A DNA stretch of 64,000 bases. It comes from a virus. The translations under genes and the position numbers were made by a program. The DNA lies in the IMG/VR virus record IMGVR_UViG_3300025849_003059, positions 1-64,000 of that record; one strand, 5' to 3'. The notes under the pieces are model-generated. The model saw nothing but the letters and a program-made list of their open reading frames with translations. It was not told the origin of the DNA and made no database searches. Below, piece after piece: positions 1 to 64,000 of this stretch; within the stretch, counting starts at the first letter, position 1; the number at the start of each line of letters is the position of its first letter.

Positions 1-3000
1 TCATATCATCTGTTGCGTGAGAATCTTGGAAATTCTGTAAACCTGGATAACTTGAATAATTAGAATCAATTAATGGGTTTGGAGAGTAATCCGAACCTGC
101 TCCTCTTAAAATTCTTTGTGCAGTTGGGTAACCACTATGCCATGTACCTGTTTCACCTTTAAGAATACCAATCATATTTGCTTGGTCGGTATCATTGATA
201 TCTGCACCTGATGAAGTTACCATCAGTTTAATTGTTTGAGCAACTTTTTCAGTAAATGCATCTGGTACTGCTGATTGAGAACCAGTTGCTGCTCCTTGTA
301 CTACCTTTATTCCATTTACATGAAGTGATTTACCATATAATGTACTATTTGTAGAATCACTAACAAGTGCAGTACTTGTGTAATCTGTACTTGTTACTGA
401 ACCACTAAAGTCATATCCTGCAGTTAAGTTACCACTTGAATCAACAGATATTCCTTGTCTTGAAGAGGTATAAGATTGTACTACTTGAGACCCATAGTTT
501 GGTGAATAACTAACCGATAGTTGTGAAGCATTTCCTGCTCCAAATCCACTTGCATCTCTAATAGTTGAACCACTTTCAGATGATTCAATTATATAAGAAG
601 TAGTATCTCCTCCTAAAGTACCAGTATCTGCTTGTGAGATTGTTAAACTTCTACTATAAGTTGTAACTTCAGAATAGTTATCTGTTATTACTACGTTATA
701 ATCATAATCTCCTGCTGATAAATCAGAAGAAGGTTGTAATTCCCAAGAAGTTCCATTTGCATTTTGTGATACCACACTAAATGAACTTGCGTGTGTACCA
801 GTAAGTGTTACTACATATGGAGTATTTGATTCAGTATCAGAAATACTTGTTATATCTACTAATGAAGTACTACCAGTTGCTTGGTTAGTGTTAAAGAATG
901 AACTATTTTCAGTAAATGTTGCTGATGCTGGATTGTTTGCAAATACACTAACACTTAAAGAACCACTACCAATGTTTCCATATTGGTCTACAAAAGTAAT
1001 ATCTGAAGTAATCGTTTCTCCACTTTGAGTTACTGAACCACTTAAATCTAATCCAAGAGTTATATTACCACTTGTATCGATATTGAATGCTTCGTTTGAT
1101 GAAGTATATTCTTGAACACTTGGTGAACCATAATTTGTATAAGAAACTGATAATTGTGAAGCGTTTCCTTGGTTATAACCAGTTGCATCTCTTAACACAT
1201 CTCCACTTTCTGCCGATTCGATGATATAAGAAGTTGTATCTCCACCTAAAGTACCAGTATCTCCTTGTGCAATAGTAATTGTTCTACTACTGTAAGTTGT
1301 TGTTTCTGAATATGCATCAGTTATAGTTACATCGTATGTATAAGTTCCACCAACTAAATCTTCACTTGCTTGTAATTCCCAAGATGAAGAAGCAACGTTT
1401 TGAGGTACTGCATTTAATTTAGAAGCATCTGTTCCACCAATTGATAATTGGTATGGTGAATCTGATTCTGTATCAGAAATTGAAACTGAAACTAAATTTG
1501 TTCCACTTGTTGCTTGGTTAGAATCAAATACAGATGATTGATTTGTAAATGTTGCAGTTGGTGCTTCATTTCCAACAACATCCAAAGTTAAACTATCAGT
1601 AGTTGTTGTACCAAAAGTATTTGTAAATGTTATTGTAGAATCTACTGTATCTCCACTCTGAGTTACTGAACCACTTAAATTTACTCCTAATGATAAAGTA
1701 CCATTTGTGTTAATTGATATTGCTGAGTTAGATGAGCTCCAAGTACCACTTTGATTTGAACCATAATCTGCTGAAGTAGAACCATAATCTGTTGTTTTTA
1801 TAGTTGTACCACTTAATTCAGATTCTTTGATATACGGTCCTGCTGACCAGTTATCTGTAAGTGTTGCTGGTGTATCATCATCAATATTAATTGTTATCAA
1901 TGCAACATCAGATTCTCCATTATATGGGTCTGTTACTTGTACTCTGTAAATATATTTGTTAATTAAATCAGAGTTTAAATAAACACCAGATGTTCTTGTT
2001 ACAATACCACTTGTACTCATTTGGAATGGTTCTTCATGTGGGTTTGTTAATTGTGATGAACCACTATAAGAACCACTTGTTACCGTACTACCATCCAATT
2101 GTAATTCATGTAATTGAAAGTTTACAAATGTTATTGTGTTACCTTCGTTATCTGCTGCAGATATTGAACCAACAGTTGCACCATTTGAACTATTTTCATT
2201 TATAGATGAAAGAGTTTGGTTGTTAACAGTTGGAGTTAAGTTATCAGTTACATTAATAGTAATTGGTAATCCTACAATAGAATCAGAATCTTGTCCTGCT
2301 TCATAATGTTCATCCGATGCAGATATACTGAATGTATAAGATGTTTGTTGTTCGTAATCCAACGAACCTGTATTTTGTCTAATATCAACATAAGTTGAAT
2401 ATTTTGTTACATCAAAATGATTGTTATCAATTGATGATGAATAAATTGTTATGTTATCTCCATTTGAATCTGTAAAGTAAACTCGTTTTACCAAAGTATC
2501 ATTAGTTGAACTTTCATTTAAGTTTGCAGTTACAGAAGTAATTACGTTACCACTTGTAGAAGTTTCTCTAAATACAGGAGTTGAGTTTGGAGTTACAAAT
2601 ATGTAAATATCTTTTTCAGTTGTAGTACCAAAGGTATCTGTTGCAGTTACTTCAACTTTGTGTCCATGTGAACCACCAGTTTCATCTGTATTGAATGAAG
2701 ATGATTCTGCCAATGCGTTTAATGTCATTACACCATTTGATGCAACTCTTACTAAATCATCTGTATATAGTGATGAAGTTCCAAATGTTATTGCTTGTCC
2801 TTCAGGGTCAGTTCCACTTACTGTTGTAATTGTTGTTCCACTTGTTACATATTCTATAATTGTTTGGTTACCAGTTGAAATACTTGGACCTGTATTTGGA
2901 TAGAATACTGCGTTTAAGAAATCAATAACAGAACCAGTTGTAGATGGATTTACTGAATCAGTAAACAAATCTCCTAATTTATCATTAGAGATAGTTCTGT

Positions 3001-6000
3001 TACCATCGAATTCAATTTGTTCTGAACCAGATACTACACCCGTAGGTAATGATTCGATAATTTGTGCAGATGATGATACAGTTCCTGCAGGTGCGTTTCC
3101 TGCCGCTACATTAGTTATTCTAGTATCAACTGATGATGAGAATGATTCAAAATCAACAGAACCACTTAAAATATCAGTTCCATCGGTTGAGAATGATTCT
3201 GATACAAATCCTAAAGATGTTATTTGTGCAGAACCGGATATAATATCATCTGGTAATAAAAGTTGTTGTGCATTACTTACCTGACCATCGGAATCTACAT
3301 CTGCAGAAACAATAGTAGATACAGTAGTTAAAGAATCACCACTACCACTAACAATTTGTAAAGATGATGTAGTAATTAATATATTACCAACTCTAATAGC
3401 ATCCTTTTCACCACTTACTTGAGATACAAGAGCCCCATCTCTTACGAATCTTACTGAACCAGTTGTTATGTATAATTCACCAAATGGGTTTGAAATTGAA
3501 CCTAAATCATGTATTCCATTACCAGCACTTGTTGCTTCAGGTATAATCGAACCACTTACAATTTGATTTCCTTTAAATGTATTTGAACCCGTTGTTGCAA
3601 ATGAACCAGTCTCGATAGGATTACTACCACTTTGAGCTGCTTCATAAATTGATTGCGATAAAGATGAAGATAAGTTTGTTAATTCACTATCAGTTGCATA
3701 CGTAGCATCTAATGAACCAGTAAATGATTCTAATGAAGTTAATCTTTGTCTACTTGAAGTATAGTGATTTGCGAATGCAGTATCGTTTTCTGCATCAGTT
3801 GAGTTAACTAAATTAACAATTTCTACGAATTGGTCATAATCTGCATTAGCACCACTTAGTATATTATCTATTCTACCCTTTTCAGTTGATATCTGAGTAT
3901 CAAATGATTCACTCAATGATGTGAATGAACCACTAATATCAGAAGCAATTTGTTCTGAACCACTAAGCAATCCACTTGGTAATTGTTCTGAACCACTAAG
4001 TAATCCACTTGGGATATCACTTAATTCATTCCAAGAAGATACTCCACTACCACTTTGTGCTGCATCGTAAATAGATGCAGATAATGATGATGATAAATTA
4101 GTTAATTCAGTATCAGTTGCAAATGTTGTATCTAATGAAGAAGAAAAGTTTTCTAAATTTGTAATTCTTGTATCTGTTGAACTTGTAAAAGTATTTAGAG
4201 CAGATATATCAGTTGGACTTGCACTTACCCCATCAATTGATGTAGCAATTGATGCACTAAATGATGTATAATTTTGTGTTTGTGTGATATCAATTTGCTG
4301 TGAACCACTTACTGTTCCTGCTGGAACTGCTCCTGCAGATATACTATTAATTCTAGTATCTACCGATTGTGAAAAATCAGTTGATATTAAATCAGTATTT
4401 AAAGTAGATTGTTTTACAACACCTTCAGAAGTTAAAACATCTTTTACACCTTCTTCAAAATGAGATGATGTTACGTTTAATCTTAGTTCTCGTGTTGATG
4501 AAATATCACCACCACCATCTAAACCATCACCTGCATTTATTAAAACTGTGGTATGGTCTATATGTTCATCTGCTACATAATTTGTAACATTTCTAAAATC
4601 AATTTGTTGTGAACTACTAACTAAACTTTTTGCATCAAAATTAGATGAAGATGCATAGACATTTTCTATTGTAGTTGCTAATGATGATGAAATATTATTT
4701 AAAGACGATGTTAATGCGAATCCATTTTCAATAGATGCAGTATATTGTTGTTCTGATGAACTTACTATTCCACTTGGAATATTTGTTAAGTTTACATTCC
4801 AATCTGCTCCACTACCACTTGCTACAATTACACCAATTCTTTGGTCAAATGATGAAGATGCTTCAATATAAGAAGCAGAATCTACAAATCCAGCAGTATG
4901 TCTTGAAATAACCCAATAAGAATCATTAATTCTTGTTGCATCATCAGATTGATTTACACTTACTACATTAAATCCAATTTCTCGTGAACCAGTTTCATAT
5001 GATGAAGAAACTGTTGCTGTAATTGTAGTATCTCTATCAAAGTTAGATATGTAAACAACATCATTAAGTTCATAGTGTAATTTTCTATCAGTATTTAATC
5101 TAAACTTAAATGGTACATTACCAGTTAAGAATCCATCAGTATCGGATGCTTGATTTGAACCAGATTTTATATATTTGTTGTTCCAAACTGTATTTGATAA
5201 ATCATAGTACATCCCTACACTACCTTCAATAGTATCTAAACGAGAATCTACTGATTGTGATTCTAAATAATTAGCTCCACTTACTTCACTTAATAAATCT
5301 ATCGCATCAGCAACAGAACCACTAAATGAACCACTAACTACACCAGTTGGTAACGAATCTATAACTTGTTGAGAACCACTAATACTTCCATTAGGTAAAT
5401 GGTCTATAACTTGTTGAGATGATGAAACTAAACCACTTGCATCTGTTATTTGAGTTGAACCACTAATTACTCCACTTGGTAACTGTTCTGAACCACTAAT
5501 TACTCCACTTGGTAGTGAATCTGTAATTTGTTGTGAACCAGAAACAATACCACTTGGTAATTGTTCTGAACCTGAAATGATACCAGTTGGAAGTTGAGAT
5601 ACCAATGAACCACTAAGTACTCCCTCTGTATCTAATTTTGTTTTTACATCAGAATCTGCATAATGAGTTAAATCACTAATTTGAGATTCTGTAATCGTTA
5701 TTTGAGAACTTCCACTAACTACACCAGTTGGTAATAGTTCAGTAACTTGTGCAGATGAACTTACAATACCACTATCGATTGAAGTGAGATATGATGAAGT
5801 TGCTGAACTTAAGGTATCAACTTCACTTTGTATTGATGAAGTAAATGTATTTAAATTAGAAATATCTGTATGTGATAAATCTGAAATCTGTGATTCGCTT
5901 ATTGTAATTTGTGTAGAACCACTAATTACTCCACTTGGTAGTGAATCTGTAATTTGTTGTGAACCACTAACTACACCACTTGGTAAATCTGCAACAACAG

Positions 6001-7495
6001 AACCACTTACGATTCCAATAGAATCAATATATGTTTGTACATCTGAATCTGAGTAGTGTGATAAATCAGAAATCTGTGATTCTGTAATCGTTATTTGAGA
6101 TGAACCCGAAATCAATCCTTGTGGTAATTGTTCTGAACCAGAAATAGTACCTGCAGGAATTTGTGTATGAGCTAAATCAGTAATTTGTGATGATTCTATC
6201 GATATCTGAGATGAACCACTAACTGTACCAGCCGGAACTTCTGTTAAGTATGAAGAGGTTGCTGCTGATATAGCATTCACTTCAGTTTGTATAGAAGAAG
6301 TGAATGTATTTAAATTAGAAATATCTGTGTGTGATAAATCTGAAATCTGAGATTCTGTGATTGTAATTTGTGCAGATGCAGAAACTAACCCGCTTGGTAG
6401 TTGTTCTGAACCAGAAATAGTACCTAATGGGATTTGTGTATGAGCTAAATCAGTAATTTGTGATGAAGAAATGGATATCTGAGATGAACCAGAAACTACA
6501 CCAGTTGGTAATGAATCTATTACTTGCTGAGAACCACTAATCGTTCCTTGTGGAATCTCTGTAATATAAGATGATGTTGCAGAAGTTAACGAATCCACTT
6601 CAGATTGAATAGATGAAGTATAACTTTCTAATGAAGTTATTGATGATTGTAAAGCGTTATCTGCATTATTGAATTGATTTATTAAATCATTTCTTACTTC
6701 AGCAAGTTCTGTTTCGATTGAAGAACTATAATCAGTAAAGGTTGAACCAGATATCAATCCTTGTGGTAGAGATTCTACATAAGAACCACTAACTACCCCA
6801 ATTGAATCTATATAAGTTCTAACATCGGTATTTGTATAATGTGTAAGGTCAGATATTTGAGATTCACTAATAGTGATTTGTGCAGATGATGAAACCAATC
6901 CACTTGGTTTACTTGTTACATCTGAAAAATCAACAGAACCACTCGATGTTAGATAAGATGAAGTTGCTGAACTTAAAGTATCAACTTCACTTTGTATTGA
7001 TGATGAGAAAGTGTTTAGTGATGATATATCTGTTTTTGAACCACTAAGAACACCACTTCCTCCTAAAATTTGAATCGAACCAGATACTATATTACTTGGA
7101 ATGTTACTTATTTGTTCCCAAGAAGTACTACCGGTTGGTATTGTAATAGTGTTTCCACCTAATATTGTTAATTGGTCTCCACTAATAGATAAAGATTGTG
7201 CATCAGAACCAGTTCCATCTAATACTGCGTGAACTGTGATTACATTTGATGATGAGGTAATAGTTACGTTGTTACCACCAACAAATTGAGGTGTATTATC
7301 TATTTGAGAATAAGTAATACCCGTTAGTCCACTACCATCACCAACAAATGATGAAGATATAGCGGAAGCGGTAACTGAACCTAAGATTGAATTTGAACCT
7401 GTAACTGTTAATGAACCACTAACAAGAAACTCCCCATGTATTACGGAGGAGGTTACAATCCCTTCTATCTGTTTACTTTGAATTAATGTTGCCAT
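1..7495 (-). CDS. Giant long tail fibre protein, C-terminus beyond the left edge
   Basis: The frame is open from an ATG at 7495, two bases after the upstream stop, to the window edge: at least 2498 codons. The N-terminus (MATLIQSKQIEGIVTSS) and the following V-S-G-S-L / GDGSGLTGI segment are typical of phage fibre attachment regions. Roughly 7080-3900 encodes dozens of degenerate P-x-G-(I/V)-(I/V)-S-G-S-x-Q-(I/L) units alternating with I-S-E-S-Q-I-S-D-L and S-S-I-Q-S-E-V-D segments, a likely elongated trimeric shaft. From about 2950 to 440 it encodes cadherin/Ig-like repeats (F-T-x-N-x-S-x-F-x-x-N-Q-A-T, S-D-T-E-S), including two ~211-residue tandem units. Inferred role: a host-binding fibre assembled at the baseplate. 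No chaperone or receptor-binding tip is visible because the C-terminus lies outside. It is last in a series starting at gp13 and is probably co-transcribed with it. The fibre assignment is firm; the receptor is unknown. Confidence 0.85.
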   Translation of the reverse strand, partial: MATLIQSKQIEGIVTSSVIHGEFLVSGSLTVTGSNSILGSVTASAISSSFVGDGSGLTGITYSQIDNTPQFVGGNNVTITSSSNVITVHAVLDGTGSDAQSLSISGDQLTILGGNTITIPTGSTSWEQISNIPSNIVSGSIQILGGSGVLSGSKTDISSLNTFSSSIQSEVDTLSSATSSYLTSSGSVDFSDVTSKPSGLVSSSAQITISESQISDLTHYTNTDVRTYIDSIGVVSGSYVESLPQGLISGSTFTDYSSSIETELAEVRNDLINQFNNADNALQSSITSLESYTSSIQSEVDSLTSATSSYITEIPQGTISGSQQVIDSLPTGVVSGSSQISISSSQITDLAHTQIPLGTISGSEQLPSGLVSASAQITITESQISDLSHTDISNLNTFTSSIQTEVNAISAATSSYLTEVPAGTVSGSSQISIESSQITDLAHTQIPAGTISGSEQLPQGLISGSSQITITESQISDLSHYSDSDVQTYIDSIGIVSGSVVADLPSGVVSGSQQITDSLPSGVISGSTQITISESQISDLSHTDISNLNTFTSSIQSEVDTLSSATSSYLTSIDSGIVSSSAQVTELLPTGVVSGSSQITITESQISDLTHYADSDVKTKLDTEGVLSGSLVSQLPTGIISGSEQLPSGIVSGSQQITDSLPSGVISGSEQLPSGVISGSTQITDASGLVSSSQQVIDHLPNGSISGSQQVIDSLPTGVVSGSFSGSVADAIDLLSEVSGANYLESQSVDSRLDTIEGSVGMYYDLSNTVWNNKYIKSGSNQASDTDGFLTGNVPFKFRLNTDRKLHYELNDVVYISNFDRDTTITATVSSSYETGSREIGFNVVSVNQSDDATRINDSYWVISRHTAGFVDSASYIEASSSFDQRIGVIVASGSGADWNVNLTNIPSGIVSSSEQQYTASIENGFALTSSLNNISSSLATTIENVYASSSNFDAKSLVSSSQQIDFRNVTNYVADEHIDHTTVLINAGDGLDGGGDISSTRELRLNVTSSHFEEGVKDVLTSEGVVKQSTLNTDLISTDFSQSVDTRINSISAGAVPAGTVSGSQQIDITQTQNYTSFSASIATSIDGVSASPTDISALNTFTSSTDTRITNLENFSSSLDTTFATDTELTNLSSSLSASIYDAAQSGSGVSSWNELSDIPSGLLSGSEQLPSGLLSGSEQIASDISGSFTSLSESFDTQISTEKGRIDNILSGANADYDQFVEIVNLVNSTDAENDTAFANHYTSSRQRLTSLESFTGSLDATYATDSELTNLSSSLSQSIYEAAQSGSNPIETGSFATTGSNTFKGNQIVSGSIIPEATSAGNGIHDLGSISNPFGELYITTGSVRFVRDGALVSQVSGEKDAIRVGNILITTSSLQIVSGSGDSLTTVSTIVSADVDSDGQVSNAQQLLLPDDIISGSAQITSLGFVSESFSTDGTDILSGSVDFESFSSSVDTRITNVAAGNAPAGTVSSSAQIIESLPTGVVSGSEQIEFDGNRTISNDKLGDLFTDSVNPSTTGSVIDFLNAVFYPNTGPSISTGNQTIIEYVTSGTTITTVSGTDPEGQAITFGTSSLYTDDLVRVASNGVMTLNALAESSSFNTDETGGSHGHKVEVTATDTFGTTTEKDIYIFVTPNSTPVFRETSTSGNVITSVTANLNESSTNDTLVKRVYFTDSNGDNITIYSSSIDNNHFDVTKYSTYVDIRQNTGSLDYEQQTSYTFSISASDEHYEAGQDSDSIVGLPITINVTDNLTPTVNNQTLSSINENSSNGATVGSISAADNEGNTITFVNFQLHELQLDGSTVTSGSYSGSSQLTNPHEEPFQMSTSGIVTRTSGVYLNSDLINKYIYRVQVTDPYNGESDVALITINIDDDTPATLTDNWSAGPYIKESELSGTTIKTTDYGSTSADYGSNQSGTWSSSNSAISINTNGTLSLGVNLSGSVTQSGDTVDSTITFTNTFGTTTTDSLTLDVVGNEAPTATFTNQSSVFDSNQATSGTNLVSVSISDTESDSPYQLSIGGTDASKLNAVPQNVASSSWELQASEDLVGGTYTYDVTITDAYSETTTYSSRTITIAQGDTGTLGGDTTSYIIESAESGDVLRDATGYNQGNASQLSVSYTNYGSPSVQEYTSSNEAFNIDTSGNITLGLDLSGSVTQSGETITSDITFVDQYGNIGSGSLSVSVFANNPASATFTENSSFFNTNQATGSTSLVDITSISDTESNTPYVVTLTGTHASSFSVVSQNANGTSWELQPSSDLSAGDYDYNVVITDNYSEVTTYSRSLTISQADTGTLGGDTTSYIIESSESGSTIRDASGFGAGNASQLSVSYSPNYGSQVVQSYTSSRQGISVDSSGNLTAGYDFSGSVTSTDYTSTALVSDSTNSTLYGKSLHVNGIKVVQGAATGSQSAVPDAFTEKVAQTIKLMVTSSGADINDTDQANMIGILKGETGTWHSGYPTAQRILRGAGSDYSPNPLIDSNYSSYPGLQNFQDSHATDDM
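437..1670 (-). repeat. Tandem ~633-bp coding repeats in the fibre gene
   Basis: Two adjacent units, about 440-1035 and 1070-1670, encode the same order of motifs: TLGGDTTSYIIES near the centre, an A-S-Q-L-S-V-S-Y stretch, then S-G-S-V-T. The same landmark (GTACCAGTAT) lies at 618 and 1251, an offset of 633 bases or 211 codons. A more degenerate third copy follows at about 1700-1900. These are cadherin/Ig-like modules expanded in frame. Confidence 0.7.
3900..7080 (-). repeat. Array of short P-x-G-I-I-S-G-S-x-Q fibre-shaft repeats
   Basis: The coding strand repeatedly reads Leu-Pro-(Ser/Thr)-Gly-(Val/Ile)-(Val/Ile)-Ser-Gly-Ser-(Glu/Gln/Ser)-Gln, often followed by I-T-(I/D)-S-E-S-Q-I-S-D-L. Spacing is irregular, so this is a shaft-type array rather than a strict tandem repeat. 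The densest part is about 5330-6560. The same unit occurs in the other giant fibre gene near 59055-59165. Confidence 0.7.
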
Positions 7496-7497
7496 TC

Positions 7498-7863
7498 TTA
7501 TCTACTCACTATTTTTCCTTTCACTTCGAAGTCATCAGTATCATATAAGGATTGGTCTAATCCAACTGCTTCGGTGAAATTTATTATAATATCACTACCA
7601 TTATCTGTAACTGTATAGACATCTCCTTCAAGTTTTAATCCTTGTAGGTATAAATCTATATAGTCTGATAAATCATCAACTGCTATATCTTGAAATACAA
7701 ACTTTTTGTTTGTAAGAGTTACAGTTAATAATCCACCACTCAAAGTAACCGAATTTGGTATATGAGAAGTAACGAACGTATCTGTTATTACTTCAAGTAC
7801 CAAATCTTTTATTCTTTTCTTATCATTAAATGGAGTTATGATATTTGGTTTATTCTTGCTCAT
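7498..7863 (-). CDS. Small virion-associated protein, C-terminal module shared with neighbours
   Basis: A 121-residue protein of unknown function. It starts with ATG overlapping the end of the upstream gene by four bases (ATGA) and stops two bases before the giant fibre start. The N-terminal half (about 1-60) has no recognised family. The C-terminal ~55 residues (I-D-L-Y-L-Q-G-L-K-L ... I-I-I-N-F ... D-D-F-E-V-K-G-K-I) follow the pattern ending the next two upstream genes, including the gp15-like protein. This pattern resembles a small beta-rich module common in phage tail proteins (aromatic/aliphatic-I-N-G-x-x-L ... Y-x-V ... I-x-F ... G-D-x-I). Position between tail-completion and fibre genes suggests a tail or fibre-connector role; this is inference. 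Confidence 0.6.
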   Translation of the reverse strand: MSKNKPNIITPFNDKKRIKDLVLEVITDTFVTSHIPNSVTLSGGLLTVTLTNKKFVFQDIAVDDLSDYIDLYLQGLKLEGDVYTVTDNGSDIIINFTEAVGLDQSLYDTDDFEVKGKIVSR

Positions 7864-8186
7864 GTTGATACCACATCTCCTTCTAATTTTATGTTATCAG
7901 TAGAGGTTAGAGTATAAGGAAAATTAGATTTTTTGAATTTAACTAATAAATCTTTACCATCTTGTTCAAAAATGTAATCCTTTTCTAAAATATACTGACC
8001 ATTTATAAATATATCGAAACGTGCGTGTTCCTTACGAAACTCACGAATTTTTAAATCTAAATCTCTCATCTTTGCATTTGGAATACTCCATATCCAATAT
8101 AGAGGGTGTTCAATACTAACTTCACTTAACTGATATTCGTTAGGTGCGTGTACTTGTAATAATATTTTTTGTAAATCCTTTATCAT
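7860..8186 (-). CDS. Small virion-associated protein with tail-type C-terminal module
   Basis: A 108-residue protein of unknown function in the gp13-14-15 operon, overlapping both neighbours by four bases, which suggests translational coupling. Residues about 1-50 are helical and rich in charged residues. Residues about 53-108 (F-D-I-F-I-N-G-Q-Y-I-L-x-K-D-Y-I-F ... L-L-V-K-F ... D-N-I-K-L-E-G-D-V-V) match the module ending the gp15-like protein upstream and the 121-residue protein downstream. It is probably a structural tail or fibre-base component, inferred from context and module only. Confidence 0.6.
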   Translation of the reverse strand: MIKDLQKILLQVHAPNEYQLSEVSIEHPLYWIWSIPNAKMRDLDLKIREFRKEHARFDIFINGQYILEKDYIFEQDGKDLLVKFKKSNFPYTLTSTDNIKLEGDVVST

Positions 8187-9307
8187 AATTCAATAAATTT
8201 ACCAGTTATACCAATTTCATCACCACTATCTATCTCATAACCTAAATCTGTTGCGGTTATTACAGAACCAGTACTAAAATTAAAGGCTATTTCGTTATCA
8301 ACATACGAACTAGTGTAAGAATACTTTGTAGGTGGTATATAAACACCATTTATGTACACTCTAAACCTATCATCTTCATTAAATGAACCAACCAATTGAG
8401 GTGGTAGTTTTGGAAGTTCTACGTTTGTTAATTTTACTGAATCTGCATCTACAAAAGTTCCTTCTTGTGAACCACGAACTGACATAAAATCAATTATATC
8501 GGAATATTCGTTATACATTTTTTGTTTTGTATCAGAATTTGTTCCAGCACCATCTCCACCAGTTAAATCCCATTCTAATCCCCAAACTACCTTTTTTGGT
8601 GAAAGAGATTTAGTGTGAGTTGGTTCATTATCAAACTTTTCTGGTAGTAGATATGCATTTACTACCATTGTAAATGTAGTTCTTACTATTCTTTGAGTTC
8701 CTTCACCAACTTCTGTTGTGTTATCAAAAGAATCTATCTTAACTCTAAATTTAAATCCACTTTTATCTCCCCAATACTCATCTGTTGCGTATTGGAACGC
8801 TTCTACAATCTTATTCATATGTTCTGTAAAATCAGTCCATATAATAACTTCGTAAGAAATAGAAACATAATCAGGCATTACAACATCATACTGTTGAACT
8901 GGTCTTGTTGTTCCAGTCATTGCAGAAAATCTATCGTATTTGTGTTTTTTTGAGAATTTAGTAACAGTTGGATACGAAATATGACGATTCATCGTATTTG
9001 GCATGGTATCATCTCGTGAAATTGAATTTCTTTTAAACATAATCAATGGAATTTGTAACATTCCATTTTTACCTCTAAGATATCCTTGTTTTTGAACTGA
9101 AGCCCATCGTTCTGGATTACCATACATTACCGGTACTTTGATTTTTTCATTAAATGCTTCAACAGATGGCACAACAGTATCTATCATGTGTTCAGCAACT
9201 GCTAAATCAACATCATAGAGTCTAACACCTTTACCGAGTTCGTTTCCTTCTCGTTTTATTTGTGTTCCTCTGTTAAAATTAACATTTTTTAGTGGGTCTA
9301 CTGCCAT
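8183..9307 (-). CDS. gp15: Tail completion / sheath terminator protein, T4 gp15-like
   Basis: In T4, gp15 caps the tail tube and sheath and joins tail to neck. The 374-residue protein has the T4 gp15 hallmarks in order: I-K-V-P-V-M-Y-G-N-P-E-R-W (about 57-69, compare IRVPITYASKEHF), P-D-Y-V-S-I-S-Y-E-V-I-I-W-T-D-F-x-E-H-M-N-K-I-V-E near the middle, then V-N-A-Y-L-L-P-E (compare VNGWMYPP). It is about 100 residues longer than T4 gp15. The extra C-terminus holds a V-Y-I-N-G-V-Y-I-P-P-T-K-Y module shared with the next two small genes. It follows the gp14-like gene with a one-base stop/start overlap, matching T4 gene order 13-14-15. The assignment rests on motif similarity judged by eye. Confidence 0.72.
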   Translation of the reverse strand: MAVDPLKNVNFNRGTQIKREGNELGKGVRLYDVDLAVAEHMIDTVVPSVEAFNEKIKVPVMYGNPERWASVQKQGYLRGKNGMLQIPLIMFKRNSISRDDTMPNTMNRHISYPTVTKFSKKHKYDRFSAMTGTTRPVQQYDVVMPDYVSISYEVIIWTDFTEHMNKIVEAFQYATDEYWGDKSGFKFRVKIDSFDNTTEVGEGTQRIVRTTFTMVVNAYLLPEKFDNEPTHTKSLSPKKVVWGLEWDLTGGDGAGTNSDTKQKMYNEYSDIIDFMSVRGSQEGTFVDADSVKLTNVELPKLPPQLVGSFNEDDRFRVYINGVYIPPTKYSYTSSYVDNEIAFNFSTGSVITATDLGYEIDSGDEIGITGKFIEL

Positions 9308-9867
9308 TATACTGTCCTATCATCTATTTGTATTTGTGATTTTCTTACCATATGAGCTGATGCAATCAATGTGTTGTTAGTACTCTCAAATTCATTAGTT
9401 GTTTTGTCAAATATTTCTGGTGAACCACCAATCCATTGAGGTTCTTTTACATTATCTATTTCATAATAGATAGTATCATATAAAACAATATCACCGACTT
9501 CAGGATAACCAACTGTAAGGTTCTGAATTGCTTCAGTTGGTACAAGAGTACCATTTACATCTCTAACCTTTGGTACTGCGTAAGATTCTTCTCTTAATCT
9601 TTGTCTATTGAATCTAAATTCAACTATACCTTGTCTATCTGCACCAAATCCTTCATAAACTATATTAATTGGCTCTCTGTCTACAATTGCCATTATAGTA
9701 GAAGGTTCTTTCCATACCTTTCCTAAAGATTCACCATAGAGATTAGTTTTTGTTTCACCAACAGATACCTTAAATAAGGTTACTGCTTGTTCTACAACAT
9801 AATCCACTACTTCTTCAGAAATAGTTTTAATGAAATCCAAATCTTTTGCATTGAAAAACTTTGGCAT
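9307..9867 (-). CDS. gp14: Neck / head-closure protein, T4 gp14-like
   Basis: A 186-residue protein between gp13-like and gp15-like genes. The N-terminus (F-N-A-K-D-L-D-F-I ... V-V-D-Y-V-V-E-Q-A-V-T-L-F-K-V) and C-terminus (G-D-I-V-L-Y-D-T-I-Y-Y-E-I-D-N-V-K-E-P-Q-W-I-G-G ... S-A-H-M-V-R-K-S-Q-I) follow the pattern of gp14 neck proteins of T4-like phages. gp14 sits with gp13 at the head-tail junction after DNA packaging. It is shorter than T4 gp14 (256 residues). It begins five bases after the gp13-like stop and shares one base with the next start. gp13 and gp14 could be exchanged in this call; the neck role is more certain than the number. Confidence 0.65.
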   Translation of the reverse strand: MPKFFNAKDLDFIKTISEEVVDYVVEQAVTLFKVSVGETKTNLYGESLGKVWKEPSTIMAIVDREPINIVYEGFGADRQGIVEFRFNRQRLREESYAVPKVRDVNGTLVPTEAIQNLTVGYPEVGDIVLYDTIYYEIDNVKEPQWIGGSPEIFDKTTNEFESTNNTLIASAHMVRKSQIQIDDRTV

Positions 9868-9871
9868 AATT

Positions 9872-11023
9872 TTATCCTACATAAATGTTTAATGGAACTC
9901 GAGTCATTACTTGTTGTTGTTGTTCAACCATAGCTGCTTCATTTTCCATTCTTTGTTTTTTACTTACTTCGTTAAGATTTTCTCTTAATTGTTCAATTAA
10001 AGAATCTTTTTCTGTTTGTGCTTCTGCTCTTAGTGCGGCTCCATCAAGAGATACCTCAGAACCAGGAATTGGAACTGTGTTATATTTCTCTCTAACTGCA
10101 CCTAACATTTCTTTTGCAAGAGCAAGAGTATATTTTCTAATCCATTGTTTACCAACATCATTTATTTTGTTGTATTCTGCAAAGTTATATCCTATATTTG
10201 AATAATCTGATACAACATTAGGAGTTATAATAGTAGAATTTTCTCTTCTATCTTTTACAACTTGATATTCAAACCAAAGTTTGTATTCAGATGTTGGTTT
10301 TGGAAATATTTGTATTTTATTATTTACTATATTAAAAGTATGTGCAGATTTTCTAATTTGGTCATTGAATTCAATTTGTTGAATTCTTAACATATCTTCA
10401 TAAATCGGCATTAGTATAAATTGTGCTGCAGGAGAGAATGAACCAAATCCAAATTCATCAATTAAGTTTAAAGTTCCTTGTCCACTTACTGAGTAAGGGT
10501 CAAAGAATCTGTTAATTGCTGGTGTTGTTTCGTAAAATACTTTAGTTACATCAATTCTTTCACCACTTTCACTTACATCAGCAAAGAGTGTTTGTAAATC
10601 ATACTCTTGTGAACCAGTTCCTACTGTTATATAATTTTTCTTTATATCAGTTCTACCACCAACATTAGCAAAATTACCATAGGTTTCTGCAATTGTTGTT
10701 ATATTATTAAGTTCCGAACCCAATACTGATTGGCCTGTGTAATTAGCACCGGTCGCCTGTCCTTCTAAAGAACCTAGGTTATTTCTTATATTAAATTGGT
10801 TCACTTGCGATGAATACTCACTTGCGGCTTCTTCAAATACTGCGAAAAAGTTTTCACCCAGTAATTCGATATCAATGATTGGGTATCCTAATCTTTTAGC
10901 ACACCATGATGCAACTTTAGGTGCATCTGATGTAAAAGATGAATCCGAATCAAAAATTCCAAATGGAGTTGATGAACCTGATGTGAAATCAGCCGAACCT
11001 GTCCAAATTCTTGCTTGAGACAT
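9872..11023 (-). CDS. gp13: Neck protein, T4 gp13-like
   Basis: A 383-residue protein, first gene after the capsid terminator, preceded by a TATATTTATAG promoter-like element 33 bases upstream and an AAGGAGAG Shine-Dalgarno sequence. The early segment (A-P-K-V-A-S-W-C-A-K-R-L-G-Y-P-I-I-D-I-E-L) and later segment (W-I-R-K-Y-T-L-A-L-A-K-E-M-L-G ... I-P-G-S-E-V-S-L-D-G-A-A-L) are characteristic of neck proteins in marine T4-like phages. The C-terminus is a charged coiled-coil-like stretch ending in a Q-rich run. The role is head completion with gp14 after packaging. T4 gp13 is 309 residues, so this form is longer. Confidence 0.65.
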   Translation of the reverse strand: MSQARIWTGSADFTSGSSTPFGIFDSDSSFTSDAPKVASWCAKRLGYPIIDIELLGENFFAVFEEAASEYSSQVNQFNIRNNLGSLEGQATGANYTGQSVLGSELNNITTIAETYGNFANVGGRTDIKKNYITVGTGSQEYDLQTLFADVSESGERIDVTKVFYETTPAINRFFDPYSVSGQGTLNLIDEFGFGSFSPAAQFILMPIYEDMLRIQQIEFNDQIRKSAHTFNIVNNKIQIFPKPTSEYKLWFEYQVVKDRRENSTIITPNVVSDYSNIGYNFAEYNKINDVGKQWIRKYTLALAKEMLGAVREKYNTVPIPGSEVSLDGAALRAEAQTEKDSLIEQLRENLNEVSKKQRMENEAAMVEQQQQVMTRVPLNIYVG

Positions 11024-11056
11024 ATATTACTCTCCTTAACTTATACAATTATACTA

Positions 11057-11067
11057 CTATAAATATA
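11057..11067 (-). promoter_or_regulatory. Putative phage promoter element before gp13
   Basis: The coding strand reads TATATTTATAG, 33 bases before the gp13 ATG and just after the gp23 terminator. The same core, TATTTATA, occurs in seven other gaps of the window. It would place a transcript start about 20-30 bases before the ATG. Confidence 0.5.
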
Positions 11068-11095
11068 AAGTATTTAAAAAGGAGAGTATAGACAT

Positions 11096-11123
11096 AAAAA
11101 AAGGGGACCGAAGTCCCCTTTTT
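11096..11123 (-). terminator. Strong intrinsic terminator after the major capsid gene
   Basis: On the minus strand a GGGGAC/GTCCCC stem closes on a TTCG loop, giving the extra-stable C(UUCG)G tetraloop in RNA. It is flanked by five A and followed by seven T. It lies about 23 bases after the gp23 stop, the classic layout of a Rho-independent terminator insulating the capsid transcript from gp13. Confidence 0.92.
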
Positions 11124-11145
11124 AAGAATTATAATAATCTTTAGA

Positions 11146-12753
11146 TTATAGATTTGATAAATCTTTAACGTAGATTTTACCATAAAATTCTGGTCTAACC
11201 ATTTTCTTAGCGTATCTCGTCATAACTCCTCTTCTTGGAGTGAAGTTAGTCGGGTCATACACTAGAGGTGTCATGATTAATGGTACATACGGTGCGTAAA
11301 CAGCTCCAGTCTCAAGGAAGTTGCTTCCTTTGAATCCTAATAAGATTTCGTTAGAAGTCATATAAGGGTTCTTGTAAACTGTGTATCTGTTTGATAAAGA
11401 ACCAACACTAGTTACACCAGCTGCGAAAGACAATGCGTCTTTATCTGCAGATACTGTAAATCCTGGGATTGATTCTAAAATTGTACATACGTCTGGAGAT
11501 GCAACAACGAAGTTAGCACCACCTCTAAGAGTCAATTGGTGAATCTTGTTAGAAACTTTGTTAAGTTTCGCACCAAGAGTCTGGAACCAAGAGTTCTTAG
11601 TATAAGCTGCTGAGTTAGAACCTGCTAACCATGAGCCTGCTGCTGAATCATACTCTTCACCTAAAGTTACTGACCAGTATTCAGTTGTTAAAGCGTTAGC
11701 TTTTAACATATCAAGGATTTCTAGGTCAATCTCTAGTGAGATGTACTCAGATAACATTGAAGTTAATTCAGCTTCAGCATCAATACTGTGGTAAGCATTT
11801 AAATCTTGAGCAAGTTCAGGTGTCCATACTGCCTTTAATTTTCTAGTCTTAGCAACAATTGCTTCAGATTTCAATTCAAGGTCAACTTCAGGAATACCTA
11901 TATCAGTTGCTGGTTCAGATGGAGAAGCATCTTCGAAGTCTCCTCTTGTAATATCTGTTGGTTGTAAAGAATATTTTACGTTAACAGTTGATGGGTCACC
12001 AGTTTTCTTTACGATGAAAGAAATGTTAGTTCCATCTTCTGATGTATGTGCAGAATATACTTCTGTAATTGCTGCATCAACAACGTTAAATGCTCTTACT
12101 GCATCAGTATCAACATTACCAGTTAAAGAAGCAATTGCTACCTTTAATACTCCGATTTCTTCAGCTGCAACAGATGCAGATAAAGATGAATCAAAGTTTA
12201 CATCTGCAAGTGATGCAGAAGTTAATGATGCAACTGCTGCACCAGTTTCAGTTGATTCGTTTACTGTGTAACCGAATGCACCGTCTCCGTAAAGACCGTT
12301 TTCAGCTGCTGCAGTAGTACCAAATCCAGCACCTGCTGCAGAAGCTGCACCAGTACCACCGAATATTGATGAATTAGCTCCACCTGAAGTTCTACCTGCA
12401 GTTGAAGTACCATATTTAAAGTCTAAATAGAATATTAGACCTGATGGTAAGTTCATTGGTTGTACACTAACGAATTCTTTCGATGCAATTTCACCGAAAA
12501 TTCTTCTTACTAATGGAAGGGCTACACCACTCCACTCTTCAGAATTTGCTGAAGTACCTGTTGAGGTAGCTTCATCAAGCAATTGTTTTGCTTGGTTTTC
12601 TAACAATACAGATACCTGTGATTGTTCTCTTTCTCCTAAACCTTCAAGAAGTCCAGTTTGTTCCCATTTACCTTTAAGTTCTCTAGTCTCTGCTAGCATT
12701 ACTTGCTGTGGGTTTCTGCCTTCTGTAAGTTTAGATAAATCAAAATTTGCCAT
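11146..12753 (-). CDS. gp23: Major capsid protein precursor, T4 gp23-like
   Basis: A 535-residue protein forming the head hexamers (T4 gp23 is 521). Family hallmarks: the V-S-V-Q-P-M-N-L-P-S-G-L-I-F segment near 95, A-V-W-T-P-E-L-A-Q-D-L-N-A-Y-H-S-I-D-A-E-A-E-L in the middle (compare T4 IELAQDLRAVHGMDADAEL), and a C-terminal P-E-F-Y-G-K-I-Y-V-K-D-L. The N-terminal ~61 residues are a charged leader ending L-L-D-E|A (E61|A62), a plausible prohead-protease site near where T4 gp23 is cut (after E65). An insertion rich in Ala/Ser/Gly follows at about 115-260. The start is set by AAGGAG eight bases upstream. It follows the scaffold gene by 28 bases and ends at a UUCG terminator. Confidence 0.93.
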   Translation of the reverse strand: MANFDLSKLTEGRNPQQVMLAETRELKGKWEQTGLLEGLGEREQSQVSVLLENQAKQLLDEATSTGTSANSEEWSGVALPLVRRIFGEIASKEFVSVQPMNLPSGLIFYLDFKYGTSTAGRTSGGANSSIFGGTGAASAAGAGFGTTAAAENGLYGDGAFGYTVNESTETGAAVASLTSASLADVNFDSSLSASVAAEEIGVLKVAIASLTGNVDTDAVRAFNVVDAAITEVYSAHTSEDGTNISFIVKKTGDPSTVNVKYSLQPTDITRGDFEDASPSEPATDIGIPEVDLELKSEAIVAKTRKLKAVWTPELAQDLNAYHSIDAEAELTSMLSEYISLEIDLEILDMLKANALTTEYWSVTLGEEYDSAAGSWLAGSNSAAYTKNSWFQTLGAKLNKVSNKIHQLTLRGGANFVVASPDVCTILESIPGFTVSADKDALSFAAGVTSVGSLSNRYTVYKNPYMTSNEILLGFKGSNFLETGAVYAPYVPLIMTPLVYDPTNFTPRRGVMTRYAKKMVRPEFYGKIYVKDLSNL

Positions 12754-12781
12754 TTTTATCTCTCCTTAAATTTTTGTTAAA

Positions 12782-13993
12782 TTATTTAATGTTTGCTAAT
12801 TTCTTAAATCTATCCGCAATAGCGTTAGTTGATTCATTGATTACTTCCTTTTTAGGAGCAGTTGAAGCAACAGGCTTAGATGCGAATGATTCGTTGATTT
12901 TAGCAGTTTGTTTTGTTTTTCTCGTAGTTCCAGTAAATTTGAATGATTCAGCTAATGTACTGAATACCAATTTTACTTCTCTTACGTTACCAGTTCTATC
13001 TAATGTCTCAACAACTTTCATTTTTTGTTCGTTTGTTAAGTCATAAGACCTGAATAGTTTGTTAGTATAAAGAAGTTTTGCGTTAAGCAAGTTTACTTCG
13101 TTAATAGTAGATTTAAGTTCCTTGATAGTATCCATTGCTTCTGTAAGCTCTGATTTTACTTCTTCAAGTTCGTTAGTTTCTTCTACAACTTCTTCAGAAA
13201 CTTCTTCTTCTTCTTCAGATTCATCTTCTTCACCGTATCCCATTTCTCTTAGGATTTCGTTTAAGTCGATTTCTTCATCCAAATCTTCTTCTTCAGATTC
13301 TTCACCTTCGTGATTAGATTCTTCAACCTCTTCACCAGATTCTTCTTCTTCAGATTCTTCACCGTCAGAATGCATTTCTTCTTCGTGAGATTCGATTTCA
13401 TCAGATGCGATGTCAGATACTTCACCTTCTTCTTCATCATCAAGTTCTTCTTCAAGTTCTCTAATGATAGCTTCTAGGTCAAGTTCATCTTCTTCCTCTT
13501 CAGATTCCATAGTTTCTTCTACTTCTTCTTCAGATTCTTCTTCAGATACTTCTTCTTTTTCTTCATCTTCTTCCTCAGTTTCAGTTACAGTTAATGATAA
13601 TGATTCATCAACTTCTTTTTCTTCTTCGGATTCAGATACTTCAGATTCAGATACTTCAGTTGATTCCTCAACTTCTTCTTTATCTTCACCTTCAGTTACT
13701 TCTTCAGCTTCCTCTGAGATTTCTTCACCTTCAGTTACTTCTTCTTCAGTTACAGTTTCTTCTGTTACTTCTTCAGTTGCTTCTTCTACGGTATCAGTTG
13801 TCTCAACTACGTTTTCTTCATCCATTGTTTCTTCATCTTCCCCTTCCATTTCGGCTTGGAGTTTTTGAGATAGAATAGATTGTAAACGTGGTGTGAAAGC
13901 TTCTTCTAAAGCTATCTTAGCATTAGCAATTGCAGTTTCTCTAACAGCTTTTGCATCAGCGATAGCCTCTTTCAATAATTTTGAATTAGACAT
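12782..13993 (-). CDS. gp22: Prohead core scaffolding protein, T4 gp22-like, very acidic
   Basis: A 403-residue protein directly upstream of the major capsid gene, the position of gene 22 in T4. The N-terminus (S-K-L-L-K-E-A-I-A-D-A-K) and the region near 300-350 (L-T-E-A-M-D-T-I-K-E-L-K-S-T-I-N-E-V-N-L-L-N, then D-L-T-N-E-Q-K-M-K-V-V-E-T) match T4-like scaffold proteins. Between about 48 and 285 lies a low-complexity Glu/Ser/Asp/Thr tract, far longer than expected (T4 gp22 is 269 residues). The C-terminus carries I-N-E-S twice, resembling prohead-protease sites; T4 gp22 is degraded to peptides by gp21. A promoter-like element lies 144 bases upstream and AAAGG precedes the ATG. Confidence 0.82.
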   Translation of the reverse strand: MSNSKLLKEAIADAKAVRETAIANAKIALEEAFTPRLQSILSQKLQAEMEGEDEETMDEENVVETTDTVEEATEEVTEETVTEEEVTEGEEISEEAEEVTEGEDKEEVEESTEVSESEVSESEEEKEVDESLSLTVTETEEEDEEKEEVSEEESEEEVEETMESEEEEDELDLEAIIRELEEELDDEEEGEVSDIASDEIESHEEEMHSDGEESEEEESGEEVEESNHEGEESEEEDLDEEIDLNEILREMGYGEEDESEEEEEVSEEVVEETNELEEVKSELTEAMDTIKELKSTINEVNLLNAKLLYTNKLFRSYDLTNEQKMKVVETLDRTGNVREVKLVFSTLAESFKFTGTTRKTKQTAKINESFASKPVASTAPKKEVINESTNAIADRFKKLANIK

Positions 13994-14112
13994 TGTTAAT
14001 TACCTTTCGTTTATAATTTGTGAAAATATTAAGGGATTTTCAATTTTGGTTTTAATAACGTCGGTCGTTGTGTTCATCCTACATATGTGTGGATATTCAT
14101 AAACCAACAAGT

Positions 14113-14132
14113 GAACCCACATAGAGGTGGGT
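14113..14132. terminator. Hairpin between SGNH and scaffold genes, possible weak terminator
   Basis: AACCCAC and GTGGGTT form a perfect 7-bp stem with a six-base loop, 27 bases after the SGNH gene stop. In the direction of transcription there is no strong T-run after it (CACTTGTTGG). On the plus strand ATTTTG follows. It could be a weak terminator or a leader structure for the scaffold transcript. Confidence 0.4.
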
Positions 14133-14137
14133 TATTT

Positions 14138-14150
14138 TGTATATAAATAT
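14138..14150 (-). promoter_or_regulatory. Putative phage promoter element before scaffold/capsid
   Basis: The coding strand reads TATATTTATATAC, identical over 13 bases to the elements at 26787 and 52953. It lies 144 bases before the scaffold ATG, leaving an unusually long leader that contains the 14113-14132 hairpin. It would drive the scaffold and capsid genes. Confidence 0.5.
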
Positions 14151-14158
14151 ATCAATTT

Positions 14159-15013
14159 TTAATTAAACGATAATAATTTATATTTTTTTATATAGTTTTC
14201 TATATATTCTGCTATTACTTCATGTCCTTTTTCTGAAGGATGTACATCATAAAATAATGAACTATCATTCTTTTCTTTTAAAATAGAATGTAAAGAATGG
14301 TTTTCTAAATCCTTATTCATAAATCTTATTGAATCTACTTCATCCCATAATTCTGGTTCTGAACTTCCTTGAAAATATGGGGTGTTTTCATCATCTTGTC
14401 TTTCATATTGAGATTCATTAAAAATATTAATATATTTTGAATCATACCATTCTAAAATTTTAGGGGAATAATTTGTATGATAAAATCCTTGAACAATTAG
14501 ATATGGTATTTTATATACTTTACAAAAATTTTGAAATGCGAGTATCTGGTCAAGATATCTTCGTAAATTATCTAAATCAGATTGTACCAATCTTGAGTAG
14601 GTATCGGCAAATTTATTGAAAGCAAAATCAAGATAATCATGTTCCCAATTTGGCCAAATAGTTTTCCATGTAGCAACTCCATCATTCTCTCCCTTGTAAT
14701 GAAAATCTCTTCTATCAAAAGATGAAAGTTGTACAACTACAAATACATCTTTAGATAATTTAGAATTTTTTATATAGTATCTGTAAAGATAGTTATATAG
14801 TTTTCTAAATATTTTATCATTTGAATCTGCAGGGAATGATAAATTTTTTTTAAAATTAATATTTAACTTTTGGGATAATAGTGTTGGGAATATATGCTTT
14901 TCTCGATACTTAGTATTTAATATATCCCACTCATCAATATGAGTTTCAATGGATGGGTCGATAATTTCACTACCAAACATCCAACTATCACCTGTTACTA
15001 TTAAGTCACACAT
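14159..15013 (-). CDS. SGNH/GDSL-type hydrolase-like protein
   Basis: A 284-residue protein with SGNH-hydrolase blocks: G-D-S-W near residues 8-11 (block I, nucleophile Ser) and D-V-H-P-S-E-K-G-H near 260 (block V, Asp-x-x-His). A middle V-V-V-Q-L-S-S-F-D-R-R segment may supply block III. Such enzymes are esterases or lipases, often acting on acetylated glycans. It starts ten bases after the bS21 gene and ends before the scaffold promoter. A role in removing acyl groups from a host surface sugar, or in modifying the phage's own glycan, is inference. It is an unexpected gene between head-core genes. Confidence 0.65.
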   Translation of the reverse strand: MCDLIVTGDSWMFGSEIIDPSIETHIDEWDILNTKYREKHIFPTLLSQKLNINFKKNLSFPADSNDKIFRKLYNYLYRYYIKNSKLSKDVFVVVQLSSFDRRDFHYKGENDGVATWKTIWPNWEHDYLDFAFNKFADTYSRLVQSDLDNLRRYLDQILAFQNFCKVYKIPYLIVQGFYHTNYSPKILEWYDSKYINIFNESQYERQDDENTPYFQGSSEPELWDEVDSIRFMNKDLENHSLHSILKEKNDSSLFYDVHPSEKGHEVIAEYIENYIKKYKLLSFN

Positions 15014-15023
15014 TGATTTAAAA

Positions 15024-15353
15024 TTACATTTTTAAACCAAAAGTTTTTTTTGGTTCTGTATTTTTATCGGTTTTGGGTTTGGGATTATTATTAGGTTTTG
15101 TTTTTTTCTTTTTAGTATAAAACCTTAAACTAGTATCACCATCGGCAATTTTACCAAGTATGGTTTCTTTTTGTTGTTCTCTAATAGCTTGTTGTTTTGC
15201 TTTTCTACGAACTGTTGTGGGTTTAGTATAAGTTTTTCTTTCTCGTAGTTCTAATAAATGACCAGAATCATTTACTCTTCTCTTATACTTTTTTAATGCT
15301 CTATTAATATCTCCTTTGATTACTTTAACAGAAACTAATTTTATTTTACTCAT
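15024..15353 (-). CDS. rpsU: Phage-encoded small-subunit ribosomal protein bS21, extended
   Basis: Residues about 1-65 read as a bS21 core: I-N-R-A-L-K-K-Y-K-R-R-V-N-D-S-G-H-L-L-E-L-R-E-R-K-x-Y-x-K-P-T-T-x-R-R-K-A-K, against the cellular A-L-R-R-F-K-R-x-x-x-x-x-G-x-L-x-E-x-R-R-R-x-x-Y-E-K-P-T-x-x-R-K-R-A. Cellular bS21 is about 60-70 residues; this one has 109, with a Lys/Asn/Pro-rich tail of ~45. bS21 sits near the anti-Shine-Dalgarno end of 16S rRNA and affects initiation. Phage copies are reported in marine viruses, so selective translation of phage messages is plausible. GGAG lies only one base from the ATG, unusually close. It has its own promoter-like element and lies among head genes. 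Confidence 0.85.
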   Translation of the reverse strand: MSKIKLVSVKVIKGDINRALKKYKRRVNDSGHLLELRERKTYTKPTTVRRKAKQQAIREQQKETILGKIADGDTSLRFYTKKKKTKPNNNPKPKTDKNTEPKKTFGLKM

Positions 15354-15381
15354 TCTCCTTTATTTAAGTGTAACTTTGTTT

Positions 15382-15393
15382 TATATAAGTATA
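15382..15393 (-). promoter_or_regulatory. Putative promoter element before bS21 (one mismatch)
   Basis: The coding strand reads TATACTTATATA, one base different from the TATATTTATATA element in other gaps. It lies 28 bases before the bS21 start, in the only clear gap of this stretch. Confidence 0.4.
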
Positions 15394-15406
15394 TACGTTT
15401 GAAGTT

Positions 15407-15751
15407 TTAAGAACCCTTGCCAGTTCCTGATTTTCTTCCTTTAGTGTGTGTAGAAACATTTATAGGTTTTTTACCTTGTCCTGCTGATTGAGAACCGCCA
15501 CGATTAGATTTGTTTTGTGCTGCTCTTTTTCTACGAGTTGCAGATTCTTTTTCTTTTTTACTCATAGTTTTGGCTTTAGCGGCAGGAACACATTTAGCAT
15601 ATCCTTTTTTCTTACCACTTGTACCACATGGGGGATGTTTACCACTTTTATCTTTTTTACCGATATTAACCCACTTGGATTTGAACCAGTTTCTTAAATC
15701 TTCATTTGTAGTTTCTTCAAATATCTCGTCTATGATATTTTGGAGTTTCAT
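15407..15751 (-). CDS. Basic DUF5872-like head-module protein with capsid-targeting-like leader
   Basis: A 114-residue, strongly basic protein. After a short acidic leader (MKLQNIIDEIFEE), residues about 24-80 (K-W-V-N-I-G ... H-P-P-C-G-T-S-G-K-K-K-G-Y-A-K-C-V-P-A-A-K-A ... R-R-K-R-A-A-Q) match the DUF5872-type family of many phages and some cells, with two conserved Cys. The family's function is unknown. The charge suggests nucleic-acid binding. The leader resembles T4 internal-protein signals (MKTYQEFIAEA), so packaging inside the head is plausible. It overlaps the upstream gene by four bases. Confidence 0.65.
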   Translation of the reverse strand: MKLQNIIDEIFEETTNEDLRNWFKSKWVNIGKKDKSGKHPPCGTSGKKKGYAKCVPAAKAKTMSKKEKESATRRKRAAQNKSNRGGSQSAGQGKKPINVSTHTKGRKSGTGKGS

Positions 15752-15978
15752 CTTTTTTCCAACTTATACTTCATAATGGTTCTATCATCTAATAGTTTAC
15801 CATTAACTGTCATCAACCTTTTACCTTTATAATATACATTCCAATTTCCTTTTGGAGTTGCATCAACAGTAATATCACGAAAATCTTTTATCTTATTATT
15901 AGATACTTGAATTGTATCCAAAAATTCTTCTGCTTTTGGGGTAAGTGAAATTTCGTTAAGAATATCTAGTAGTTTCAT
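15748..15978 (-). CDS. Small head-module protein with capsid-targeting-like leader
   Basis: A 76-residue protein of unknown function. It begins MKLLDILNEI, the same hydrophobic-x-x-hydrophobic-hydrophobic-x-Glu pattern as other small proteins here and similar to T4 internal-protein leaders. The rest is a compact, mildly basic domain with a W-N-V-Y-Y-K-G-K-R-L core that looks beta-rich. It lies one base after the preceding stop and overlaps the next gene by four bases. It is likely a capsid-internal protein, by inference. Confidence 0.55.
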   Translation of the reverse strand: MKLLDILNEISLTPKAEEFLDTIQVSNNKIKDFRDITVDATPKGNWNVYYKGKRLMTVNGKLLDDRTIMKYKLEKR

Positions 15979-15979
15979 A

Positions 15980-16978
15980 TTAGAGTTTTGCTTGATATAG
16001 TGCTTCTTGTTTATCGGCTGAAGTTTTGTATTTCTTGGGGTTTAATTTTAAATCTTTAAGAGATTTATCTAACCATTTTTCAAATACCCCTCTACCATAC
16101 TTTCTTTCAATCTTATCAAGTATATCGTAGAATGCAGTTTCAGATTTTGCTTTCTTTCTAAAAGCAATCACTTCTTTTTTACTTTCACCAAAAAGTTTTT
16201 TAGTAAGTCTTGCATTTGGATTATTAGGTTTACCAGCCAATGCCGATGCAAAGTTGATTCTACCTTGTAGGTTTGCTTTCTTAAGAGCTTTGAATAATTT
16301 CTTATCGTTTATTCTATTCTTATCAATAAAATCTTGTACTGCTGAACCACGAGTACCAGTTAGTGCTGCAATACCCATTGCTAACTTACCAGCTTCGTTT
16401 ACTGATTCTCTTGTTAGTTTGTATCCTTGTTTTGCAAGTGTTCCAACGAAATCACTTAAATCTTTTTTGTTCTTGAAGATTTTTATATCAAAGAAATCAC
16501 TGCCATCTTTGTGTTTCTTTTTTCCATCGTGATAAGATACTGTGTATTTTGCTTTACCAATACCATCTTGTCTTTTGAATCTTTTCTTACCTTCTTTTAC
16601 ATCAACACCTTTTACATTCTTCATTGATTGTTTGTCAAGAATCATTGTGTTGTGATTATTTCCTAAACTCTTAGCAAATTTTTCAGCATCTTTTCTATCT
16701 TTATATCCAGCTGCTGCAGGTTTACCAAAGACACCTTTCTTTTGGTAAAGAACATAGAACATATTAGAATTTCTATCTTCGTTTACTGATTCAATTGCGT
16801 ATTTTGCTTCTTTATCATCCCATTCTTTTTTAGACATAGAACCAATAGAGTCAACACCACTCTTAGATAGAATGTTATCCATATTCTTTTTCAAGAACAT
16901 ATTTGCTGCTCTTTGTGATTTGAATACTTTAAGTAATTTCTTACCTTTACGAGTGTCTATAAATGATACAAATTCCAT
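15980..16978 (-). CDS. Multi-domain basic head-module protein with internal SVNE sites
   Basis: I place the start at the ATG at 16978 (MEFVSFIDTRKG): AGGAG lies six bases upstream, and the longer reading would overlap the previous gene without such a site. The 332-residue product is basic and looks like three modules separated by near-identical linkers, I-E-S-V-N-E-D and R-E-S-V-N-E-A. Module 1 has G-K-K-L-L-K-V-F-K-S-Q-R-A-A; module 2 a V-L-Y-Q-K-K-G domain; module 3 is helical and Lys-rich. The linkers fit the loose T4 gp21 rule (hydrophobic-x-Glu|small). A polyprotein matured by the phage's own protease inside the prohead is the best reading. No enzyme family recognised. Confidence 0.6.
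   Translation of the reverse strand: MEFVSFIDTRKGKKLLKVFKSQRAANMFLKKNMDNILSKSGVDSIGSMSKKEWDDKEAKYAIESVNEDRNSNMFYVLYQKKGVFGKPAAAGYKDRKDAEKFAKSLGNNHNTMILDKQSMKNVKGVDVKEGKKRFKRQDGIGKAKYTVSYHDGKKKHKDGSDFFDIKIFKNKKDLSDFVGTLAKQGYKLTRESVNEAGKLAMGIAALTGTRGSAVQDFIDKNRINDKKLFKALKKANLQGRINFASALAGKPNNPNARLTKKLFGESKKEVIAFRKKAKSETAFYDILDKIERKYGRGVFEKWLDKSLKDLKLNPKKYKTSADKQEALYQAKL
16394..16408 (-). repeat. ESVNEA-encoding DNA repeat, copy A
   Basis: The plus strand reads AGCTTCGTTTACTGATTCT from 16391, identical over 19 bases to the copy at 20181 in a different gene. It encodes E-S-V-N-E-A on the minus strand. Confidence 0.7.
16778..16792 (-). repeat. ESVNE-encoding DNA repeat, copy B
   Basis: TTCGTTTACTGATTC, the same 15 bases as copies at 16394 and 20184, encoding E-S-V-N-E in another linker of the same protein as copy A. 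Confidence 0.7.
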
Positions 16979-16986
16979 ATTTTCTC

Positions 16987-17724
16987 CTAACACTTCTTCC
17001 AAGTTCCACCTTTACCCTTGTAGTTCTTAGCTGCCCAACCATTAGCGTAGGCAGAAGGATAAACATCAAATTTCTTTTTTGCTGCTGCTTTAGATGCAGA
17101 CCATTTACCAGCATCGGTAGGACAATTCTTTTCCATTAAGGTTTCAACCTTTTTTCCGAATTCGTAAAGAGCTCTTTCTTGTTCGTTTAATTCGTTTTCT
17201 TCTTTGATACGAGTTACGATATTACCACTCTCAGTTCTTTTAGAGATTGTTACTGCTTGTTCGTTTACTGATTTATCACCACCACATCCACAACCACAGC
17301 CACATCCACCATCTTTAGATTCTGATATACCTAATCTTTGTTTCATCTGGTCCTCTGTGATTTCGCCAATCTTGTAGTACCTTGAAAGAATGTGTCCCAT
17401 ATCTTCATATAATCCACCCATTCTTTGGTCAAGTGCCTTAGCTTCAAGAGCAACTTTATCGAATTGTTTACCCAACTTATCCAATTCACTCATGTTTCTC
17501 TTAACTGTATGCTTATCGAACCAATCATCACCTTCTCTAATAGCAAGTGTTCTAGCGGCTTCAGTAATTCCACCAAGTGTTTCAGCTACCTTTACGATAT
17601 CTGATTTTCTATCCATAGATTCTTGGTATTTGTTGTAAGTAGAAACAATTTCTAAGAAGTGTTTTTTTACTTCATTAGAAAGAGGTCTTTCTTCGTTTTC
17701 TTTAAGTAGTTGGGTTAATTTCAT
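16987..17724 (-). CDS. Head-module protein with Cys-Gly run and conserved phage C-terminal domain
   Basis: A 245-residue protein. It opens with MKLTQLLKENEE, a capsid-targeting-like leader, followed by a long helical region (about 15-130). A striking G-G-C-G-C-G-C-G-C-G-G run near 140-150 leads directly into K-S-V-N-E-Q, another copy of the repeated SVNE motif. The C-terminal ~50 residues (N-C-P-T-D-A-G-K-W-S-A-S-K-A-A-A-K-K-K-F-D-V-Y-P-S-A-Y-A-N-G-W-A-A) are a domain recurring in phage genomes with no settled function. The Cys cluster could bind metal or form disulphides in the virion. Capsid-internal location and cleavage at SVNE are inferred. Confidence 0.62.
   Translation of the reverse strand: MKLTQLLKENEERPLSNEVKKHFLEIVSTYNKYQESMDRKSDIVKVAETLGGITEAARTLAIREGDDWFDKHTVKRNMSELDKLGKQFDKVALEAKALDQRMGGLYEDMGHILSRYYKIGEITEDQMKQRLGISESKDGGCGCGCGCGGDKSVNEQAVTISKRTESGNIVTRIKEENELNEQERALYEFGKKVETLMEKNCPTDAGKWSASKAAAKKKFDVYPSAYANGWAAKNYKGKGGTWKKC
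17260..17273 (-). repeat. SVNE-encoding DNA repeat, copy D (14 of 15 bases)
   Basis: TTCGTTTACTGATT, matching the other copies over 14 bases, encodes K-S-V-N-E right after the Cys-Gly run. Confidence 0.6.
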
Positions 17725-17737
17725 TTTGTTCTCCTAA

Positions 17738-18502
17738 TTATATTCCTCTTATCAAACTTCCTATTTTTAATCTTCCTTCTTGTTTTTGTTGTGCATCTTT
17801 GAAAGATTTTAATATTGTATTTGCCAATTTATGTGAACCATTCATTTTTAAATCGAATACTAAACCTTCAATTGCAGTAGCACCACCCCATCCAGCTTCT
17901 TGAGATGATTTAATTCCTAATTCATATGCATCATCATCAACATCATCTGCGTATTGAGAAGCATATTTAGCTCTAACCACATCCATTTTTTTATCGTAAT
18001 CTTTATCATCGAATTTTGGATAATCTGGTTTCTCTCGTAACTCTGGTTTACCTTCTAAATCTGCAACTAACCATCTTGCTTCAGTATGGAAATTAGAATC
18101 AGTTAATGCTTCAACAGCTGCTTGAGCCATTTTCTTTTCGTATTCTTCTTTACCTATTTTTTTTGGTGAGATTCCAGCTTTCTGAGCTGCTTTACGAATT
18201 GCCTTGTTAACTTCTGGGTTTGCTTGGCCAGTTCCTTCTACTGAATTAGGAGTTGATAAATCTTCGCCACCATCCTTCTTAGGTTCATCTTTATCTTTAT
18301 TAAATATGTTTACTTTAGGAGTATCTTTTTTACCAGGTTCTTGTACGGCACTATCCTTATCATCTTTTCTTTTTTCATGAGTACCCGCTTTGATTGCAGA
18401 ATCTCTTGCAACTTTAGTTTTGAATACAGAAGTTGTACCAGTTTCTTTACTTGTAGCAGTAAATACCTCAGCCTCATTTATAAATTGTGATAGTTTAATC
18501 AT
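17738..18502 (-). CDS. Head-module protein with clear T4-type internal-protein leader
   Basis: A 254-residue protein starting MIKLSQFINEAEVF. This closely follows the T4 internal-protein signal MKTYQEFIAEA, which gp21 cuts after the Glu; here the cut would be I-N-E|A after residue 10. Next comes a T-S-V-F-K-T-K-x-A-R-D-x-A-I-K-A-G-T-H segment seen in other phage proteins, then a Lys/Asp-rich linker (about 45-90). A C-terminal helical domain contains A-Q-A-A-V-E-A-L and G-W-G-G-A-T-A-I-E-G-L. No catalytic motif was recognised. It is the strongest candidate here for a capsid-packaged internal protein. Confidence 0.65.
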   Translation of the reverse strand: MIKLSQFINEAEVFTATSKETGTTSVFKTKVARDSAIKAGTHEKRKDDKDSAVQEPGKKDTPKVNIFNKDKDEPKKDGGEDLSTPNSVEGTGQANPEVNKAIRKAAQKAGISPKKIGKEEYEKKMAQAAVEALTDSNFHTEARWLVADLEGKPELREKPDYPKFDDKDYDKKMDVVRAKYASQYADDVDDDAYELGIKSSQEAGWGGATAIEGLVFDLKMNGSHKLANTILKSFKDAQQKQEGRLKIGSLIRGI

Positions 18503-18524
18503 CTTTTTAGTTCCTTTTTTAAAT

Positions 18525-18665
18525 TTATTTTGAAACAGTTATGTTACCACCAATAGATGGAGACTTTCCACTTGATGTTGTTGGTTTTGTTATACCACCT
18601 AACGATATTTCCTTTGATTCAACTGGTTGAGTTGGTTTTGTTGGGTTTACATCTCCTATTGCCAT
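18525..18665 (-). CDS. Small Pro/Thr/Gly-rich head-module protein
   Basis: A 46-residue ORF (MAIGDVNPTKPTQPVE...) filling the gap between two larger genes. A good AGGAG lies eight bases before the ATG, and the ORF starts two bases after the upstream stop. It is rich in Thr, Pro, Gly and Ser and probably unstructured. Function unknown; the ribosome-binding site and tight spacing support reality. Confidence 0.55.
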   Translation of the reverse strand: MAIGDVNPTKPTQPVESKEISLGGITKPTTSSGKSPSIGGNITVSK

Positions 18666-18667
18666 AA

Positions 18668-18874
18668 TTAACTCCTATTTTTAAATTTATATTCTTTTGT
18701 TTCTTCTTTATGCGTGTATAAATCAAGTTTACCATCTTCAGTTAACTTAACTTCATAATTAGTTTTTCTAATATCATTGTGGCCTCCTTTAAATGGAGTA
18801 TCTCCAACAGCTTTTTTAACTGTTCCAAGGTCAATTGTATTTTTGGCCATATAATCTTGAATACTAAATCCCAT
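18668..18874 (-). CDS. Small conserved-looking head-module protein
   Basis: A 68-residue protein of unknown function between the protease gene and the 46-residue ORF. It begins MGFSIQDYMAKNTIDLG and has a Lys-rich C-terminal half with a likely beta-hairpin (Y-E-V-K-L-T-E-D-G-K-L-D-L-Y). It starts six bases after the protease stop. Possibly a minor prohead-core component, from context only. Confidence 0.55.
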   Translation of the reverse strand: MGFSIQDYMAKNTIDLGTVKKAVGDTPFKGGHNDIRKTNYEVKLTEDGKLDLYTHKEETKEYKFKNRS

Positions 18875-18880
18875 AACTTA

Positions 18881-19471
18881 TTAATTTAATTCTGTTATAA
18901 TTTCTCTCATCATATCTTGAGCTTTACAGTAATCTCCACAAACAACTTGTTCTTGTAATTGTTTATTTACTGATTCATTCATTGGAGTCATAAATGCTCC
19001 ATGTGTTGATGGGTTAGAAACAAAATCCCAACCGATTAACTCAAAATCTTCACCTACTTGTACTTTACCACCTGATAAAGGTTCTACTGAACCCATACCT
19101 CTTGATGATATACCTAAAAGAATTCCTGCTTTAAGTAGTTCTTTTAAGATGTTACCACTCGGTGTTGGAAGTATCTCTACTGTACCTACTAAATCATCAT
19201 TATCCCAATGAATCTCTCTTACATTGTGTGATACGTTCTTCAAGTTGATTACTGAAGAATCTGGATGGTCTAATTCACCAAGAGCACGTCTTTCTTTTAT
19301 AAGTGTTTCGTACTTCTTAGCTTCTCTTTGTAGAATCTCCATTGGATATATTCTACCATTCTGATTTTCTGCACCAGCTCTCTGTAAAATACCTTTAACA
19401 ATAGTTCTTCCACTATCATCTTCTTTTACTTTACCTTCGAATAATCTGGTTTCTATTAGTAGTTTACTCAT
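18881..19471 (-). CDS. gp21: Prohead maturation protease, T4 gp21-like
   Basis: A serine protease of the T4 gp21 (S77-type) family, which cleaves capsid, scaffold and internal proteins during head maturation. I use the ATG at 19471 (MSKLLIETRLF), which overlaps the upstream stop as TAATG and has GGGGAG in front, rather than an upstream GTG; the product is 196 residues. Landmarks: N-G-R-I-Y-P near 38-43, G-E-L-D-H-P (65-70) with the presumed catalytic His, G-I-S-S-R-G (120-125) with the presumed nucleophile Ser, and F-V-S-N-P-S-T-H-G-A-F just after. Its own C-terminus contains N-E-S-V-N-K, close to the SVNE motif in neighbours, perhaps an autoprocessing site. Confidence 0.9.
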   Translation of the reverse strand: MSKLLIETRLFEGKVKEDDSGRTIVKGILQRAGAENQNGRIYPMEILQREAKKYETLIKERRALGELDHPDSSVINLKNVSHNVREIHWDNDDLVGTVEILPTPSGNILKELLKAGILLGISSRGMGSVEPLSGGKVQVGEDFELIGWDFVSNPSTHGAFMTPMNESVNKQLQEQVVCGDYCKAQDMMREIITELN

Positions 19472-19647
19472 TATGCTCCCCACATTTTACGTTTCTTAAA
19501 TAAATCAAAGAAAATTGCAGATACTTCTTGTCGAATTAAATCTCGAATAAGTTTTTCATCGTCATTCGTGATTTCTTCGCTGATTCTATCCAATTTTACA
19601 TTTTGGATTTCTTCATTGATGATATCGTACAACTCTCTCTTAGTCAT
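19471..19647 (-). CDS. Small acidic head-core-type protein
   Basis: A 58-residue ORF (MTKRELYDIINEEIQ... ending K-R-K-M-W-G-A). Its ATG directly follows the upstream TAA, and its own TAA overlaps the protease ATG, so translation is probably coupled through all three. The N-terminal half (I-I-N-E-E-I) resembles the leader patterns of other small head proteins; the C-terminal half is a basic amphipathic helix. Function unknown; possibly a small prohead-core protein, like gp67/gp68 next to gene 21 in T4, but I see no sequence match. Confidence 0.55.
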   Translation of the reverse strand: MTKRELYDIINEEIQNVKLDRISEEITNDDEKLIRDLIRQEVSAIFFDLFKKRKMWGA

Positions 19648-19923
19648 TTATTTTTTTTCTTTTTTCTCAATTGCCTTTTGAAGTGCTGGTGGTAGTTTTT
19701 TCTGAGCTGCGGTCAACTCTTCTGCCACTTGTTCTTTTTTTTCTCCTCTACCTTTCCAAGTAGCATCGATTTTATTAAAGAATGCCTTCTTTTCTTCATC
19801 AGACATAGATGGAATTGATTTTCCAGCTTTTTCCAATGCTTTTTTGAAGAATTCTTGATATTCGTTTTCTTCAATCATTGTTTCTCTGATGATTTCTTTT
19901 AATCTATTTTTTGATATTTTCAT
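19648..19923 (-). CDS. Small head-module protein with conserved phage C-terminal motif
   Basis: A 91-residue, highly charged protein. The leader MKISKNRLKEIIRE fits the capsid-targeting-like pattern. The central S-D-E-E-K-K-A-F-F-N-K-I-D-A-T-W-K-G-R-G-E and following L-T-A-A-Q-K-K-L-P-P-A-L-Q-K-A-I motifs recur as a small domain in T4-like and other phage head-region proteins, of unknown function. It overlaps the upstream gene by four bases and ends right before the next ATG. Confidence 0.6.
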   Translation of the reverse strand: MKISKNRLKEIIRETMIEENEYQEFFKKALEKAGKSIPSMSDEEKKAFFNKIDATWKGRGEKKEQVAEELTAAQKKLPPALQKAIEKKEKK

Positions 19924-20735
19924 TTTTCAATCTCCTGTATTGTTCGAGCGATATTAATTAATCTCTCCTTTATCTTATAAATATGATTATTTGTTCTTTT
20001 CCAATACTGATTGGAATCCAACTCATTCATAGTTTTGATTTTATTATACCAATTGAAAAATTTCTCAGTTTCTCTTAGTTGATATTTTAATTCTTTTAAA
20101 CCCATTGCCATCTTCTTATGAGGATGCATTGTTTCATCGTTCTTTAATTCTAACCAACGATTAACAGGTCTTTTCACTTTAGCTTCGTTTACTGATTCTT
20201 TTAAATACTTTTTCCAATCTGAAAAATCTGGTGCTTTGTCAACTTCAATAAAATTACTTTTATATCTTAACTTAGGTTGTTTACTTAAATCATATCCTAA
20301 TCTAACAGCAACTTTCTTTTTTAAATCTACATAAAAAAGTGCACCATGATAATCAATTAAGTATGCACCTTTTTTACCATCAATAAATCCAGGTATATTT
20401 TTTAATAATACACCAGGAGATGTTAATCCTAAACCAGAATGTCCTGCAATATATTTTACAGGTGTATCTTTAGTAAGTTGAAAATATTCATGTCCTCTTT
20501 TTGGAGATACCAATCCTTCATTAATATCATCTTCATCAATCTTACCAACTATCTTCATACCAAATTGAGTTGAAATCTTTTTCTTTCTTTTCTTATCTTT
20601 TCTACCACCATCAGAGAAAGCACCAGGCACATTATAACCTGCCACATTACCTGTTGCAGTTGCTTCATCTAATTCTTTTTCAATTTCTTGAATTAGTTCA
20701 TCAATAAAGTTATTAAGGTTTTTTTCCATTGACAT
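19920..20735 (-). CDS. Head-module protein with ATATGNVAGYNVPGAF motif and SVNEA site
   Basis: A 271-residue protein. The N-terminus is an acidic helix ending E-L-D-E|A, then A-T-A-T-G-N-V-A-G-Y-N-V-P-G-A-F, a motif often found early in structural or core proteins of T4-like phages. A middle beta-rich domain (about 95-180) is followed by K-E-S-V-N-E-A near 185, the same motif and near-identical DNA as in the protein at 15980. The C-terminus is a helical Lys/Glu-rich domain. Both E|A sites suit the prohead protease, giving a probable processed core protein. It overlaps the upstream gene by 23 bases; AAGGAA precedes the ATG. Confidence 0.62.
   Translation of the reverse strand: MSMEKNLNNFIDELIQEIEKELDEATATGNVAGYNVPGAFSDGGRKDKKRKKKISTQFGMKIVGKIDEDDINEGLVSPKRGHEYFQLTKDTPVKYIAGHSGLGLTSPGVLLKNIPGFIDGKKGAYLIDYHGALFYVDLKKKVAVRLGYDLSKQPKLRYKSNFIEVDKAPDFSDWKKYLKESVNEAKVKRPVNRWLELKNDETMHPHKKMAMGLKELKYQLRETEKFFNWYNKIKTMNELDSNQYWKRTNNHIYKIKERLINIARTIQEIEK
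20184..20198 (-). repeat. ESVNEA-encoding DNA repeat, copy C
   Basis: TTCGTTTACTGATTC, part of a 19-base identity with copy A (AGCTTCGTTTACTGATTCT), in a gene about 3.8 kb away. It encodes K-E-S-V-N-E-A. Confidence 0.7.
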
Positions 20736-21582
20736 TTTTTATTTCCTTTACTAACTCATAAGACATCATTAAAGCGGAAACCTGGTCATCGTTAATTTTC
20801 TTACCGATTTTTTGTTTTTTCAAAACATTAATAGTTTCACGCAATTTAATTTTTGTAATCTTATCTTTCATTCCTTTATACAAATCATGTAATTCGGTAA
20901 TTGTTCTTATAAGTTCTTTCTCAAAGTAATCACCAAATTTAGATGTGTTAGTAATGTTGTTAATATACTCTCTTAATAATCCTTTTTGTATTTCATTTAA
21001 GTTAGTATATTTTTTGTTGAAAGTTTCTACAAGAATTTTATAAGTAAGTAATCTTAAATCCTTTTCTTGTTTTTTGTAATCTTCAACGAGTCTGTCCTCT
21101 TTTTGTTTAAGAGTTGGAATTGAGTTGGAAATATGTTCAACGATAGTAAGTTTAGAATCAAAAATATCTTTTACATCAAGAATATCATTTTTCTTTCCTT
21201 CAAATAATTTATGTACTGATGCTAAAATCTTGTAATTGGTAACAGGCGAAGATAAAAGATTATCAATTTCAAAGTTTTCTTTTATTGATTTAACAAGATT
21301 GAATTTCTCTCTTTTTAATTTTGAGTAATTAATTTTCGTATGTGCTTCTAATATGGCATCAATAAATTTCTCAGCTTTAAGTTCTGAGTTATATTTTTCA
21401 TTTATTAACAGATTATACAATCGAAGTTCTTTGGCAAGTTCAGTTTTTCCACTAAAGAATTCTCTAACAATTTCTTTAGCTTTTTCTTCACCACCATTTA
21501 AAACTTCAAGTGTAATCTGACGGGTTAGTATTTCGAAAAGAAAACCCGTATTCTTGAATTTTGAATGTCTTACTTTTTTCAT
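20713..21582 (-). CDS. Helical head-module protein next to the portal gene
   Basis: The preferred start is the ATG at 21582 (MKKVRHSKFKNTGFLFEIL); a TTG 15 bases upstream is possible but less likely. The ~289-residue protein is almost wholly helical and rich in Lys, Leu, Ile and Glu. Its early H-S-K-F-K-N-T-G-F-L-F-E-I-L-T-R-Q-I-T segment resembles conserved hypothetical proteins beside the portal gene in marine T4-like phages. No catalytic motif. It sits between portal and protease, where T4 encodes prohead-core proteins gp67 and gp68, so a core or scaffold role is possible. A promoter-like element lies 39 bases upstream. Confidence 0.6.
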   Translation of the reverse strand: MKKVRHSKFKNTGFLFEILTRQITLEVLNGGEEKAKEIVREFFSGKTELAKELRLYNLLINEKYNSELKAEKFIDAILEAHTKINYSKLKREKFNLVKSIKENFEIDNLLSSPVTNYKILASVHKLFEGKKNDILDVKDIFDSKLTIVEHISNSIPTLKQKEDRLVEDYKKQEKDLRLLTYKILVETFNKKYTNLNEIQKGLLREYINNITNTSKFGDYFEKELIRTITELHDLYKGMKDKITKIKLRETINVLKKQKIGKKINDDQVSALMMSYELVKEIKNVNGKKP

Positions 21583-21621
21583 TTTAATAATTTCCAATTA
21601 CAATATTATAAAATTACTCTA

Positions 21622-21632
21622 TTATAAATATA
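21622..21632 (-). promoter_or_regulatory. Putative phage promoter element downstream of portal gene
   Basis: The coding strand reads TATATTTATAA, 39 bases before the next ATG, in the 73-base gap after the portal stop. The flank (TTATATTTATAATAG) closely resembles the gp13 element (TTATATTTATAGTAG). Confidence 0.5.
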
Positions 21633-21655
21633 AATTTATAAAAGATTAACTATTT

Positions 21656-23383
21656 TTAATCATTATCGAGGATATTGGATTCATCCAACATATCCTTCAT
21701 TTCATGTAAATACTTACGTTTTGCTGATATACCGTTGATAACTTTCAACGCTTTTTCCTCAGAAGTACGAGAACGTTTTGATGTTCTCTCCTTATCACCT
21801 AAAGGGTCTCTACCTAATGGATGTTTATCTTTTCCATAAGTTCCACCTTCACGAGGCCTTCCACCTTTATCTTTAATTTCTTGTTTGATATTTTCAATTT
21901 GTTCTTCAATATCATCTGGTTCTTCAGATTCCATTGCAGGGTCGTTACCCTCATCTTCAATCATACGATAACGATATCTATCTTTAATATCATCAAGTAT
22001 TTTTGTTCTTTCATCATCTTGAGCACCATCTGCAACTTTAAAGATGTTTTCGTAAACCCATTCTTTAGATAACATATTTAATCCTTGAATATCTTGAGCC
22101 AATCTAATTTTTTCACTCCACAAGTTTACTTTTTCTTGTTCGTAAATTGTAGATGGATTTACAAGTTTTAATTCAAAGTTAGTCATTTCAAAATCTTGAA
22201 TTCCTTGTGAGTACAAATGAACTATTGCAATCTTAGATAATTCTGAAATAAGTGTTCTTTGGATTCTTTCAATCGTTCTTGCAAATCTTACATCTTCTGC
22301 AGCAAGAGTTGCTTTACCATTTATATTTTCTTCGTATCCTAAATAAGCTTTTGGAATCTTTAATGCTGCAAACATTTTGTTTTTTAAATAATCAATATCA
22401 TCAATAGTTGCGTACTCTAAACCTGCAAGGTTATCAATAGATGTACCACTATCACCGCCACGAACAGGAAGATAGAAATCTTCTGTTAAGTTTTGCATAT
22501 TGTACTTTAAGTTGTAATCACCAGTATTTCTATCGATGAAAGGAACTTTCTTCATCTTGTTGATGATTCTCTGCATATAGTTATCCACTTCTGTTGGTGG
22601 GATATTACCAATATCAATTTTGAAAACTCTTTTTTCAGGTGCTCTCATGATTCTATGGATTAACATAGCATCTTCCATTAGAGATAATTGTTTCCACAAT
22701 CTTCTTCCATTCTCAATCATAGATTTACCATATGGTAACCAGTTAGTATCTGCTAACAACCTAAAATGAGCAATTTCAAAGTTTTCATATTCTTCTTTTC
22801 CATTCGGGTCCTCAGTAATTTTAAACTTTACTGAATTTGGATTCGATGGGTCTGTTCTTTCTAATCTTTCTGTATTGTAAACTGAATGAGGAGTAACATT
22901 TACGATACCTTTACCTTCTGCAACTTCTAAACCTAAGAAGAAATCTCCATATTTTACCAAGTTTCTTGTCCAAGGCCATAGGTTAAACTCTACATTAAGA
23001 ATATCGTAGAATAAGTTTTCTAATAATCCTTGTACTTTTGGATTATCCGATTGAACAAGAAGTACATCACCAAATTCGTTCTTTAATGTACATTCATCTG
23101 CATATATATCAAGAGCCGATGCTAATATCGGGTCGTTATCCATTGCATCGTAATCTCTAAAAACTTCTCTACGAACTTGTTGGTATGCCATTGATTGTGC
23201 ACCACCTGCTTGTTCAAAAAAAGATTTCTGTAATTTTGTGTATCTATCTCTTAAAGAAGATAAGTTTGTTTGTTGACGTTCATCACCATCAAACACTTTT
23301 CGTTTACCATCTTTATCGATAGTAACTACTGCTTGTGCTCTAAAGAGTTTTGTTAACCTCCCAAAAAATGAAGTATCTGCCAT
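21656..23383 (-). CDS. gp20: Portal vertex protein, T4 gp20-like
   Basis: The dodecameric portal through which DNA enters and leaves the head. The 575-residue product (T4 gp20 is 524) shows gp20-type features: R-D-Y-D-A-M-D-N-D-P-I-L-A-S-A-L-D-I-Y-A-D-E-C-T near 70-95, the stem region with A-A-L-K-I-P-K-A-Y-L-G-Y-E-E-N-I-N-G-K-A-T-L-A-A-E-D-V-R-F-A-R-T-I-E-R-I-Q, and a charged, disordered-looking C-terminus (after about 480) with E-G-G-T-Y-G-K-D-K-H-P-L-G-R-D-P-L-G. It follows a small virion-type gene and the terminase. AGGAAA is seen before the ATG. Confidence 0.9.
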   Translation of the reverse strand: MADTSFFGRLTKLFRAQAVVTIDKDGKRKVFDGDERQQTNLSSLRDRYTKLQKSFFEQAGGAQSMAYQQVRREVFRDYDAMDNDPILASALDIYADECTLKNEFGDVLLVQSDNPKVQGLLENLFYDILNVEFNLWPWTRNLVKYGDFFLGLEVAEGKGIVNVTPHSVYNTERLERTDPSNPNSVKFKITEDPNGKEEYENFEIAHFRLLADTNWLPYGKSMIENGRRLWKQLSLMEDAMLIHRIMRAPEKRVFKIDIGNIPPTEVDNYMQRIINKMKKVPFIDRNTGDYNLKYNMQNLTEDFYLPVRGGDSGTSIDNLAGLEYATIDDIDYLKNKMFAALKIPKAYLGYEENINGKATLAAEDVRFARTIERIQRTLISELSKIAIVHLYSQGIQDFEMTNFELKLVNPSTIYEQEKVNLWSEKIRLAQDIQGLNMLSKEWVYENIFKVADGAQDDERTKILDDIKDRYRYRMIEDEGNDPAMESEEPDDIEEQIENIKQEIKDKGGRPREGGTYGKDKHPLGRDPLGDKERTSKRSRTSEEKALKVINGISAKRKYLHEMKDMLDESNILDND

Positions 23384-23423
23384 GTTTTCCTAATTTATGT
23401 TATAACCTTTATTAATTAATTTA

Positions 23424-23813
23424 TTACCATTTTCTACAAGACCAATATCTTGCTTTGTGTCTTGGACCTGGTGAATCACAGTTGTGTCTTGCTCTAAATG
23501 CTTTTCTTGCATCTGGATTATTCTTTCGAATAGACATTGTTTTTTCTCCTGATTTCTTTGCGGAACTTCCTCCATGTCCGAAGTTTACTTTGACAACATT
23601 TCCTTTAGGGTTTTTAACATATACTTTGAATTTCTTGGTATCACCTTGCATCGGTTTACCTAATTTTACAGTTCTACCTTGATATTCTGCTTCATTTATA
23701 TCAGATTTATATTCTTTCATAAATTCACAAAATTCTTTTATATCATGGTAATTTTCCACAGTATATTCTTCTGTATGTACTTCTTCTTTAAGTAATTCCT
23801 GCAATGATATCAT
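23424..23813 (-). CDS. Small virion-type protein with CDSPGP...RYWSC C-terminus
   Basis: A 129-residue protein between terminase and portal. It begins MISLQELLKEEV, a capsid-targeting-like leader, and near residue 38 has D-I-N-E-A-E-Y, another E|A protease-type site. The C-terminal domain ends M-S-I-R-K-N-N-P-D-A-R-K-A-F-R-A-R-H-N-C-D-S-P-G-P-R-H-K-A-R-Y-W-S-C, a motif common in head-region proteins of many marine phages; its two Cys may bind metal. Function unknown. A promoter-like element ends 15 bases before the ATG and AGGAG lies between them. Confidence 0.68.
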   Translation of the reverse strand: MISLQELLKEEVHTEEYTVENYHDIKEFCEFMKEYKSDINEAEYQGRTVKLGKPMQGDTKKFKVYVKNPKGNVVKVNFGHGGSSAKKSGEKTMSIRKNNPDARKAFRARHNCDSPGPRHKARYWSCRKW

Positions 23814-23828
23814 ATTTTATTCTCCTAA

Positions 23829-23840
23829 TATATAAATATA
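23829..23840 (-). promoter_or_regulatory. Putative phage promoter element after terminase gene
   Basis: The coding strand reads TATATTTATATA, in the 30-base gap after the terminase stop and 15 bases before the next ATG. Confidence 0.5.
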
Positions 23841-23843
23841 GAG

Positions 23844-25436
23844 TTATTTAATTAACCAAGTTAAATCTTCATTTGAATCACCAACTCTCATTTTCCATGG
23901 GTTTTCTTCCATCGCTGAATTACCACCAAAGCCCATTCCTGCAACATCCAATTGATGTGCTCCAATACCACCTAATGCTTGTTTTGTTAAATCAATTCCT
24001 TCTTGTCTTAATCGGAGGGCAGTATCTCTAACCCACAATCCGATTGATAATGACATTGTTAAATCATCATTATAACCTCTCATAGCTTCTGCTCTATTAC
24101 CATTCCATATAAATGTAAATAATTCATCGATAGTTCTTGATGAACGAATAGTAATATCCTTTTCTCTAATATATTGTTCTAATTTAGATATGATTAAAGG
24201 TCTTGTTTTAGATGTTGTACTAAATCCAGCAACCATTCCTCTATCTTGTCTATTATATTTGTTATTTAATTGATTTTCGGTATCTACATATTTTAAGTCC
24301 TTACTCATATAGAAAGTATTTTGATAACCTCTATCAATTACTTGTTGTAAAACTGCCCAACCAATATTTGCATTCTCAACTACAAGTAATGCGTTGTTAT
24401 AATCAGTTGCAAGGGAAACTAAAAAGTTTCCAAAATCTTTTGTATCTAATTTACCTTTATATTCTGCAACTTGCGCTGCTTCTTCTATATCAATTACATG
24501 ACAAGCTGAAAAGTCACTTGAATCTCCACGAGCAACATCCGCAACTACCATATAAGATTTCTGATAGTTTGGATATTCCCATTTCCACAAGTTTCCATCA
24601 AATCCTGTCTTTTCAACAGGTTCTTGTACAAATGATTCTTTATAGAACATTAAAAGTTGTGGGTCAATCACAGTATCACCCGAAGATACAAAATCACAAT
24701 CACATTCTTGTGCTGCTCCTTTTTTTCCTAATAATACCTCTTGTTCATCTCTCCAATCTTGGTCTCTTTCTGGATGTACACTCCAATGTAATCTAATTGT
24801 GTTAAAAGTATTTGTTTCTTCTTCTGCACCTACCCAAGTTTTGTGAAAGAAGTTTCCTACACCATTTGGTGTTGAAAGTATGATTGCATTACCACCAGTC
24901 GATAGTGTAGATTGTGCTGATACCCATATATCTTCAATCTTATCAATAAATGCTGCCTCATCAAATACTAATAGAGATAGTGCTTCAGAACGACCAGCAT
25001 CTCCAGCGGCTGAAGTTGCTTTTATCTGAGAACCGTTCGAGTATCTTAGAGATAGTTTATTATCCTCTACTGTTGTTTGTTTTAACCACGATGGTAAGTA
25101 CTGGTTCATCACACGAACCTTCGTTACAAGGTTCTTAGCAACTTCTTGTTTAGTTGCAATTACCAATACATTAAAATCTTGATTGAATAGCATTTTCCAA
25201 AGAGAAAATCCCGCGGTTAGGGTTGAGATACCCGTTTGTCGAGATTTAAGAATGATGTTGTATCTATGTTCTGCAAACTCATTTAAAGTTCTTTCTTGAA
25301 ACTGATATAAGTGAAAAGGAATTTTACCTCTAACTGGATGTTGTATCATACAGTACTTCTTCATGAAGTATATAGGGTCTTGAGCACATTTCTGATACTC
25401 AATTTTTATTATTTCCTTTAAACTTTGTTTAGCCAT
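23844..25436 (-). CDS. gp17: Terminase large subunit (packaging ATPase-nuclease), T4 gp17-like
   Basis: The motor that pumps DNA into the prohead and cuts concatemers. The 530-residue protein has an N-terminal ATPase: Walker A-like S-R-Q-T-G-I-S-T (65-72), Walker B L-L-V-F-D-E-A-A-F-I (155-164) with catalytic Glu, and coupling motif L-S-T-P-N-G (187-192). The C-terminal RNase H-like nuclease shows acidic residues at M-V-V-A-D-V-A-R-G-D (D300), L-L-V-V-E-N-A (E354) and G-Y-N-D-D-L-T-M-S (D457/D458). The Walker A lacks the usual Lys before Ser/Thr, having Gly-Ile-Ser-Thr; an upstream Arg or Lys may serve, as in other deviant terminases. T4 gp17 is 610 residues. No small terminase subunit was recognised. 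Confidence 0.93.
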   Translation of the reverse strand: MAKQSLKEIIKIEYQKCAQDPIYFMKKYCMIQHPVRGKIPFHLYQFQERTLNEFAEHRYNIILKSRQTGISTLTAGFSLWKMLFNQDFNVLVIATKQEVAKNLVTKVRVMNQYLPSWLKQTTVEDNKLSLRYSNGSQIKATSAAGDAGRSEALSLLVFDEAAFIDKIEDIWVSAQSTLSTGGNAIILSTPNGVGNFFHKTWVGAEEETNTFNTIRLHWSVHPERDQDWRDEQEVLLGKKGAAQECDCDFVSSGDTVIDPQLLMFYKESFVQEPVEKTGFDGNLWKWEYPNYQKSYMVVADVARGDSSDFSACHVIDIEEAAQVAEYKGKLDTKDFGNFLVSLATDYNNALLVVENANIGWAVLQQVIDRGYQNTFYMSKDLKYVDTENQLNNKYNRQDRGMVAGFSTTSKTRPLIISKLEQYIREKDITIRSSRTIDELFTFIWNGNRAEAMRGYNDDLTMSLSIGLWVRDTALRLRQEGIDLTKQALGGIGAHQLDVAGMGFGGNSAMEENPWKMRVGDSNEDLTWLIK

Positions 25437-25437
25437 T

Positions 25438-26106
25438 TTATTTTTTGCCTATTTTCCAATACATAGAACCACCAACGAATGGTTTATACAAACCAAGTTG
25501 ATTTGACATTCCAATGTTTAGACCATAGATGTTCATCTTTTTAGTTTTTACTAAAAGATTACCACTAAAGTTATTTAATCCATTTGTTTGGTCCATACCT
25601 AATCCAAATCCATAGTAGAATTCTAATTTAGGTAGTTCTTTTACGATAGTTGTATTGTAAACTGTTGGAATCTTAAAGAACCAATCAATTTCTCTTGATT
25701 CGATTCTGTTTTGTGAGATAACATCAGTAAGAATACCATATCCTAAACTACTTGCTGGTTTATTACCTAAAGAATCTGTAACTTCTTTGGGGAAATCATA
25801 ATCAAGGTTTAGAGTATCAGTTACAGTTACCTTAGAGAAGTAATCTTTAATGATAGCAAGTGAATCTACATCTACTGGTATCTCAACTTCTTTAATTACT
25901 TCCTTTGTAATGTACTTTGGTACATACTTTGTTACTTGTACTTCTTTTTCAACGTAAATTGTATCAGTTTCTTGTTTGATTAGTTCATAATCTTTACCAT
26001 CTACCTTTACAATTTCTTTATCACCATAATCAGTACCACATCCTCTTTGTAATGCGATAATAACTACAAGCGAAATTATTATTATTTCTTTTATATATTT
26101 TTTCAT
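25438..26106 (-). CDS. Membrane-anchored protein with beta-rich C-terminus, next to terminase
   Basis: A 222-residue protein with an N-terminal hydrophobic segment (about 9-20, I-I-I-I-S-L-V-V-I-I-A-L) after Lys residues, then R-G-C-G. It may be a signal anchor; the Cys is not in a standard lipobox. Residues about 45-80 are a Val/Glu/Lys-rich stalk (E-V-Q-V-T-K-Y-V-P-K-Y-I-T-K-E-V-I-K-E-V). The C-terminal third is rich in Gly, Tyr and Asn with alternating hydrophobics, resembling outer-membrane beta strands. A spanin-like or envelope role is possible, but unusual directly before the terminase. It starts by a four-base overlap and stops one base before the terminase ATG. Confidence 0.5.
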   Translation of the reverse strand: MKKYIKEIIIISLVVIIALQRGCGTDYGDKEIVKVDGKDYELIKQETDTIYVEKEVQVTKYVPKYITKEVIKEVEIPVDVDSLAIIKDYFSKVTVTDTLNLDYDFPKEVTDSLGNKPASSLGYGILTDVISQNRIESREIDWFFKIPTVYNTTIVKELPKLEFYYGFGLGMDQTNGLNNFSGNLLVKTKKMNIYGLNIGMSNQLGLYKPFVGGSMYWKIGKK

Positions 26107-26762
26107 AAGTAATGTTCCATATTAACTTTTCGTAACTTATCAAAAACTTCGTTTCTTTCTTTTTCTAATTGTTTAATTTCTTTTTGACCATTTTTTATCA
26201 TTTCGTTTATATCTGCACGAACTTCTTCGATTGGTTTTGGAAGTTTCCACGTTTCAGTAACCTTTCCATCTGAACCTATCATCTCATATTCTTCTTTTAA
26301 ATCAGCTAAAGATTGTTTTAATTCATCTAATTTAGCTTTTCCAAAAATTAACATACGAGTAAACACTCTGTAATTAGAATATTCTGTAAATACTCCCTTT
26401 ACTTTTAATTCATGTTCTCTTTGAACAGTACAATCTAAACAATATCCTCCTTTTTGAATAAGCTTCTTATCTGCAGGAGTTTTTTTAAGTGTAGTACATT
26501 CAGAATTTTTACATTTTGATTTATCTTCAAGATATTTTCGAATCTCTTGGATTGATTCGTGGTTTTTACCAGTCTTTAGGATATATCCTTCCTTTTTCTC
26601 ATATCTATTATGGTCATCTGTCCAAACATCACCCACTTTACGAGTTTCTTTTGCTTTCGTATATCCAACAGTAGTATTTTTAGCATACTCACCTGTTTCA
26701 ACCATATCAACCAACTTTCTACGAGTTGGGTGCATATATTTCTTTTTGAATTCTTTACCCAT
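26103..26762 (-). CDS. Zinc-finger-like protein upstream of terminase
   Basis: A 219-residue, charged protein. It starts M-G-K-E-F-K-K-K-Y-M-H-P-T-R-R-K-L-V-D-M-V-E-T-G-E-Y, a pattern I associate with hypothetical proteins of marine T4-like phages. Residues about 84-112 hold four Cys as C-K-N-S-E-C ... Y-C-L-D-C, a likely zinc site. The C-terminal half is a long coiled coil (about 140-215). In T4 the small terminase gp16 lies just before gp17; this gene is two before the large subunit and has a coiled coil, so a terminase-related role cannot be excluded, but I see no direct match. A promoter-like element lies 24 bases upstream. Confidence 0.5.
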   Translation of the reverse strand: MGKEFKKKYMHPTRRKLVDMVETGEYAKNTTVGYTKAKETRKVGDVWTDDHNRYEKKEGYILKTGKNHESIQEIRKYLEDKSKCKNSECTTLKKTPADKKLIQKGGYCLDCTVQREHELKVKGVFTEYSNYRVFTRMLIFGKAKLDELKQSLADLKEEYEMIGSDGKVTETWKLPKPIEEVRADINEMIKNGQKEIKQLEKERNEVFDKLRKVNMEHYL

Positions 26763-26786
26763 TGTTACATATTAGGTTATAATGTT

Positions 26787-26799
26787 GTATATAAATATA
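26787..26799 (-). promoter_or_regulatory. Putative phage promoter element before the terminase operon
   Basis: The coding strand reads TATATTTATATAC, 24 bases before the zinc-finger gene ATG, in the 60-base gap after the giant fusion gene. It would drive the zinc-finger, membrane protein and terminase genes. Confidence 0.5.
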
Positions 26800-26822
26800 T
26801 AAAATTAAAGAAACCGATAAAT

Positions 26823-29800
26823 TTAAAAGAAAATACCAAGTATTTGGTTTACCGATGCGAATGTACCTGTAAGTTTAAAAGTATTTCCTTTATATAAGAA
26901 TACAATACCTTCATTTGGTACAATTTTCTTAGAACCACCGATAGATTTTAATCTACCAAGTTCTAATTTAAGTTTTTCAATCTTTTTTGGGTCACCTGAT
27001 TTCTTAACATCTTTTATTGTCTTATCAATTCGTTTTTTCATATCTCGAACTGCTGAATCAGGGTTAACTGTTAATGCAGATGAAGTGAATTCTAATACTT
27101 CTGCACCTAAACCTAAGAATATTTGTTCAAACTTCATTAAGTTCTTCTTACCAATCTTCTTTTGGTCATCTTTATCTGTTTTCTTAGCCCATTCTAATGT
27201 TTTTTCATCAGTAATGTTCTTTTTATCTAATCTAAATCCTTTATCCATGAACGCCCATCTCTTAACTAACCCCATTTTGGTTTTATTATCAAGTGATGAA
27301 GGTGAGTTCTTATCAACCCATTGTTCCCACCATGCTTGATGGTAGTTTGCAACACCATCGGTATCCTTTAAACTGAATTCTTTTTGTAATTTAGATATCT
27401 GTGATGAGTATTTGCTACGTTTTTTAGTTAAATCTTGTGATTTTGGTAATTTTACAACAGGTGGACCTTTGATTGTGTAACTATCTTGTACATCTTTGTT
27501 CACTTGTTTAATCATACCAGCTAATATTCTAGCAGCATCACCATTTTCACCAATTGCAACACCTTCTTCATTGAATTCCATAGTACCATGGAACACAAGT
27601 AACGCCTGACCATAAGGAATAACGTTTACTGATGTTGGGTATATCACTTCAAGATTCATAAAACACGCACCTTGTTTGAATATCTTATCTCTTTGTTTAT
27701 CCGATAACGATTTGATAGCATTTGAGAGGTCTTTCATCGCATAATTGTATGCATCACTCAATCCACCCCTACCTTGGAACTTATCCGATACCCCTTTGAT
27801 ATCTAAAGCGTTCTCACCTCTGTTCTTTAGGTGTCCTTTGTTCCTCGCTGCCACTAACCTACCATCTCTCCATGAAATAGCAAGTGCTTGACCATCTGTT
27901 TTCTCTCTTGTGAACTCAAGTGTACCTTCTAAAGCACGATTTACGATATCTTTAAGTTGTCCAAAGGTTAAATTGATATCAGTATCAAATGGATGAGACA
28001 TGTGTCCATACGCACCACCTTCTGTAAGTATTGATTCACCCAATCCACCTCTATCGTGTTTAGAAAATTTACCTAATTTATCGAAAGCTCTGAATGATTT
28101 AACTTTGTTTACCTTTTTTGGTGTCATTACAGATAGTTGTTTGTACTTCATATGGTTTTTAACAATATAAAATACATTTGCAGTGTTACCACCAACATCT
28201 TCTATAAACTTTTTATACTTCTTTACTAATGAAGCAGATACTTTCTCGTGTCCGAAGTGTGTGATGTGTCCTTTCTTTGGGTGAATACCCGCAGTTTCAT
28301 CTTTTCCTATATCATGGAACATTGCTGCAATTGCAATATCAATATCATCATCTTTGATTGAACGATTTACAACCATAATTGTATGTTTGAGAACATTTCC
28401 TTCTGGATGTTTATCTAATCTCTGTCCAAAGTTCTTTAAGTTATACACTCTCTTTTGTAAATCAGAAGGCATCTTTTTAAATAAGGATTTGAAATCTGTA
28501 ATTCCTAATTCCTTTAATCCTTCTTTAACTACTTTGTCTTTTTTTAACATTTTGTGTAATTCTACACCATCTGCATCTTTTCCAAACCCTTTACCGATTT
28601 GTTTTTTCCAAAGTAACTCTAAAAACTTCTTTTTTTGTTTTGGTGATAATCCTTTTATCTTTTGATTAATTTGTTTTCTGTTTTTATAAACATATTTTTT
28701 GAAATCCATGTAAAAGAAATCATTTACTTCTTCCTTAATTTCACCTTCTTTTTTAGTAAACTTCTGTGCTTCTGCATCTCTTAATTGAGGTAGGAATCTA
28801 AATCTTGCTCTTTTAAGAACTCTTCCTTTTTTTCTCATTACATTTTTGTGAACTATCTTTGCTTGTTGAATAGATAAATCTTTTTTAGCAATACCTGGAA
28901 ATAATTCTTCTCTAAATTCATCATAAACTTGTAGATATGCCTTTTTGTATGCAATTTTCTTTAATTTAGAAAGAGGTTTTTTTCTCATCATAGTTCTTTT
29001 TCTTCTTCTTGCTATTTGAGCTCGTTTACCTGCCATCGCTGCTTTTCTTCTAAGTAAATCTGCTGGTCTAAGCTTACCTTTACTTCTTTCATCGATATCT
29101 ACATCTTCAGATAATCCCATTTTCTCTTGCCATGAATCAAAAGCATCGAAATCATATTCTTGTTTCTGAGAATCCCACCCACATGAATGACATAAATATT
29201 TTTCATCATCTTCGGATTCAATATCCCAAGAATGATTACACTTTTCACACTTTACAGCAGTTCCTGCGAGTTCTGATACGAATCCTTCTTTAACCATTCT
29301 AAAGGTAACCACTTTTCTGCCATTGATTGTTGGCATTCCATGTTCATCTTTACCGATTGATTTAATAACTGTCTTTTTGTTCTTAAATCTACCAGTCATA
29401 ATGGTATCACCAACTTTAACTGGTAATACTATATTTTCATTTAAAGATGCTTCGTATTCTTCTTGTGATTTCTTATCACCTTTTTGAGAATCTAATGATG
29501 CATCTTTGGTATCTTTAGTAGTATCCAATCCTTTTACCAATTCGTAACCAACTAATGCTGCTTTACGAGTAACGTGCTTAAACCATTTAGAATAAGCATC
29601 ACTTGAATAGATATCCACTTGGTTAGTTGCAGTTTGTGTACCAAGTACACCTGCTGGGAATGGGGTTACTGCCTTTACAGGTCCATCAGGATAAATCGGA
29701 TGGTCATAATAATCTTCTAACTCTTTGTTAGTAATCATATTTACTACTTCGTATCCAATTCTCTTTGCCCTATCTACATTTATACGAGAGAACACATCAT

Positions 29801-30500
29801 AGTTTGGGAAGAATACATTTGGTCCATCATCTGATTGTCCTATGCCTGATTTGGAGCTCTCATTTATTAACCACTCTTCTATCATCTCTTTAGAAATTTC
29901 AATTCCTTCATCAAGTTTATCTGTAATCATCTTAAAGATGGTTGCATTAAACTTTCCATAGGCTCTTTTCTTAAAGAAGTTTTGTTTTTGTTCGTCCGAA
30001 CCAACTGATAACCCATTACGAGTTTCAGTTCCACTTATACCACCACCACTTTGGGGTGCAGCATAAACGTACCCACCATCTCTATAACCAACCGATGGTT
30101 CTCCCTTATAGGGTTGGAAGTATTTACCACCTAATCGGTTTTTATCCTTCATACCCACAACAGTTACAAATGCAGTTGTTTCTTCATCAAACTTTTTAAG
30201 TATCTCTGTGGGTTTGTATGGATTTTTAACTTTGAATATTTTGGATTTTGGAATTCCAAACATTGTAGTTGCAATTTTCACCTTTTCTTTGAAATTAAAA
30301 GGTGATTTGGGTTTTTCAACCTTATCAGATGTACCAACGAATACATTATCCTTACCGAACTTTTTGACAAGGTGTTGGTAAGTACCATAGTGTCCTTTGT
30401 GCATAGGTTGAAACCTACCCACATAGATAACTACTGTTTTTTTAATAGGATTCTCATCCTCCATTATACTCTCTACGAGAAATTTGGAAAGTTCATTCAT
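26823..30500 (-). CDS. Giant fusion: nucleotidyltransferase + zinc ribbon + basic domain + HD + ligase-like domain
   Basis: A 1225-residue protein. Domains in order: a leader (MNELSKFLVESIMED) like a capsid-targeting signal; an HxGH nucleotidylyltransferase (G-R-F-Q-P-M-H-K-G-H, 28-37), NadM/cytidylyltransferase-like to about 200; an uncharacterised part to about 400; a zinc ribbon (C418, C421, C437, C440); an Arg/Lys-rich helical region (475-580); an HD hydrolase domain (H705, F-H-D 728-730, H-F-G-H-E 748-752) like that of CCA-adding enzymes; and a nucleotidyltransferase of the DNA/RNA ligase superfamily (K-T-D-G 867-870, M-N-L-E-V 948-952, E-G-I-V-F 1197-1201, F-K-L-T-G 1208-1212). Hydrophobic-x-Glu sites between domains (V-S-E|L, L-T-E|G-G) could be cut by the prohead protease. 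Possible roles are NAD or RNA-end metabolism or a packaged injection enzyme; none is proven. Confidence 0.8.
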   Translation of the reverse strand: MNELSKFLVESIMEDENPIKKTVVIYVGRFQPMHKGHYGTYQHLVKKFGKDNVFVGTSDKVEKPKSPFNFKEKVKIATTMFGIPKSKIFKVKNPYKPTEILKKFDEETTAFVTVVGMKDKNRLGGKYFQPYKGEPSVGYRDGGYVYAAPQSGGGISGTETRNGLSVGSDEQKQNFFKKRAYGKFNATIFKMITDKLDEGIEISKEMIEEWLINESSKSGIGQSDDGPNVFFPNYDVFSRINVDRAKRIGYEVVNMITNKELEDYYDHPIYPDGPVKAVTPFPAGVLGTQTATNQVDIYSSDAYSKWFKHVTRKAALVGYELVKGLDTTKDTKDASLDSQKGDKKSQEEYEASLNENIVLPVKVGDTIMTGRFKNKKTVIKSIGKDEHGMPTINGRKVVTFRMVKEGFVSELAGTAVKCEKCNHSWDIESEDDEKYLCHSCGWDSQKQEYDFDAFDSWQEKMGLSEDVDIDERSKGKLRPADLLRRKAAMAGKRAQIARRRKRTMMRKKPLSKLKKIAYKKAYLQVYDEFREELFPGIAKKDLSIQQAKIVHKNVMRKKGRVLKRARFRFLPQLRDAEAQKFTKKEGEIKEEVNDFFYMDFKKYVYKNRKQINQKIKGLSPKQKKKFLELLWKKQIGKGFGKDADGVELHKMLKKDKVVKEGLKELGITDFKSLFKKMPSDLQKRVYNLKNFGQRLDKHPEGNVLKHTIMVVNRSIKDDDIDIAIAAMFHDIGKDETAGIHPKKGHITHFGHEKVSASLVKKYKKFIEDVGGNTANVFYIVKNHMKYKQLSVMTPKKVNKVKSFRAFDKLGKFSKHDRGGLGESILTEGGAYGHMSHPFDTDINLTFGQLKDIVNRALEGTLEFTREKTDGQALAISWRDGRLVAARNKGHLKNRGENALDIKGVSDKFQGRGGLSDAYNYAMKDLSNAIKSLSDKQRDKIFKQGACFMNLEVIYPTSVNVIPYGQALLVFHGTMEFNEEGVAIGENGDAARILAGMIKQVNKDVQDSYTIKGPPVVKLPKSQDLTKKRSKYSSQISKLQKEFSLKDTDGVANYHQAWWEQWVDKNSPSSLDNKTKMGLVKRWAFMDKGFRLDKKNITDEKTLEWAKKTDKDDQKKIGKKNLMKFEQIFLGLGAEVLEFTSSALTVNPDSAVRDMKKRIDKTIKDVKKSGDPKKIEKLKLELGRLKSIGGSKKIVPNEGIVFLYKGNTFKLTGTFASVNQILGIFF

Positions 30501-30518
30501 ATTTGGTACACCTTGTCA

Positions 30519-30531
30519 GTATATAAATATT
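30519..30531 (-). promoter_or_regulatory. Putative phage promoter element before the giant fusion gene
   Basis: The coding strand reads AATATTTATATAC, 18 bases before the ATG of the 1225-residue gene. Confidence 0.5.
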
Positions 30532-30544
30532 GAAAAGGGTAAGT

Positions 30545-30664
30545 TTAATGATTTTTGTAAATAAAGGGGTCTCTTTTACGAAGCTCTTCTAGTTTCTTTT
30601 TATAAATCTTTTCTTTTCTTCGATTCTCAAAATATAATTTGATTTTTTTTATTATTCCGAACAT
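30545..30664 (-). CDS. Small basic protein closing the sugar operon
   Basis: A 39-residue ORF (MFGIIKKIKLYFENRRK ... L-R-K-R-D-P-F-I-Y-K-N-H) overlapping the end of the upstream gene by 13 bases. It has a short hydrophobic start, then a strongly basic amphipathic helix ending in R-D-P-F-I-Y, a pattern I recall from tiny proteins of marine phages. It fills an otherwise empty 150-base gap. Function unknown. Confidence 0.55.
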   Translation of the reverse strand: MFGIIKKIKLYFENRRKEKIYKKKLEELRKRDPFIYKNH

Positions 30665-32058
30665 AGTATTGAGTGATATTTGTTATTAAACTGATTTTTT
30701 ATTATTTTTTGTAAATTTTCATAATATTCTTTTGATACATTTTTACATTTAAAAGTTTCTAAGTGATTTCTATTATAAATAAGTATCGATTCTAATTTTT
30801 TTGTAAGAACATCCCATTCTTTTGTTGTTAAGTTCATCAAATTATCAATAACTTTAGTAATTTTAATAAATCTTTCATGAGGCTGGATTTCATCATCGTA
30901 ACTTTCATCCCAAAACTCACCAAATGTTTTAAATCCATAAAACTTTAATAGTTTAAGAAAGTTAGCAGGTCCTACAACTACAAAAGGATGATAATTTATT
31001 ATAGGTTTTCCAATTTTTTCAGTTAATCTTAAGTTATTAAAAAATGTAGATTCTGTTACAATACTAAAATATGAATTTTCATACATTTTATAATCATCAA
31101 AATAAACTTTATCAAAATCAGTATCCATTTTATCTGCTATTCTTTTTTGTGTACTTAAAAATATTTCATACCCCTCACTTAGTGTTGATATTAAATTATC
31201 AATATTATCCTGGCCGTTATAAACCTTTAGATTTTTAATAAACTTGTACTCTCTGCCAAAATTGATATCATATGATAAAAACATATTATCATATTTCTTT
31301 CCAAGTAAAAAAGATATAATGGCAATTCTATAATCTTTTAATCTCTTATTGAGACATACTACTTTATACTCTCTATTACGTTTAAAACCATTTACTATAT
31401 TTTTTTGTTGAGTTAACTCCTCGATATTTTCAGAACTTAGTTGAAGTGCCCAAGGATACATAAAATATTTTACATTTAATGGAAAATTATATTTTTTTTC
31501 AAATTTTTCTTTATATTCATCAAAAATTGCACTATCGGTTTGTATTATAATTTTTTCTAGTGGAATATCTCTTTCTTTACAATGGTGATATATCTGTTCT
31601 AATACAGTATATGTTAAACCTTCTTGTTGGTTTCTAAAATATAAAAAAAAGTTTGATTTTGTTTTAAGAGAATCTACAACTATATCTGATAAATTTTCTA
31701 TATATGATGTTTTTAAAGATAATTCTTTATATTGTTCATCAACTGGATTCATTCCATATTCAAAATTACCAGCAGTGTTTATTAAATATAAATAAGTTAC
31801 CTCTGTTGATGTAATATAACCTTCAGTATTAAAATTTAAAGTTGATGTCATATCTACATCTTGCGTAGTAAAATATAAATCCCAATTTGATGCATATGGA
31901 AGAAATCCACTATTCATCATATATTTTTGTCTATAAGAATGAATAGTATGACCTTTTAATTTTACATGATGCATCATATCATCTATGATAAACTGCGGTA
32001 ATGCGTTTGGAATCCTTATATCATCTATTATATTATCAAAAACAAGTCGAATATTCAT
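30652..32058 (-). CDS. Putative glycosyltransferase-like protein, paralogue 1
   Basis: A 468-residue protein, paralogous to the next upstream gene. Shared signature in the C-terminal third: Y-F-S-I-V-T-E-S-x-F, then L-T-E-K-I-G-K-P-I-I-N-Y-H-P-F-V-V-V-G-P and G-F-K-T-F-G-E-F-W-D-E-S-Y-D-D-E. A G-x-x-x-x-x-x-x-x-x-C-L-N-K-R-L-K-D-Y-R segment lies near 235-255. These features recur in proteins of phage and bacterial polysaccharide clusters that look like GT-B-type transferases (the E-K-x-x-K-P run as nucleotide-sugar contact), but I cannot assign a numbered family. It starts one base into the upstream stop. Probably transfers a sugar in the cluster's glycan. Confidence 0.5.
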   Translation of the reverse strand: MNIRLVFDNIIDDIRIPNALPQFIIDDMMHHVKLKGHTIHSYRQKYMMNSGFLPYASNWDLYFTTQDVDMTSTLNFNTEGYITSTEVTYLYLINTAGNFEYGMNPVDEQYKELSLKTSYIENLSDIVVDSLKTKSNFFLYFRNQQEGLTYTVLEQIYHHCKERDIPLEKIIIQTDSAIFDEYKEKFEKKYNFPLNVKYFMYPWALQLSSENIEELTQQKNIVNGFKRNREYKVVCLNKRLKDYRIAIISFLLGKKYDNMFLSYDINFGREYKFIKNLKVYNGQDNIDNLISTLSEGYEIFLSTQKRIADKMDTDFDKVYFDDYKMYENSYFSIVTESTFFNNLRLTEKIGKPIINYHPFVVVGPANFLKLLKFYGFKTFGEFWDESYDDEIQPHERFIKITKVIDNLMNLTTKEWDVLTKKLESILIYNRNHLETFKCKNVSKEYYENLQKIIKNQFNNKYHSILCSE

Positions 32059-33479
32059 TAGAATAATTTTATATAAGTTTGGTTATTATTATCAAGCAAT
32101 TTTATTAAGTTTTCCTTAACAATTTGTTTAACAGAGTGTTCATCATATTTTAACAATAAATTTCTATTGTGTTTTAAAATTGGAAGCATTTCGTTATACA
32201 TATCATTCCATTCATTTTTAGATTTATTTATTAAATTTTTACATAAATTAAATAATGCTATCATTCTATCATTGGGTGATTCCATTTCATCATAACTTTC
32301 ATCCCAAAAATCATTAAATGTTTTGAAACCATATGTTTTTAATTCCTTAAGTGTATATGGAGAACCTACCAAAACAAATGGATGATATTGCATTATTGGT
32401 TTTATGGTCTTTTCTGATATAAATCGTGTGTTATCTTGGAATTCTGTTTCAGTTACTATACTGAAATATGAATTGGTGTATATATCTTTACTTTCCCAAC
32501 CATACCCTTCAAGAGATTCAATATTATCATAATCAACAATTCTTTTTTGATTATTTAAAAGTTTTTTATATCCATCTTTTGCTTTTTGTTTATATTCTTC
32601 ATTATAAAATATTCTTTGTCTTTTAAAATGATGGTCATCTAATTTATCAATAAAAAATGGAAATAGATTTAAATTCATATCATATGAAGTGAAAGAATTT
32701 TCTAACAAATTTTCGTTTTCAAGTAATGATAAAAGTAAAATTCTATGAAATCGTAATCTTCTATTTAAACATAAAAACTTTTTTGTTTTTGGTTTATTTA
32801 AATCACTCTCTACTACTATACTACTTTTTTTATATTTTTCATTTTTTATTTTATCATATAAAACAGTTTTTAATTCAAAGTTTTTAAATGGAATAGCCCA
32901 ATTGAATAAACAAATTTTAATTTTATCGGTTTGGGGAAATTGTTGTAAATATTCATCGTGTAATTCAGATATATTTAATGTACTTGTAATAAAAATTATA
33001 CTGGTTGGATTTATTTTATGTTTTTTACATTCAAAATATATTTTATCTAAAATATTTCTATCATTATACCCTTCCATTTGATATTCTAAAACCAAATAAA
33101 AGTTTTTTGCATTTAAATACTCTAATGTAGTTGAAGATATATTAGAAAATACACTATTTTCATATTCTTTCATACCAAGAGTAGCTAAAATATTTGAAAA
33201 TGCAGTTATTGTATAGATGTATATTTCATCTGAATTACCTATTGTGTTTGTATCTTTATTATAGGTAATTTCATTTATACAATATTCACCTTTAAATAGC
33301 CCTCTCAATAATCTTGGTTTATTTACTTGTATTGCACCATAAGTATCTTGATAATCTTGATAAAATTCTGAAGATTGTTCAAAATCATGTTTTACAAATA
33401 AATCATAATGATTTGGATTGTATCCATTTGGAATAGGTCCATGTGGTCCTATTATATCATATACATCATTAATTTTCAT
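32058..33479 (-). CDS. Putative glycosyltransferase-like protein, paralogue 2
   Basis: A 473-residue protein, the tandem paralogue of the downstream gene. It has the same landmarks: K-F-L-C-L-N-R-R-L-R-F-H-R near 230, Y-F-S-I-V-T-E-T-E-F, S-E-K-T-I-K-P-I-M-Q-Y-H-P-F-V-L-V-G-S, and G-F-K-T-F-N-D-F-W-D-E-S-Y-D-E-M. Similarity is strongest in the C-terminal third; the N-terminal ~180 residues have diverged, as expected if the pair act on different substrates. It overlaps the TPP-enzyme gene by 11 bases. A glycosyltransferase role is inferred from the cluster and conserved pattern. Confidence 0.5.
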   Translation of the reverse strand: MKINDVYDIIGPHGPIPNGYNPNHYDLFVKHDFEQSSEFYQDYQDTYGAIQVNKPRLLRGLFKGEYCINEITYNKDTNTIGNSDEIYIYTITAFSNILATLGMKEYENSVFSNISSTTLEYLNAKNFYLVLEYQMEGYNDRNILDKIYFECKKHKINPTSIIFITSTLNISELHDEYLQQFPQTDKIKICLFNWAIPFKNFELKTVLYDKIKNEKYKKSSIVVESDLNKPKTKKFLCLNRRLRFHRILLLSLLENENLLENSFTSYDMNLNLFPFFIDKLDDHHFKRQRIFYNEEYKQKAKDGYKKLLNNQKRIVDYDNIESLEGYGWESKDIYTNSYFSIVTETEFQDNTRFISEKTIKPIMQYHPFVLVGSPYTLKELKTYGFKTFNDFWDESYDEMESPNDRMIALFNLCKNLINKSKNEWNDMYNEMLPILKHNRNLLLKYDEHSVKQIVKENLIKLLDNNNQTYIKLF

Positions 33480-34017
33480 AGTACAATTCAGGATATTCTA
33501 CTATAATATGTATTCCACCCCAATCTAATGCACGTTGATATGCAGGTACTATTTTTTCTATCTTATCTAATTTTGTAATTGTACAGTTTGTAGTTATTTT
33601 TTCAAAGGCATCTGTATAATCTGCTTTGTGTTGATGGCCTGGGTCTAATGGTTTATCACTTCCCTTACCAACTCTTACAATTACATTTGGTTTCCACTCA
33701 CCATCAGACATTGCTTCTAATTTATCTAAATGGTTTACTAATTGATTACAAGCAAGAATTAAGAAATCCCATCTTGGATAAAATGTAACAACTTGATGAC
33801 CGGTCATTGCCAATCCCATTGTCATTCCCATTTGAGTTTCTTCCATTACTGGTGTTTCTATCATTCTTTCTTTTGGTAATCCCTCAATCGTTTTACTCAT
33901 TGGGTTACCATAATAAACTATCTGTTGTCCGATGAATATTGTTTTATCATCTTCCATTGTAAGTTTCATTGCTTCAGTTAAAGCATCTAAATAAGGTGTG
34001 TATTCTGGTTGTGCCAT
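33469..34017 (-). CDS. TPP-dependent enzyme, pyrimidine-binding (E1-beta/transketolase-C-like) subunit
   Basis: A 182-residue protein matching the Pyr domain of transketolase or the 2-oxo acid dehydrogenase E1 beta chain: Y-L-D-A-L-T-E-A-M at the start, the M-I-E-T-P-V-M-E-E-T-Q-M-G-M-T-M-G-L-A-M-T-G segment near 50-72 with the cofactor-activating Glu, and F-Y-P-R-W-D-F-L-I-L-A-C-N-Q-L near 80. It lacks the C-terminal transketolase domain found in full E1-beta (~320 residues). Its likely partner is the E1-alpha-like protein at 35922-36560; the genes are separated by two SDR genes. In sugar clusters such pairs carry out ketol transfer or decarboxylation on sugar precursors. The reaction here is unknown. 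Confidence 0.68.
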   Translation of the reverse strand: MAQPEYTPYLDALTEAMKLTMEDDKTIFIGQQIVYYGNPMSKTIEGLPKERMIETPVMEETQMGMTMGLAMTGHQVVTFYPRWDFLILACNQLVNHLDKLEAMSDGEWKPNVIVRVGKGSDKPLDPGHQHKADYTDAFEKITTNCTITKLDKIEKIVPAYQRALDWGGIHIIVEYPELYYEN

Positions 34018-35009
34018 TATGGTTTTGAATTTGGGTCAAACTGGTCTTTGTTTTCTTTATACCATTTTAGTGCATCTTCCAATCCACTTCTTAAATCGTA
34101 CTTTGGTTTCCAACCGAGTTTTAATAATTTTTCATTTGATAATAATCTTGTAGGAATCATCGGTGCTTTGTTGTTTACAAATTCGATTGGATTATCGTTA
34201 CCTTCAATTTCTTTGATAAGATTAAGAACTTCCATTACTGTATGTCCTTTACCATAACAAACATTATAGATATCGTATTTATCTACTTTCTCTGCAACTG
34301 TAATAAATCCACCTACCATATCATCTACATGAATAACATCTCTTACTTCAGTACCATCACCCCAAAGTGGGATTGGATTTAATCCATCTGCTACTTTTCT
34401 GATATTTGCTGGTGTAACATGACACTTTTCGAAATCAAACTTATCATTCGGTCCAAACGAGTTGGAAGGTCTAATGATTACACATTGCATCGGGTCGTGA
34501 ATCTGATTAGAGAAAAACTCACATAAAGTTTCTCCATATCTTTTCATCCAACCAACTGCCTTATACGCAGGATATATGTTTGGTGTTTGTACATTCATAT
34601 CTTCAGTACAATATTCTCCACCAATATCTGGATAAGTTGTATTAGAAGAAATAAACATAAACTTACGAACCTTGTTTCTCCAACTCTGTTCCATAAGATT
34701 TGTATTCATTTCAACATTAGGAGTTACATGGAGTAGTGGATTCACCTTGGTATCTAACGCATTAGACGTATTCGCAGCACAATGAAAGATAACATCTACA
34801 CCTTTTGATACTAAATCACAAAAAGATGCTTCTCTCAAATCCCCATTGACATGTTCAACATTCTCATAACCATCGAAATCTTGACGTAACTCCCTTGACC
34901 AACTTGTTGACCTTAGGTTAGTGTAACCATTTTCATATAACGATTTTAATAGTCTTGAACCTATGAACCCACTTGCCCCAGTAACTAATATTTTATCTGT
35001 TTTTTTCAT
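34017..35009 (-). CDS. NAD(P)-dependent sugar epimerase/reductase (extended SDR)
   Basis: A 330-residue extended short-chain dehydrogenase. Rossmann motif G-A-S-G-F-I-G (11-17), active-site pattern with S-S-N-T-T-Y near 122, Y-P-A-Y-K (YxxxK) near 150, then I-R-P-S-N-S-F-G-P and G-D-G-T-E-V-R-D-V-I-H-V-D-D. The fold is that of nucleotide-sugar epimerases and GDP-fucose-synthase-like enzymes; the substrate cannot be read from sequence. It overlaps its neighbours by one and 17 bases. With two more SDRs, an RmlC-type epimerase and a TPP enzyme nearby, it probably helps make an unusual activated deoxy- or branched sugar. Confidence 0.8.
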   Translation of the reverse strand: MKKTDKILVTGASGFIGSRLLKSLYENGYTNLRSTSWSRELRQDFDGYENVEHVNGDLREASFCDLVSKGVDVIFHCAANTSNALDTKVNPLLHVTPNVEMNTNLMEQSWRNKVRKFMFISSNTTYPDIGGEYCTEDMNVQTPNIYPAYKAVGWMKRYGETLCEFFSNQIHDPMQCVIIRPSNSFGPNDKFDFEKCHVTPANIRKVADGLNPIPLWGDGTEVRDVIHVDDMVGGFITVAEKVDKYDIYNVCYGKGHTVMEVLNLIKEIEGNDNPIEFVNNKAPMIPTRLLSNEKLLKLGWKPKYDLRSGLEDALKWYKENKDQFDPNSKP

Positions 35010-35937
35010 AATGTTTGTATGTTCTTTTTATTCCTTGTTCGAATCCTAGTTTTGGTAACAACTCATATTTTTCTTGAATTTTGGTTGACATTTTTCTTCT
35101 CATATCACCATTAGGTTTAGTTGTATCCCAATTAATTTTTATTTCCTTACCACTTGCTTTGGCAACAGTTTCAATCATTCTTTTTATTGATATTTCTTCA
35201 CCACTACCTAAGTTAGTAGTTATGTGTAATTTATCTTCATAACATCTTATACATCCTTCTGCTACATCATCTGCATAAATGAAATCTCTTGTAGGTGTTC
35301 CATCTCCCCATGCCTCAATTTCATCAGTTGCCTCATAAATCTTTCTACAAGTTGCACCAATTACAGTTGCACCTTCACCAAAGTTATCATATTCACCAAA
35401 AATATTTGCTGGTCTTACAATTGTCCACTTATCATATCCATGTTGTACTTTATATGCTTCTAAATACAACTCTGGTATTCTTTTACTCCAAGATGGAAAC
35501 CAATCATTTGGTGATGGAAGTGTTTTCCAAACTGTATCTTCTATAAATTCTTCTGCTGGTTCATATACACCAACTGAACTCATGAAAACCAACCAACAAT
35601 TATGTTTATGACAATTTTCAATTATATTAATATTACCTTTAATAGATGGTTCTAAAAAATCTAATGGTTTTTCTTTTGCTCTGATTGGTGAACCTTTAAT
35701 TCCAAATGCATTAATTACACCATCAAACTTATAATATTCAAAGAACACTTCTAATTCTTTTGAATTACGAATATCCATTCTTTCAAAATGAAATTCTGTT
35801 TCTGATGGTAAAAATTTAGAATAGTTTATATCAATTCCAATTACTCTATACCCTCGTCTTATTAAACCATGAGTTAGATATGTACCAACTAACCCACTAC
35901 AACCTGTTACTAATATTGTTCCTAAAAAACTACCCAT
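34993..35937 (-). CDS. GDP-fucose-synthase-like SDR, active-site Tyr apparently replaced
   Basis: A 314-residue extended SDR with G-C-S-G-L-V-G near 12-18, I-V-R-P-A-N-I-F-G, G-D-G-T-P-T-R-D-F-I-Y-A-D-D-V-A-E-G, and a C-terminal D-T-T-K-P-N-G-D-M-R-R-K resembling GDP-L-fucose synthase (T-K-P-N-G-x-x-R-K). The usual YxxxK appears as P-S-W-S-K, with Pro at the Tyr position beside Trp and Phe. Either another residue supplies the proton or the protein has altered chemistry. It overlaps the TPP alpha gene by 16 bases. Substrate unknown. Confidence 0.75.
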   Translation of the reverse strand: MGSFLGTILVTGCSGLVGTYLTHGLIRRGYRVIGIDINYSKFLPSETEFHFERMDIRNSKELEVFFEYYKFDGVINAFGIKGSPIRAKEKPLDFLEPSIKGNINIIENCHKHNCWLVFMSSVGVYEPAEEFIEDTVWKTLPSPNDWFPSWSKRIPELYLEAYKVQHGYDKWTIVRPANIFGEYDNFGEGATVIGATCRKIYEATDEIEAWGDGTPTRDFIYADDVAEGCIRCYEDKLHITTNLGSGEEISIKRMIETVAKASGKEIKINWDTTKPNGDMRRKMSTKIQEKYELLPKLGFEQGIKRTYKHYEKNR

Positions 35938-36560
35938 TTGCCTGTCCCATAATGTGGGAATTTTGATTCATACTTATAATAGATTACATCTTTTGGTATT
36001 TCTCTTTGAATACCACCCCATGTATCTAATGTTGGGGTATTTGTACTTACACCATTATCTTCCACAACAAAGTGAAGTGGTAAATCATAGTTTCTCGCAT
36101 ATTTGTGAACTTCATAGAAGATTCCACTTTCAAATGCCATATCACCTAAAAAAACCCAAACCTTATTTGGACTACCTTGAAGTTTTAAAGCCTTTGCTAC
36201 ACCAAGTGCTATTGGTAAAGTACCAGTTACAATTGCTGATGAATAAAATTTAGAATCTTTATCTACAATTGTGATAGATTTACCATCTAATATTTTTTGT
36301 TTTAATACTGAAGGTTCTACTCCATGTAAAAGTGCATGATAATGTGACCTCCAAGTTGAAAATACCCAATCTTCTATACCAATTTTATTAAATATTTTGA
36401 TAAGTTCACTTTCATTACCATTTGATAAATGAATGGGTCCTTTGATTTCTCCATTTTCCCAATGTGAAATGATATCGTTTTCAAAATCAATTAAATCTTG
36501 TTTTGACCAATTTCCATCAACCCATCTATCTTCGTGATAATCTAAATTTTTAATGTTCAT
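35922..36560 (-). CDS. TPP-dependent enzyme, diphosphate-binding (E1-alpha-like) subunit
   Basis: A 212-residue protein equivalent to the PP domain of E1-alpha or transketolase: H-Y-H-A-L-L-H-G near 69-76, G-T-L-P-I-A-L-G-V-A near 113, and the TPP/Mg signature near 138-172, G-D-M-A-F-E-S-G-I-F-Y-E ... L-P-L-H-F-V-V-E-D-N-G-V-S-T-N-T. The motif starts G-D-M rather than the usual G-D-G. It is shorter than full E1-alpha (~330 residues). Its partner is the Pyr-domain protein at 33469-34017. The pair lies among SDR and RmlC genes, suggesting modification of a nucleotide sugar rather than central metabolism. Overlaps both neighbours. Confidence 0.72.
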   Translation of the reverse strand: MNIKNLDYHEDRWVDGNWSKQDLIDFENDIISHWENGEIKGPIHLSNGNESELIKIFNKIGIEDWVFSTWRSHYHALLHGVEPSVLKQKILDGKSITIVDKDSKFYSSAIVTGTLPIALGVAKALKLQGSPNKVWVFLGDMAFESGIFYEVHKYARNYDLPLHFVVEDNGVSTNTPTLDTWGGIQREIPKDVIYYKYESKFPHYGTGKWVVF

Positions 36561-37134
36561 ATCTGTCTCGTTTTGATAAGATTGGTGATTGTACTGGCCA
36601 ATCTATTTTAAATCGTTTATCGTTAAACACAATGGTTTTCTGTGCGGTTTCATCGTTGTACTCACCTTGGTATGCCATTTTGTAAAAGAACATTGAATTA
36701 TCTTCCATAACAAAATGTCCATTTGCAAACATTGGTGGTATAAGAACTTGTGTACCAGTTTCAGGTGAAAGTACAAATGATTCCCATTTTCCATAAGTTG
36801 TTGAATGGGGTCTAACATCCAATACTACTAAGTAAATTTTACCATGAGGACAACTAACTAATTTCCAAGTTTTCTCATCATAGTGCATTCCTCTAAGAAC
36901 TCCATACTTTGATTTTGAAAATCTATCGTGTTTAAATTGTAATCCTTTGTTTCTTTCATTTGCAGGTAATAACCTATCATAATAATCTGAATGATATGTT
37001 GTAGATATTGAACCTCTGAACTCGTAATAAGTAGATGGTTGTACTACCTTCACTTCATTGAGCACTGAACCATTGTAATAATGGAAATCATTCCAATCTC
37101 TTTCTTTATAAAATATACTTCTATTTAATGCCAT
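36550..37134 (-). CDS. RmlC-type dTDP-4-keto-sugar 3,5-epimerase-like protein
   Basis: A 194-residue cupin. The segment F-K-H-D-R-F-S-K-S-K-Y-G-V-L-R-G-M-H-Y-D (about 67-86) matches the RmlC signature with R-G-x-H-Y holding the catalytic His. Y-L-V-V-L-D-V-R-P-H-S-T-T-Y-G-K-W and L-I-P-P-M-F-A-N-G-H-F-V follow as in the family. RmlC inverts C3 and C5 of dTDP-4-keto-6-deoxyglucose on the way to rhamnose; related enzymes act on other keto-sugars. It overlaps the SDR gene upstream and the TPP gene downstream, in the core of the sugar-nucleotide section. Confidence 0.82.
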   Translation of the reverse strand: MALNRSIFYKERDWNDFHYYNGSVLNEVKVVQPSTYYEFRGSISTTYHSDYYDRLLPANERNKGLQFKHDRFSKSKYGVLRGMHYDEKTWKLVSCPHGKIYLVVLDVRPHSTTYGKWESFVLSPETGTQVLIPPMFANGHFVMEDNSMFFYKMAYQGEYNDETAQKTIVFNDKRFKIDWPVQSPILSKRDRYEH

Positions 37135-38086
37135 AACCTAGTGGAAAATCATTTCTATATTTAGAACTTAAATCTGATATTAGAATTGTGTAAGTTTTTA
37201 TTAACTCTTCTATACCCTTTTCTAATGTATATTGAGGTTTCCATGCATTAGATTCTAATTTTTGATTAGATACTACATAATCTCTTTTATCAGGGTCCTC
37301 GTAATTATCGTTGTAGAAAATTTGAAAAGATGGTATCTGTTCTTGTATTGCTTCACACAATTGTTGTTTAGTAAGATTTGCTTCTGATAACCCTACATTG
37401 TACACTTCACCACTATGTAGATAATATTCTTCAATCATACTTCTAAATACCAAAGCAACATCTCTGATGTGAATGAAGTTTCTTACAAATTTCTTTTCAA
37501 ATAATACTATGGATTTATCTGTTAGGGCTTTGTAAACAAATTCGTTTACTAATAAATCCATTCTCATTCTTGGTGAAGTTCCAAAAACAGTAGCAAGACG
37601 TAAAGAGATTCCTCCTATCCCAAGAACCTCTTTTTCTGCCTCAACTTTGGTTTTTCCATAGTGGGAAATCGGGTTAAGTGGACTTTCTTCAGTACACACC
37701 CCATTCTCTCCTATCCCATATCCACTATTTGTGTTCGGATAAACCACCTTTTTATCATTTTCTTTTGCAATATCACAAACAAACTTAACGTGCTCGTAAT
37801 TTATTTGTGTTGCTAATTCTTTATCTCTTTCACAAGCAGGAAATCCTACGATTGCTGCAAGTGGAATAATTACATCATTTTGTAATACTAATTCTTTTAG
37901 TAATTCTTTATCTCTTACATCACCATTAATGAATTTAAAAGTTTCATAGTGTGAAAAGTTTATAACAGATGTTTGATTATACATCATGTTATCTAATATT
38001 GTAACTTGTTTTGAATCTTGTAATAATACTTCTGTAATTACAGAACCTAAGTAACCTGCACCACCAGTAATTAGTATTTTTGTCAT
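37121..38086 (-). CDS. NAD-dependent sugar epimerase/dehydratase (extended SDR)
   Basis: A 321-residue extended SDR with a canonical G-G-A-G-Y-L-G (8-14), the catalytic Y-G-K-T-K (YxxxK) near 143, R-L-A-T-V-F-G and N-F-I-H-I-R-D-V-A. It resembles the NAD-dependent epimerase/dehydratase family acting on UDP-, GDP- or dTDP-sugars. It overlaps the first radical-SAM gene (38083) by four bases and the RmlC-like gene by 14, so it links the radical-SAM and sugar-nucleotide sections. Specific substrate unknown. Confidence 0.82.
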   Translation of the reverse strand: MTKILITGGAGYLGSVITEVLLQDSKQVTILDNMMYNQTSVINFSHYETFKFINGDVRDKELLKELVLQNDVIIPLAAIVGFPACERDKELATQINYEHVKFVCDIAKENDKKVVYPNTNSGYGIGENGVCTEESPLNPISHYGKTKVEAEKEVLGIGGISLRLATVFGTSPRMRMDLLVNEFVYKALTDKSIVLFEKKFVRNFIHIRDVALVFRSMIEEYYLHSGEVYNVGLSEANLTKQQLCEAIQEQIPSFQIFYNDNYEDPDKRDYVVSNQKLESNAWKPQYTLEKGIEELIKTYTILISDLSSKYRNDFPLGYGIK

Positions 38087-39285
38087 AAAACTGTATTTTT
38101 AATAATCAATTCATTTAATTCGCTAAATGTATTTGAAAACGATTGATTTCTTGAGTTATCTAAAATTTTATTTTTTAAAATAAAGTTATCCCACGAATTT
38201 CTATTAAAATCTTTTGAATTCATGCTATTCAAAACACCGAACATACTATCTTTAACATGAGGTGGAATATATTCCTTATATAAATATATATTAAATTTTT
38301 TATTTATCGTATTTTTTACAGCATTTGGTAAGTTTGATGGTGCATAAAAATCAGGCCATGATACATCAATAAAGTATGGATTCATTTTCATGTCCAAACA
38401 CCAATCTACTAATTCATCTAAATAAAATATACTTAAATTTGTAACTGTAACTGCAACGTCAAAATCAATTTTATCTGATTTGTATTTTAACCAGTTTTCA
38501 ATATTAGATTTTACTTGATTCCAATCTCCATGGTGTCTTATATAATTAAACCTATCTTTAGTAGCATCAATAGAGAATGAAATAACTACTCTTTTAAATT
38601 GTTTAAGTATATCAATATATTCTTCTCTAAATATTGTACCATTTGTATTAAAATGTAGTTCTTGATTTTTAGAATATCCAAGTTCTATCGATTTTTTTAG
38701 AGTTTCCCATTGTTTTTTTATCAACATTGGTTCTCCACCGTACATATCAATGTGTGTTATCTCGGATAGGTTCTCTTCAATCTCATTCCAAAAAATTGAA
38801 GAATCATCATATGATTTATAATAAGTTTTTACCCATTCTTTATAAACATTATCATCAGAATGACCACCACTATCATCATGTAGTATTCTATGTTCATCAA
38901 ACCATTTAATTGATGCACCAACTGAACACATTCTACAAGCAAGATTACAAGTATTACCAAGATTTAGTTCTAAAAATTTTAATTTAATAGAATCATCTAT
39001 ATGAAATCGTTCATTATCATTTATTCTTTTACTTTTATTTGAATTTTTTTCATCTACCCAACATCGTTTACACCCATCGTGTTTAATCCCATTTTCCAAA
39101 TCCTCAATAAGTTGTTTCCTATCAGGACTGTGCATCATTTCTTCAAAAGTGTGTGTATCGGTTTTTATGATATTTCCTTTTGTATCTTTGAATGGTTTAG
39201 ATTCATCGTAATAACAACATGGGGTGATATAACCACCATTTGCTACTCGTAATCCACTATAAGAATGTACACATCTTAAATCCAT
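38083..39285 (-). CDS. Radical SAM protein with N-terminal twitch/SPASM-like Cys cluster, no. 6 of 6
   Basis: A 400-residue radical-SAM enzyme. The core cluster motif is C113-x3-C117-x2-C120 (C-N-L-A-C-R-M-C), followed by the SAM-binding G-G-E-P in M-Y-G-G-E-P-M-L. The N-terminal part (T-P-C-C near 21-24 and G-C-K-R-C near 71-75) supplies extra Cys for an auxiliary iron-sulphur cluster, as in twitch/SPASM proteins, but before the core rather than after. It is separated from the other five by a GT7 gene, a cytidylyltransferase and a small gene. Radical-SAM/SPASM proteins oxidise or epimerise peptides or sugars; the substrate here is unknown. Confidence 0.85.
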   Translation of the reverse strand: MDLRCVHSYSGLRVANGGYITPCCYYDESKPFKDTKGNIIKTDTHTFEEMMHSPDRKQLIEDLENGIKHDGCKRCWVDEKNSNKSKRINDNERFHIDDSIKLKFLELNLGNTCNLACRMCSVGASIKWFDEHRILHDDSGGHSDDNVYKEWVKTYYKSYDDSSIFWNEIEENLSEITHIDMYGGEPMLIKKQWETLKKSIELGYSKNQELHFNTNGTIFREEYIDILKQFKRVVISFSIDATKDRFNYIRHHGDWNQVKSNIENWLKYKSDKIDFDVAVTVTNLSIFYLDELVDWCLDMKMNPYFIDVSWPDFYAPSNLPNAVKNTINKKFNIYLYKEYIPPHVKDSMFGVLNSMNSKDFNRNSWDNFILKNKILDNSRNQSFSNTFSELNELIIKNTVL

Positions 39286-39617
39286 TATGATTCTATAATT
39301 TTAAAATTATCAAATATTTCAATATATTCTTTTAATTTTTTTGAAAGTATTTTATTTAAATCAATTCCATCTAAAATTGATTTTCTTTTATTTTTTACAA
39401 CAATCAAAAATGTATTTGAATTATCATTTAACATTTGGGATGTTAGTCGATGTGTTAATGTTTTTTTATGGTTTGGATATTTTTCTTTGAATGATTTTTT
39501 ATCAGTAATTGTATTTTTTAGTATATTTGATAAATTTTCTTTTTGATAATTAAATGGTACATATCCATTTGGTGTTAAAAAATCATACACAACGTAAAAC
39601 TTTGTAAAATCTCTCAT
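39285..39617 (-). CDS. Small unknown protein in the sugar operon
   Basis: A 110-residue, Lys/Asn-rich protein sharing one base with the radical-SAM gene after it and four with the GT7 gene before it. The N-terminus (F-Y-V-V-Y-D-F-L-T-P-N-G-Y-V-P-F-N-Y) is aromatic, and the middle has F-L-I-V-V-K-N-K-R-K-S. No family recognised. Tight coupling to both neighbours suggests it belongs to the same pathway. Confidence 0.5.
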   Translation of the reverse strand: MRDFTKFYVVYDFLTPNGYVPFNYQKENLSNILKNTITDKKSFKEKYPNHKKTLTHRLTSQMLNDNSNTFLIVVKNKRKSILDGIDLNKILSKKLKEYIEIFDNFKIIES

Positions 39618-41038
39618 AATTTTACATTTACCATCTTTGCTTTTGGTGATATTTCTTCAATACTAACTAATTCATACTTTAAAGAATTCATACCATCGGA
39701 TTTATAATCCCAATCACCTTGTTGCATTTGTCTTATATATCTTCTTTCGTTTCTTGCGGTTGTTTCTCCCTTTTTCCACTTACCATCAATTAATCCTTCA
39801 TCTTCATGTTCTAAACAAAACATTCTACCAGGTACTCTGTGTGGTACTGTTGTGTATGGGATGTTAATATCTTCTTTTATATATTCACAGTTATTTATTT
39901 TACCTTCCACTTCATCAATTAAATCAATTGCTTTACCTTTTTTAAAATTCATGTGAAATACCAATCCATCATCTGTCGGTTTTTTCGAAAGATTTTCTAC
40001 TTCTTCTTTTGATAGTGGTCTATCCCACATCTTTACATCTGCTATATCTCCTTTAAACCATTTAGATACATCATTATCTTCAACTGATGTTGTTGTTCCT
40101 AAATAATATGGAGTATTTCCATATCTCTTTAAATGTCCTTCAAAATATTGAGGTGATTTAGTACCAGTACCCCATCTAGCATCAGATTCTTTTCCATTCA
40201 TATATAAATGAACTTTACCATCATCTACAACTAAAGTAACCCATGCCCATAATCCTTCGTAGCGTTTCATCCATTGATATAAATGATTTCCTTTATTGTT
40301 CCAAAGTTGAGCTGTGTACGCTCTTGAGTTATTATAAGATAATCCCCAATCATATCCTGGTCGTCTGAATATGGGGTATTCTACAAATCTCCTATCTTCA
40401 TCACCAATCAAGTAAATAGGAACTTTATCTTCTTGTTGTTGTGCTCGTACTAAAACAGAAACAGTATGTTCTCTTGTAGTAACATTTCTAAGTTTTCTTG
40501 ATGTTGGTATTTCTACATAAGATGAATTACCATCAAATCTTAAAAATTCCATATCTTTACCATCAAAATCCATGTAAGTATCATCTGCATAACCTTCTAA
40601 TACACATCTCCAAAACAAATCATCATCTTCCATACCCCAATCCCAATAATCATTAGAGTATCCATTAGTATTCATTACTTGCTCTTTTGAAAATAAAATT
40701 GCTCCACCAAAATATTCTTCATATTTTAGTTCATAGTTCATTTGTGAAATTTGAGTTGCAATATGTCTTGGTTTTTCAGTAGGGTAGGAATAATCACATC
40801 CTTCTTCTGGTACCATATCGATATCATGCCAAACAATATAATCACAACCATCCTTGAATGCTTGTTCTGCAGCAATATTTTTCATTGCACCTCTGTTAAA
40901 TAACTTATCATCTGTTTGGTGACCAAAATACATACAATAGTCGATACCCCTTTCTTCAAGAAATTTACCAATTCTTGGTACAAACTCCTTTAGATGGGCT
41001 TCTCTGTTTCTATATGGTACACAAACTCCTAGTTTCAT
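39614..41038 (-). CDS. GT7 beta-1,4-galactosyltransferase-like enzyme with inserted LamG-like domain, copy 1
   Basis: The start is the ATG at 41038, overlapping the previous stop as ATGA; a longer reading to 41101 is unlikely. The 474-residue product opens with the GT7 N-part (V-P-Y-R-N-R-E-A-H-L; F-N-R-G-A-M-K-N; D-I-D-M-V-P as DxD metal motif; F-G-G-A-I-L-F; W-D-W-G-M-E-D-D-D-L). About 225 residues of LamG/concanavalin-like sequence follow (W-A-W-V-T-L-V-V-D-D-G-K-V-H-L-Y-M-N-G). The GT7 C-part then resumes (R-M-F-C-L-E-H ... D-G-M-N-S-L-K-Y-E-L), matching animal beta-4-GalT R-M-I-R-H ... D-G-L-N-S-L. The insertion thus lies inside the catalytic domain. It may bind the acceptor glycan. Confidence 0.82.
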   Translation of the reverse strand: MKLGVCVPYRNREAHLKEFVPRIGKFLEERGIDYCMYFGHQTDDKLFNRGAMKNIAAEQAFKDGCDYIVWHDIDMVPEEGCDYSYPTEKPRHIATQISQMNYELKYEEYFGGAILFSKEQVMNTNGYSNDYWDWGMEDDDLFWRCVLEGYADDTYMDFDGKDMEFLRFDGNSSYVEIPTSRKLRNVTTREHTVSVLVRAQQQEDKVPIYLIGDEDRRFVEYPIFRRPGYDWGLSYNNSRAYTAQLWNNKGNHLYQWMKRYEGLWAWVTLVVDDGKVHLYMNGKESDARWGTGTKSPQYFEGHLKRYGNTPYYLGTTTSVEDNDVSKWFKGDIADVKMWDRPLSKEEVENLSKKPTDDGLVFHMNFKKGKAIDLIDEVEGKINNCEYIKEDINIPYTTVPHRVPGRMFCLEHEDEGLIDGKWKKGETTARNERRYIRQMQQGDWDYKSDGMNSLKYELVSIEEISPKAKMVNVKL

Positions 41039-41445
41039 ATTGAATCTGCAATTGCTTGTTTGAATTTTGTTGTACTCCATCCATGAGAACGGTCTATCCA
41101 ATGAATAAGAGTACCAATTTCTTTTCCTGTGTAATCTTTATCTACATAATCATCTCCTAAGAATCTTACATCAGGATTTATACTTTTAATTAAAAATAAA
41201 AGTTCTTCTTCTGTATTATAGGTAAGTATTGTGTGATACCATGTAAACTGTTTTAACATTTCCCTTCTTTCATCTACCGAAAGAATTGGTTTTTTCTTTT
41301 CAGGTCTTTCAATAGTTGGGTCATCATGTAATAGTATAAATAATTTTTCACAATTATTTTCTATTTCTTGAAACATTTTTAGATAACCTGGATGTAAAAC
41401 ATCGAAGTTACCACAAATGATTCCTATTTCTGGTGTTTCTTTCAT
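41035..41445 (-). CDS. Cytidylyltransferase-like nucleotidyltransferase (TagD-type)
   Basis: A 136-residue protein with the nucleotidylyltransferase pattern G-N-F-D-V-L-H-P-G-Y near 12-21 and a C-terminal R-S-H-G-W-S-T-T-K-F-K, equivalent to the R-T-x-G-I-S-T-T of glycerol-3-phosphate cytidylyltransferases. The second His of HxGH is replaced by Tyr (HPGY). Such enzymes make CDP-glycerol, ADP-heptose-like or related activated units, so the glycan may contain an alditol phosphate. It overlaps the radical-SAM gene before it by four bases and the GT7 gene after it by four. Confidence 0.78.
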   Translation of the reverse strand: MKETPEIGIICGNFDVLHPGYLKMFQEIENNCEKLFILLHDDPTIERPEKKKPILSVDERREMLKQFTWYHTILTYNTEEELLFLIKSINPDVRFLGDDYVDKDYTGKEIGTLIHWIDRSHGWSTTKFKQAIADSI

Positions 41446-42704
41446 AATATAGGATTTAATGATTGATATAATTCAGGAAATATATCTTTCCATTTTTCTT
41501 TTCTAAATCTATCTACTCTTTCAGTAGTATCAATAAACGTTTCTCGTTCACCATTGTAATCTGCATTATAATATCTACCATAAACATCCTCATAAAACTC
41601 ATCTGATAATAATCCTTTAATAGAATCCAATTTTTCTTGTCTATCTTTTTTTGGAATGATATTTGCTGATTGGTATTCGGGTGCATGAACGTGATTTGAA
41701 ATTACTCTCCTAATCAAACCACTTCCATCTAAGTTGAATATACCACGTTTTACTAAATACTGAGTAAGTTCTTCCATATAAAGAAAATTAAAAGAACTTA
41801 ATGTTTGTGTAATAGTATAGTAAAAATTATGGTCATTATATTGAGTAATAAATTTCTTTATATTATCTATTGTTAATTTAAAGTTTGCATTTTTTCTAAT
41901 ATAATCATTTCTATCACCAAAATCATCTACTGATATTGAAATACCAACAAATTGAAAATGTTTTAATTTTTCTAATGCTGGTTTTATCTTTTCAAAATCA
42001 TAATTAGCATTTGTGATATAAAATATTTTCATTCTACTTGCTAATCCATCTTCAATTAATCTATCCAATAACTTAAAGTGTTTTGGAACTAAAAATGGTT
42101 CTCCACCACTAATATGTAATTGGTCTATCATTGGAGAATGTGATATTAGTGCATCATAAAAAGTTTCATCTTCTACCCAATCATAGTTAGTATATTTTTT
42201 TTCTTGTAACTCATCATAATTACTTGGAAAATTTACCTCATCTTTCAATTTCATATAATCAGTAATCCAACTCGTTGATGATTCTGCATTACAACTTCTA
42301 CATTTTAAATTACAATAGTTACCTAATCTAATTTCTACATTTCGTAAATCAATTGAAATAGTTCCATCTTCTTTTGTGGATTTATCAACATCAGTCATAT
42401 AAAATGAATCTTTCTGTCTTTTACTTTTACCACCTGCTAATTCTACATCATGACAAGTTTTACACGCTGGTGGAACTTCACCATTTACCATTTGCTTTCT
42501 GATTTCTTTAAATGAATCAGAATTTACAATTGCTGGAATTCCTTCACGAATGTTTATTTTTTCATACCCACCATCAGATAAAATATTTGATGCAGCAGAT
42601 TGGCCATGTGCGTGATTAGATACACAACAAACAGAACAAACTCCATGTGGATGAACACTAATGTGTTTCCAAGGTAAATCACATAAAAATCTTGTTTCTT
42701 CCAT
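41442..42704 (-). CDS. Radical SAM protein with N-terminal twitch-like Cys cluster, no. 5
   Basis: A 420-residue protein with core C131-x3-C135-x2-C138 (C-N-L-K-C-R-S-C) and H-I-S-G-G-E-P-F-L. The N-terminus (C-D-L-P-W-K-H-I-S-V-H-P-H-G-V-C-S-V-C-C, 8-27, then C-K-T-C at 81-84) is the L-P-W...C-C type shared with the next gene, probably holding an auxiliary cluster. It overlaps neighbours by one and four bases. The role is presumably an oxidative or rearrangement step on a peptide- or sugar-linked substrate. Confidence 0.86.
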   Translation of the reverse strand: MEETRFLCDLPWKHISVHPHGVCSVCCVSNHAHGQSAASNILSDGGYEKINIREGIPAIVNSDSFKEIRKQMVNGEVPPACKTCHDVELAGGKSKRQKDSFYMTDVDKSTKEDGTISIDLRNVEIRLGNYCNLKCRSCNAESSTSWITDYMKLKDEVNFPSNYDELQEKKYTNYDWVEDETFYDALISHSPMIDQLHISGGEPFLVPKHFKLLDRLIEDGLASRMKIFYITNANYDFEKIKPALEKLKHFQFVGISISVDDFGDRNDYIRKNANFKLTIDNIKKFITQYNDHNFYYTITQTLSSFNFLYMEELTQYLVKRGIFNLDGSGLIRRVISNHVHAPEYQSANIIPKKDRQEKLDSIKGLLSDEFYEDVYGRYYNADYNGERETFIDTTERVDRFRKEKWKDIFPELYQSLNPIL

Positions 42705-44008
42705 TAGTAAAGTTTATTCATTGATAACCCTTTATCATGTGGAATGGCGTTGTACCATTCTGCATACTCTGGGTTTATGTCTACAAATCTAAATTTTTCT
42801 TCTCTACCATCATCCAATAATTCTGTTGTATATTTTAATGCTTTTTCAACTTGGTCTTGTGTTTGTGCCAAGGGTTCATCTAAGAAATTAAAAATACTTT
42901 CATATTTAGGTCTTAATTCATTTGCATTTTCATCATCTAATGATTTTAAATGTCTTATATATCTTTTCTTAACTTCTTGTTTTAATGAATCTGGTAAAAT
43001 ATTGATATGATAGTGATGAGGATTTGTTAATACATTGTTAAGATGGATATTAAAATGAGGTACACCCAAACTTTTCATATGTTCAATAAAATCTGGTATC
43101 TGTAATACGTTAAATATGTTAGTTGTACATGATACATGAAAATTTATGTTTGCATCTAAACATTTTTTTATATTATCTTCAATAACATTCCACTTTGTAC
43201 CTTTACGAGAATATTCTGCACTGTCACCATATCCATCTATTGATGCAAATATTGTTACATTACCATAATCTTGTTCTATAAATGGTTTCCACAATTCTAA
43301 ATTATCATATTGTTTAAATTTAAGATATCCTAAATTTGTATTATATCGTAATCTTAAATTTGTATTTCCTACTTCAACAAGTTTTTGTAATATGTAATAA
43401 TGTTCCTCCATTAAAAGCGGTTCACCTCCTGCAAAATATATTTCTTCTACACTACGAACAAATTCATCTAAGTAAAGGTTTATGTCTTTTTTAGAATAAT
43501 CATTTATATTAATAATTGCCTTTGGTAATGGAGAACCCCCATATAGTTTTACTTCATCCTCATACCATTTAGAAGATAAAAATGAACCACACATTCTACA
43601 CTTCATATTACATAGATTTGAGAATCTAAAATCCCAATAAAGTAATTTGAAATCATCATTATGACCATCTTCAGAAGTGTTATCTGTTAATGTTGGAATA
43701 TGTTTCTCAAACCAACGATTTGAAGAGGTTCTCGTTGAATCTAATCCATTTTCTTCTTGTTGATAACACTTTCTACAACTATTGTGTTTCTCTCCACTCA
43801 GCATATCTTTACGAATGGATTTCATTGAATCATTGTTCCATATTTCTTCTAAAGTATTATCTTTTAGATTTCCAACTTCTTCTCTCCAATCAGTAAGACA
43901 ACAAGGATACACATTACCATTAGGCCATGTATTTAAATGTATCCAAGGTAATACACAAAACGATTTAGATACTTTATCTCCAGGATTTTCTAATTTCTGA
44001 TTATCCAT
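42704..44008 (-). CDS. Radical SAM protein with N-terminal twitch-like Cys cluster, no. 4
   Basis: A 434-residue protein with core C133-x3-C137-x2-C140 (C-N-M-K-C-R-M-C) and Y-F-A-G-G-E-P-L-L. The N-terminal C-V-L-P-W-I-H-L-N-T-W-P-N-G-N-V-Y-P-C-C (18-37) and C-R-K-C (78-81) form the L-P-W/C-C type auxiliary region. Asn/Ile-rich central parts resemble the downstream paralogue. It overlaps neighbours by one and eight bases. This L-P-W type resembles database proteins named twitch-domain radical SAM; no substrate is established. Confidence 0.86.
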   Translation of the reverse strand: MDNQKLENPGDKVSKSFCVLPWIHLNTWPNGNVYPCCLTDWREEVGNLKDNTLEEIWNNDSMKSIRKDMLSGEKHNSCRKCYQQEENGLDSTRTSSNRWFEKHIPTLTDNTSEDGHNDDFKLLYWDFRFSNLCNMKCRMCGSFLSSKWYEDEVKLYGGSPLPKAIININDYSKKDINLYLDEFVRSVEEIYFAGGEPLLMEEHYYILQKLVEVGNTNLRLRYNTNLGYLKFKQYDNLELWKPFIEQDYGNVTIFASIDGYGDSAEYSRKGTKWNVIEDNIKKCLDANINFHVSCTTNIFNVLQIPDFIEHMKSLGVPHFNIHLNNVLTNPHHYHINILPDSLKQEVKKRYIRHLKSLDDENANELRPKYESIFNFLDEPLAQTQDQVEKALKYTTELLDDGREEKFRFVDINPEYAEWYNAIPHDKGLSMNKLY

Positions 44009-45371
44009 TATCTTCTACCTTTTCAATTGTTTTTAACGTTTTAAACCAATCTATAAATTCTGTTGGCATATATTCATCTATTGGCATTTTTCTTCTTACT
44101 GCATATTGTTCTACGAAGTTTTTGAAATCATGGTGTTTATTTTCAAACGTATCGGTATCTTCATATGAAGTATCTACTTTTCTTAAATATTCTATAACTC
44201 GTTTAAATTGATTTTCCTCCCAACCAATCATATATTCTTTGTTTCTATTTAATGCTTCTTCAATTTTATCTGCCAATTGATTTTTTACTTCTTGTGAAAT
44301 AATATTAATTGATTGAAATGATGGGAATCTTAGAATATTTACAGACATAAAAAATTCTTCTTTATTTACAAACTTTTTTCTCCAATCTATAATTTTATCC
44401 ATAAACTCAGCTATTGACCAAATAGATAGTGCTGATATTGTCATCATTATATGAACTGAACGAATGTTTTCAGAATCATGTAATCTAAACATATTTTTTT
44501 CCCATGTATCCCACTCAAATCCATCTCGTACAAACTCTTGGTTTTTACCAATACATTCTGCTGAGGTGTAAACATCAAACGATTTAAAGTTTTTACCAGC
44601 ATCTATTAAGGTACTTATTCTAGCATCATCCATTATAAGATTTGAATTTATTGAAAAGTCAAATGTTTCATTATCACATATTTCAAGTAATTGCCAAAAT
44701 GAAGGGGAACGCAATGGTTCTCCTCCAGATACGCGTAATTCATGTAATCCATGTCTAATCTCTTTAAACCATTCATAAAATTTTGAAATATATGGATTTC
44801 TTTGATTTTTAGAACCATACGGCATTGCATGATGACCAGTATTTTTGAAGGTATGTCCACCTGATGTTTTCATGTTTTGATATGGGCCTTTTGAAGTAAT
44901 ATCAGTATTCCACGTTGATGAAAATTCAGCGTTACAATATGAACAAGCAAGATTACATAAATTATCAAATGCCAATTCAACTGTTTTTGGAATTACATTA
45001 GCATCCCAAGGCATATTTTTAATTGCTAATATTTCTTCTTTGGTGTATCTTTGTGTTTGGTAAACCCTATCTGAAAATATTCCACTTTCTTTTGTTGCAG
45101 CATCTTCTACTCTCCAACAATAAGAACATTCTGCTGGTCTTTCTCCTTCTAACATTTTTTTACGTTGTTCTTTTTTGAACTGTGTATTGTGTAGTGCAGA
45201 TTTATCTTTATCTAATTCGGGTCTTGGGATTGAATGTGCGAGTGGATGATGACAGGATGCGGTTCTACCATTACCTAACCATATCGATACATTATACCAT
45301 TTTGCTGCACAAAAGGATTTAGATATTGAATCTATAACATTTTTAGTTTCTACTAAATGTGAGGTTGACAT
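44001..45371 (-). CDS. Radical SAM protein with CHHP-type N-terminal region, no. 3
   Basis: A 456-residue protein with core C139-x3-C143-x2-C146 (C-N-L-A-C-S-Y-C) and R-V-S-G-G-E-P-L-R. Its N-terminus differs from the L-P-W type: C-A-A-K-W ... S-C-H-H-P-L-A-H-S-I-P ... A-L-H-N-T-Q-F-K-K-E-Q-R-K-K-M-L-E-G-E-R-P-A-E-C-S-Y-C-W. The Cys/His set (C21, C40, H41, H42, C82, C85) is conserved in the next two genes and probably binds an auxiliary cluster or metal. It overlaps both neighbours. Confidence 0.86.
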   Translation of the reverse strand: MSTSHLVETKNVIDSISKSFCAAKWYNVSIWLGNGRTASCHHPLAHSIPRPELDKDKSALHNTQFKKEQRKKMLEGERPAECSYCWRVEDAATKESGIFSDRVYQTQRYTKEEILAIKNMPWDANVIPKTVELAFDNLCNLACSYCNAEFSSTWNTDITSKGPYQNMKTSGGHTFKNTGHHAMPYGSKNQRNPYISKFYEWFKEIRHGLHELRVSGGEPLRSPSFWQLLEICDNETFDFSINSNLIMDDARISTLIDAGKNFKSFDVYTSAECIGKNQEFVRDGFEWDTWEKNMFRLHDSENIRSVHIMMTISALSIWSIAEFMDKIIDWRKKFVNKEEFFMSVNILRFPSFQSINIISQEVKNQLADKIEEALNRNKEYMIGWEENQFKRVIEYLRKVDTSYEDTDTFENKHHDFKNFVEQYAVRRKMPIDEYMPTEFIDWFKTLKTIEKVEDNG

Positions 45372-46723
45372 AACTTATAAAATTTAGTTAATTGTGGAAA
45401 AATTTCTTCAAAATTTAATTTTCTTCTTTTATCATATTCTTCTGTAAATAAATAGAAATCTTTTCTATTTCTATTAAGTTTATCAGATTCTGGTTTTATA
45501 TTCATATATTCTACAAGTCTTTCTAATTGATTGATTTGTTCTTCTGTTAAAAATGTATCAGATTCCCAATTAGAATTTTTACTTGAGTTAATAAGATTAT
45601 TAATGTTTTTTTGAAATGTACTTTTTGTTTCATCATCAAGATTTTGGATTGATAAAAACTCTGGATATCTTAAATAGTTTGTCATAAACTGAACTTTATT
45701 GAAATCTACATCATTAATATATTTTGAACGTAATTTTAAAATATATCTAATAAAATCATCATAACTTACAACACTTGTTAAATTTACAGTAGTCATTATT
45801 GAAAATAAAACATTTTTAACATTAGATAAAACCTTTTCACAGTTTTTTTCCCATTTTTCTTGAATAGTTCCGAATCTAATGTATTCATTATGTTTACCAG
45901 TTGCTTCTCCACTTGTAAATAATTGTAATTCTTTTACTTTACCATCTAACTTATTTAGTTTATCAATTAATTTATCAATCAACATATCAGGTATCATAAG
46001 ATTCGTGTTTATTGAAAAAATTAAATTTGGATTTGGATTTTCAATTAACTCATCCATTACTTTCCAAGTATCTTTTGATAAAAGTGGCTCACCACCTGTA
46101 ATTCTTAATGTGTGTAACTTTGGATAAAGTTCTGGCCACCATTTCCAAAAGGCTTCAACATAAGGATTGTGTTCTGATTTTTTATATGGTATTTTTAAAT
46201 TATCTTTAAAATAATTTATATCATTATATTTTGTAGATGTAGGATACCCTCCAAATTTTTCCACCTCTTCCATCCATGTGGATGATATATCAGGTGAACA
46301 ATATGCACATTTCATATTACAAGTACTTGAAAACGAAACTTCCAAATAACTTGGTTCAATATCTTGTGTTCGTTTTTCTAATATCTCATCTTTCTTTACT
46401 TGAGAAAATGAGTTTGCTGATTTGTATATTCTATCTGAAATATACTCTTTACCCAAATCTTCTATCTTCCAACAATACTCACATTCAGAAGGACGTTGAC
46501 CTTTCAACATCTGTTTCATCTGCCTTTTCTTATACTTTGTATTATGTAAGGCTTTATGGTTCTTTTCTAACTCTCTTAGAGGTATTTTGTGAGGGGTTGG
46601 GTGATGACACGAATGGTTATAACCATTTTGTAGGTAAAGTGTTAATTGAGACCACTTTGCTAAACAGAAACTAGTTGAAACTTCATCGAGTTGGTTTCTA
46701 ATATCATTGTAAAAATTCTTCAT
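45353..46723 (-). CDS. Radical SAM protein with CHHP-type N-terminal region, no. 2
   Basis: A 456-residue paralogue of the genes on both sides. Core C135-x3-C139-x2-C142 (C-N-M-K-C-A-Y-C), R-I-T-G-G-E-P-L-L, and the N-terminal S-C-H-H-P-T-P-H-K-I-P-L-R-E-L-E ... A-L-H-N-T ... E-C-E-Y-C-W block. More Lys/Asn-rich than its neighbours. Start overlaps the upstream gene by 20 bases and the end overlaps the next by 19, so the three are probably translated together and may act as a complex or in sequence. Confidence 0.86.
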   Translation of the reverse strand: MKNFYNDIRNQLDEVSTSFCLAKWSQLTLYLQNGYNHSCHHPTPHKIPLRELEKNHKALHNTKYKKRQMKQMLKGQRPSECEYCWKIEDLGKEYISDRIYKSANSFSQVKKDEILEKRTQDIEPSYLEVSFSSTCNMKCAYCSPDISSTWMEEVEKFGGYPTSTKYNDINYFKDNLKIPYKKSEHNPYVEAFWKWWPELYPKLHTLRITGGEPLLSKDTWKVMDELIENPNPNLIFSINTNLMIPDMLIDKLIDKLNKLDGKVKELQLFTSGEATGKHNEYIRFGTIQEKWEKNCEKVLSNVKNVLFSIMTTVNLTSVVSYDDFIRYILKLRSKYINDVDFNKVQFMTNYLRYPEFLSIQNLDDETKSTFQKNINNLINSSKNSNWESDTFLTEEQINQLERLVEYMNIKPESDKLNRNRKDFYLFTEEYDKRRKLNFEEIFPQLTKFYKLCQPHI

Positions 46724-48137
46724 TTAGTTTTTTACATTGATTAAAAAAGTCAACTAACTCTGGAAATGTTTCGTGGAAATTAGTTCCTCTACGTTTATCG
46801 TGTGCAGAAATAAAATTGTAAAAATCTCTACGAGTCCTCTTAAGTGTTTCTTCATCCACTTCTTCGTCAAACCAATCAATAATTCTTTTTATTTTTCCAA
46901 TTTCAATTTGAGTAAATCCTAAGTAATGGTCTTTCCAATCTTCAATTTCCCATAAAGGTTTAACCGTATGCATTGTTTCTGCTTGAGTTACAAACTCTTC
47001 TAATCTTTCTTTAAACTCTCTTGGTAGTATTTTAACAGTTTGATGGTGTGGGTATCTTAAATACGCAGAATCTAATGTTAGGGCAGTTACCCAATATCTA
47101 TCTGGTGAGTTGTGTAGTGTTTTCATTTCAAAAACCCACTCTAAAAGTTCACCATAACGTAAAATTGATAGTGCGTTGAAGGTTGACATTATAGCTATTG
47201 ATAATTTTGTTGTTTTTGAAAGAAGTTCATCAACTCTTTTTTGCCAAATAGGGAAATCTAATCCATTTCGTGCATATTCTGCTTGTTCTCCAAAAGTATC
47301 TACTGATGTAAATACTGTAAGTTCTTTTATTCTTCCACTTTCTTCTAATTCAATCATTTTTGCTAAGAACTTATCGTATATTTTATCAGGTATACCTAAG
47401 TTTGTGTTTATAGAAAGTTTTAAATTAGTGTTTGGATTATCTGTTGTAAGAATGTGTTCTACTACCCTCCAAAAATCAGGTGACATTGTTGGTTCACCAC
47501 CCGTTATTCTAAAAGTATCCATATCTTTATACAAATCTGGCCACCACTCCCAAAATGCATCTACATATGGGTTTGCTTCAGAATGTTTATATGGCATTTT
47601 ACCATTTTCTTGTAACCATTCTAAGTTTCCAAAGTTATCTGATGTTGGGTATGCACCATGTTGTTTTATTTCCTCTACCCACTTTGATGAATATTGAGGA
47701 CCACAATAAGAACACTTAAAATTACAAGCATTTGAGAAGGCAACTTCAACATATTTTGGATTGTAGTTTTCTCTCCAACCCAATTCTTTGATTTTATCAA
47801 AATGTGGTTTAGACCAAGGTTCAAATGATTTATAGTGTCTATCAGAAAACTCAGGTCCACTATCTTCAACCTTCCAACAATAATCACACTCTGGTGGTCT
47901 TTCGTTGTTAAGCATCATTTTTCTTTGCTTCTTCTTGTGTCTTGTGTTGTGAAGTGCGGTTGGGTTTCTTTTTAATTCTCTTAATGGAATTTTATGTGGA
48001 ATGGGGTGATGACACGAGTGTGTTTCACCTGTTTGAAGATGTATTGTAACTTGAGTCCATTTTGCTAAACAAAATCCACAACCAACATCATCTAGTTGTT
48101 CTCTAAAATCATATAACTGTCCTCTATGGTCTATCAT
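46704..48137 (-). CDS. Radical SAM protein with CHHP-type N-terminal region, no. 1
   Basis: A 477-residue protein, first of the radical-SAM series. Core C138-x3-C142-x2-C145 (C-N-F-K-C-S-Y-C), R-I-T-G-G-E-P-T-M, and the N-terminal block C-L-A-K-W-T-Q-V-T-I-H-L ... S-C-H-H-P (41-45) ... A-L-H-N-T ... E-C-D-Y-C-W (83-88). The C-terminus (Y-N-F-I-S-A-H-D-K-R-R-G-T-N-F) matches ends of the two following paralogues. It overlaps the GT7 gene upstream by four bases. Conservation of all cluster residues indicates an active enzyme. Confidence 0.87.
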   Translation of the reverse strand: MIDHRGQLYDFREQLDDVGCGFCLAKWTQVTIHLQTGETHSCHHPIPHKIPLRELKRNPTALHNTRHKKKQRKMMLNNERPPECDYCWKVEDSGPEFSDRHYKSFEPWSKPHFDKIKELGWRENYNPKYVEVAFSNACNFKCSYCGPQYSSKWVEEIKQHGAYPTSDNFGNLEWLQENGKMPYKHSEANPYVDAFWEWWPDLYKDMDTFRITGGEPTMSPDFWRVVEHILTTDNPNTNLKLSINTNLGIPDKIYDKFLAKMIELEESGRIKELTVFTSVDTFGEQAEYARNGLDFPIWQKRVDELLSKTTKLSIAIMSTFNALSILRYGELLEWVFEMKTLHNSPDRYWVTALTLDSAYLRYPHHQTVKILPREFKERLEEFVTQAETMHTVKPLWEIEDWKDHYLGFTQIEIGKIKRIIDWFDEEVDEETLKRTRRDFYNFISAHDKRRGTNFHETFPELVDFFNQCKKLNEEFLQ

Positions 48138-49582
48138 AAACTGATTTTTATCATATTAACTAGTTTCTTTTTTGATACTTTTTTTTCTTTAAATCTTAGA
48201 GTATTTAAACCTTCAATTTTATAATTATCAAAATCTTCTCTAACTTCATTATAAAATCTAATTTGATTTTTTCTAGTATCAGAATGTATCCACTTATTTC
48301 CAATAGATGAATTTGATTTATGTTTTAAAGATTTAAATCTACTTTCTCTTCTATGTGGTTTTGGTAGATATGATTTAAAAGATTCTATACCCTTGTATAA
48401 ATATGTATTGTATAATTTTATGTTATTCTGCTGAGCTATATCAATACATTCTTCTTTTTTAGAAAATTCTGGTAATATCTGACATAATAAAAATTCTGAT
48501 GATATGAAGTTATCAAAATTTCTTATTTTGGGTGTTGTTGGATTTTCGTATATTGATTTAACTTCGTTTGAATCTAATCCAACATCATATATTTCAACTA
48601 CACCAACTTTTCCAATTAAAAATTCTTTGTTTGTTTTTTTACTATTAGGTGCACCTACAAATATCTCATCAGTTGATAATTGTAAAATTTCAGTATCCAT
48701 TTCTATTTTTTCAATCAATTCACCATTGACGTAAAATGAAATAAATTTATTATCTTCATATGTCATTGTTAGATGTGTCCATGCTTCACCCATTATATCA
48801 GAAGATATTGAATATGCTTTTTTATTCAAATCATAAGTCTGACAAAAGTATCTACGAAAGGAATTGTAAAATAATCCAATGTTGTAGCCTGGTATAGATA
48901 ATATTGGGAATTCATCATAATCTTTATTTTTACTTAATTTTATTTCTTCTGGTTTTACTAAAACTGAAATAGTGAAATCATCTTCCAATAAAATAGAATC
49001 TTTTGTTGAAATTTTTATATAACTTCTATCACCATCTAATTTGAATGAATGAATTTCACTTACATTGGAATTACCAAACACTTCTTTGTCAATATCCAAT
49101 CCTGCTTGAATACATCTTATCAATAAATCATCATCTTCGAATCCCCATCCCCAATATTCATTGGAGAATCCATTGATAGTTTTAAAATCTTCTTTGGTAA
49201 ACATTGTTACTCCACCAAAGTAATCAAAGAATGTTGTTTCGTAATCGTGTTCTTGTAAATGAGTTGCTAAATGTAAAGGTTTATCTGAATATGAGTAATC
49301 TACATCTTCTGGTAACATATCAACATCATGAAATACAAAATAATCACACCCTTTATCAACGGCATACTTATATCCTGCATTCAGAAGTTTACCTCTATTA
49401 AAAGGTTTATCATCTGTCTGTTCAACGATGAAGATTTCATAATCAATATCCTTAATATAATCTTTCATATGAGATAAGAACCTTTTCAGTTGTTGTTCTC
49501 TATCTCTATATGGAACTATTATACCAAGTTTATGAGTTATCTTCTTCTCCTTGAGTCTCTTTGTTCTCTTGGATTCTCTCAC
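48134..49582 (-). CDS. GT7 galactosyltransferase-like enzyme with inserted LamG-like domain, copy 2
   Basis: Up to 482 residues. GT7 motifs: I-V-P-Y-R-D-R-E, F-N-R-G-K-L-L-N-A-G (compare animal FNRAKLLNVG), D-V-D-M-L-P (DxD), F-G-G-V-T-M-F, W-G-W-G-F-E-D-D-D-L. A LamG-like insertion follows (W-T-H-L-T-M-T-Y-E-D ... F-Y-V-N-G-E-L-I), then the GT7 end (E-G-L-N-T-L-R-F). The start is uncertain. A GTG at 49582 gives an 18-residue basic extension lacking in both paralogues and overlaps the previous gene by 53 bases. An AAGGAG lies six bases before an ATA at 49540 that would start the protein where the paralogues start. Confidence 0.8.
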   Translation of the reverse strand: MRESKRTKRLKEKKITHKLGIIVPYRDREQQLKRFLSHMKDYIKDIDYEIFIVEQTDDKPFNRGKLLNAGYKYAVDKGCDYFVFHDVDMLPEDVDYSYSDKPLHLATHLQEHDYETTFFDYFGGVTMFTKEDFKTINGFSNEYWGWGFEDDDLLIRCIQAGLDIDKEVFGNSNVSEIHSFKLDGDRSYIKISTKDSILLEDDFTISVLVKPEEIKLSKNKDYDEFPILSIPGYNIGLFYNSFRRYFCQTYDLNKKAYSISSDIMGEAWTHLTMTYEDNKFISFYVNGELIEKIEMDTEILQLSTDEIFVGAPNSKKTNKEFLIGKVGVVEIYDVGLDSNEVKSIYENPTTPKIRNFDNFISSEFLLCQILPEFSKKEECIDIAQQNNIKLYNTYLYKGIESFKSYLPKPHRRESRFKSLKHKSNSSIGNKWIHSDTRKNQIRFYNEVREDFDNYKIEGLNTLRFKEKKVSKKKLVNMIKISL

Positions 49583-49805
49583 TTCCTCTTTCGGGTCTGT
49601 TTATACTTCCTTTTGTTCTTGTTTTGAAAATTTGAAAAAATTCATTCAAATACCACTCTAATCTTTCAGACCATTCTACTAGTCCAACATCCTCGTTGTA
49701 ATCATTTCGTTCTTCGAGGGCATCTGCGATTCTTCCAAAAGCCTTAGCCATCTTTTCATAGGCCTCAACTTTTCTTTCTTCAAAGTTATTATCTTTATCT
49801 GCCAT
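49530..49805 (-). CDS. Small charged protein in the sugar operon
   Basis: A 91-residue, Glu/Arg-rich protein (MADKDNNFEERKVEAYEKM ...). It has a likely helical N-terminal half (A-Y-E-K-M-A-K-A-F-G-R-I-A-D-A-L-E-E-R) and a hydrophilic tail (S-I-N-R-P-E-R-G-S-E-R). It begins five bases after the upstream GT7 stop, and its 3' end contains the probable ribosome-binding site of the next GT7 gene. No family recognised. Confidence 0.5.
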   Translation of the reverse strand: MADKDNNFEERKVEAYEKMAKAFGRIADALEERNDYNEDVGLVEWSERLEWYLNEFFQIFKTRTKGSINRPERGSERIQENKETQGEEDNS

Positions 49806-49809
49806 AATA

Positions 49810-51267
49810 TTAAGTTATTATTCTTACTAATTTATATTCACTTCTATCTTGGATATCCATTATTTTATATTTTAATGTAGATAATCCAATTTTTTTATAA
49901 TCAAGTTCATCTGTTAACACTTCGTTAAAGAAAATATCAGCATTCTCTTCAATATCAGGGTCATATTCATAATATTTTTCAATAATATTTTCATCATCAT
50001 CGTGTACTAATGACTTGTACTTACCATCCAATCTAACTGGTATGGAAATTTCATCTGTTAGGTATATTTCTTCATTTGATAAATTAAAATTACTACCTTC
50101 AATATTTAAATGATTGTAATTCTTACCTGAATCTAATACCACCCTATTTTTATATAACTTATCAAAGTTAAAAAAGTTACTCAATACAATACCATATTTA
50201 TTTTTTAATAAATCAAGGTTAGATTTTCCATTATAATATAGGTCAGATACGATATCATCATTTATTTTACTAGAAATACAAAAGATATCTGCTAGTTTAA
50301 TTTCAGAATTTGTATCTGATATTTTAATTGAATGATTTTTATAATCGTATAATTTAAAATCTTTTGGTAAGTTACCACTAACTTTAATATTATTAAGATA
50401 TAATGATATTTTATCATCATCAAAAGAAAAAACTGCATGATTCCATGTGTTTTTATAATAAGTTTGACTTATCTCTTGGTGTTTTTCTTTTGTATCCCAT
50501 ATTTGACCTATTAAGTATTTACCATCTGATAAAAATAGACCAGAATCACATCCTTCAAACGCAAATAAGTTTTTAGGATAATCACCTCCATTATCTTTAA
50601 ACCATAATGATATTGTAAACTGTTTTTCTATATCGTTTTGGGTTAATTTATTTATAACACCATAGAATCTAGTATCTTTTTCGATTTCAACTAAATTTAG
50701 TGTTTGTTTTTTTGGATTATTGCTCAAATCAACATCTTCAATTCTATATGGTAGGATATCATCATTATTATATTTTGAATATGTTTTGTTTAAATCATAA
50801 TATACTTCAAGATATGCATCACTTTTTTCTAATCTATATAATAAATCTAAATCACTAAAACCATAACCATAGTATTCTGGTGAGTAACCATTTGAATTTT
50901 CAAAATCTTCTCTATTAATTAACAAAACACCACCCATATATTGAGGATAGGGTAGTTCACCATTATGAGCCTCAACATCATTTGCTAAATGAGTTGGTTC
51001 ATCAACATAAGAATAATCACATTCATCTGTCATTGGTAACATATCAATATCGTGGAAACAAAAATAGTTATATTCTGCATCTATTTCCTTAACAACAGCA
51101 TTACATAGTTTTCCATAATTAAATGGTCTATCATCTGCTTGTTCAGCTATAAAAATATCATAATCAATTCCTTTACCATCTAAGAATTCATGCATATGAG
51201 GAACAAATGTATTTAAATGTTCTTCTCTATCTCTATATGGAACGATTATTGCTAATTTATCACTCAT
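49810..51267 (-). CDS. GT7 galactosyltransferase-like enzyme with inserted LamG-like domain, copy 3
   Basis: A 485-residue paralogue of the two other GT7 genes: I-V-P-Y-R-D-R-E-E-H-L, F-N-Y-G-K-L-C-N, D-I-D-M-L-P (DxD) and G-G-V-L-L-I. The acceptor/catalytic block reads Y-G-Y-G-F-S-D-L-D-L instead of W-G-W-G-x-E-D-D-D, so two acidic positions are lost though one Asp stays. The LamG-like insert (W-N-H-A-V-F-S-F-D-D-D-K-I-S-L-Y-L-N-N) and the C-terminal I-G-L-S-T-L-K-Y-K-I end are present. It may be a specialised or weakened enzyme. It overlaps the upstream GT2-like gene by four bases. Confidence 0.78.
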   Translation of the reverse strand: MSDKLAIIVPYRDREEHLNTFVPHMHEFLDGKGIDYDIFIAEQADDRPFNYGKLCNAVVKEIDAEYNYFCFHDIDMLPMTDECDYSYVDEPTHLANDVEAHNGELPYPQYMGGVLLINREDFENSNGYSPEYYGYGFSDLDLLYRLEKSDAYLEVYYDLNKTYSKYNNDDILPYRIEDVDLSNNPKKQTLNLVEIEKDTRFYGVINKLTQNDIEKQFTISLWFKDNGGDYPKNLFAFEGCDSGLFLSDGKYLIGQIWDTKEKHQEISQTYYKNTWNHAVFSFDDDKISLYLNNIKVSGNLPKDFKLYDYKNHSIKISDTNSEIKLADIFCISSKINDDIVSDLYYNGKSNLDLLKNKYGIVLSNFFNFDKLYKNRVVLDSGKNYNHLNIEGSNFNLSNEEIYLTDEISIPVRLDGKYKSLVHDDDENIIEKYYEYDPDIEENADIFFNEVLTDELDYKKIGLSTLKYKIMDIQDRSEYKLVRIIT

Positions 51268-52142
51268 ATTCTAATAACCTTTTTTGTTATCGTATCCCAA
51301 TGTTTATAAGATGAATGTAAATTATCTTCTGAATCTTGTATGTAAAATTCTTTATCAGATATATCAATCTTATAATCATTTAATTGTATTGCTCTATACA
51401 TTTTTTTATATTCTTTCCAAAATGTATAATCTTCTTTTGTATTCGATACTTCTTTTAACCTATCCAACACAGTAGAATCCCATTTGAAGTGATGAACTTG
51501 TACAAACCCACTACCATCTTCTAAAATATTTTTTTTGTTTATGTGTCCAATTGGGTATCGTTGTGGATGAAATATACTTCCATATCCCCAAGTATTTTTA
51601 CCATCTCCTAAATCAACATAGTGTTGTCCTGCGGTAACATTAACTGAACCTTTCATTACACAAACCTTATTTGGACATGCACCACTCAATGGATTTCTAA
51701 AAAATCCAACATTAGGGAACTCTTTCCATATATCACTATCTTTCGATATATTTGGGAATTCCCCATTCACACCTATTCTATCCAAAAATCCACCAGTAAT
51801 AAATGTCCAACCATTTTCTTCACATCGTTGAATCATTGTTCGTAATGGAATTGGATATATGTGAAACTCATCGTCGTCCGAAACCACCCACCATTCATTT
51901 GGTTTTGTTTGTTTTACTTTGTTGTATAATTCAGTTACCTTCTCCCAATGAAATTTAGGTTCTGTAACAACCATATAAGGTTCTACACCACACTTCTTTA
52001 CTTCTTCAAGTATTCCATCATCTTCACTCTGTCTGTACACTACAACGAAGATTTCATCTACTATCGATTCGTAGTGTTTTATCATATGGGGAAGCAAAGT
52101 AGTATTGTGTCCTACTATCGTAACCAAATTTATTTTTTGCAT
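51264..52142 (-). CDS. Glycosyltransferase-like protein (GT2/GT92-like, DxD type)
   Basis: A 292-residue protein. The N-terminus (L-V-T-I-V-G-H-N-T-T-L-L-P-H-M-I-K-H-Y) and the central W-W-V-V-S-D-D-D-E-F-H-I-Y (about 84-96), a DxD metal-binding motif, are typical of GT-A transferases that act on an extended chain. Later V-H-H-F-K-W-D supplies the conserved His seen in GT92-like proteins. It overlaps the methyltransferase gene by 13 bases and the GT7 gene by four. The sugar and acceptor are unknown. Confidence 0.7.
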   Translation of the reverse strand: MQKINLVTIVGHNTTLLPHMIKHYESIVDEIFVVVYRQSEDDGILEEVKKCGVEPYMVVTEPKFHWEKVTELYNKVKQTKPNEWWVVSDDDEFHIYPIPLRTMIQRCEENGWTFITGGFLDRIGVNGEFPNISKDSDIWKEFPNVGFFRNPLSGACPNKVCVMKGSVNVTAGQHYVDLGDGKNTWGYGSIFHPQRYPIGHINKKNILEDGSGFVQVHHFKWDSTVLDRLKEVSNTKEDYTFWKEYKKMYRAIQLNDYKIDISDKEFYIQDSEDNLHSSYKHWDTITKKVIRI

Positions 52143-52912
52143 TTTTGTATGAATGTTAAACCGGTAGAAGATGGTTTAGATTTAAATATACCATTGTTAA
52201 AAAAGTTAAAAACCTCCCAATCTTTATCTTCTTTTAATTCTTTAATTAATTTTGAAGGTCCTTCTGCAAATTCATCGTGATGATTTTGGTCTGTGATATC
52301 TTTTGTTATAATATATTCTTTTTCGAATGAATCATCAGTATCGTGTATTGATATTATTCCATGAGGTGAGAGTAATTTGGAATATAATTCAAAATCAAGT
52401 TTTACATCCTCGTATGTATGACCGGCATCTATATGAAGGTAGTCAATTTTTATATCTTCTTTTACAAAAAAGTTATAATAAGCATTTTCAGTAGTTTCAT
52501 TTATAATTCTTGGAAAAAACTTTTTTCTTAGATAGGAATTTTCTTCTAACCAATCTACATTACCTCCAACTCCATTTGCGGCATCTACTAAAAAAGTAAC
52601 ACCGATATCTCCCCAATTATAATCTCTATTTCCTTCGAAGATTCCGGCATCATATAAATCAATTCTTGATTGTGTCATGATTCGTGGAATGAATCCACCA
52701 CCACTCCCTAAACATACACATACTTTTGCACGAAGATAATGAATAACACTATACACCAACAAACCATCTCCCATACTAAATTCAGTAGCACCATGTGTCC
52801 ATCTATATGCTAGTGGAGAATGTTCAGTATATTCACGACCATCTTCAGCTTTCTTAGTATATAAGTTATTGGTTATAAAATCTTTTATATAATTTAAATT
52901 AAGAATATTCAT
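52130..52912 (-). CDS. Class I SAM-dependent methyltransferase-like protein
   Basis: A 260-residue protein with a Rossmann-type methyltransferase pattern: V-C-V-C-L-G-S-G-G-G-F near 68-78 for SAM binding, I-D-Y-L-H-I-D-A-G-H-T-Y-E-D-V near 155-170, then G-I-I-S-I-H-D-T-D near 186. The I-D-A-G-H / I-H-D-T pattern matches the Methyltransf_24 group, often found in polysaccharide clusters and usually an O-methylase. It is the first gene of the large sugar operon, with a promoter-like element 40 bases upstream and an unusual G5-TA-G5 run in the leader. Confidence 0.72.
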   Translation of the reverse strand: MNILNLNYIKDFITNNLYTKKAEDGREYTEHSPLAYRWTHGATEFSMGDGLLVYSVIHYLRAKVCVCLGSGGGFIPRIMTQSRIDLYDAGIFEGNRDYNWGDIGVTFLVDAANGVGGNVDWLEENSYLRKKFFPRIINETTENAYYNFFVKEDIKIDYLHIDAGHTYEDVKLDFELYSKLLSPHGIISIHDTDDSFEKEYIITKDITDQNHHDEFAEGPSKLIKELKEDKDWEVFNFFNNGIFKSKPSSTGLTFIQKCKK

Positions 52913-52938
52913 TTAGTGTTTATAGTTATAAAGCTTAA

Positions 52939-52950
52939 CCCCCTACCCCC
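52939..52950 (-). promoter_or_regulatory. G-rich run in the leader of the sugar operon
   Basis: The coding strand reads GGGGGTAGGGGG between the promoter-like element and the first ATG, very unusual in such AT-rich sequence. It would lie at the very 5' end of the transcript and could fold as a two-tier G-quadruplex or bind a regulator. Role unproven. Confidence 0.35.
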
Positions 52951-52952
52951 TT

Positions 52953-52965
52953 GTATATAAATATA
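52953..52965 (-). promoter_or_regulatory. Putative phage promoter element before the sugar operon
   Basis: The coding strand reads TATATTTATATAC, identical to elements at 26787 and 14138. It lies 40 bases before the methyltransferase ATG, the only real gap before about 22 kb of overlapping genes. Confidence 0.5.
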
Positions 52966-52991
52966 TAAAAATATATAAAACGTAAAATAAA

Positions 52992-54071
52992 TTACCAAAA
53001 AGAAAGTATTTGAGTTCGGACATTATCTGCCCATTCTTTTTTATTATCGAATCGTTTCATGAATCCTATTAATTTATCTCTTTCAATTGAACGTTCTTGG
53101 TGAGAATCTCGTAAGATTTGTTTGATACATTTATCAAATTCGTTTTTAGTAGATGCTCTATATTTGTAATCTAATTCGGGTGCCCAATCTTTATTAATTA
53201 TTGGTAATTTTCCATAATCAACCGCCTCAAAGATACTATATCCAAATGGTTCTCTAAAAGATGCTCCATGAAAAATACCCCAATTTTTTGTGAAAAAAGC
53301 ATTCTTTATTTTTGGGTCCCATTGGTAAATATCTACTGAAGGCATTTGATATCGTGTGGTATCTCTTAAATTTTTTACATCAAACTGACCGGTCAATGCA
53401 TATCCTTTATCTATACCATGCATCCAATGTAAACACTTTCTAGTTTCAGCTCTAGCAGCATAACCAACTGTTCCATTATTAACGTTTGGAGTTAATGAAG
53501 CAGGACCTCTGAATTCATAATAGTTTGGTAAATAATAAGTATAGTTTGGAAAATCTGATAATAATTGAGAACTATTTAAACCTATCCAAATTCTTCTTTT
53601 ACAAGTTAATAAAAATTCACTATACCACTTTTCATCAACTTTTGTTTGAAATTGTAATCTATCTAATTCTGGTAGATATTTCCATATCTCTTTCATATCT
53701 TTTGGATATGCATGTACGAAACAAATACCAAATATATCTTCAAACTTCCATAAATGTTCTCTCATGTGATAATGAGGATGTAAGAAATGAACCCAATTTG
53801 ATTCTCTACCCCATTGTTCAGTAATAGATGGGTCATCATAGTGAAAGTGAAATCTTAGACCAGGTGGAAGTGATTCTTCTTTAAAATTACTAGGTCTTTT
53901 TGAATCAATTAACAATCTATATCTTCTTTTATTTGGTAGTTTTGTCCATACTTCCTTTAAAAAATTATTTACCCAAATATCTGCTCCACCTTGAACTGTA
54001 TTTCCTGCACCAGTACAAACTAAAAGAATCCAAGGTGTTGATTTTGATGATTTTTTAACAACTTCTGACAT
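52992..54071 (-). CDS. GT4-like (GT-B) glycosyltransferase
   Basis: A 359-residue protein. The C-terminal half has the retaining GT-B signature E-P-F-G-Y-S-I-F-E-A (E-x7-E type) within F-R-E-P-F-G-Y-S-I-F-E-A-V-D-Y-G-K-L-P-I-I-N-K-D-W, preceded by G-Y-A-A-R-A-E-T-R-K for the donor phosphate. An early G-G-A-D-I-W-V-N-N-F-L also fits GT4. It stands alone between promoter-like elements on both sides (54086 upstream, 52953 downstream), next to the fibre genes, so it could decorate a virion protein such as the repeat protein upstream. That is inference. Confidence 0.82.
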   Translation of the reverse strand: MSEVVKKSSKSTPWILLVCTGAGNTVQGGADIWVNNFLKEVWTKLPNKRRYRLLIDSKRPSNFKEESLPPGLRFHFHYDDPSITEQWGRESNWVHFLHPHYHMREHLWKFEDIFGICFVHAYPKDMKEIWKYLPELDRLQFQTKVDEKWYSEFLLTCKRRIWIGLNSSQLLSDFPNYTYYLPNYYEFRGPASLTPNVNNGTVGYAARAETRKCLHWMHGIDKGYALTGQFDVKNLRDTTRYQMPSVDIYQWDPKIKNAFFTKNWGIFHGASFREPFGYSIFEAVDYGKLPIINKDWAPELDYKYRASTKNEFDKCIKQILRDSHQERSIERDKLIGFMKRFDNKKEWADNVRTQILSFW

Positions 54072-54085
54072 ATGTTATAACACTT

Positions 54086-54098
54086 TTATATAAATATA
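54086..54098 (-). promoter_or_regulatory. Putative phage promoter element before the GT4-like gene
   Basis: The coding strand reads TATATTTATATAA, 14 bases before the ATG, in the 43-base gap after the repeat-protein gene. Confidence 0.5.
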
Positions 54099-54114
54099 TT
54101 TATTTTGAAATTCT

Positions 54115-57100
54115 TTAAATTTGGTCCCCTGGGTCTGGTCCATCACCACCACCACCACTAGATACTCCAGCTTGATTAATGGTAATAACTCTTGTGAAAG
54201 TCTGGCTATCATCTTCTAAATCAAATGTTGCAGTTCGTGAACTACTACTTGTATTTGCTTCTACATAGACATAAAGGTATGGTGTACCATTTGTACTTTG
54301 AGTAGTGGTTTGACTTTGAGTAGAACTACCTACACTATTAGATGTACTTACAGTAGCAAAAGTACCACCCGTAGTTCTTGTTATACTCCAATCTTGTGCA
54401 TCTGCAGTTGAATTTCTATATGCATATAATCCAAATGAGTATGTAGTTTGTGATGTTGTTGGTGATAACGTTATTGAAGTTCCTGAAATTGGAGTAGATG
54501 AGCCCCCTTGAAACCAATCAAAATCTAATGGAGCTCCTAGCTGAGCAAGTGAAACTGTTTCAGTATCCGATGTTGAAGCTTGTGTTAACGTTAAAGTACC
54601 TGTTCTTGGTAAATCATTTGAACTAGCGGTTACTGTTATTGTATTGGAAGTACCCGAAGTACCACTTGTTGTATTAATAGTAAAACCAGTACCCGTTACA
54701 GCAGCAGTCCAATCATATGTTGAATTTAGTGTTACACTTTTATCTTCACCAGTAGATACGAAACTTAAAGAAGTAGGTGTTACTATAAATGTAACAGCAA
54801 ATTCTTGTATCAAACTAACAGTTTCAGTATCAGAACCAGCGTTGTTTGATAAAATACATTCAACTGTACCAGTAAAATTAGATGTAGTTGTGTTATTACC
54901 TTGTGGAATTACACCAACAGTATAAGAACCCGCGGGTACTCCACTCATTATGGCAACCCAATAATCTGTTATACTGTTTTGAATAGTTGTTTGTGCATTT
55001 GTTGATATTAGTTTAAACCTATCTCCACCTTGTGAATCACCATATATTCTTGCAGTAGCGGTTGTTTCATTACTACCTGCACTTCTACCAAATGTAATGG
55101 TTTGATATTCTGTACTTGTGTTTGTATCATCATATGCAAATGTTAATGTGGGTGAAGCACCAGATGGACTCGTAATAGTTGTTACTGGTTCAGTCTCTGG
55201 TGGGTCTGATGAATTTTGTGTAAAGTCTAAAGTATCAATTACCGCACCACCTGGTTTTTGTACTGTTATAGTAAATTGTCTTTGTGATTGGTAATAGTCA
55301 CCATTTGTATAGTTTGAATACACAGTTATTAGTGTAACAGTACCATCACCAGTATCGGTTGATGTTCCATCTATACTTACCCAATCTCCAACCGAACCTA
55401 TCGATACATAACTTATTGATGCTTCCCATTCAGTATTCCACACATCCACTACATCTACTGAAACAGAAAATGATGTACCAATTGCTCCTATTGGTGAACC
55501 TTGTGATGTTGAAAGTGATATTGTTTCTAATGCACCTAATTGAGTTGTTGATTCTTGACCAGAAACACTTCCTCCACTATTTGAATAACCAGTACTTGGT
55601 ACATCAACAGTAACATCAACTGTACGAGTTGTATTTGTAGTTACTACTGGATAATATCCTAAACTATAATCAGTACTATAACTTAAAGATGAGATTGTTC
55701 CAGTCGTATTAGTTGGTGCAGTTACAAGACCGGTGTTTCTATTTACAGCAAATCCACTAACACCTGCATCTGCGTATGTAAATGCATTAATTGCAGGTTG
55801 TGTAACTGTTTGAGTTTGATTATTTAAATTACCACCAGTATTAGAATATCCAGAAGGTATCCCAATTAAATCAAACTGAACTGTTTGTGGGGTATCTTCT
55901 GTTACTTCTAAGAATGTTCCAGTATCAATATTAACAGATGAAACATTACCTACTGTTGCTGATATACTACCATCTTGTCCAATTGTAATAGCACCACTCC
56001 AATCACTTAATGTAAATGCAGATAATTGTTGATACTCATGAGTTAAACTAACTATTGAACTATTTGTAATTGTTGTAGCAGGGTTACCATATGATACACT
56101 TACACTTAAAACACCAGTAATATCCGCACTACCAGTATTTTGTGCAGTTGGTAATACGTTTACTTTAAATGTTGATGAAGAAGGGCTGGTTACATTTGCA
56201 TTCCACCTATCTCCAAATGGGTTTGATACTGTCAATCCACCATCACCTGTTCCATAATCAACAAGTTTAAATCTACCATCTTGTATTCCAGGGTCGTAAT
56301 TAATGTTAACACTATTAATAGTATTTCCATTGTTTGTTATACCTAATGTAAAAGTTTGTTCATAAGATGATAAAATCTCATTATATGCCCAAGTCATTGA
56401 AGTTGGACTACCACTAAGTGTTGGTGGAGATGCACTTACTTGAGATACAGTAAAAGTAATACTAAAATTTGGATTTGAATCAACAGTAACAGTAACCGTT
56501 GCATTATAAGTTCCACCAGAAGTGTTTATACTATTTGGATAAACAACAAAACTGAATGTTGATTGGGATATACTAAACTTATTAGCGTTTGTACCAGATA
56601 AACTGGCTCCCCCAGGACTTAACATTCCATAGTTCGAAGCTACATCAATAGTATAACCGTCTGAGACAGTATTCTCATCATAAGCAAATCCTTGTGATAT
56701 TACATAATTACCACCAAACTCACTTATTTCATTACCACTTAATTCTATGTAAGGATATTTGCTAACAGTACCAGTTGTTGTTACAGTAGGGTCATCAATA
56801 TTTGTAGGGTCTACTGTTATTGTTGTTGTAAGTAAAGATGATGTAGATGAGTTTGCATTACCTTTTACATAAATAAATGCATCTCCAGTACCACTAATAG
56901 TATTAGTAACAAACGCACCACTTGACCCATTTCTGTGTGAGAAATTAGTATAATCACTCAAAGTAGCATCCCATGTTACTTCTGACTCTGGACTTGTTTC
57001 AATTTTATAATACTCATCTTCTCCACCTTGATATCCATATGATATAATATTTGTAGGTATGGGTTGTGGTACAATTTGTAATATTGCATCATTATCATCT

Positions 57101-57555
57101 TGATGAACACTATACGTTATATTAGAACTAAGTTCTGGTGATTCAAGTGTAATATTTCCACTTCTTGATGTACCATTTAACGCTTGTTGACTTGTTGTCA
57201 ATGTAAAAGTTTGATTTGAACCAGATGAACCTGATACGATATTAGGAGTAACCCAATCTAAACTATCGGCATTTATAAAAAAATTACCATCAGATGTGTA
57301 AGTTATGGTATGTGTTTCTCCTGCAGCAGATGAACTAACAATTGATGTTGGTGAAATATTATTAATGAATGTTGCAAAGTCATCTAAACTTAATCCATAA
57401 AACTCATCAAATTCAATTGGGTCAGTACCATCTGTTTCATAAACAACACCAAAAGAATCCGCCGCAGATTCAAAATCAATAGCAGTTTCATCTGCATTTC
57501 CTAATTCTTCATTTAGGTCATCAGTAGATATTGTTCCTGAGCTTGGTAGTGGCAT
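54115..57555 (-). CDS. Large Ig/BACON-like repeat structural protein
   Basis: A 1146-residue protein. The start M-P-L-P-S-S-G-T-I-S-T-D-D-L-N-E-E-L-G is typical of phage structural proteins near fibres. The rest is Thr/Ser/Gly-rich beta repeats of ~80-100 residues. Several look like BACON domains (T-P-T-S-L-S-F-V-S-T-G-E-D-K-S-V-T-L-N-S ... W-T-A-A-V-T-G ... T-G-T-L-T-L-T-Q-A), implicated in carbohydrate or mucin binding in Bacteroidetes proteins and their phages. It ends G-G-G-G-D-G-P-D-P-G. It begins two bases after the giant fibre stop and is probably co-transcribed with it. Likely a virion surface or fibre-associated adhesin. Confidence 0.78.
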   Translation of the reverse strand: MPLPSSGTISTDDLNEELGNADETAIDFESAADSFGVVYETDGTDPIEFDEFYGLSLDDFATFINNISPTSIVSSSAAGETHTITYTSDGNFFINADSLDWVTPNIVSGSSGSNQTFTLTTSQQALNGTSRSGNITLESPELSSNITYSVHQDDNDAILQIVPQPIPTNIISYGYQGGEDEYYKIETSPESEVTWDATLSDYTNFSHRNGSSGAFVTNTISGTGDAFIYVKGNANSSTSSLLTTTITVDPTNIDDPTVTTTGTVSKYPYIELSGNEISEFGGNYVISQGFAYDENTVSDGYTIDVASNYGMLSPGGASLSGTNANKFSISQSTFSFVVYPNSINTSGGTYNATVTVTVDSNPNFSITFTVSQVSASPPTLSGSPTSMTWAYNEILSSYEQTFTLGITNNGNTINSVNINYDPGIQDGRFKLVDYGTGDGGLTVSNPFGDRWNANVTSPSSSTFKVNVLPTAQNTGSADITGVLSVSVSYGNPATTITNSSIVSLTHEYQQLSAFTLSDWSGAITIGQDGSISATVGNVSSVNIDTGTFLEVTEDTPQTVQFDLIGIPSGYSNTGGNLNNQTQTVTQPAINAFTYADAGVSGFAVNRNTGLVTAPTNTTGTISSLSYSTDYSLGYYPVVTTNTTRTVDVTVDVPSTGYSNSGGSVSGQESTTQLGALETISLSTSQGSPIGAIGTSFSVSVDVVDVWNTEWEASISYVSIGSVGDWVSIDGTSTDTGDGTVTLITVYSNYTNGDYYQSQRQFTITVQKPGGAVIDTLDFTQNSSDPPETEPVTTITSPSGASPTLTFAYDDTNTSTEYQTITFGRSAGSNETTATARIYGDSQGGDRFKLISTNAQTTIQNSITDYWVAIMSGVPAGSYTVGVIPQGNNTTTSNFTGTVECILSNNAGSDTETVSLIQEFAVTFIVTPTSLSFVSTGEDKSVTLNSTYDWTAAVTGTGFTINTTSGTSGTSNTITVTASSNDLPRTGTLTLTQASTSDTETVSLAQLGAPLDFDWFQGGSSTPISGTSITLSPTTSQTTYSFGLYAYRNSTADAQDWSITRTTGGTFATVSTSNSVGSSTQSQTTTQSTNGTPYLYVYVEANTSSSSRTATFDLEDDSQTFTRVITINQAGVSSGGGGDGPDPGDQI

Positions 57556-57557
57556 TT

Positions 57558-60500
57558 TTATTTATCTTTTAATTGTTTAATTTGTTTTTCTAACTTATTA
57601 ACTTTTTTAGAAAGTTCTTTTACTGCCTCAATAAGTAATGGAGTTAATTTTTCATATTTTACACCCCTATATCCATGAGATTTGTTCATTTGAACAATTT
57701 CAGGTAAGATATATTCTATCTCTTGTGCAATTACACCAATATCATGTCCTTCAAATTTATGAACATCAGAGAATCCTTCCTTCCAATCAAAAGAAACTCC
57801 ACTTATTTCATTTAATTTCTCAAGAGCATCAGGTATAAGTTTTACGTTTTGTTTTAATCGTGAATCTGAAGTTGAATATGCTGATATATTACCCGATGCA
57901 TCTATATGACCATCAACAAAAAAATGACCAGTTACAGATAATGCAGGAGTTGATGCATTTGAATCTATTTCTGCAATTATCTTTTTGTTTGCAGATGATA
58001 CAACTTGGAATCCACCTCTACATATTTCTGTAAATTGGTTATCTGCACCAGCAGCAACTGTTACACTTGGAGTTGTTAGTTTTGGAGTGTACCATGTTAA
58101 AGTTAAACTATCACTTGGTTCATTATCATCTACGCCATATATATCAACACTAGATGCAACATTACCAATACCGGTCCTTATCTCATAATATGTATTATTT
58201 TCTAAAAGTACATTAAACCTTGCTGTCTTAGAAGTACTAATAGATAACTCATGAGCTGAAATGGAATTTGTAGATATATTAAATGTTTTAGTAGAAACTA
58301 ATGTATTTGGATTGGAAGTACTTCCTTTATATAAATAAACATATAGAGTTGCACTTACTTCATGATAACCCAATGTAGCAAGAGCATCATCAAATTCCGA
58401 GTTTATATGTTTAGAACTTGGACCACCACCTGTTATTGTAGCTGCAATTGTTGCAGATATTCCATCTAAAGTAGAATTATTAATATGCATTTGTACATTA
58501 TTATCTTTAGTGAATATGGTAGAATCTGAAACTGATAATCCAAATGTTTGAGAATTTAAAACATAATCATAATCAGTATTAGTTGTAGTTGTAGTGATTG
58601 CTCCACTAAAAGTGGGTGGTGTTATTACAGTAGTTGGTGTTAATGTTGTTGTATTATTTATTACTACTGAAGCAGAATCATCATTTCTAAATTCAATAAA
58701 AGGTGTTAAACCAGTCTCTAATAAAAACGTATTATTTTCAGTTGATAATTCTGTACCATTAAAATCAAATCCTGCTATTTTACCAGCAGAAGCAGTTATT
58801 TCACCTGCTATTTTTAATTGACTTCCATTCCATGCCATTGCTCCATCTTCACCACCAAGATAAAAGTTTCCACTATTATCCATGTAAGATTTCCATTCCC
58901 CATCTCCACTTGAACCAGATGGTTTATAGTAATACCCTAAGTTAGTATTTGATAAATGTAAACCACTTTTTACAGGAACATCTATACTTGCAAGAGGGAA
59001 GAGTGCATCTGGTCCAAATGACATAGCGTATTCCCAACCTGATGCTGATACAATACCACCGGGAAATTGTTCCGAACCACTTATAATTCCATCAGGCAAT
59101 TGTTCTGAACCACTTATAATTCCATCAGGCAATTGTTCCGAACCACTTATAATTCCAGCGGGTAGGTTGTTACCTAAATCACTACCATCACCCAATGTAA
59201 TATTTCCACTTATTGATAATGCTTCTCCATCCCAAACAAGTTTATTACCTAAAGACATTCTACCAACAGAACCACTATCATCTACATAAAATGGGGTACC
59301 TGAACTATTAAAACTGCCAGAACCAATATATATTCTATTAGGAAAACTACCACTTTCAGCTGCTAATCTAATACCATTTTGCCCAACACCAAATACATTT
59401 GAGATATATCCATTTGTACCACCAATATTTGGTGAGTAAATAAATCCTTCATCTATAAATGTATTTCCATCACCATCTTCTAAAGCAGTTGTACCATCAA
59501 TCACACCTTGTAAATCATTATTTACTTGTGCTGAAGATGCAGATGCGAAATCTGCGGTACTTTGTGCTAATGAAGCAGAATCTAATGCTCCACTTGTGTA
59601 AAGAGAAGAAGTAATTAGAGTTTCTGTAATAAGGTCAGGTACATTAGAAAATTGTATCGAACCTCTAATAGTTAATGAATTCCCATCCCAAAGTAATTCA
59701 TCTCCGAACAATCCACTTTCTATTGAGAATGAACCAGTACCGGTATTTCCATTAATTCCTAAGAAAATTCCACTACCAACATTATATCCTTGAGTACCAG
59801 TATCGGCCGATTGGTCTATTGAAATCCAAGGATAATTTGTTCCACCTGCTATTGTAATATTTGCCGCAGAAGTTGAACCACTATTATTTGTACCAATGTT
59901 TATTGTGTTTTGTACATATGATTCTGAGAATATTGCTAATTCTGCTGCTACAAAACGAGAACCACTTCCTAACTCTTCCCAATATGTAGCATTTGGAGGT
60001 GTTTGAGCACCAGAATCTGTACCAGGTCCACTACCTGTTATAGCTAAGTAAAATATATCATTGTATAAAACTGCATCTGCTCTTGATAAAGCATCACTTT
60101 CATTGAATGAATAATCTCTACTACCGGTCCAAAGACCAGTAAACACAAGACCAGGTCCATTAGAACCACTAAGGCCGGGTTGACCTTGTTCACCTTCTCT
60201 AACAATGTTGAAATGTGCTTCTCTACCAAAGAAATATGTAGTTCCCAATTCATCAGTATAATCTACATTAATTTGTAATGATGATGATTCTGTTAACATC
60301 GTACCAGGTACACCACCATAATTATTTGTTGTTGGTGCAACTTCATTTGGTGTAATACCGGAACCAGTTACACCAGAAATTCTGTAAGTGTTATTTCCAC
60401 CATTATTATCATATGTTATTTCATCACCCTCTACATAAAGTGTTGTAGAACCACTTGTATAAACATAAGATGATGATGGAATTAGACCACTATAAAAAGC

Positions 60501-63500
60501 AGGTAATATACCTATTTCGGGTCTTAGAACAAGAACAACTCCACCTAAGAAAGATATTGGGGTTATTGTTGTTGAGTTATCTACTTGAACTCCAAATGAA
60601 TCTGATGCTGAAAAGGCATATGTTAAAGAACCTGAATTAATATCGAGTGATGAACCACTTAAGAAATATGTTTGAACACCTGATGTTGAATCATCAGATA
60701 AAAGAGTTAGTGGTGGTGCACTTCCAACTACTGAAGCAGAATTTGCTGTAATTGTTTCGGTATTTGTAGCTAAATTTTTTCTTTTAACTGTAATAGTAGA
60801 TACTTGTGTTGATGGGTTTACATTTCCATCACTTTGTTTAAACGTGATTACACTTCTATCATTATTAACAATTAAATCTGCAGGTGTAATACCATCTTCT
60901 AATCTAAAAATAGTTTCAAACTCTTGTACATCATCAACTGAAGCAGTGTAGACTACAGAACCAACATCATAAGTAGTATCACTACCACTAAAGTTTGCAA
61001 CTGTAAGAAGTGCATTAGTTTCTGTTATATTTGTTAAACCACCAGGATAATCTCCACTATATGTTGATGGGTCTATGTAATTTCCATTTTTATCAAAAGC
61101 AGAAGATTCGAATGTTATAGAACCAGTTAAAGCATTTGTTTTGGAAAAATTAAATCTAGTTTGTTGAAAGTTAGGATTTGCTATTGAACCACTATAAAAT
61201 CTAAAAGCAGTTCTATCAGTTTCAAATGTAAGTAATTTAACTACTTCATCACTAACCTTATTACCACCACTAAATTCTTTACTTGCCTTTAATTCAACTG
61301 GAATATAATTATTATTTACATCGTATAACTCAAAACGATAATCAAATGTTTCTACTGGTAATGTTCTATCTTGTTCATCAAATACATCAAAAACTTTTGG
61401 TGAAAATGATGCATCTTGTGAAGGTTTTAAATCTACACTAGCTATTTGCCAACCATCCCCTCTAAACGAAAATCCTAATTTACCCGAACCAGAATATGGC
61501 ATGGTAAACAAATGTTGTATTTGTTGTCTTGAATTAAATGCTGAAGTTGCGGTATATGATACTAAACTTTCATAAAAAGGATTATCAATACCACCACTTG
61601 GGTAAGAACCTGTTATATAAGCATTAATTGTTTTAGGTACAATAGTATCTGGTTCTTTTAAAGAACGAGAAACAAACACTGCTGGTTCTGTAAACGTAGT
61701 TGTATCTGTTCCATTTACTGAAGATGCAGTATAGATACTATCTAATCTTTCTACTAATACATTTTCCACAATACCATCTACTGTATCAAATACATAAGGA
61801 ATGTTAAATGTAGTATCTGGTATGGTTACATCGGTTGTAATATCAAAATCATCTGTAATATAAGTTCCATCGGTTGCTGTAGTAACAAAAGGATAATTAG
61901 ATAAATTGTATAATGAATTTCCTGCAATTAGTGGAAGTTGTGATGTATAATAATCAGTTGAAGTAACTGAACCAGTTATTGTTGTACTACCAGATAATGG
62001 AAATATTTCTCTTGCTTTTAGTGAACTAAATGAATTCGTACCAATATCAGATATTGCAGTTATTTCATGTAAATTTGCATTTAAAGGTTCGGATGTTCTA
62101 TTGGTTCTGTAATCAATATAAATAAAGTGAGAATTACTACCAGATTGTAAATCAAAAATAGCTTGAGAACCAGTTGATAAAAACCAAGTTGGAGTACTTG
62201 TAAAATCACCACTATCAATTGAATCTAAAATAATATTTGTACTGCCAGAATATGATTGTAATACAGATTGAGATGTTGCAGAATTATTATAAAAGAACAT
62301 TGCATCTGTTTCTACGTTTCTTAATGCAATTGCTGCTCTTAATTCTTGTGAAGCAGATTGATAATATTCTATCTGAAATTCAACTGAACCTGTATTTGTT
62401 GGTATTGAGGATGACCCACTATCGGTTAATAAAACAATATTAAACTGACCGATTGAGGATGAGATTGGATTTGTTGCAGTAATTAATGAATTATAATTTG
62501 CAAGAGATGTTTTATAAGTATCACTATGTAATGTATCATCTACATGAACACTACCAGTTAAAGAACCAGTTGGAAACCAACCAGTAAATACAACATCTTG
62601 GTCGTATATATAATCAGTATTATTAATATCACTTGAAGATGATATAGATGATGCTACATATATTTGGTCTGATTGTTCTACATAAACATTTTCAATTACA
62701 TCATTATCATTTCTAAAAATGTATGGAATCTGTAATGGTTTTGTAAAATTATCATCAGATGATGATGGAGATGTGAATTCTGTTGTTAAAAAGTTTCTAT
62801 CACTAAATTCAGTCGATGAGTATGGATACCCACTACTTCCATAAATATAATCCCCACCCCTTGGTGGTACTCTTGGTACAAATAATTCAGTAGAACCTGT
62901 TGAAATCCAATTTGAACCACTTAAATCAAATAAATCGTATAAATCATATGAACGTTGTGCTGGTGTTAGTTCTGTGAAATCCAACTCACCAGTAAATACC
63001 ATTATTCCTTGTTCAAAATCTAATTCAACAATATATCCAGTCGTTGTATCACTTCCAATTGTAAGAACTGCTTGACCATTTACTAAACTTACTACTCCAC
63101 TTAATGTACCATCAGTTGAATTATGTGAAAACGTTATATCACCAGTATCAAAGTTCATTGAGTTTATTTCGTAGGTAGTTCCATACAAAATATCACCATC
63201 AAGAGAATCTAATCTTTTTACATTTATCAGTTCTGCGTTAAGTGGTTCTATATTTCTTAAAGTTCTATAATCAATATGAACGTAATGATAACCGCTATCA
63301 TTATAATCTATAATTGTTTGTGAACCAGTATCCCATGTTGATATAACTGAAGTATCATTATAATCATTTGTATCAATATTTTCCAAAGAATACTCAGTAG
63401 ATGTTCTAAATGATTCTAGTTCATCTAATTCAGTTGAACTGTGTTTATAATAAAATTTAGCATCTGTTCCTATGTTTTCTAATCCAAACAATGCAATTCT

Positions 63501-64000
63501 TGTTGAGCCAGAATCATATGTTTCAACAATAGTTCTAACATCGGTTGGTGAACCACCAGTTGGTAAAGTAAACGAACCACTATCTAACCAAACTACAAGA
63601 TTAAACTCACCACAGAAAGACCCTGAACGTGCAACTATGTTTGTTTTATTAGAAGAATCTGTTTGTACTCGTGAATTCGTTCCCCAATCCCCACTTGTTG
63701 TATCAAATGTTAAAGTTGTATCGTGTGAATGTGTATATGCAAATCCACTTGGTATTGCTGTATAAACTGAACCTGTTGAGTTTTGTGGAGTATCAAAAAA
63801 TGATAATCGTGTATCATCATAAACTAATGGTTTGGTTAAATTTACACTAGATGAATTTGGTGTTTCTATTCCACTATAAGAACTTTCAGAAACATAAGTT
63901 GGTTCTACTTCAGGTAATTGACTTGAATCAAATTGATAAAAGTAAGTTCTTGCATAAGATTCAGAAACAACTGTTGTTTCTCCTATGATTATATCTTCAA
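57558..64000 (-). CDS. Giant tail fibre/spike with C-terminal S74 chaperone, N-terminus beyond the right edge
   Basis: The frame stays open from 57558 to the window edge (at least 2147 residues); an internal TTG at 63491 is not the true start. Two diverged copies of a ~350-residue beta module lie at about 63600-62560 and 62400-61640 (both with T-D-A-x-F-x-Y-x-x-S and Y-I-D-Y-R-T). Near 60200 a short collagen-like G-E-Q-G-Q-P-G-L-S-G-S-N-G-P-G is followed by a G-L-W-x-x-x-x-x-Y module resembling CBM5/12 chitin-binding folds. At 59055-59165 are 11-residue P-D-G-I-I-S-G-S-E-Q-L repeats. The C-terminus (S-D-S-R-L-K-Q-N-V-K ... H-D-I-G-V-I-A-Q-E-I-E) is a peptidase S74 intramolecular chaperone, which trimerises fibres then cleaves itself off. 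A receptor-binding role is likely. Confidence 0.88.
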   Translation of the reverse strand, partial: EDIIIGETTVVSESYARTYFYQFDSSQLPEVEPTYVSESSYSGIETPNSSSVNLTKPLVYDDTRLSFFDTPQNSTGSVYTAIPSGFAYTHSHDTTLTFDTTSGDWGTNSRVQTDSSNKTNIVARSGSFCGEFNLVVWLDSGSFTLPTGGSPTDVRTIVETYDSGSTRIALFGLENIGTDAKFYYKHSSTELDELESFRTSTEYSLENIDTNDYNDTSVISTWDTGSQTIIDYNDSGYHYVHIDYRTLRNIEPLNAELINVKRLDSLDGDILYGTTYEINSMNFDTGDITFSHNSTDGTLSGVVSLVNGQAVLTIGSDTTTGYIVELDFEQGIMVFTGELDFTELTPAQRSYDLYDLFDLSGSNWISTGSTELFVPRVPPRGGDYIYGSSGYPYSSTEFSDRNFLTTEFTSPSSSDDNFTKPLQIPYIFRNDNDVIENVYVEQSDQIYVASSISSSSDINNTDYIYDQDVVFTGWFPTGSLTGSVHVDDTLHSDTYKTSLANYNSLITATNPISSSIGQFNIVLLTDSGSSSIPTNTGSVEFQIEYYQSASQELRAAIALRNVETDAMFFYNNSATSQSVLQSYSGSTNIILDSIDSGDFTSTPTWFLSTGSQAIFDLQSGSNSHFIYIDYRTNRTSEPLNANLHEITAISDIGTNSFSSLKAREIFPLSGSTTITGSVTSTDYYTSQLPLIAGNSLYNLSNYPFVTTATDGTYITDDFDITTDVTIPDTTFNIPYVFDTVDGIVENVLVERLDSIYTASSVNGTDTTTFTEPAVFVSRSLKEPDTIVPKTINAYITGSYPSGGIDNPFYESLVSYTATSAFNSRQQIQHLFTMPYSGSGKLGFSFRGDGWQIASVDLKPSQDASFSPKVFDVFDEQDRTLPVETFDYRFELYDVNNNYIPVELKASKEFSGGNKVSDEVVKLLTFETDRTAFRFYSGSIANPNFQQTRFNFSKTNALTGSITFESSAFDKNGNYIDPSTYSGDYPGGLTNITETNALLTVANFSGSDTTYDVGSVVYTASVDDVQEFETIFRLEDGITPADLIVNNDRSVITFKQSDGNVNPSTQVSTITVKRKNLATNTETITANSASVVGSAPPLTLLSDDSTSGVQTYFLSGSSLDINSGSLTYAFSASDSFGVQVDNSTTITPISFLGGVVLVLRPEIGILPAFYSGLIPSSSYVYTSGSTTLYVEGDEITYDNNGGNNTYRISGVTGSGITPNEVAPTTNNYGGVPGTMLTESSSLQINVDYTDELGTTYFFGREAHFNIVREGEQGQPGLSGSNGPGLVFTGLWTGSRDYSFNESDALSRADAVLYNDIFYLAITGSGPGTDSGAQTPPNATYWEELGSGSRFVAAELAIFSESYVQNTINIGTNNSGSTSAANITIAGGTNYPWISIDQSADTGTQGYNVGSGIFLGINGNTGTGSFSIESGLFGDELLWDGNSLTIRGSIQFSNVPDLITETLITSSLYTSGALDSASLAQSTADFASASSAQVNNDLQGVIDGTTALEDGDGNTFIDEGFIYSPNIGGTNGYISNVFGVGQNGIRLAAESGSFPNRIYIGSGSFNSSGTPFYVDDSGSVGRMSLGNKLVWDGEALSISGNITLGDGSDLGNNLPAGIISGSEQLPDGIISGSEQLPDGIISGSEQFPGGIVSASGWEYAMSFGPDALFPLASIDVPVKSGLHLSNTNLGYYYKPSGSSGDGEWKSYMDNSGNFYLGGEDGAMAWNGSQLKIAGEITASAGKIAGFDFNGTELSTENNTFLLETGLTPFIEFRNDDSASVVINNTTTLTPTTVITPPTFSGAITTTTTNTDYDYVLNSQTFGLSVSDSTIFTKDNNVQMHINNSTLDGISATIAATITGGGPSSKHINSEFDDALATLGYHEVSATLYVYLYKGSTSNPNTLVSTKTFNISTNSISAHELSISTSKTARFNVLLENNTYYEIRTGIGNVASSVDIYGVDDNEPSDSLTLTWYTPKLTTPSVTVAAGADNQFTEICRGGFQVVSSANKKIIAEIDSNASTPALSVTGHFFVDGHIDASGNISAYSTSDSRLKQNVKLIPDALEKLNEISGVSFDWKEGFSDVHKFEGHDIGVIAQEIEYILPEIVQMNKSHGYRGVKYEKLTPLLIEAVKELSKKVNKLEKQIKQLKDK
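59055..59165 (-). repeat. 33-bp tandem repeats encoding P-D-G-I-I-S-G-S-E-Q-L
   Basis: Three to four 33-base units (59054, 59091, 59124 and a partial one after 59156) differ by only a few bases and encode 11-residue shaft units, the same unit seen dispersed in the other fibre gene. The high DNA identity suggests recent duplication. Confidence 0.8.

Follow-up and report, generated by a model that had tools for sequence, protein, structure and literature searches.

A phage ribosomal protein bS21 with arginine at the anti-Shine-Dalgarno clamp site, encoded in a T4-like head operon with Shine-Dalgarno-bearing late genes

The open reading frame (ORF) at 15024-15353 on the minus strand of the window, a 64,000-nt stretch of a virus record of 83,472 bases, is a genuine bS21 gene within a T4-like head operon. 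Its product has arginine at the position aligned with the tyrosine that helps to occlude the anti-Shine-Dalgarno (ASD) sequence in Flavobacterium johnsoniae ribosomes, and late genes of this phage group tend to carry Shine-Dalgarno (SD) sequences. We tentatively favor a reading in which a late, clamp-less phage bS21 displaces the host protein and leaves the ASD free to pair with SD-led phage mRNAs, the main alternatives being a replacement that leaves SD recognition unchanged and a host that reads SDs by itself. In the favored reading, phage bS21, expressed late, would take the place of host bS21 on 30S subunits, and the remodelled ribosome would expose its ASD, since the phage copy has arginine in place of the aromatic residue by which Bacteroidia ribosomes clamp the 3' tail of their 16S rRNA. 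SD-bearing late mRNAs (capsid, neck and other head proteins) would gain preferred initiation, and SD-less host and early-phage mRNAs would lose ground. Ribosome incorporation, ASD release, late expression and the effect on translation are steps that we infer.

The first-pass annotation had recognized a clear bS21 core in this ORF, and its strand and coordinates stand as given. The 109-aa product belongs to PHROG 21469 (ribosomal protein S21) and matches the curated profile PF01165 over residues 8-60 with 45 bits against a cut-off of 27, which together with the AlphaFold helices at residues 13-28, 31-38 and 48-70 defines the two-helix ribosomal domain (15174-15332, minus strand). By inspection, the N-terminus, MSKIKLVSVKVIKGDIN, leads directly into this core and holds no capsid-targeting sequence. 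Used as a query against cultured phages, the protein gave weak matches only, to prophage, Klebsiella/Salmonella and metagenomic copies, and a profile search of genome contigs with the bS21 alignment found no relative. No tRNA genes were found in the window.

Placement in a head operon, as annotated earlier, agrees with the order gp17, gp20, gp21, bS21, gp22 and gp23 on one strand (minus). The large terminase gp17 (23844-25436) is 54-57% identical to those of Flavobacterium phage immuto and Microcystis phage Mel-JY01, the gp20 portal (21656-23383) has a tblastn match to an immuto gene annotated as gp20-like, and the gp21 prohead protease (18881-19483) matches PF03420. The gp22-like scaffold (12782-13993) was assigned by its position and by tblastn homology to the immuto and Mel-JY01 genes in the same place, and the major capsid protein gp23 (11146-12753; PF07068) is 52-53% identical to those of Mel-JY01 and immuto; by terminase and gp23, no cultured relatives are closer than these two phages. 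A bS21 gene ~1.5-2.6 kb before gp23, upstream of gp22 and on the same strand, is found in many T4-like contigs, reaching down to 40% gp23 identity; in Mel-JY01 it lies between gp21 and gp22, with one additional gene before gp22, and immuto has no bS21. In the window, a DUF6071/GDSL-like (SGNH) protein is encoded between bS21 and gp22 (14159-15013, minus strand), an arrangement seen besides only in L005 among the first 25 loci checked. The scaffold is extremely acidic, with long Glu/Asp runs, and the long Ser-rich ORFs on its opposite strand are probably spurious. Many of the small head-operon proteins encoded at 15407-23813 (minus strand) share similar short N-termini that resemble T4 capsid-targeting sequences (MKLQNIIDEIFEE, MKLLDILNEI, MKLTQLLKE, MIKLSQFINEAE and MISLQELLKEE); the head may accordingly package many internal proteins. 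Elsewhere on the minus strand, a long repetitive open region at 1-7500 runs off the window end and probably encodes a large tail-fibre-like protein, and the overlapping genes at 30652-52912, whose products include no fewer than two clear radical SAM/SPASM proteins (a third scored under the cut-off), nucleotide-sugar epimerases, a glycosyltransferase 7 and a methyltransferase, form a sugar or peptide modification cluster that is unusually large for a phage.

C-terminal to the core, bS21 continues for ~46 residues. A Lys/Asn/Pro tail of ~45 residues had been described; this holds for the last ~25 (15027-15101, minus strand), where the sequence varies and is of low complexity, with a (Y/F)GLK end partly conserved in several copies, but not for residues 64-84, ETILGKIADGDTSLRFYTKKK, a conserved segment common to relatives (ETILGKIxDGDTxLRFYTKKK, 15102-15164, minus strand; clade-wide after the core, KETILGKIxDGDTxLRFYTKKK). 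IMG/VR yielded 25 relatives directly and 47 with the alignment, and residues 64-84 recur in ~20 related viral contigs, which answers the question of conservation in other phage copies and rules out a tail unique to the window sequence. Distant bS21 copies in the same slot have no tail (75 aa in Mel-JY01, 58-70 aa in many others), and the tail, being common to the clade, is thus a clade trait. In the AlphaFold model, helix 2 reaches residue 70 and the remainder is of low confidence, with pLDDT mostly below 50 from residue 95 and lowest in the variable C-terminus. The tail is predicted to extend helix 2 by about ten residues and to end as a disordered basic extension, which probably adds rRNA affinity. 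A role that is no longer ribosomal, in which this basic protein would bind nucleic acid, DNA or RNA, while heads assemble or packaging proceeds, would suit the basic tail and the head operon; it is very improbable, given that the ribosomal core residues are strongly conserved, that the long tail is limited to the clade and its neighbours, and that short copies fill the same slot in relatives.

The first-pass annotation had also proposed that a modified copy steers ribosomes toward phage messages, which is consistent with the SDs of the late genes, although Arg58, at the Tyr54 site, is a likelier candidate than the tail for the modification that counts. The Arg58 codon (15180-15182, minus strand) was placed by an ungapped alignment with PDB 7jil, in which query residues 15-58 correspond to chain residues 11-54, and the KP+13 position agrees. 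Tyr54 of F. johnsoniae helps to block the ASD by stacking on it, and position 54 is aromatic in all 61 phage bS21 copies examined by Chen et al. (2022; PMC9723584). R58 is invariant in clade A1. A class-Bacteroidia sample has Tyr in 28/30 sequences, with one His and one Arg (read by eye, as were L155, Tyr; L160, Arg; and L044-L046, Tyr). However, Arg or Lys is usual at this site in Pseudomonadota, as it is in many Bacteroidota that do not belong to the Bacteroidia sample; Arg58 may thus reflect no more than the host's own residue. In F. johnsoniae, ribosomes whose bS21 is truncated or has Y54A translate strong-SD mRNAs better, Y54A ribosomes giving 3-fold more protein from a strong-SD mRNA, and those with truncated bS21 lose on SD-less mRNAs (PMC9976891). 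By analogy, one would expect a similar effect from arginine at the clamp site of a late phage bS21. Counting against the favored reading, bS18 and bS6 are likewise part of the ASD pocket.

The leader of bS21 bears on when the protein might be made. Where a promoter-like element had been annotated, TATATACTTATATAA is indeed present (15381-15395, minus strand), and its exact match occurs at bS21 only within the window. Among homologous leaders TATACTTATA and TATATTTATA are interchangeable, and most leaders of the clade have one or the other, then GTTACA, then AGGAGAATGAG. Upstream of genes in G001, a 276-kb relative, TATTTATA is over-represented (31 sense, 8 antisense and 5 expected), and it precedes neck, tail and other structural genes. 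This late-promoter motif and the head-operon placement support the earlier suggestion of a late factor, insofar as late expression may be read from them. Immediately 5' of the bS21 ATG lies AGGAGA (15354-15359, minus strand), invariant in 15 aligned sequences, whose GGAG is 1 nt from the start, confirming an earlier remark that GGAG sits nearly on the ATG; AGGAGAATGAG is invariant in 15/15 aligned leaders. The Tyr-type relative L044 keeps GTTACA and ATGAG and has no AGGAGA, which is likewise missing from the Arg-type L040 group. As SD spacing is usually ~5-9 nt, AGGAGA at 1 nt is probably too close to the ATG for normal SD use. Conceivably, though we consider it doubtful, an SD-blind Bacteroidia ribosome is made SD-reading late by the clamp-less bS21 of the phage and the invariant AGGAGA acts as a brake: freed ASDs would pair there in a non-productive register, halting further bS21 synthesis. 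An SD-like element at the bS21 gene is shared with F. johnsoniae, whose autoregulation involves bS21 control of ASD access and bS21-less ribosomes (McNutt et al., 2023; PMC9976891). However, host rpsU SDs are extended (9-13 bp; PMC9976891), whereas those of the window measure 5-7 nt (AGGAG to TAAGGAG), with 1 nt to the ATG at bS21; the extended SD at working distance that marks SD-autoregulated Bacteroidota rpsU is missing there, its place being taken by AGGAGA at 1-nt spacing.

SDs at working distances are found at other head genes of the window, all on the minus strand. TAAGGAG lies 8 nt before gp23 (12762-12768; TAAGGAG, AAGGAG or AAGGA at 8-10 nt across the clade) and 8 nt before the neck/head-tail adaptor gene (11032-11038; PHROG 211 connector), and AGGAG precedes the genes at 16987-17724 and 23424-23813 by 6 and 8 nt, respectively (17731-17735 and 23822-23826). 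Those at 6-10 nt before gp23, the neck gene and the genes at 16987, 19648 and 19920 are conserved in the clade. In G001, SD motifs precede 16/46 late-promoter genes vs 1/22 early-promoter genes (Fisher p=0.007), and by a pairing-energy criterion 15/44 vs 1/22 (p=0.013), counts that, like the genome-wide ones below, are approximate because genes were called as the longest ATG ORFs in 20-kb pieces; the mean pairing energy of G001 is no different from mock.

Genome-wide SD enrichment was detected in 9/16 sampled genomes of the window's bS21 lineage (G001, G000, G158, G156, G149, G151, G163, G150 and Mel-JY01) vs 0/10 others, which carry Bacteroidia-derived bS21 or none (p=0.004, a comparison that ignores kinship among related genomes); G150, G151 and G163 were put in the lineage by operon slot, their bS21s being outside the tree. 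The residue at the clamp site follows this pattern in part. The Arg-type L042 has an SD frequency of 0.317 vs 0.073 in mock, and its close Tyr-type relatives L044 and L046 are not enriched; nor are four of the five Tyr-type lineage members (G165, G004, G153 and G157, the first two with identical bS21), the fifth, G150, being Tyr-type yet SD-enriched. Within the lineage, the difference between non-aromatic and aromatic types (8/11 vs 1/5 enriched) is not significant (p=0.11), and the genomes are related. Arg58 does not always mean SD use: G002 and G152, Arg-type members of the same lineage, show no genome-wide enrichment, with SDs at 5/29 late-promoter genes in G002, and the Arg-type G147 and G148, with Bacteroidia-derived bS21, show no SD use. 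Nor does the presence of bS21 strictly predict an SD at gp23, since ten loci have the former without the latter (L100, L105, L107, L110, L113, L116, L118, L119, L122 and L124). No SDs were found in immuto, which has no bS21.

Rather unlikely, though it ranks first among the alternatives, is that phage bS21 merely keeps late 30S subunits complete or resists the turnover of host bS21, with SD recognition unchanged. The bS21 of Pelagibacter phage HTVC008M is reported to enter E. coli 70S ribosomes, and substitution with unchanged ASD occlusion has already been proposed (PMC9723584); additionally, many bS21-bearing phages are without SD enrichment, and SDs may be a mark of highly expressed genes whatever the host, which counts against the favored reading. 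Such a replacement, however, leaves unexplained both the late-only SDs of G001 and the clade-wide loss of the clamp residue.

A further alternative concerns the host. A phylogeny had been envisaged as a way to identify the host lineage, but the bS21 tree (103 rows), weak because it has 65 columns only, gives none, since the 17 rows among which the window protein falls are all from phages, a lineage (support 81/89, on few columns) outside the sampled Bacteroidia, other Bacteroidota and Pseudomonadota. A second phage set (L025, L167, L172, L107, L113 and L098) is nested in Bacteroidia, and phage bS21 genes thus appear to have at least two origins. The host phylum is likely Bacteroidota. G001, together with the 19 kb of the window's contig that lie outside the window, holds ~30 elements close to TTTGG-N19/20-TATATTTG and 31/33 TCGTATATT matches, most of the latter in that context; these elements resemble the Bacteroidota promoter consensus, with TTTG at -33 and TAnnTTTG at -7 (PMC7366714). 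E. coli-type promoter hexamers, including TTGACA, show no enrichment in G001. Early-promoter-like elements of the form ATTTGGATAT-N-TTTTCGTATATTTG/AC number ~30 in two clade contigs, L058-L071 (G001) and L072. Also pointing to Bacteroidota are a weak BACON-domain match, the Flavobacterium host of immuto and, as a weak sign given their mixed labels, 13 MAG contigs found with gp23, five of them Flavobacteriales/Flavobacteriaceae (two from one MAG). The favored reading supposes, beyond the phylum, a host of the Bacteroidia type. The SD-rich G149, G151 and G158 lack promoters of the Bacteroidota type in the regions read, and their hosts may be different.

Alternatively, the host, for example a non-Bacteroidia member of the Bacteroidota, may have arginine in its own bS21 and ribosomes that read SDs, and phage bS21 and SDs would merely match them. 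Arginine is indeed present in 24/30 high-scoring bS21s of a phylum-wide Bacteroidota sample, forming one clade, whose loci lie slightly above mock in SD frequency (0.193 vs 0.123) and are somewhat enriched in TAnnTTTG too. We nevertheless judge this unlikely: SDs are missing from early-promoter phage genes, the tree places the window bS21 apart from the Arg-type cellular proteins, and immuto, the cultured relative, has a Flavobacterium host, although neither bS21 nor SDs occur in it. Packaging of bS21 in the head, with injection and activity at the onset of infection, is an idea raised before (PMC9723584) and would suit a gene among others with capsid-targeting-like N-termini; the suggestion of a virion-carried factor fares poorly, however, as bS21 starts directly with its core and the early genes, which an injected factor would help most, are without SDs, making it highly improbable.

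Phage bS21 near structural genes, its occurrence in Bacteroidota phages, its late expression and its possible carriage in the virion are already published (PMC9723584). In the Bacteroidota lake phages of Chen et al. (2022; PMC9723584), as in the window, the gene lies near terminase, portal, protease and capsid genes, and it is expressed late. Those copies, however, are on the strand opposite the structural genes, are all aromatic at position 54 and resemble Flavobacteriia bS21, whereas the window copy and the listed head-operon relatives share the strand of the operon, and the window protein, with an Arg58 invariant in its clade and a long tail, belongs to a phage-only lineage and goes with late genes that bear SDs. 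HTVC008M also encodes bS21, and its incorporation into ribosomes was shown (Mizuno et al., 2019; PMC6375957), but it is not detectably close, Pelagibacter phages being absent from the tblastn matches of the window protein. Mel-JY01 resembles the window in its bS21 in the gp21-gp22 slot on the same strand and in its SD-bearing head genes, and differs in that its bS21 has 75 aa, no tail and a highly divergent sequence. In the literature searched we found no account of a clamp-less variant in a Bacteroidota-type phage, of its phage-only lineage, of an SD bias among late genes or of an invariant AGGAGA-ATG. In the Bacteroidia system the residue and the rRNA target are both defined and an mRNA feature is predicted, and the idea of a specialized ribosome is thereby open to a test by a one-point change (R58Y). 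Late SDs together with a clamp-less bS21 thus suggest a testable route by which host ribosomes may be turned to phage messages.

Follow-up and report, generated by a model that had tools for sequence, protein, structure and literature searches.

The phage DNA analyzed here carries six intact radical-SAM genes belonging to six old orthologue groups, and there is good support for reading them as a dedicated pathway of distinct radical steps. The window, that is, the whole 64,000-base stretch analyzed, comprises positions 1-64,000 of IMGVR_UViG_3300025849_003059, the full IMG/VR record of which is 83,472 bases long and encodes a T4-type major head protein, portal and terminase. The six ORFs lie on the minus strand between 38083 and 48137 and have no internal stops or frameshifts (Table 1). 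Five of them, here designated A, a, B, C and D, are strictly consecutive, as a first-pass annotation had noted, with overlaps of 1-20 bases. The sixth, E, is set apart by a cytidylyltransferase-like gene, a GT7-LamG gene and a 110-aa ORF. Promoter and terminator scans gave counts below shuffle expectation and are uninformative.

Table 1. Radical-SAM genes and neighboring features, in window coordinates
Feature	Coordinates	Strand	Basis
f4 family, GT-B-like glycosyltransferase	30652..32058	-	same family as 32058
f4 family, GT-B-like glycosyltransferase	32058..33479	-	AlphaFold pLDDT 77.5; weak Foldseek matches to GT-B enzymes
Partner TPP subunit, transketolase pyrimidine-binding	33469..34017	-	PF02779, just under cut-off
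SDR epimerase	34017..35009	-	PF01370
SDR epimerase	34993..35937	-	PF01370
TPP enzyme, E1-type subunit	35922..36560	-	PF00676
RmlC-type sugar 3,5-epimerase	36550..37134	-	PF00908
SDR epimerase/dehydratase	37121..38086	-	PF01370
Radical SAM group E, CC type	38083..39285	-	NF033640 291 bits
110-aa fast-evolving ORF	39285..39617	-	in 4 loci; dN/dS 0.82 against L007
GT7 glycosyltransferase + LamG	39614..41101	-	PF13733, PF02709, PF13385
Cytidylyltransferase-like, RfaE-II/TagD type, between D and E	41035..41445	-	PF01467; TIGR02199, TIGR01518 below cut-off
Radical SAM group D, CC/LPW type	41442..42704	-	NF033640 316 bits
Radical SAM group C, CC/LPW type	42704..44008	-	NF033640 401 bits; AlphaFold pLDDT 91.6
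Radical SAM group B, CHHP type	44001..45371	-	NF033640 283 bits
Radical SAM group a, CHHP type, sister of A	45353..46723	-	NF033640 347 bits
Radical SAM group A, CHHP type	46704..48137	-	NF033640 350 bits
GT7 glycosyltransferase + LamG	48134..49582	-	PF13733, PF02709, PF13385
GT7 glycosyltransferase + LamG	49810..51267	-	PF13733, PF02709, PF13385
GT2-like protein	51264..52142	-	PF13704 25.1 bits, just under cut-off
Methyltransferase-like	52130..52912	-	PF13578
Large fibre protein, S74 chaperone end (Peptidase_S74)	57558..63491	-	PF13884

All six proteins match NF033640 (N_Twi_rSAM, the NCBIfam model for N-terminal twitch radical SAM proteins; curated cut-off 170 bits) over its full length, with scores of 283-401 bits. 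To our knowledge, no enzyme of this family has a known substrate. PF04055 is present in all six; the match of 46704 taken alone is just under the Pfam cut-off (28.3 vs 29.5) and over it when combined. The CX3CX2C and GGEP motifs are kept in every protein, and four cysteines N-terminal to the core (C18, C37, C78 and C81 in 42704 numbering) are invariant in the six. Among 363 viral relatives, the core cluster ligands are kept in 362 and the N-terminal cysteine pattern in 357. Together with the dN/dS values given below, the intact ORFs and retained ligands rule out frameshifted or decayed copies, and they run against the concern, raised in the first-pass annotation, that key cysteines might be frameshift artefacts.

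That annotation had also assigned the additional N-terminal cysteine region to the twitch/SPASM type, which is borne out: Pfam SPASM exceeds its threshold in this region of 38083, 41442 and 42704, and a group C (42704) profile searched against the PDB found the twitch domain of BtrN as the best match to this region (E = 3e-5). BtrN is a dehydrogenase of an aminocyclitol, and the resemblance seen here lies in the twitch sequence. Its twitch domain is C-terminal, whereas the auxiliary-cluster domain of the window's enzymes occupies residues 5-85, ahead of the core, an order that is permuted relative to BtrN and departs from the canonical C-terminal SPASM/twitch position. Each enzyme is predicted to hold a SAM-cleaving [4Fe-4S] site and, because the ligands are conserved, probably one further cluster on the N-terminal cysteines. 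Foldseek found no solved structure to match the fold throughout, TM to query not exceeding 0.38; the peptide maturase SkfB was the best match, with anSME, BlsE and viperin also among the nearest folds. Since these include SkfB and anSME as well as BlsE, the fold leaves the substrate class undecided.

In a tree of the 363 viral relatives, the window's six proteins fall into six old orthologue groups, mostly with about one member at each locus and a conserved order along it. The clades contain 60 sequences from 59 loci for group A, 50 from 49 for B (support 0.998), 77 from 76 for C, 52 from 48 for E, and 12 sequences for D; group a has 5 (support 1.0) and was found too in loci L166, L167 and L169, all of which show the order A-a-B-C-D-E. 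The division previously drawn between a CHHP type (44001, 45353, 46704) and a CC type (38083, 41442, 42704, with LPW in the last two) is exact at the level of the motifs, but each set comprises three orthologue groups rather than a single subfamily. Across the arrays the core order is A-B-C, then D or E/F (adjacent pairs: B>C 51, A>B 41, C>E 34, E>F 31), and 200 of 203 adjacent pairs are on the same strand. In three phages (L032, L045, L048) a single reading frame encodes C joined to E. Selection on the radical-SAM genes is purifying, with dN/dS of 0.09 for A (against L007), 0.11 for a, 0.08 for B, 0.10 for D and 0.45 for E. Pairwise identity among the six is 21-42%, which, with their separate clades, rules out recent tandem duplication; chance co-location in one odd contig is ruled out by the same order in relatives from other metagenomes. 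With six distinct, long-separated enzymes side by side, the earlier suggestion of successive steps or parallel substrates was the right kind of reading.

Two samples, begun from different subfamilies and each made up of 80 aquatic viral loci, were used to survey the distribution of the family. In the first, 67 of 68 whole viral records carry several members (3-21 per record); in the second, which had a different query family, 77 of the 80 loci have at least two. Both samples contradict the view that homologues occur singly and unlinked in most phages, an outcome that the first-pass annotation had regarded as fatal to a dedicated system. Copy number and membership differ between phages, and some arrays include other radical-SAM families (f16, f19, f24). 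The same orthologue groups are clustered in chromosomes of some predatory bacteria, the Bdellovibrionota (L144, L112, L089), where no recognised glycosyltransferase neighbors were found beside the clusters; phage glycosyltransferase families, searched with profiles built on phage genes, were present at 8 of 43 cellular multi-copy loci. A scan with the single protein 38083 returned six loci only, and one with a Vibrio phage K566 protein returned no matches.

The neighbors listed in the first-pass annotation are all present: three GT7-LamG genes, three SDRs, a split TPP pair and the S74 fibre end, accompanied by an RmlC gene. Glycosyltransferase families lie no more than 5 kb from the array in 77 of 81 viral loci, and the f4 family is present at 55 of the 81. 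Other sugar-type neighbor families are glycogenin-like, GT-B-like, carbamoyltransferase, SDR, RmlC and cytidylyltransferase. Evidence of glycosyltransferase identity is weak for families f2 and f6, and profiles of f2 and f14 drew no useful matches from the PDB. The window has fibre genes next to its array, and so does the main relative lineage (f12/f9). No precursor-like small ORF was found to be conserved beside the arrays across the two lineages, in agreement with the earlier statement that no RiPP precursor could be recognised; the search covered small ORFs next to the arrays, and a precursor encoded farther away, or a large protein as substrate, would have escaped it.

We tentatively propose, at a little under an even chance, that the array works as a dedicated pathway whose distinct radical reactions modify sugars in a phage glycan, the glycan itself being built by the neighboring glycosyltransferases. 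Support is good for a pathway as such; that it acts on a glycan is a best reading, drawn only from the gene neighborhood. The six anciently separated enzymes travel together among the structural genes of a T4-like phage, and most likely each catalyses a different radical reaction, be it a dehydrogenation, an epimerisation, a deoxygenation or a change to a C-C bond. The sugar residues acted on would be nucleotide sugars or part of the growing glycan. Unusual sugars would come from the products of the SDR, RmlC, TPP and cytidylyltransferase genes, chain assembly would fall to the GT7-LamG and GT-B-like transferases, and the finished glycan may decorate the phage fibres or the host surface. We infer one common product, a sugar substrate and this destination. 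The match of the N-terminal domain to BtrN supports a glycan; the glycosyltransferase-poor bacterial clusters, the undecided fold and the weak f2 and f6 families count against it. The glycan product suggested earlier is where the phage neighborhoods point, but bacterial clusters are mostly without recognised glycosyltransferase neighbors. Speculative, though a real possibility, is a widespread phage radical assembly line in which an invariable set of five or six N-terminal-twitch enzymes would act in order, one radical step after another, on a single substrate, in aquatic T4-like phages and Bdellovibrionota alike, to give a new class of modified glycan (or fibre protein).

A serious rival, though in our judgment unlikely, is that the substrate is instead a protein, the most plausible being a tail fibre or another component of the virion altered at several residues (thioether, epimerised or cross-linked), with the same chemistry acting on a surface protein in Bdellovibrionota. 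Most SPASM/twitch radical SAM enzymes of known function modify peptides or proteins, and the fold ranking, with the RiPP maturase SkfB first and anSME among the top matches, agrees with this, as do the adjoining fibre genes and the bacterial clusters that lack glycosyltransferases. A protein substrate fits poorly, however, with the lack of a small precursor-like ORF conserved across both lineages, the near-constant presence of glycosyltransferases beside the phage arrays, and an N-terminal domain closest to that of BtrN, a small-molecule enzyme. Production of a small molecule or of modified nucleotides, DNA or RNA, such as a viperin-like nucleotide or a sugar-bearing DNA hypermodification, is improbable: although T4-type phages are known to glycosylate DNA, viperin is among the fold matches and there are weak sub-threshold matches to the viperin family, the best score is far short of the NF038283 cut-off (35 bits against 180), and the genes next to the array, which is located in the structural region, are of sugar-nucleotide type rather than for replication or nucleotide metabolism. 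Most improbable is a loose, exchangeable set of auxiliary metabolic genes boosting host metabolism with no single pathway, as suggested for Campylobacter phages (PMC2853527), for despite the variable copy number and membership and the arrays with f16, f19 and f24, the groups keep about one copy per locus, a conserved order, a single strand and the C-E fusion, and near-perfect retention of cluster ligands would be unexpected.

The first-pass annotation knew of no described system of this kind, which goes too far: the family has an NCBI model, and phages with up to 12 radical-SAM genes have been known since 2010, with further reports in 2017 and 2020, none of which explained them. The Campylobacter phages CP220 and CPt10, described in 2010, have 11-12 radical-SAM genes (PMC2853527), including one cluster of five with an amidinotransferase, to which CP220 adds sugar-nucleotide transferase-fold genes. 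The CP220 proteins fall outside NF033640, scoring at most 31 bits and in the core only, which rules out homology between the arrays. A T4-like ocean genome of 2017, TARA_ERS488813_N000010, has 12 radical-SAM genes (PMC5332604), and in pelagimyophages, in 2020, radical-SAM cassettes were placed in a host-recognition region rich in glycosyltransferase and fibre genes (PMC7029224). Likened by description, these are, as in the window, T4-like marine phages with many radical-SAM genes, reported in passing without orthologue groups, order or mechanism (PMC5332604, PMC7029224). The NF033640 model names single proteins and is silent on ordered multi-gene arrays and on function. KVP40-type Vibrio phages have three distant relatives that align over nearly the full model, and there is a fold match to a KVP40 protein, but these relatives are below the cut-off and are not arranged as an A-B-C-D-E array. 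The cultured Vibrio natriegens phages nt-1 and QD01 likewise carry distant radical-SAM relatives.

Defined here are the orthologue groups and their core order, along with gene fusions that single out working partners and chromosomal counterparts in bacteria, which together make this a testable system. If the glycan reading is true, the array would be an unusually radical-rich carbohydrate pathway and would bear on surface disguise or retargeting in marine phages; if a protein is the substrate, virions would be heavily modified by radical chemistry. Either reading implies a large reservoir of uncharacterised radical chemistry. At locus L167, E appears to run almost directly into tail-sheath-like and tail-tube-like genes.

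All six radical-SAM ORFs proposed in the first-pass annotation were present on the minus strand at the positions claimed for them (38083-48137). Five lie strictly in succession with short overlaps; the sixth, 38083, is set apart by a cytidylyltransferase gene, a GT7-LamG gene and a 110-aa ORF. Each was matched full-length by NF033640, the NCBIfam model for radical-SAM proteins with an N-terminal twitch domain, at 283-401 bits (cut-off 170 bits). In the alignment of the six, CX3CX2C, GGEP and four N-terminal cysteines were invariant, and the proposed division into three CHHP and three CC genes was borne out. The source record (an IMG/VR virus, 83,472 bases) encodes T4-type major head, portal and terminase proteins. 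Recent copying of the six genes is ruled out by their identity to one another of 21-42% and their separate tree clades.

A scan of viral contigs yielded at least 559 relatives, and nearly all of the best 80 loci, which were retained, had several family members in tandem. In a FastTree phylogeny of 363 proteins the window genes occupied six different clades, to each of which a locus mostly contributed about one sequence (see table). Gene order is A-B-C-E-F at most loci of the main lineage, F being a further radical-SAM group, and A-a-B-C-D-E in the window lineage; the latter order recurs in L166, L167 and L169, unbroken save for one inserted gene. Neighbouring radical-SAM pairs share a strand in 200 of 203 cases. 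Loci of the first sample were mostly chosen by likeness to group C, and to offset this a second sample was drawn that started from another subfamily. The first-pass annotation held that single, unlinked homologues in most phages would speak against a dedicated system; instead, 67 of 68 whole viral records had 3-21 members (the lone exception is a 19-kb fragment), and 77 of 80 second-sample loci had at least two, although both samples comprise relatives found via the NF033640-type family and so gauge clustering among carriers, not prevalence across all phages. Among INPHARED phages close relatives were almost absent, group C being matched only by two Vibrio phages; KVP40-type phages have distant relatives.

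Locations of radical-SAM genes and associated features, with clade sizes in the 363-protein tree (groups A to E) and the number of loci with family f14
Feature	Location	Sequences	Loci
Group A	window 46704	60	59
Group a	window 45353	5	5
Group B	window 44001	50	49
Group C	window 42704	77	76
Group D	window 41442	12	12
Group E	window 38083	52	48
C-E fusion	L032:9863-12115
C-E fusion	L045:9806-12412
C-E fusion	L048:9839-12430
Sulfotransferase (PF03567), GDSL-like protein, two further f4-type transferases	L163:9264-9836, 4671-5450, 5443-6618, 7590-8759
DUF6071/GDSL-like protein (array-associated family f10)	window 14159-15013
1225-aa protein	window 26823-30500
BACON domain match, below threshold	window 54115-57555
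Family f14	L033:15043-16092		28

Of the 363 relatives, 362 retain the core motif and 357 the pattern of N-terminal cysteines. Comparison with the near relative L007 gave dN/dS values of 0.08-0.11 (A, a, B and D), 0.25 (C), 0.45 (E) and 0.82 (the 110-aa ORF at 39285). In three relatives C and E share one continuous frame of 751-869 aa; adjacent array enzymes can therefore form one polypeptide, and this fusion suggests that C and E act jointly. The array is probably a dedicated set of distinct enzymes working together.

The group C profile matched BtrN (E = 3e-5), positions 19-93 aligning with the C-terminal twitch domain of BtrN. Since these positions are N-terminal in group C, the twitch domain is predicted to be permuted relative to BtrN. 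The AlphaFold model of 42704 is confident (pLDDT 91.6). It found no whole-fold match in the PDB; full-length matches were to viral proteins only, KVP40's among them. The best partial PDB matches include SkfB, BlsE, viperin and anSME, and the fold therefore leaves the substrate undecided.

The window array is flanked by GT7-LamG, GT2-like, SDR, RmlC, split TPP and cytidylyltransferase genes, and an S74 fibre protein is encoded nearby as well. Family f4, which includes genes 30652 and 32058, is present at 55 of 81 loci; its model weakly resembles GT-B glycosyltransferases. In the main lineage the array is preceded by fibre genes together with members of f6, f5 and f2; f5 matched glycogenin (E = 5.5e-4), f6 did so marginally, and f2 had a single GT2 match below threshold. 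Carbamoyltransferase and SGNH-like proteins are common near phage arrays, and at least one of these transferase families lies within 5 kb at 77 of 81 viral multi-copy loci. In L167, tail-sheath- and tail-tube-like genes, read from the sequence, follow almost directly after the array. A glycan, as first proposed, is a possible substrate, at somewhat short of even chances. Modification of a protein is a less probable rival. No small precursor-like ORF proved to be conserved across lineages.

A genome scan found 141 relatives, heavily concentrated in Bdellovibrionota. Of 144 genomes drawn from the phylum of Halobacteriovorax, 42 had a member above cut-off, many in several copies, with a Bdellovibrionota maximum of 26 matches in one searched genome; loci include L144, L112, L113, L115 and L138. 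In L144 (Bacteriovoracaceae), reading of the sequence showed one stretch with the order B F D C E. A B. A, next to Obg- and Lgt-like genes; in L112 it showed ATP-synthase genes adjoining the cluster. The genomes behind L144, L112 and L113 yielded no T4-type terminase. Cellular members nest within clades A, B, C, D, E and F, and some MAG contigs among these loci are phage-like (e.g., L091). What speaks most against a glycan as substrate is that bacterial clusters mostly have no recognized glycosyltransferase neighbours, but this is softened because the profiles were built on phage genes. L138, with carbamoyltransferase and sugar genes beside its cluster, is an exception.

The enzymes themselves are a known family, and the first-pass view that no such system had been described overstates the case. 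Campylobacter phages CP220 and CPt10 have 11-12 radical-SAM genes, 'highly unusual' to their authors (PMC2853527), although the CP220 proteins belong to a different family; 12 such genes occur in a T4-like ocean genome (PMC5332604), and in pelagimyophages radical-SAM cassettes sit within the host-recognition region (PMC7029224). None of the three offers a mechanism. A literature search, with most subscription journals outside its reach, found no functional account of the arrays and none of many N-terminal-twitch radical-SAM genes in Bdellovibrionota. The array with its set gene order, the orthologue groups that make it up and its sharing with Bdellovibrionota appear previously undescribed.

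Further genes were noted. Those in L163 lie on the same record as the window but beyond it (record bases 64001-83472). Within it, the f10 member lies amid head genes, and the 1225-aa protein, with a cytidyltransferase-like N-terminal domain, adjoins terminase genes. The BACON match, 31% GC and A-rich start regions hint weakly that the host might be a member of the Bacteroidota. Family f14, which comes directly after group F, is strongly conserved (mean column identity 56%, 28 loci); it matched nothing in Pfam and nothing significantly in the PDB. A second recurring array type (L180-L250) has the module f2-f26-f24-D-G-f16, which combines NF033640-type members with other radical-SAM families (f16, f24), at times the B12-binding f19, and methyltransferase-like f26; pieces of it also occur in bacterial loci, e.g., L110, L115, L118 and L119.
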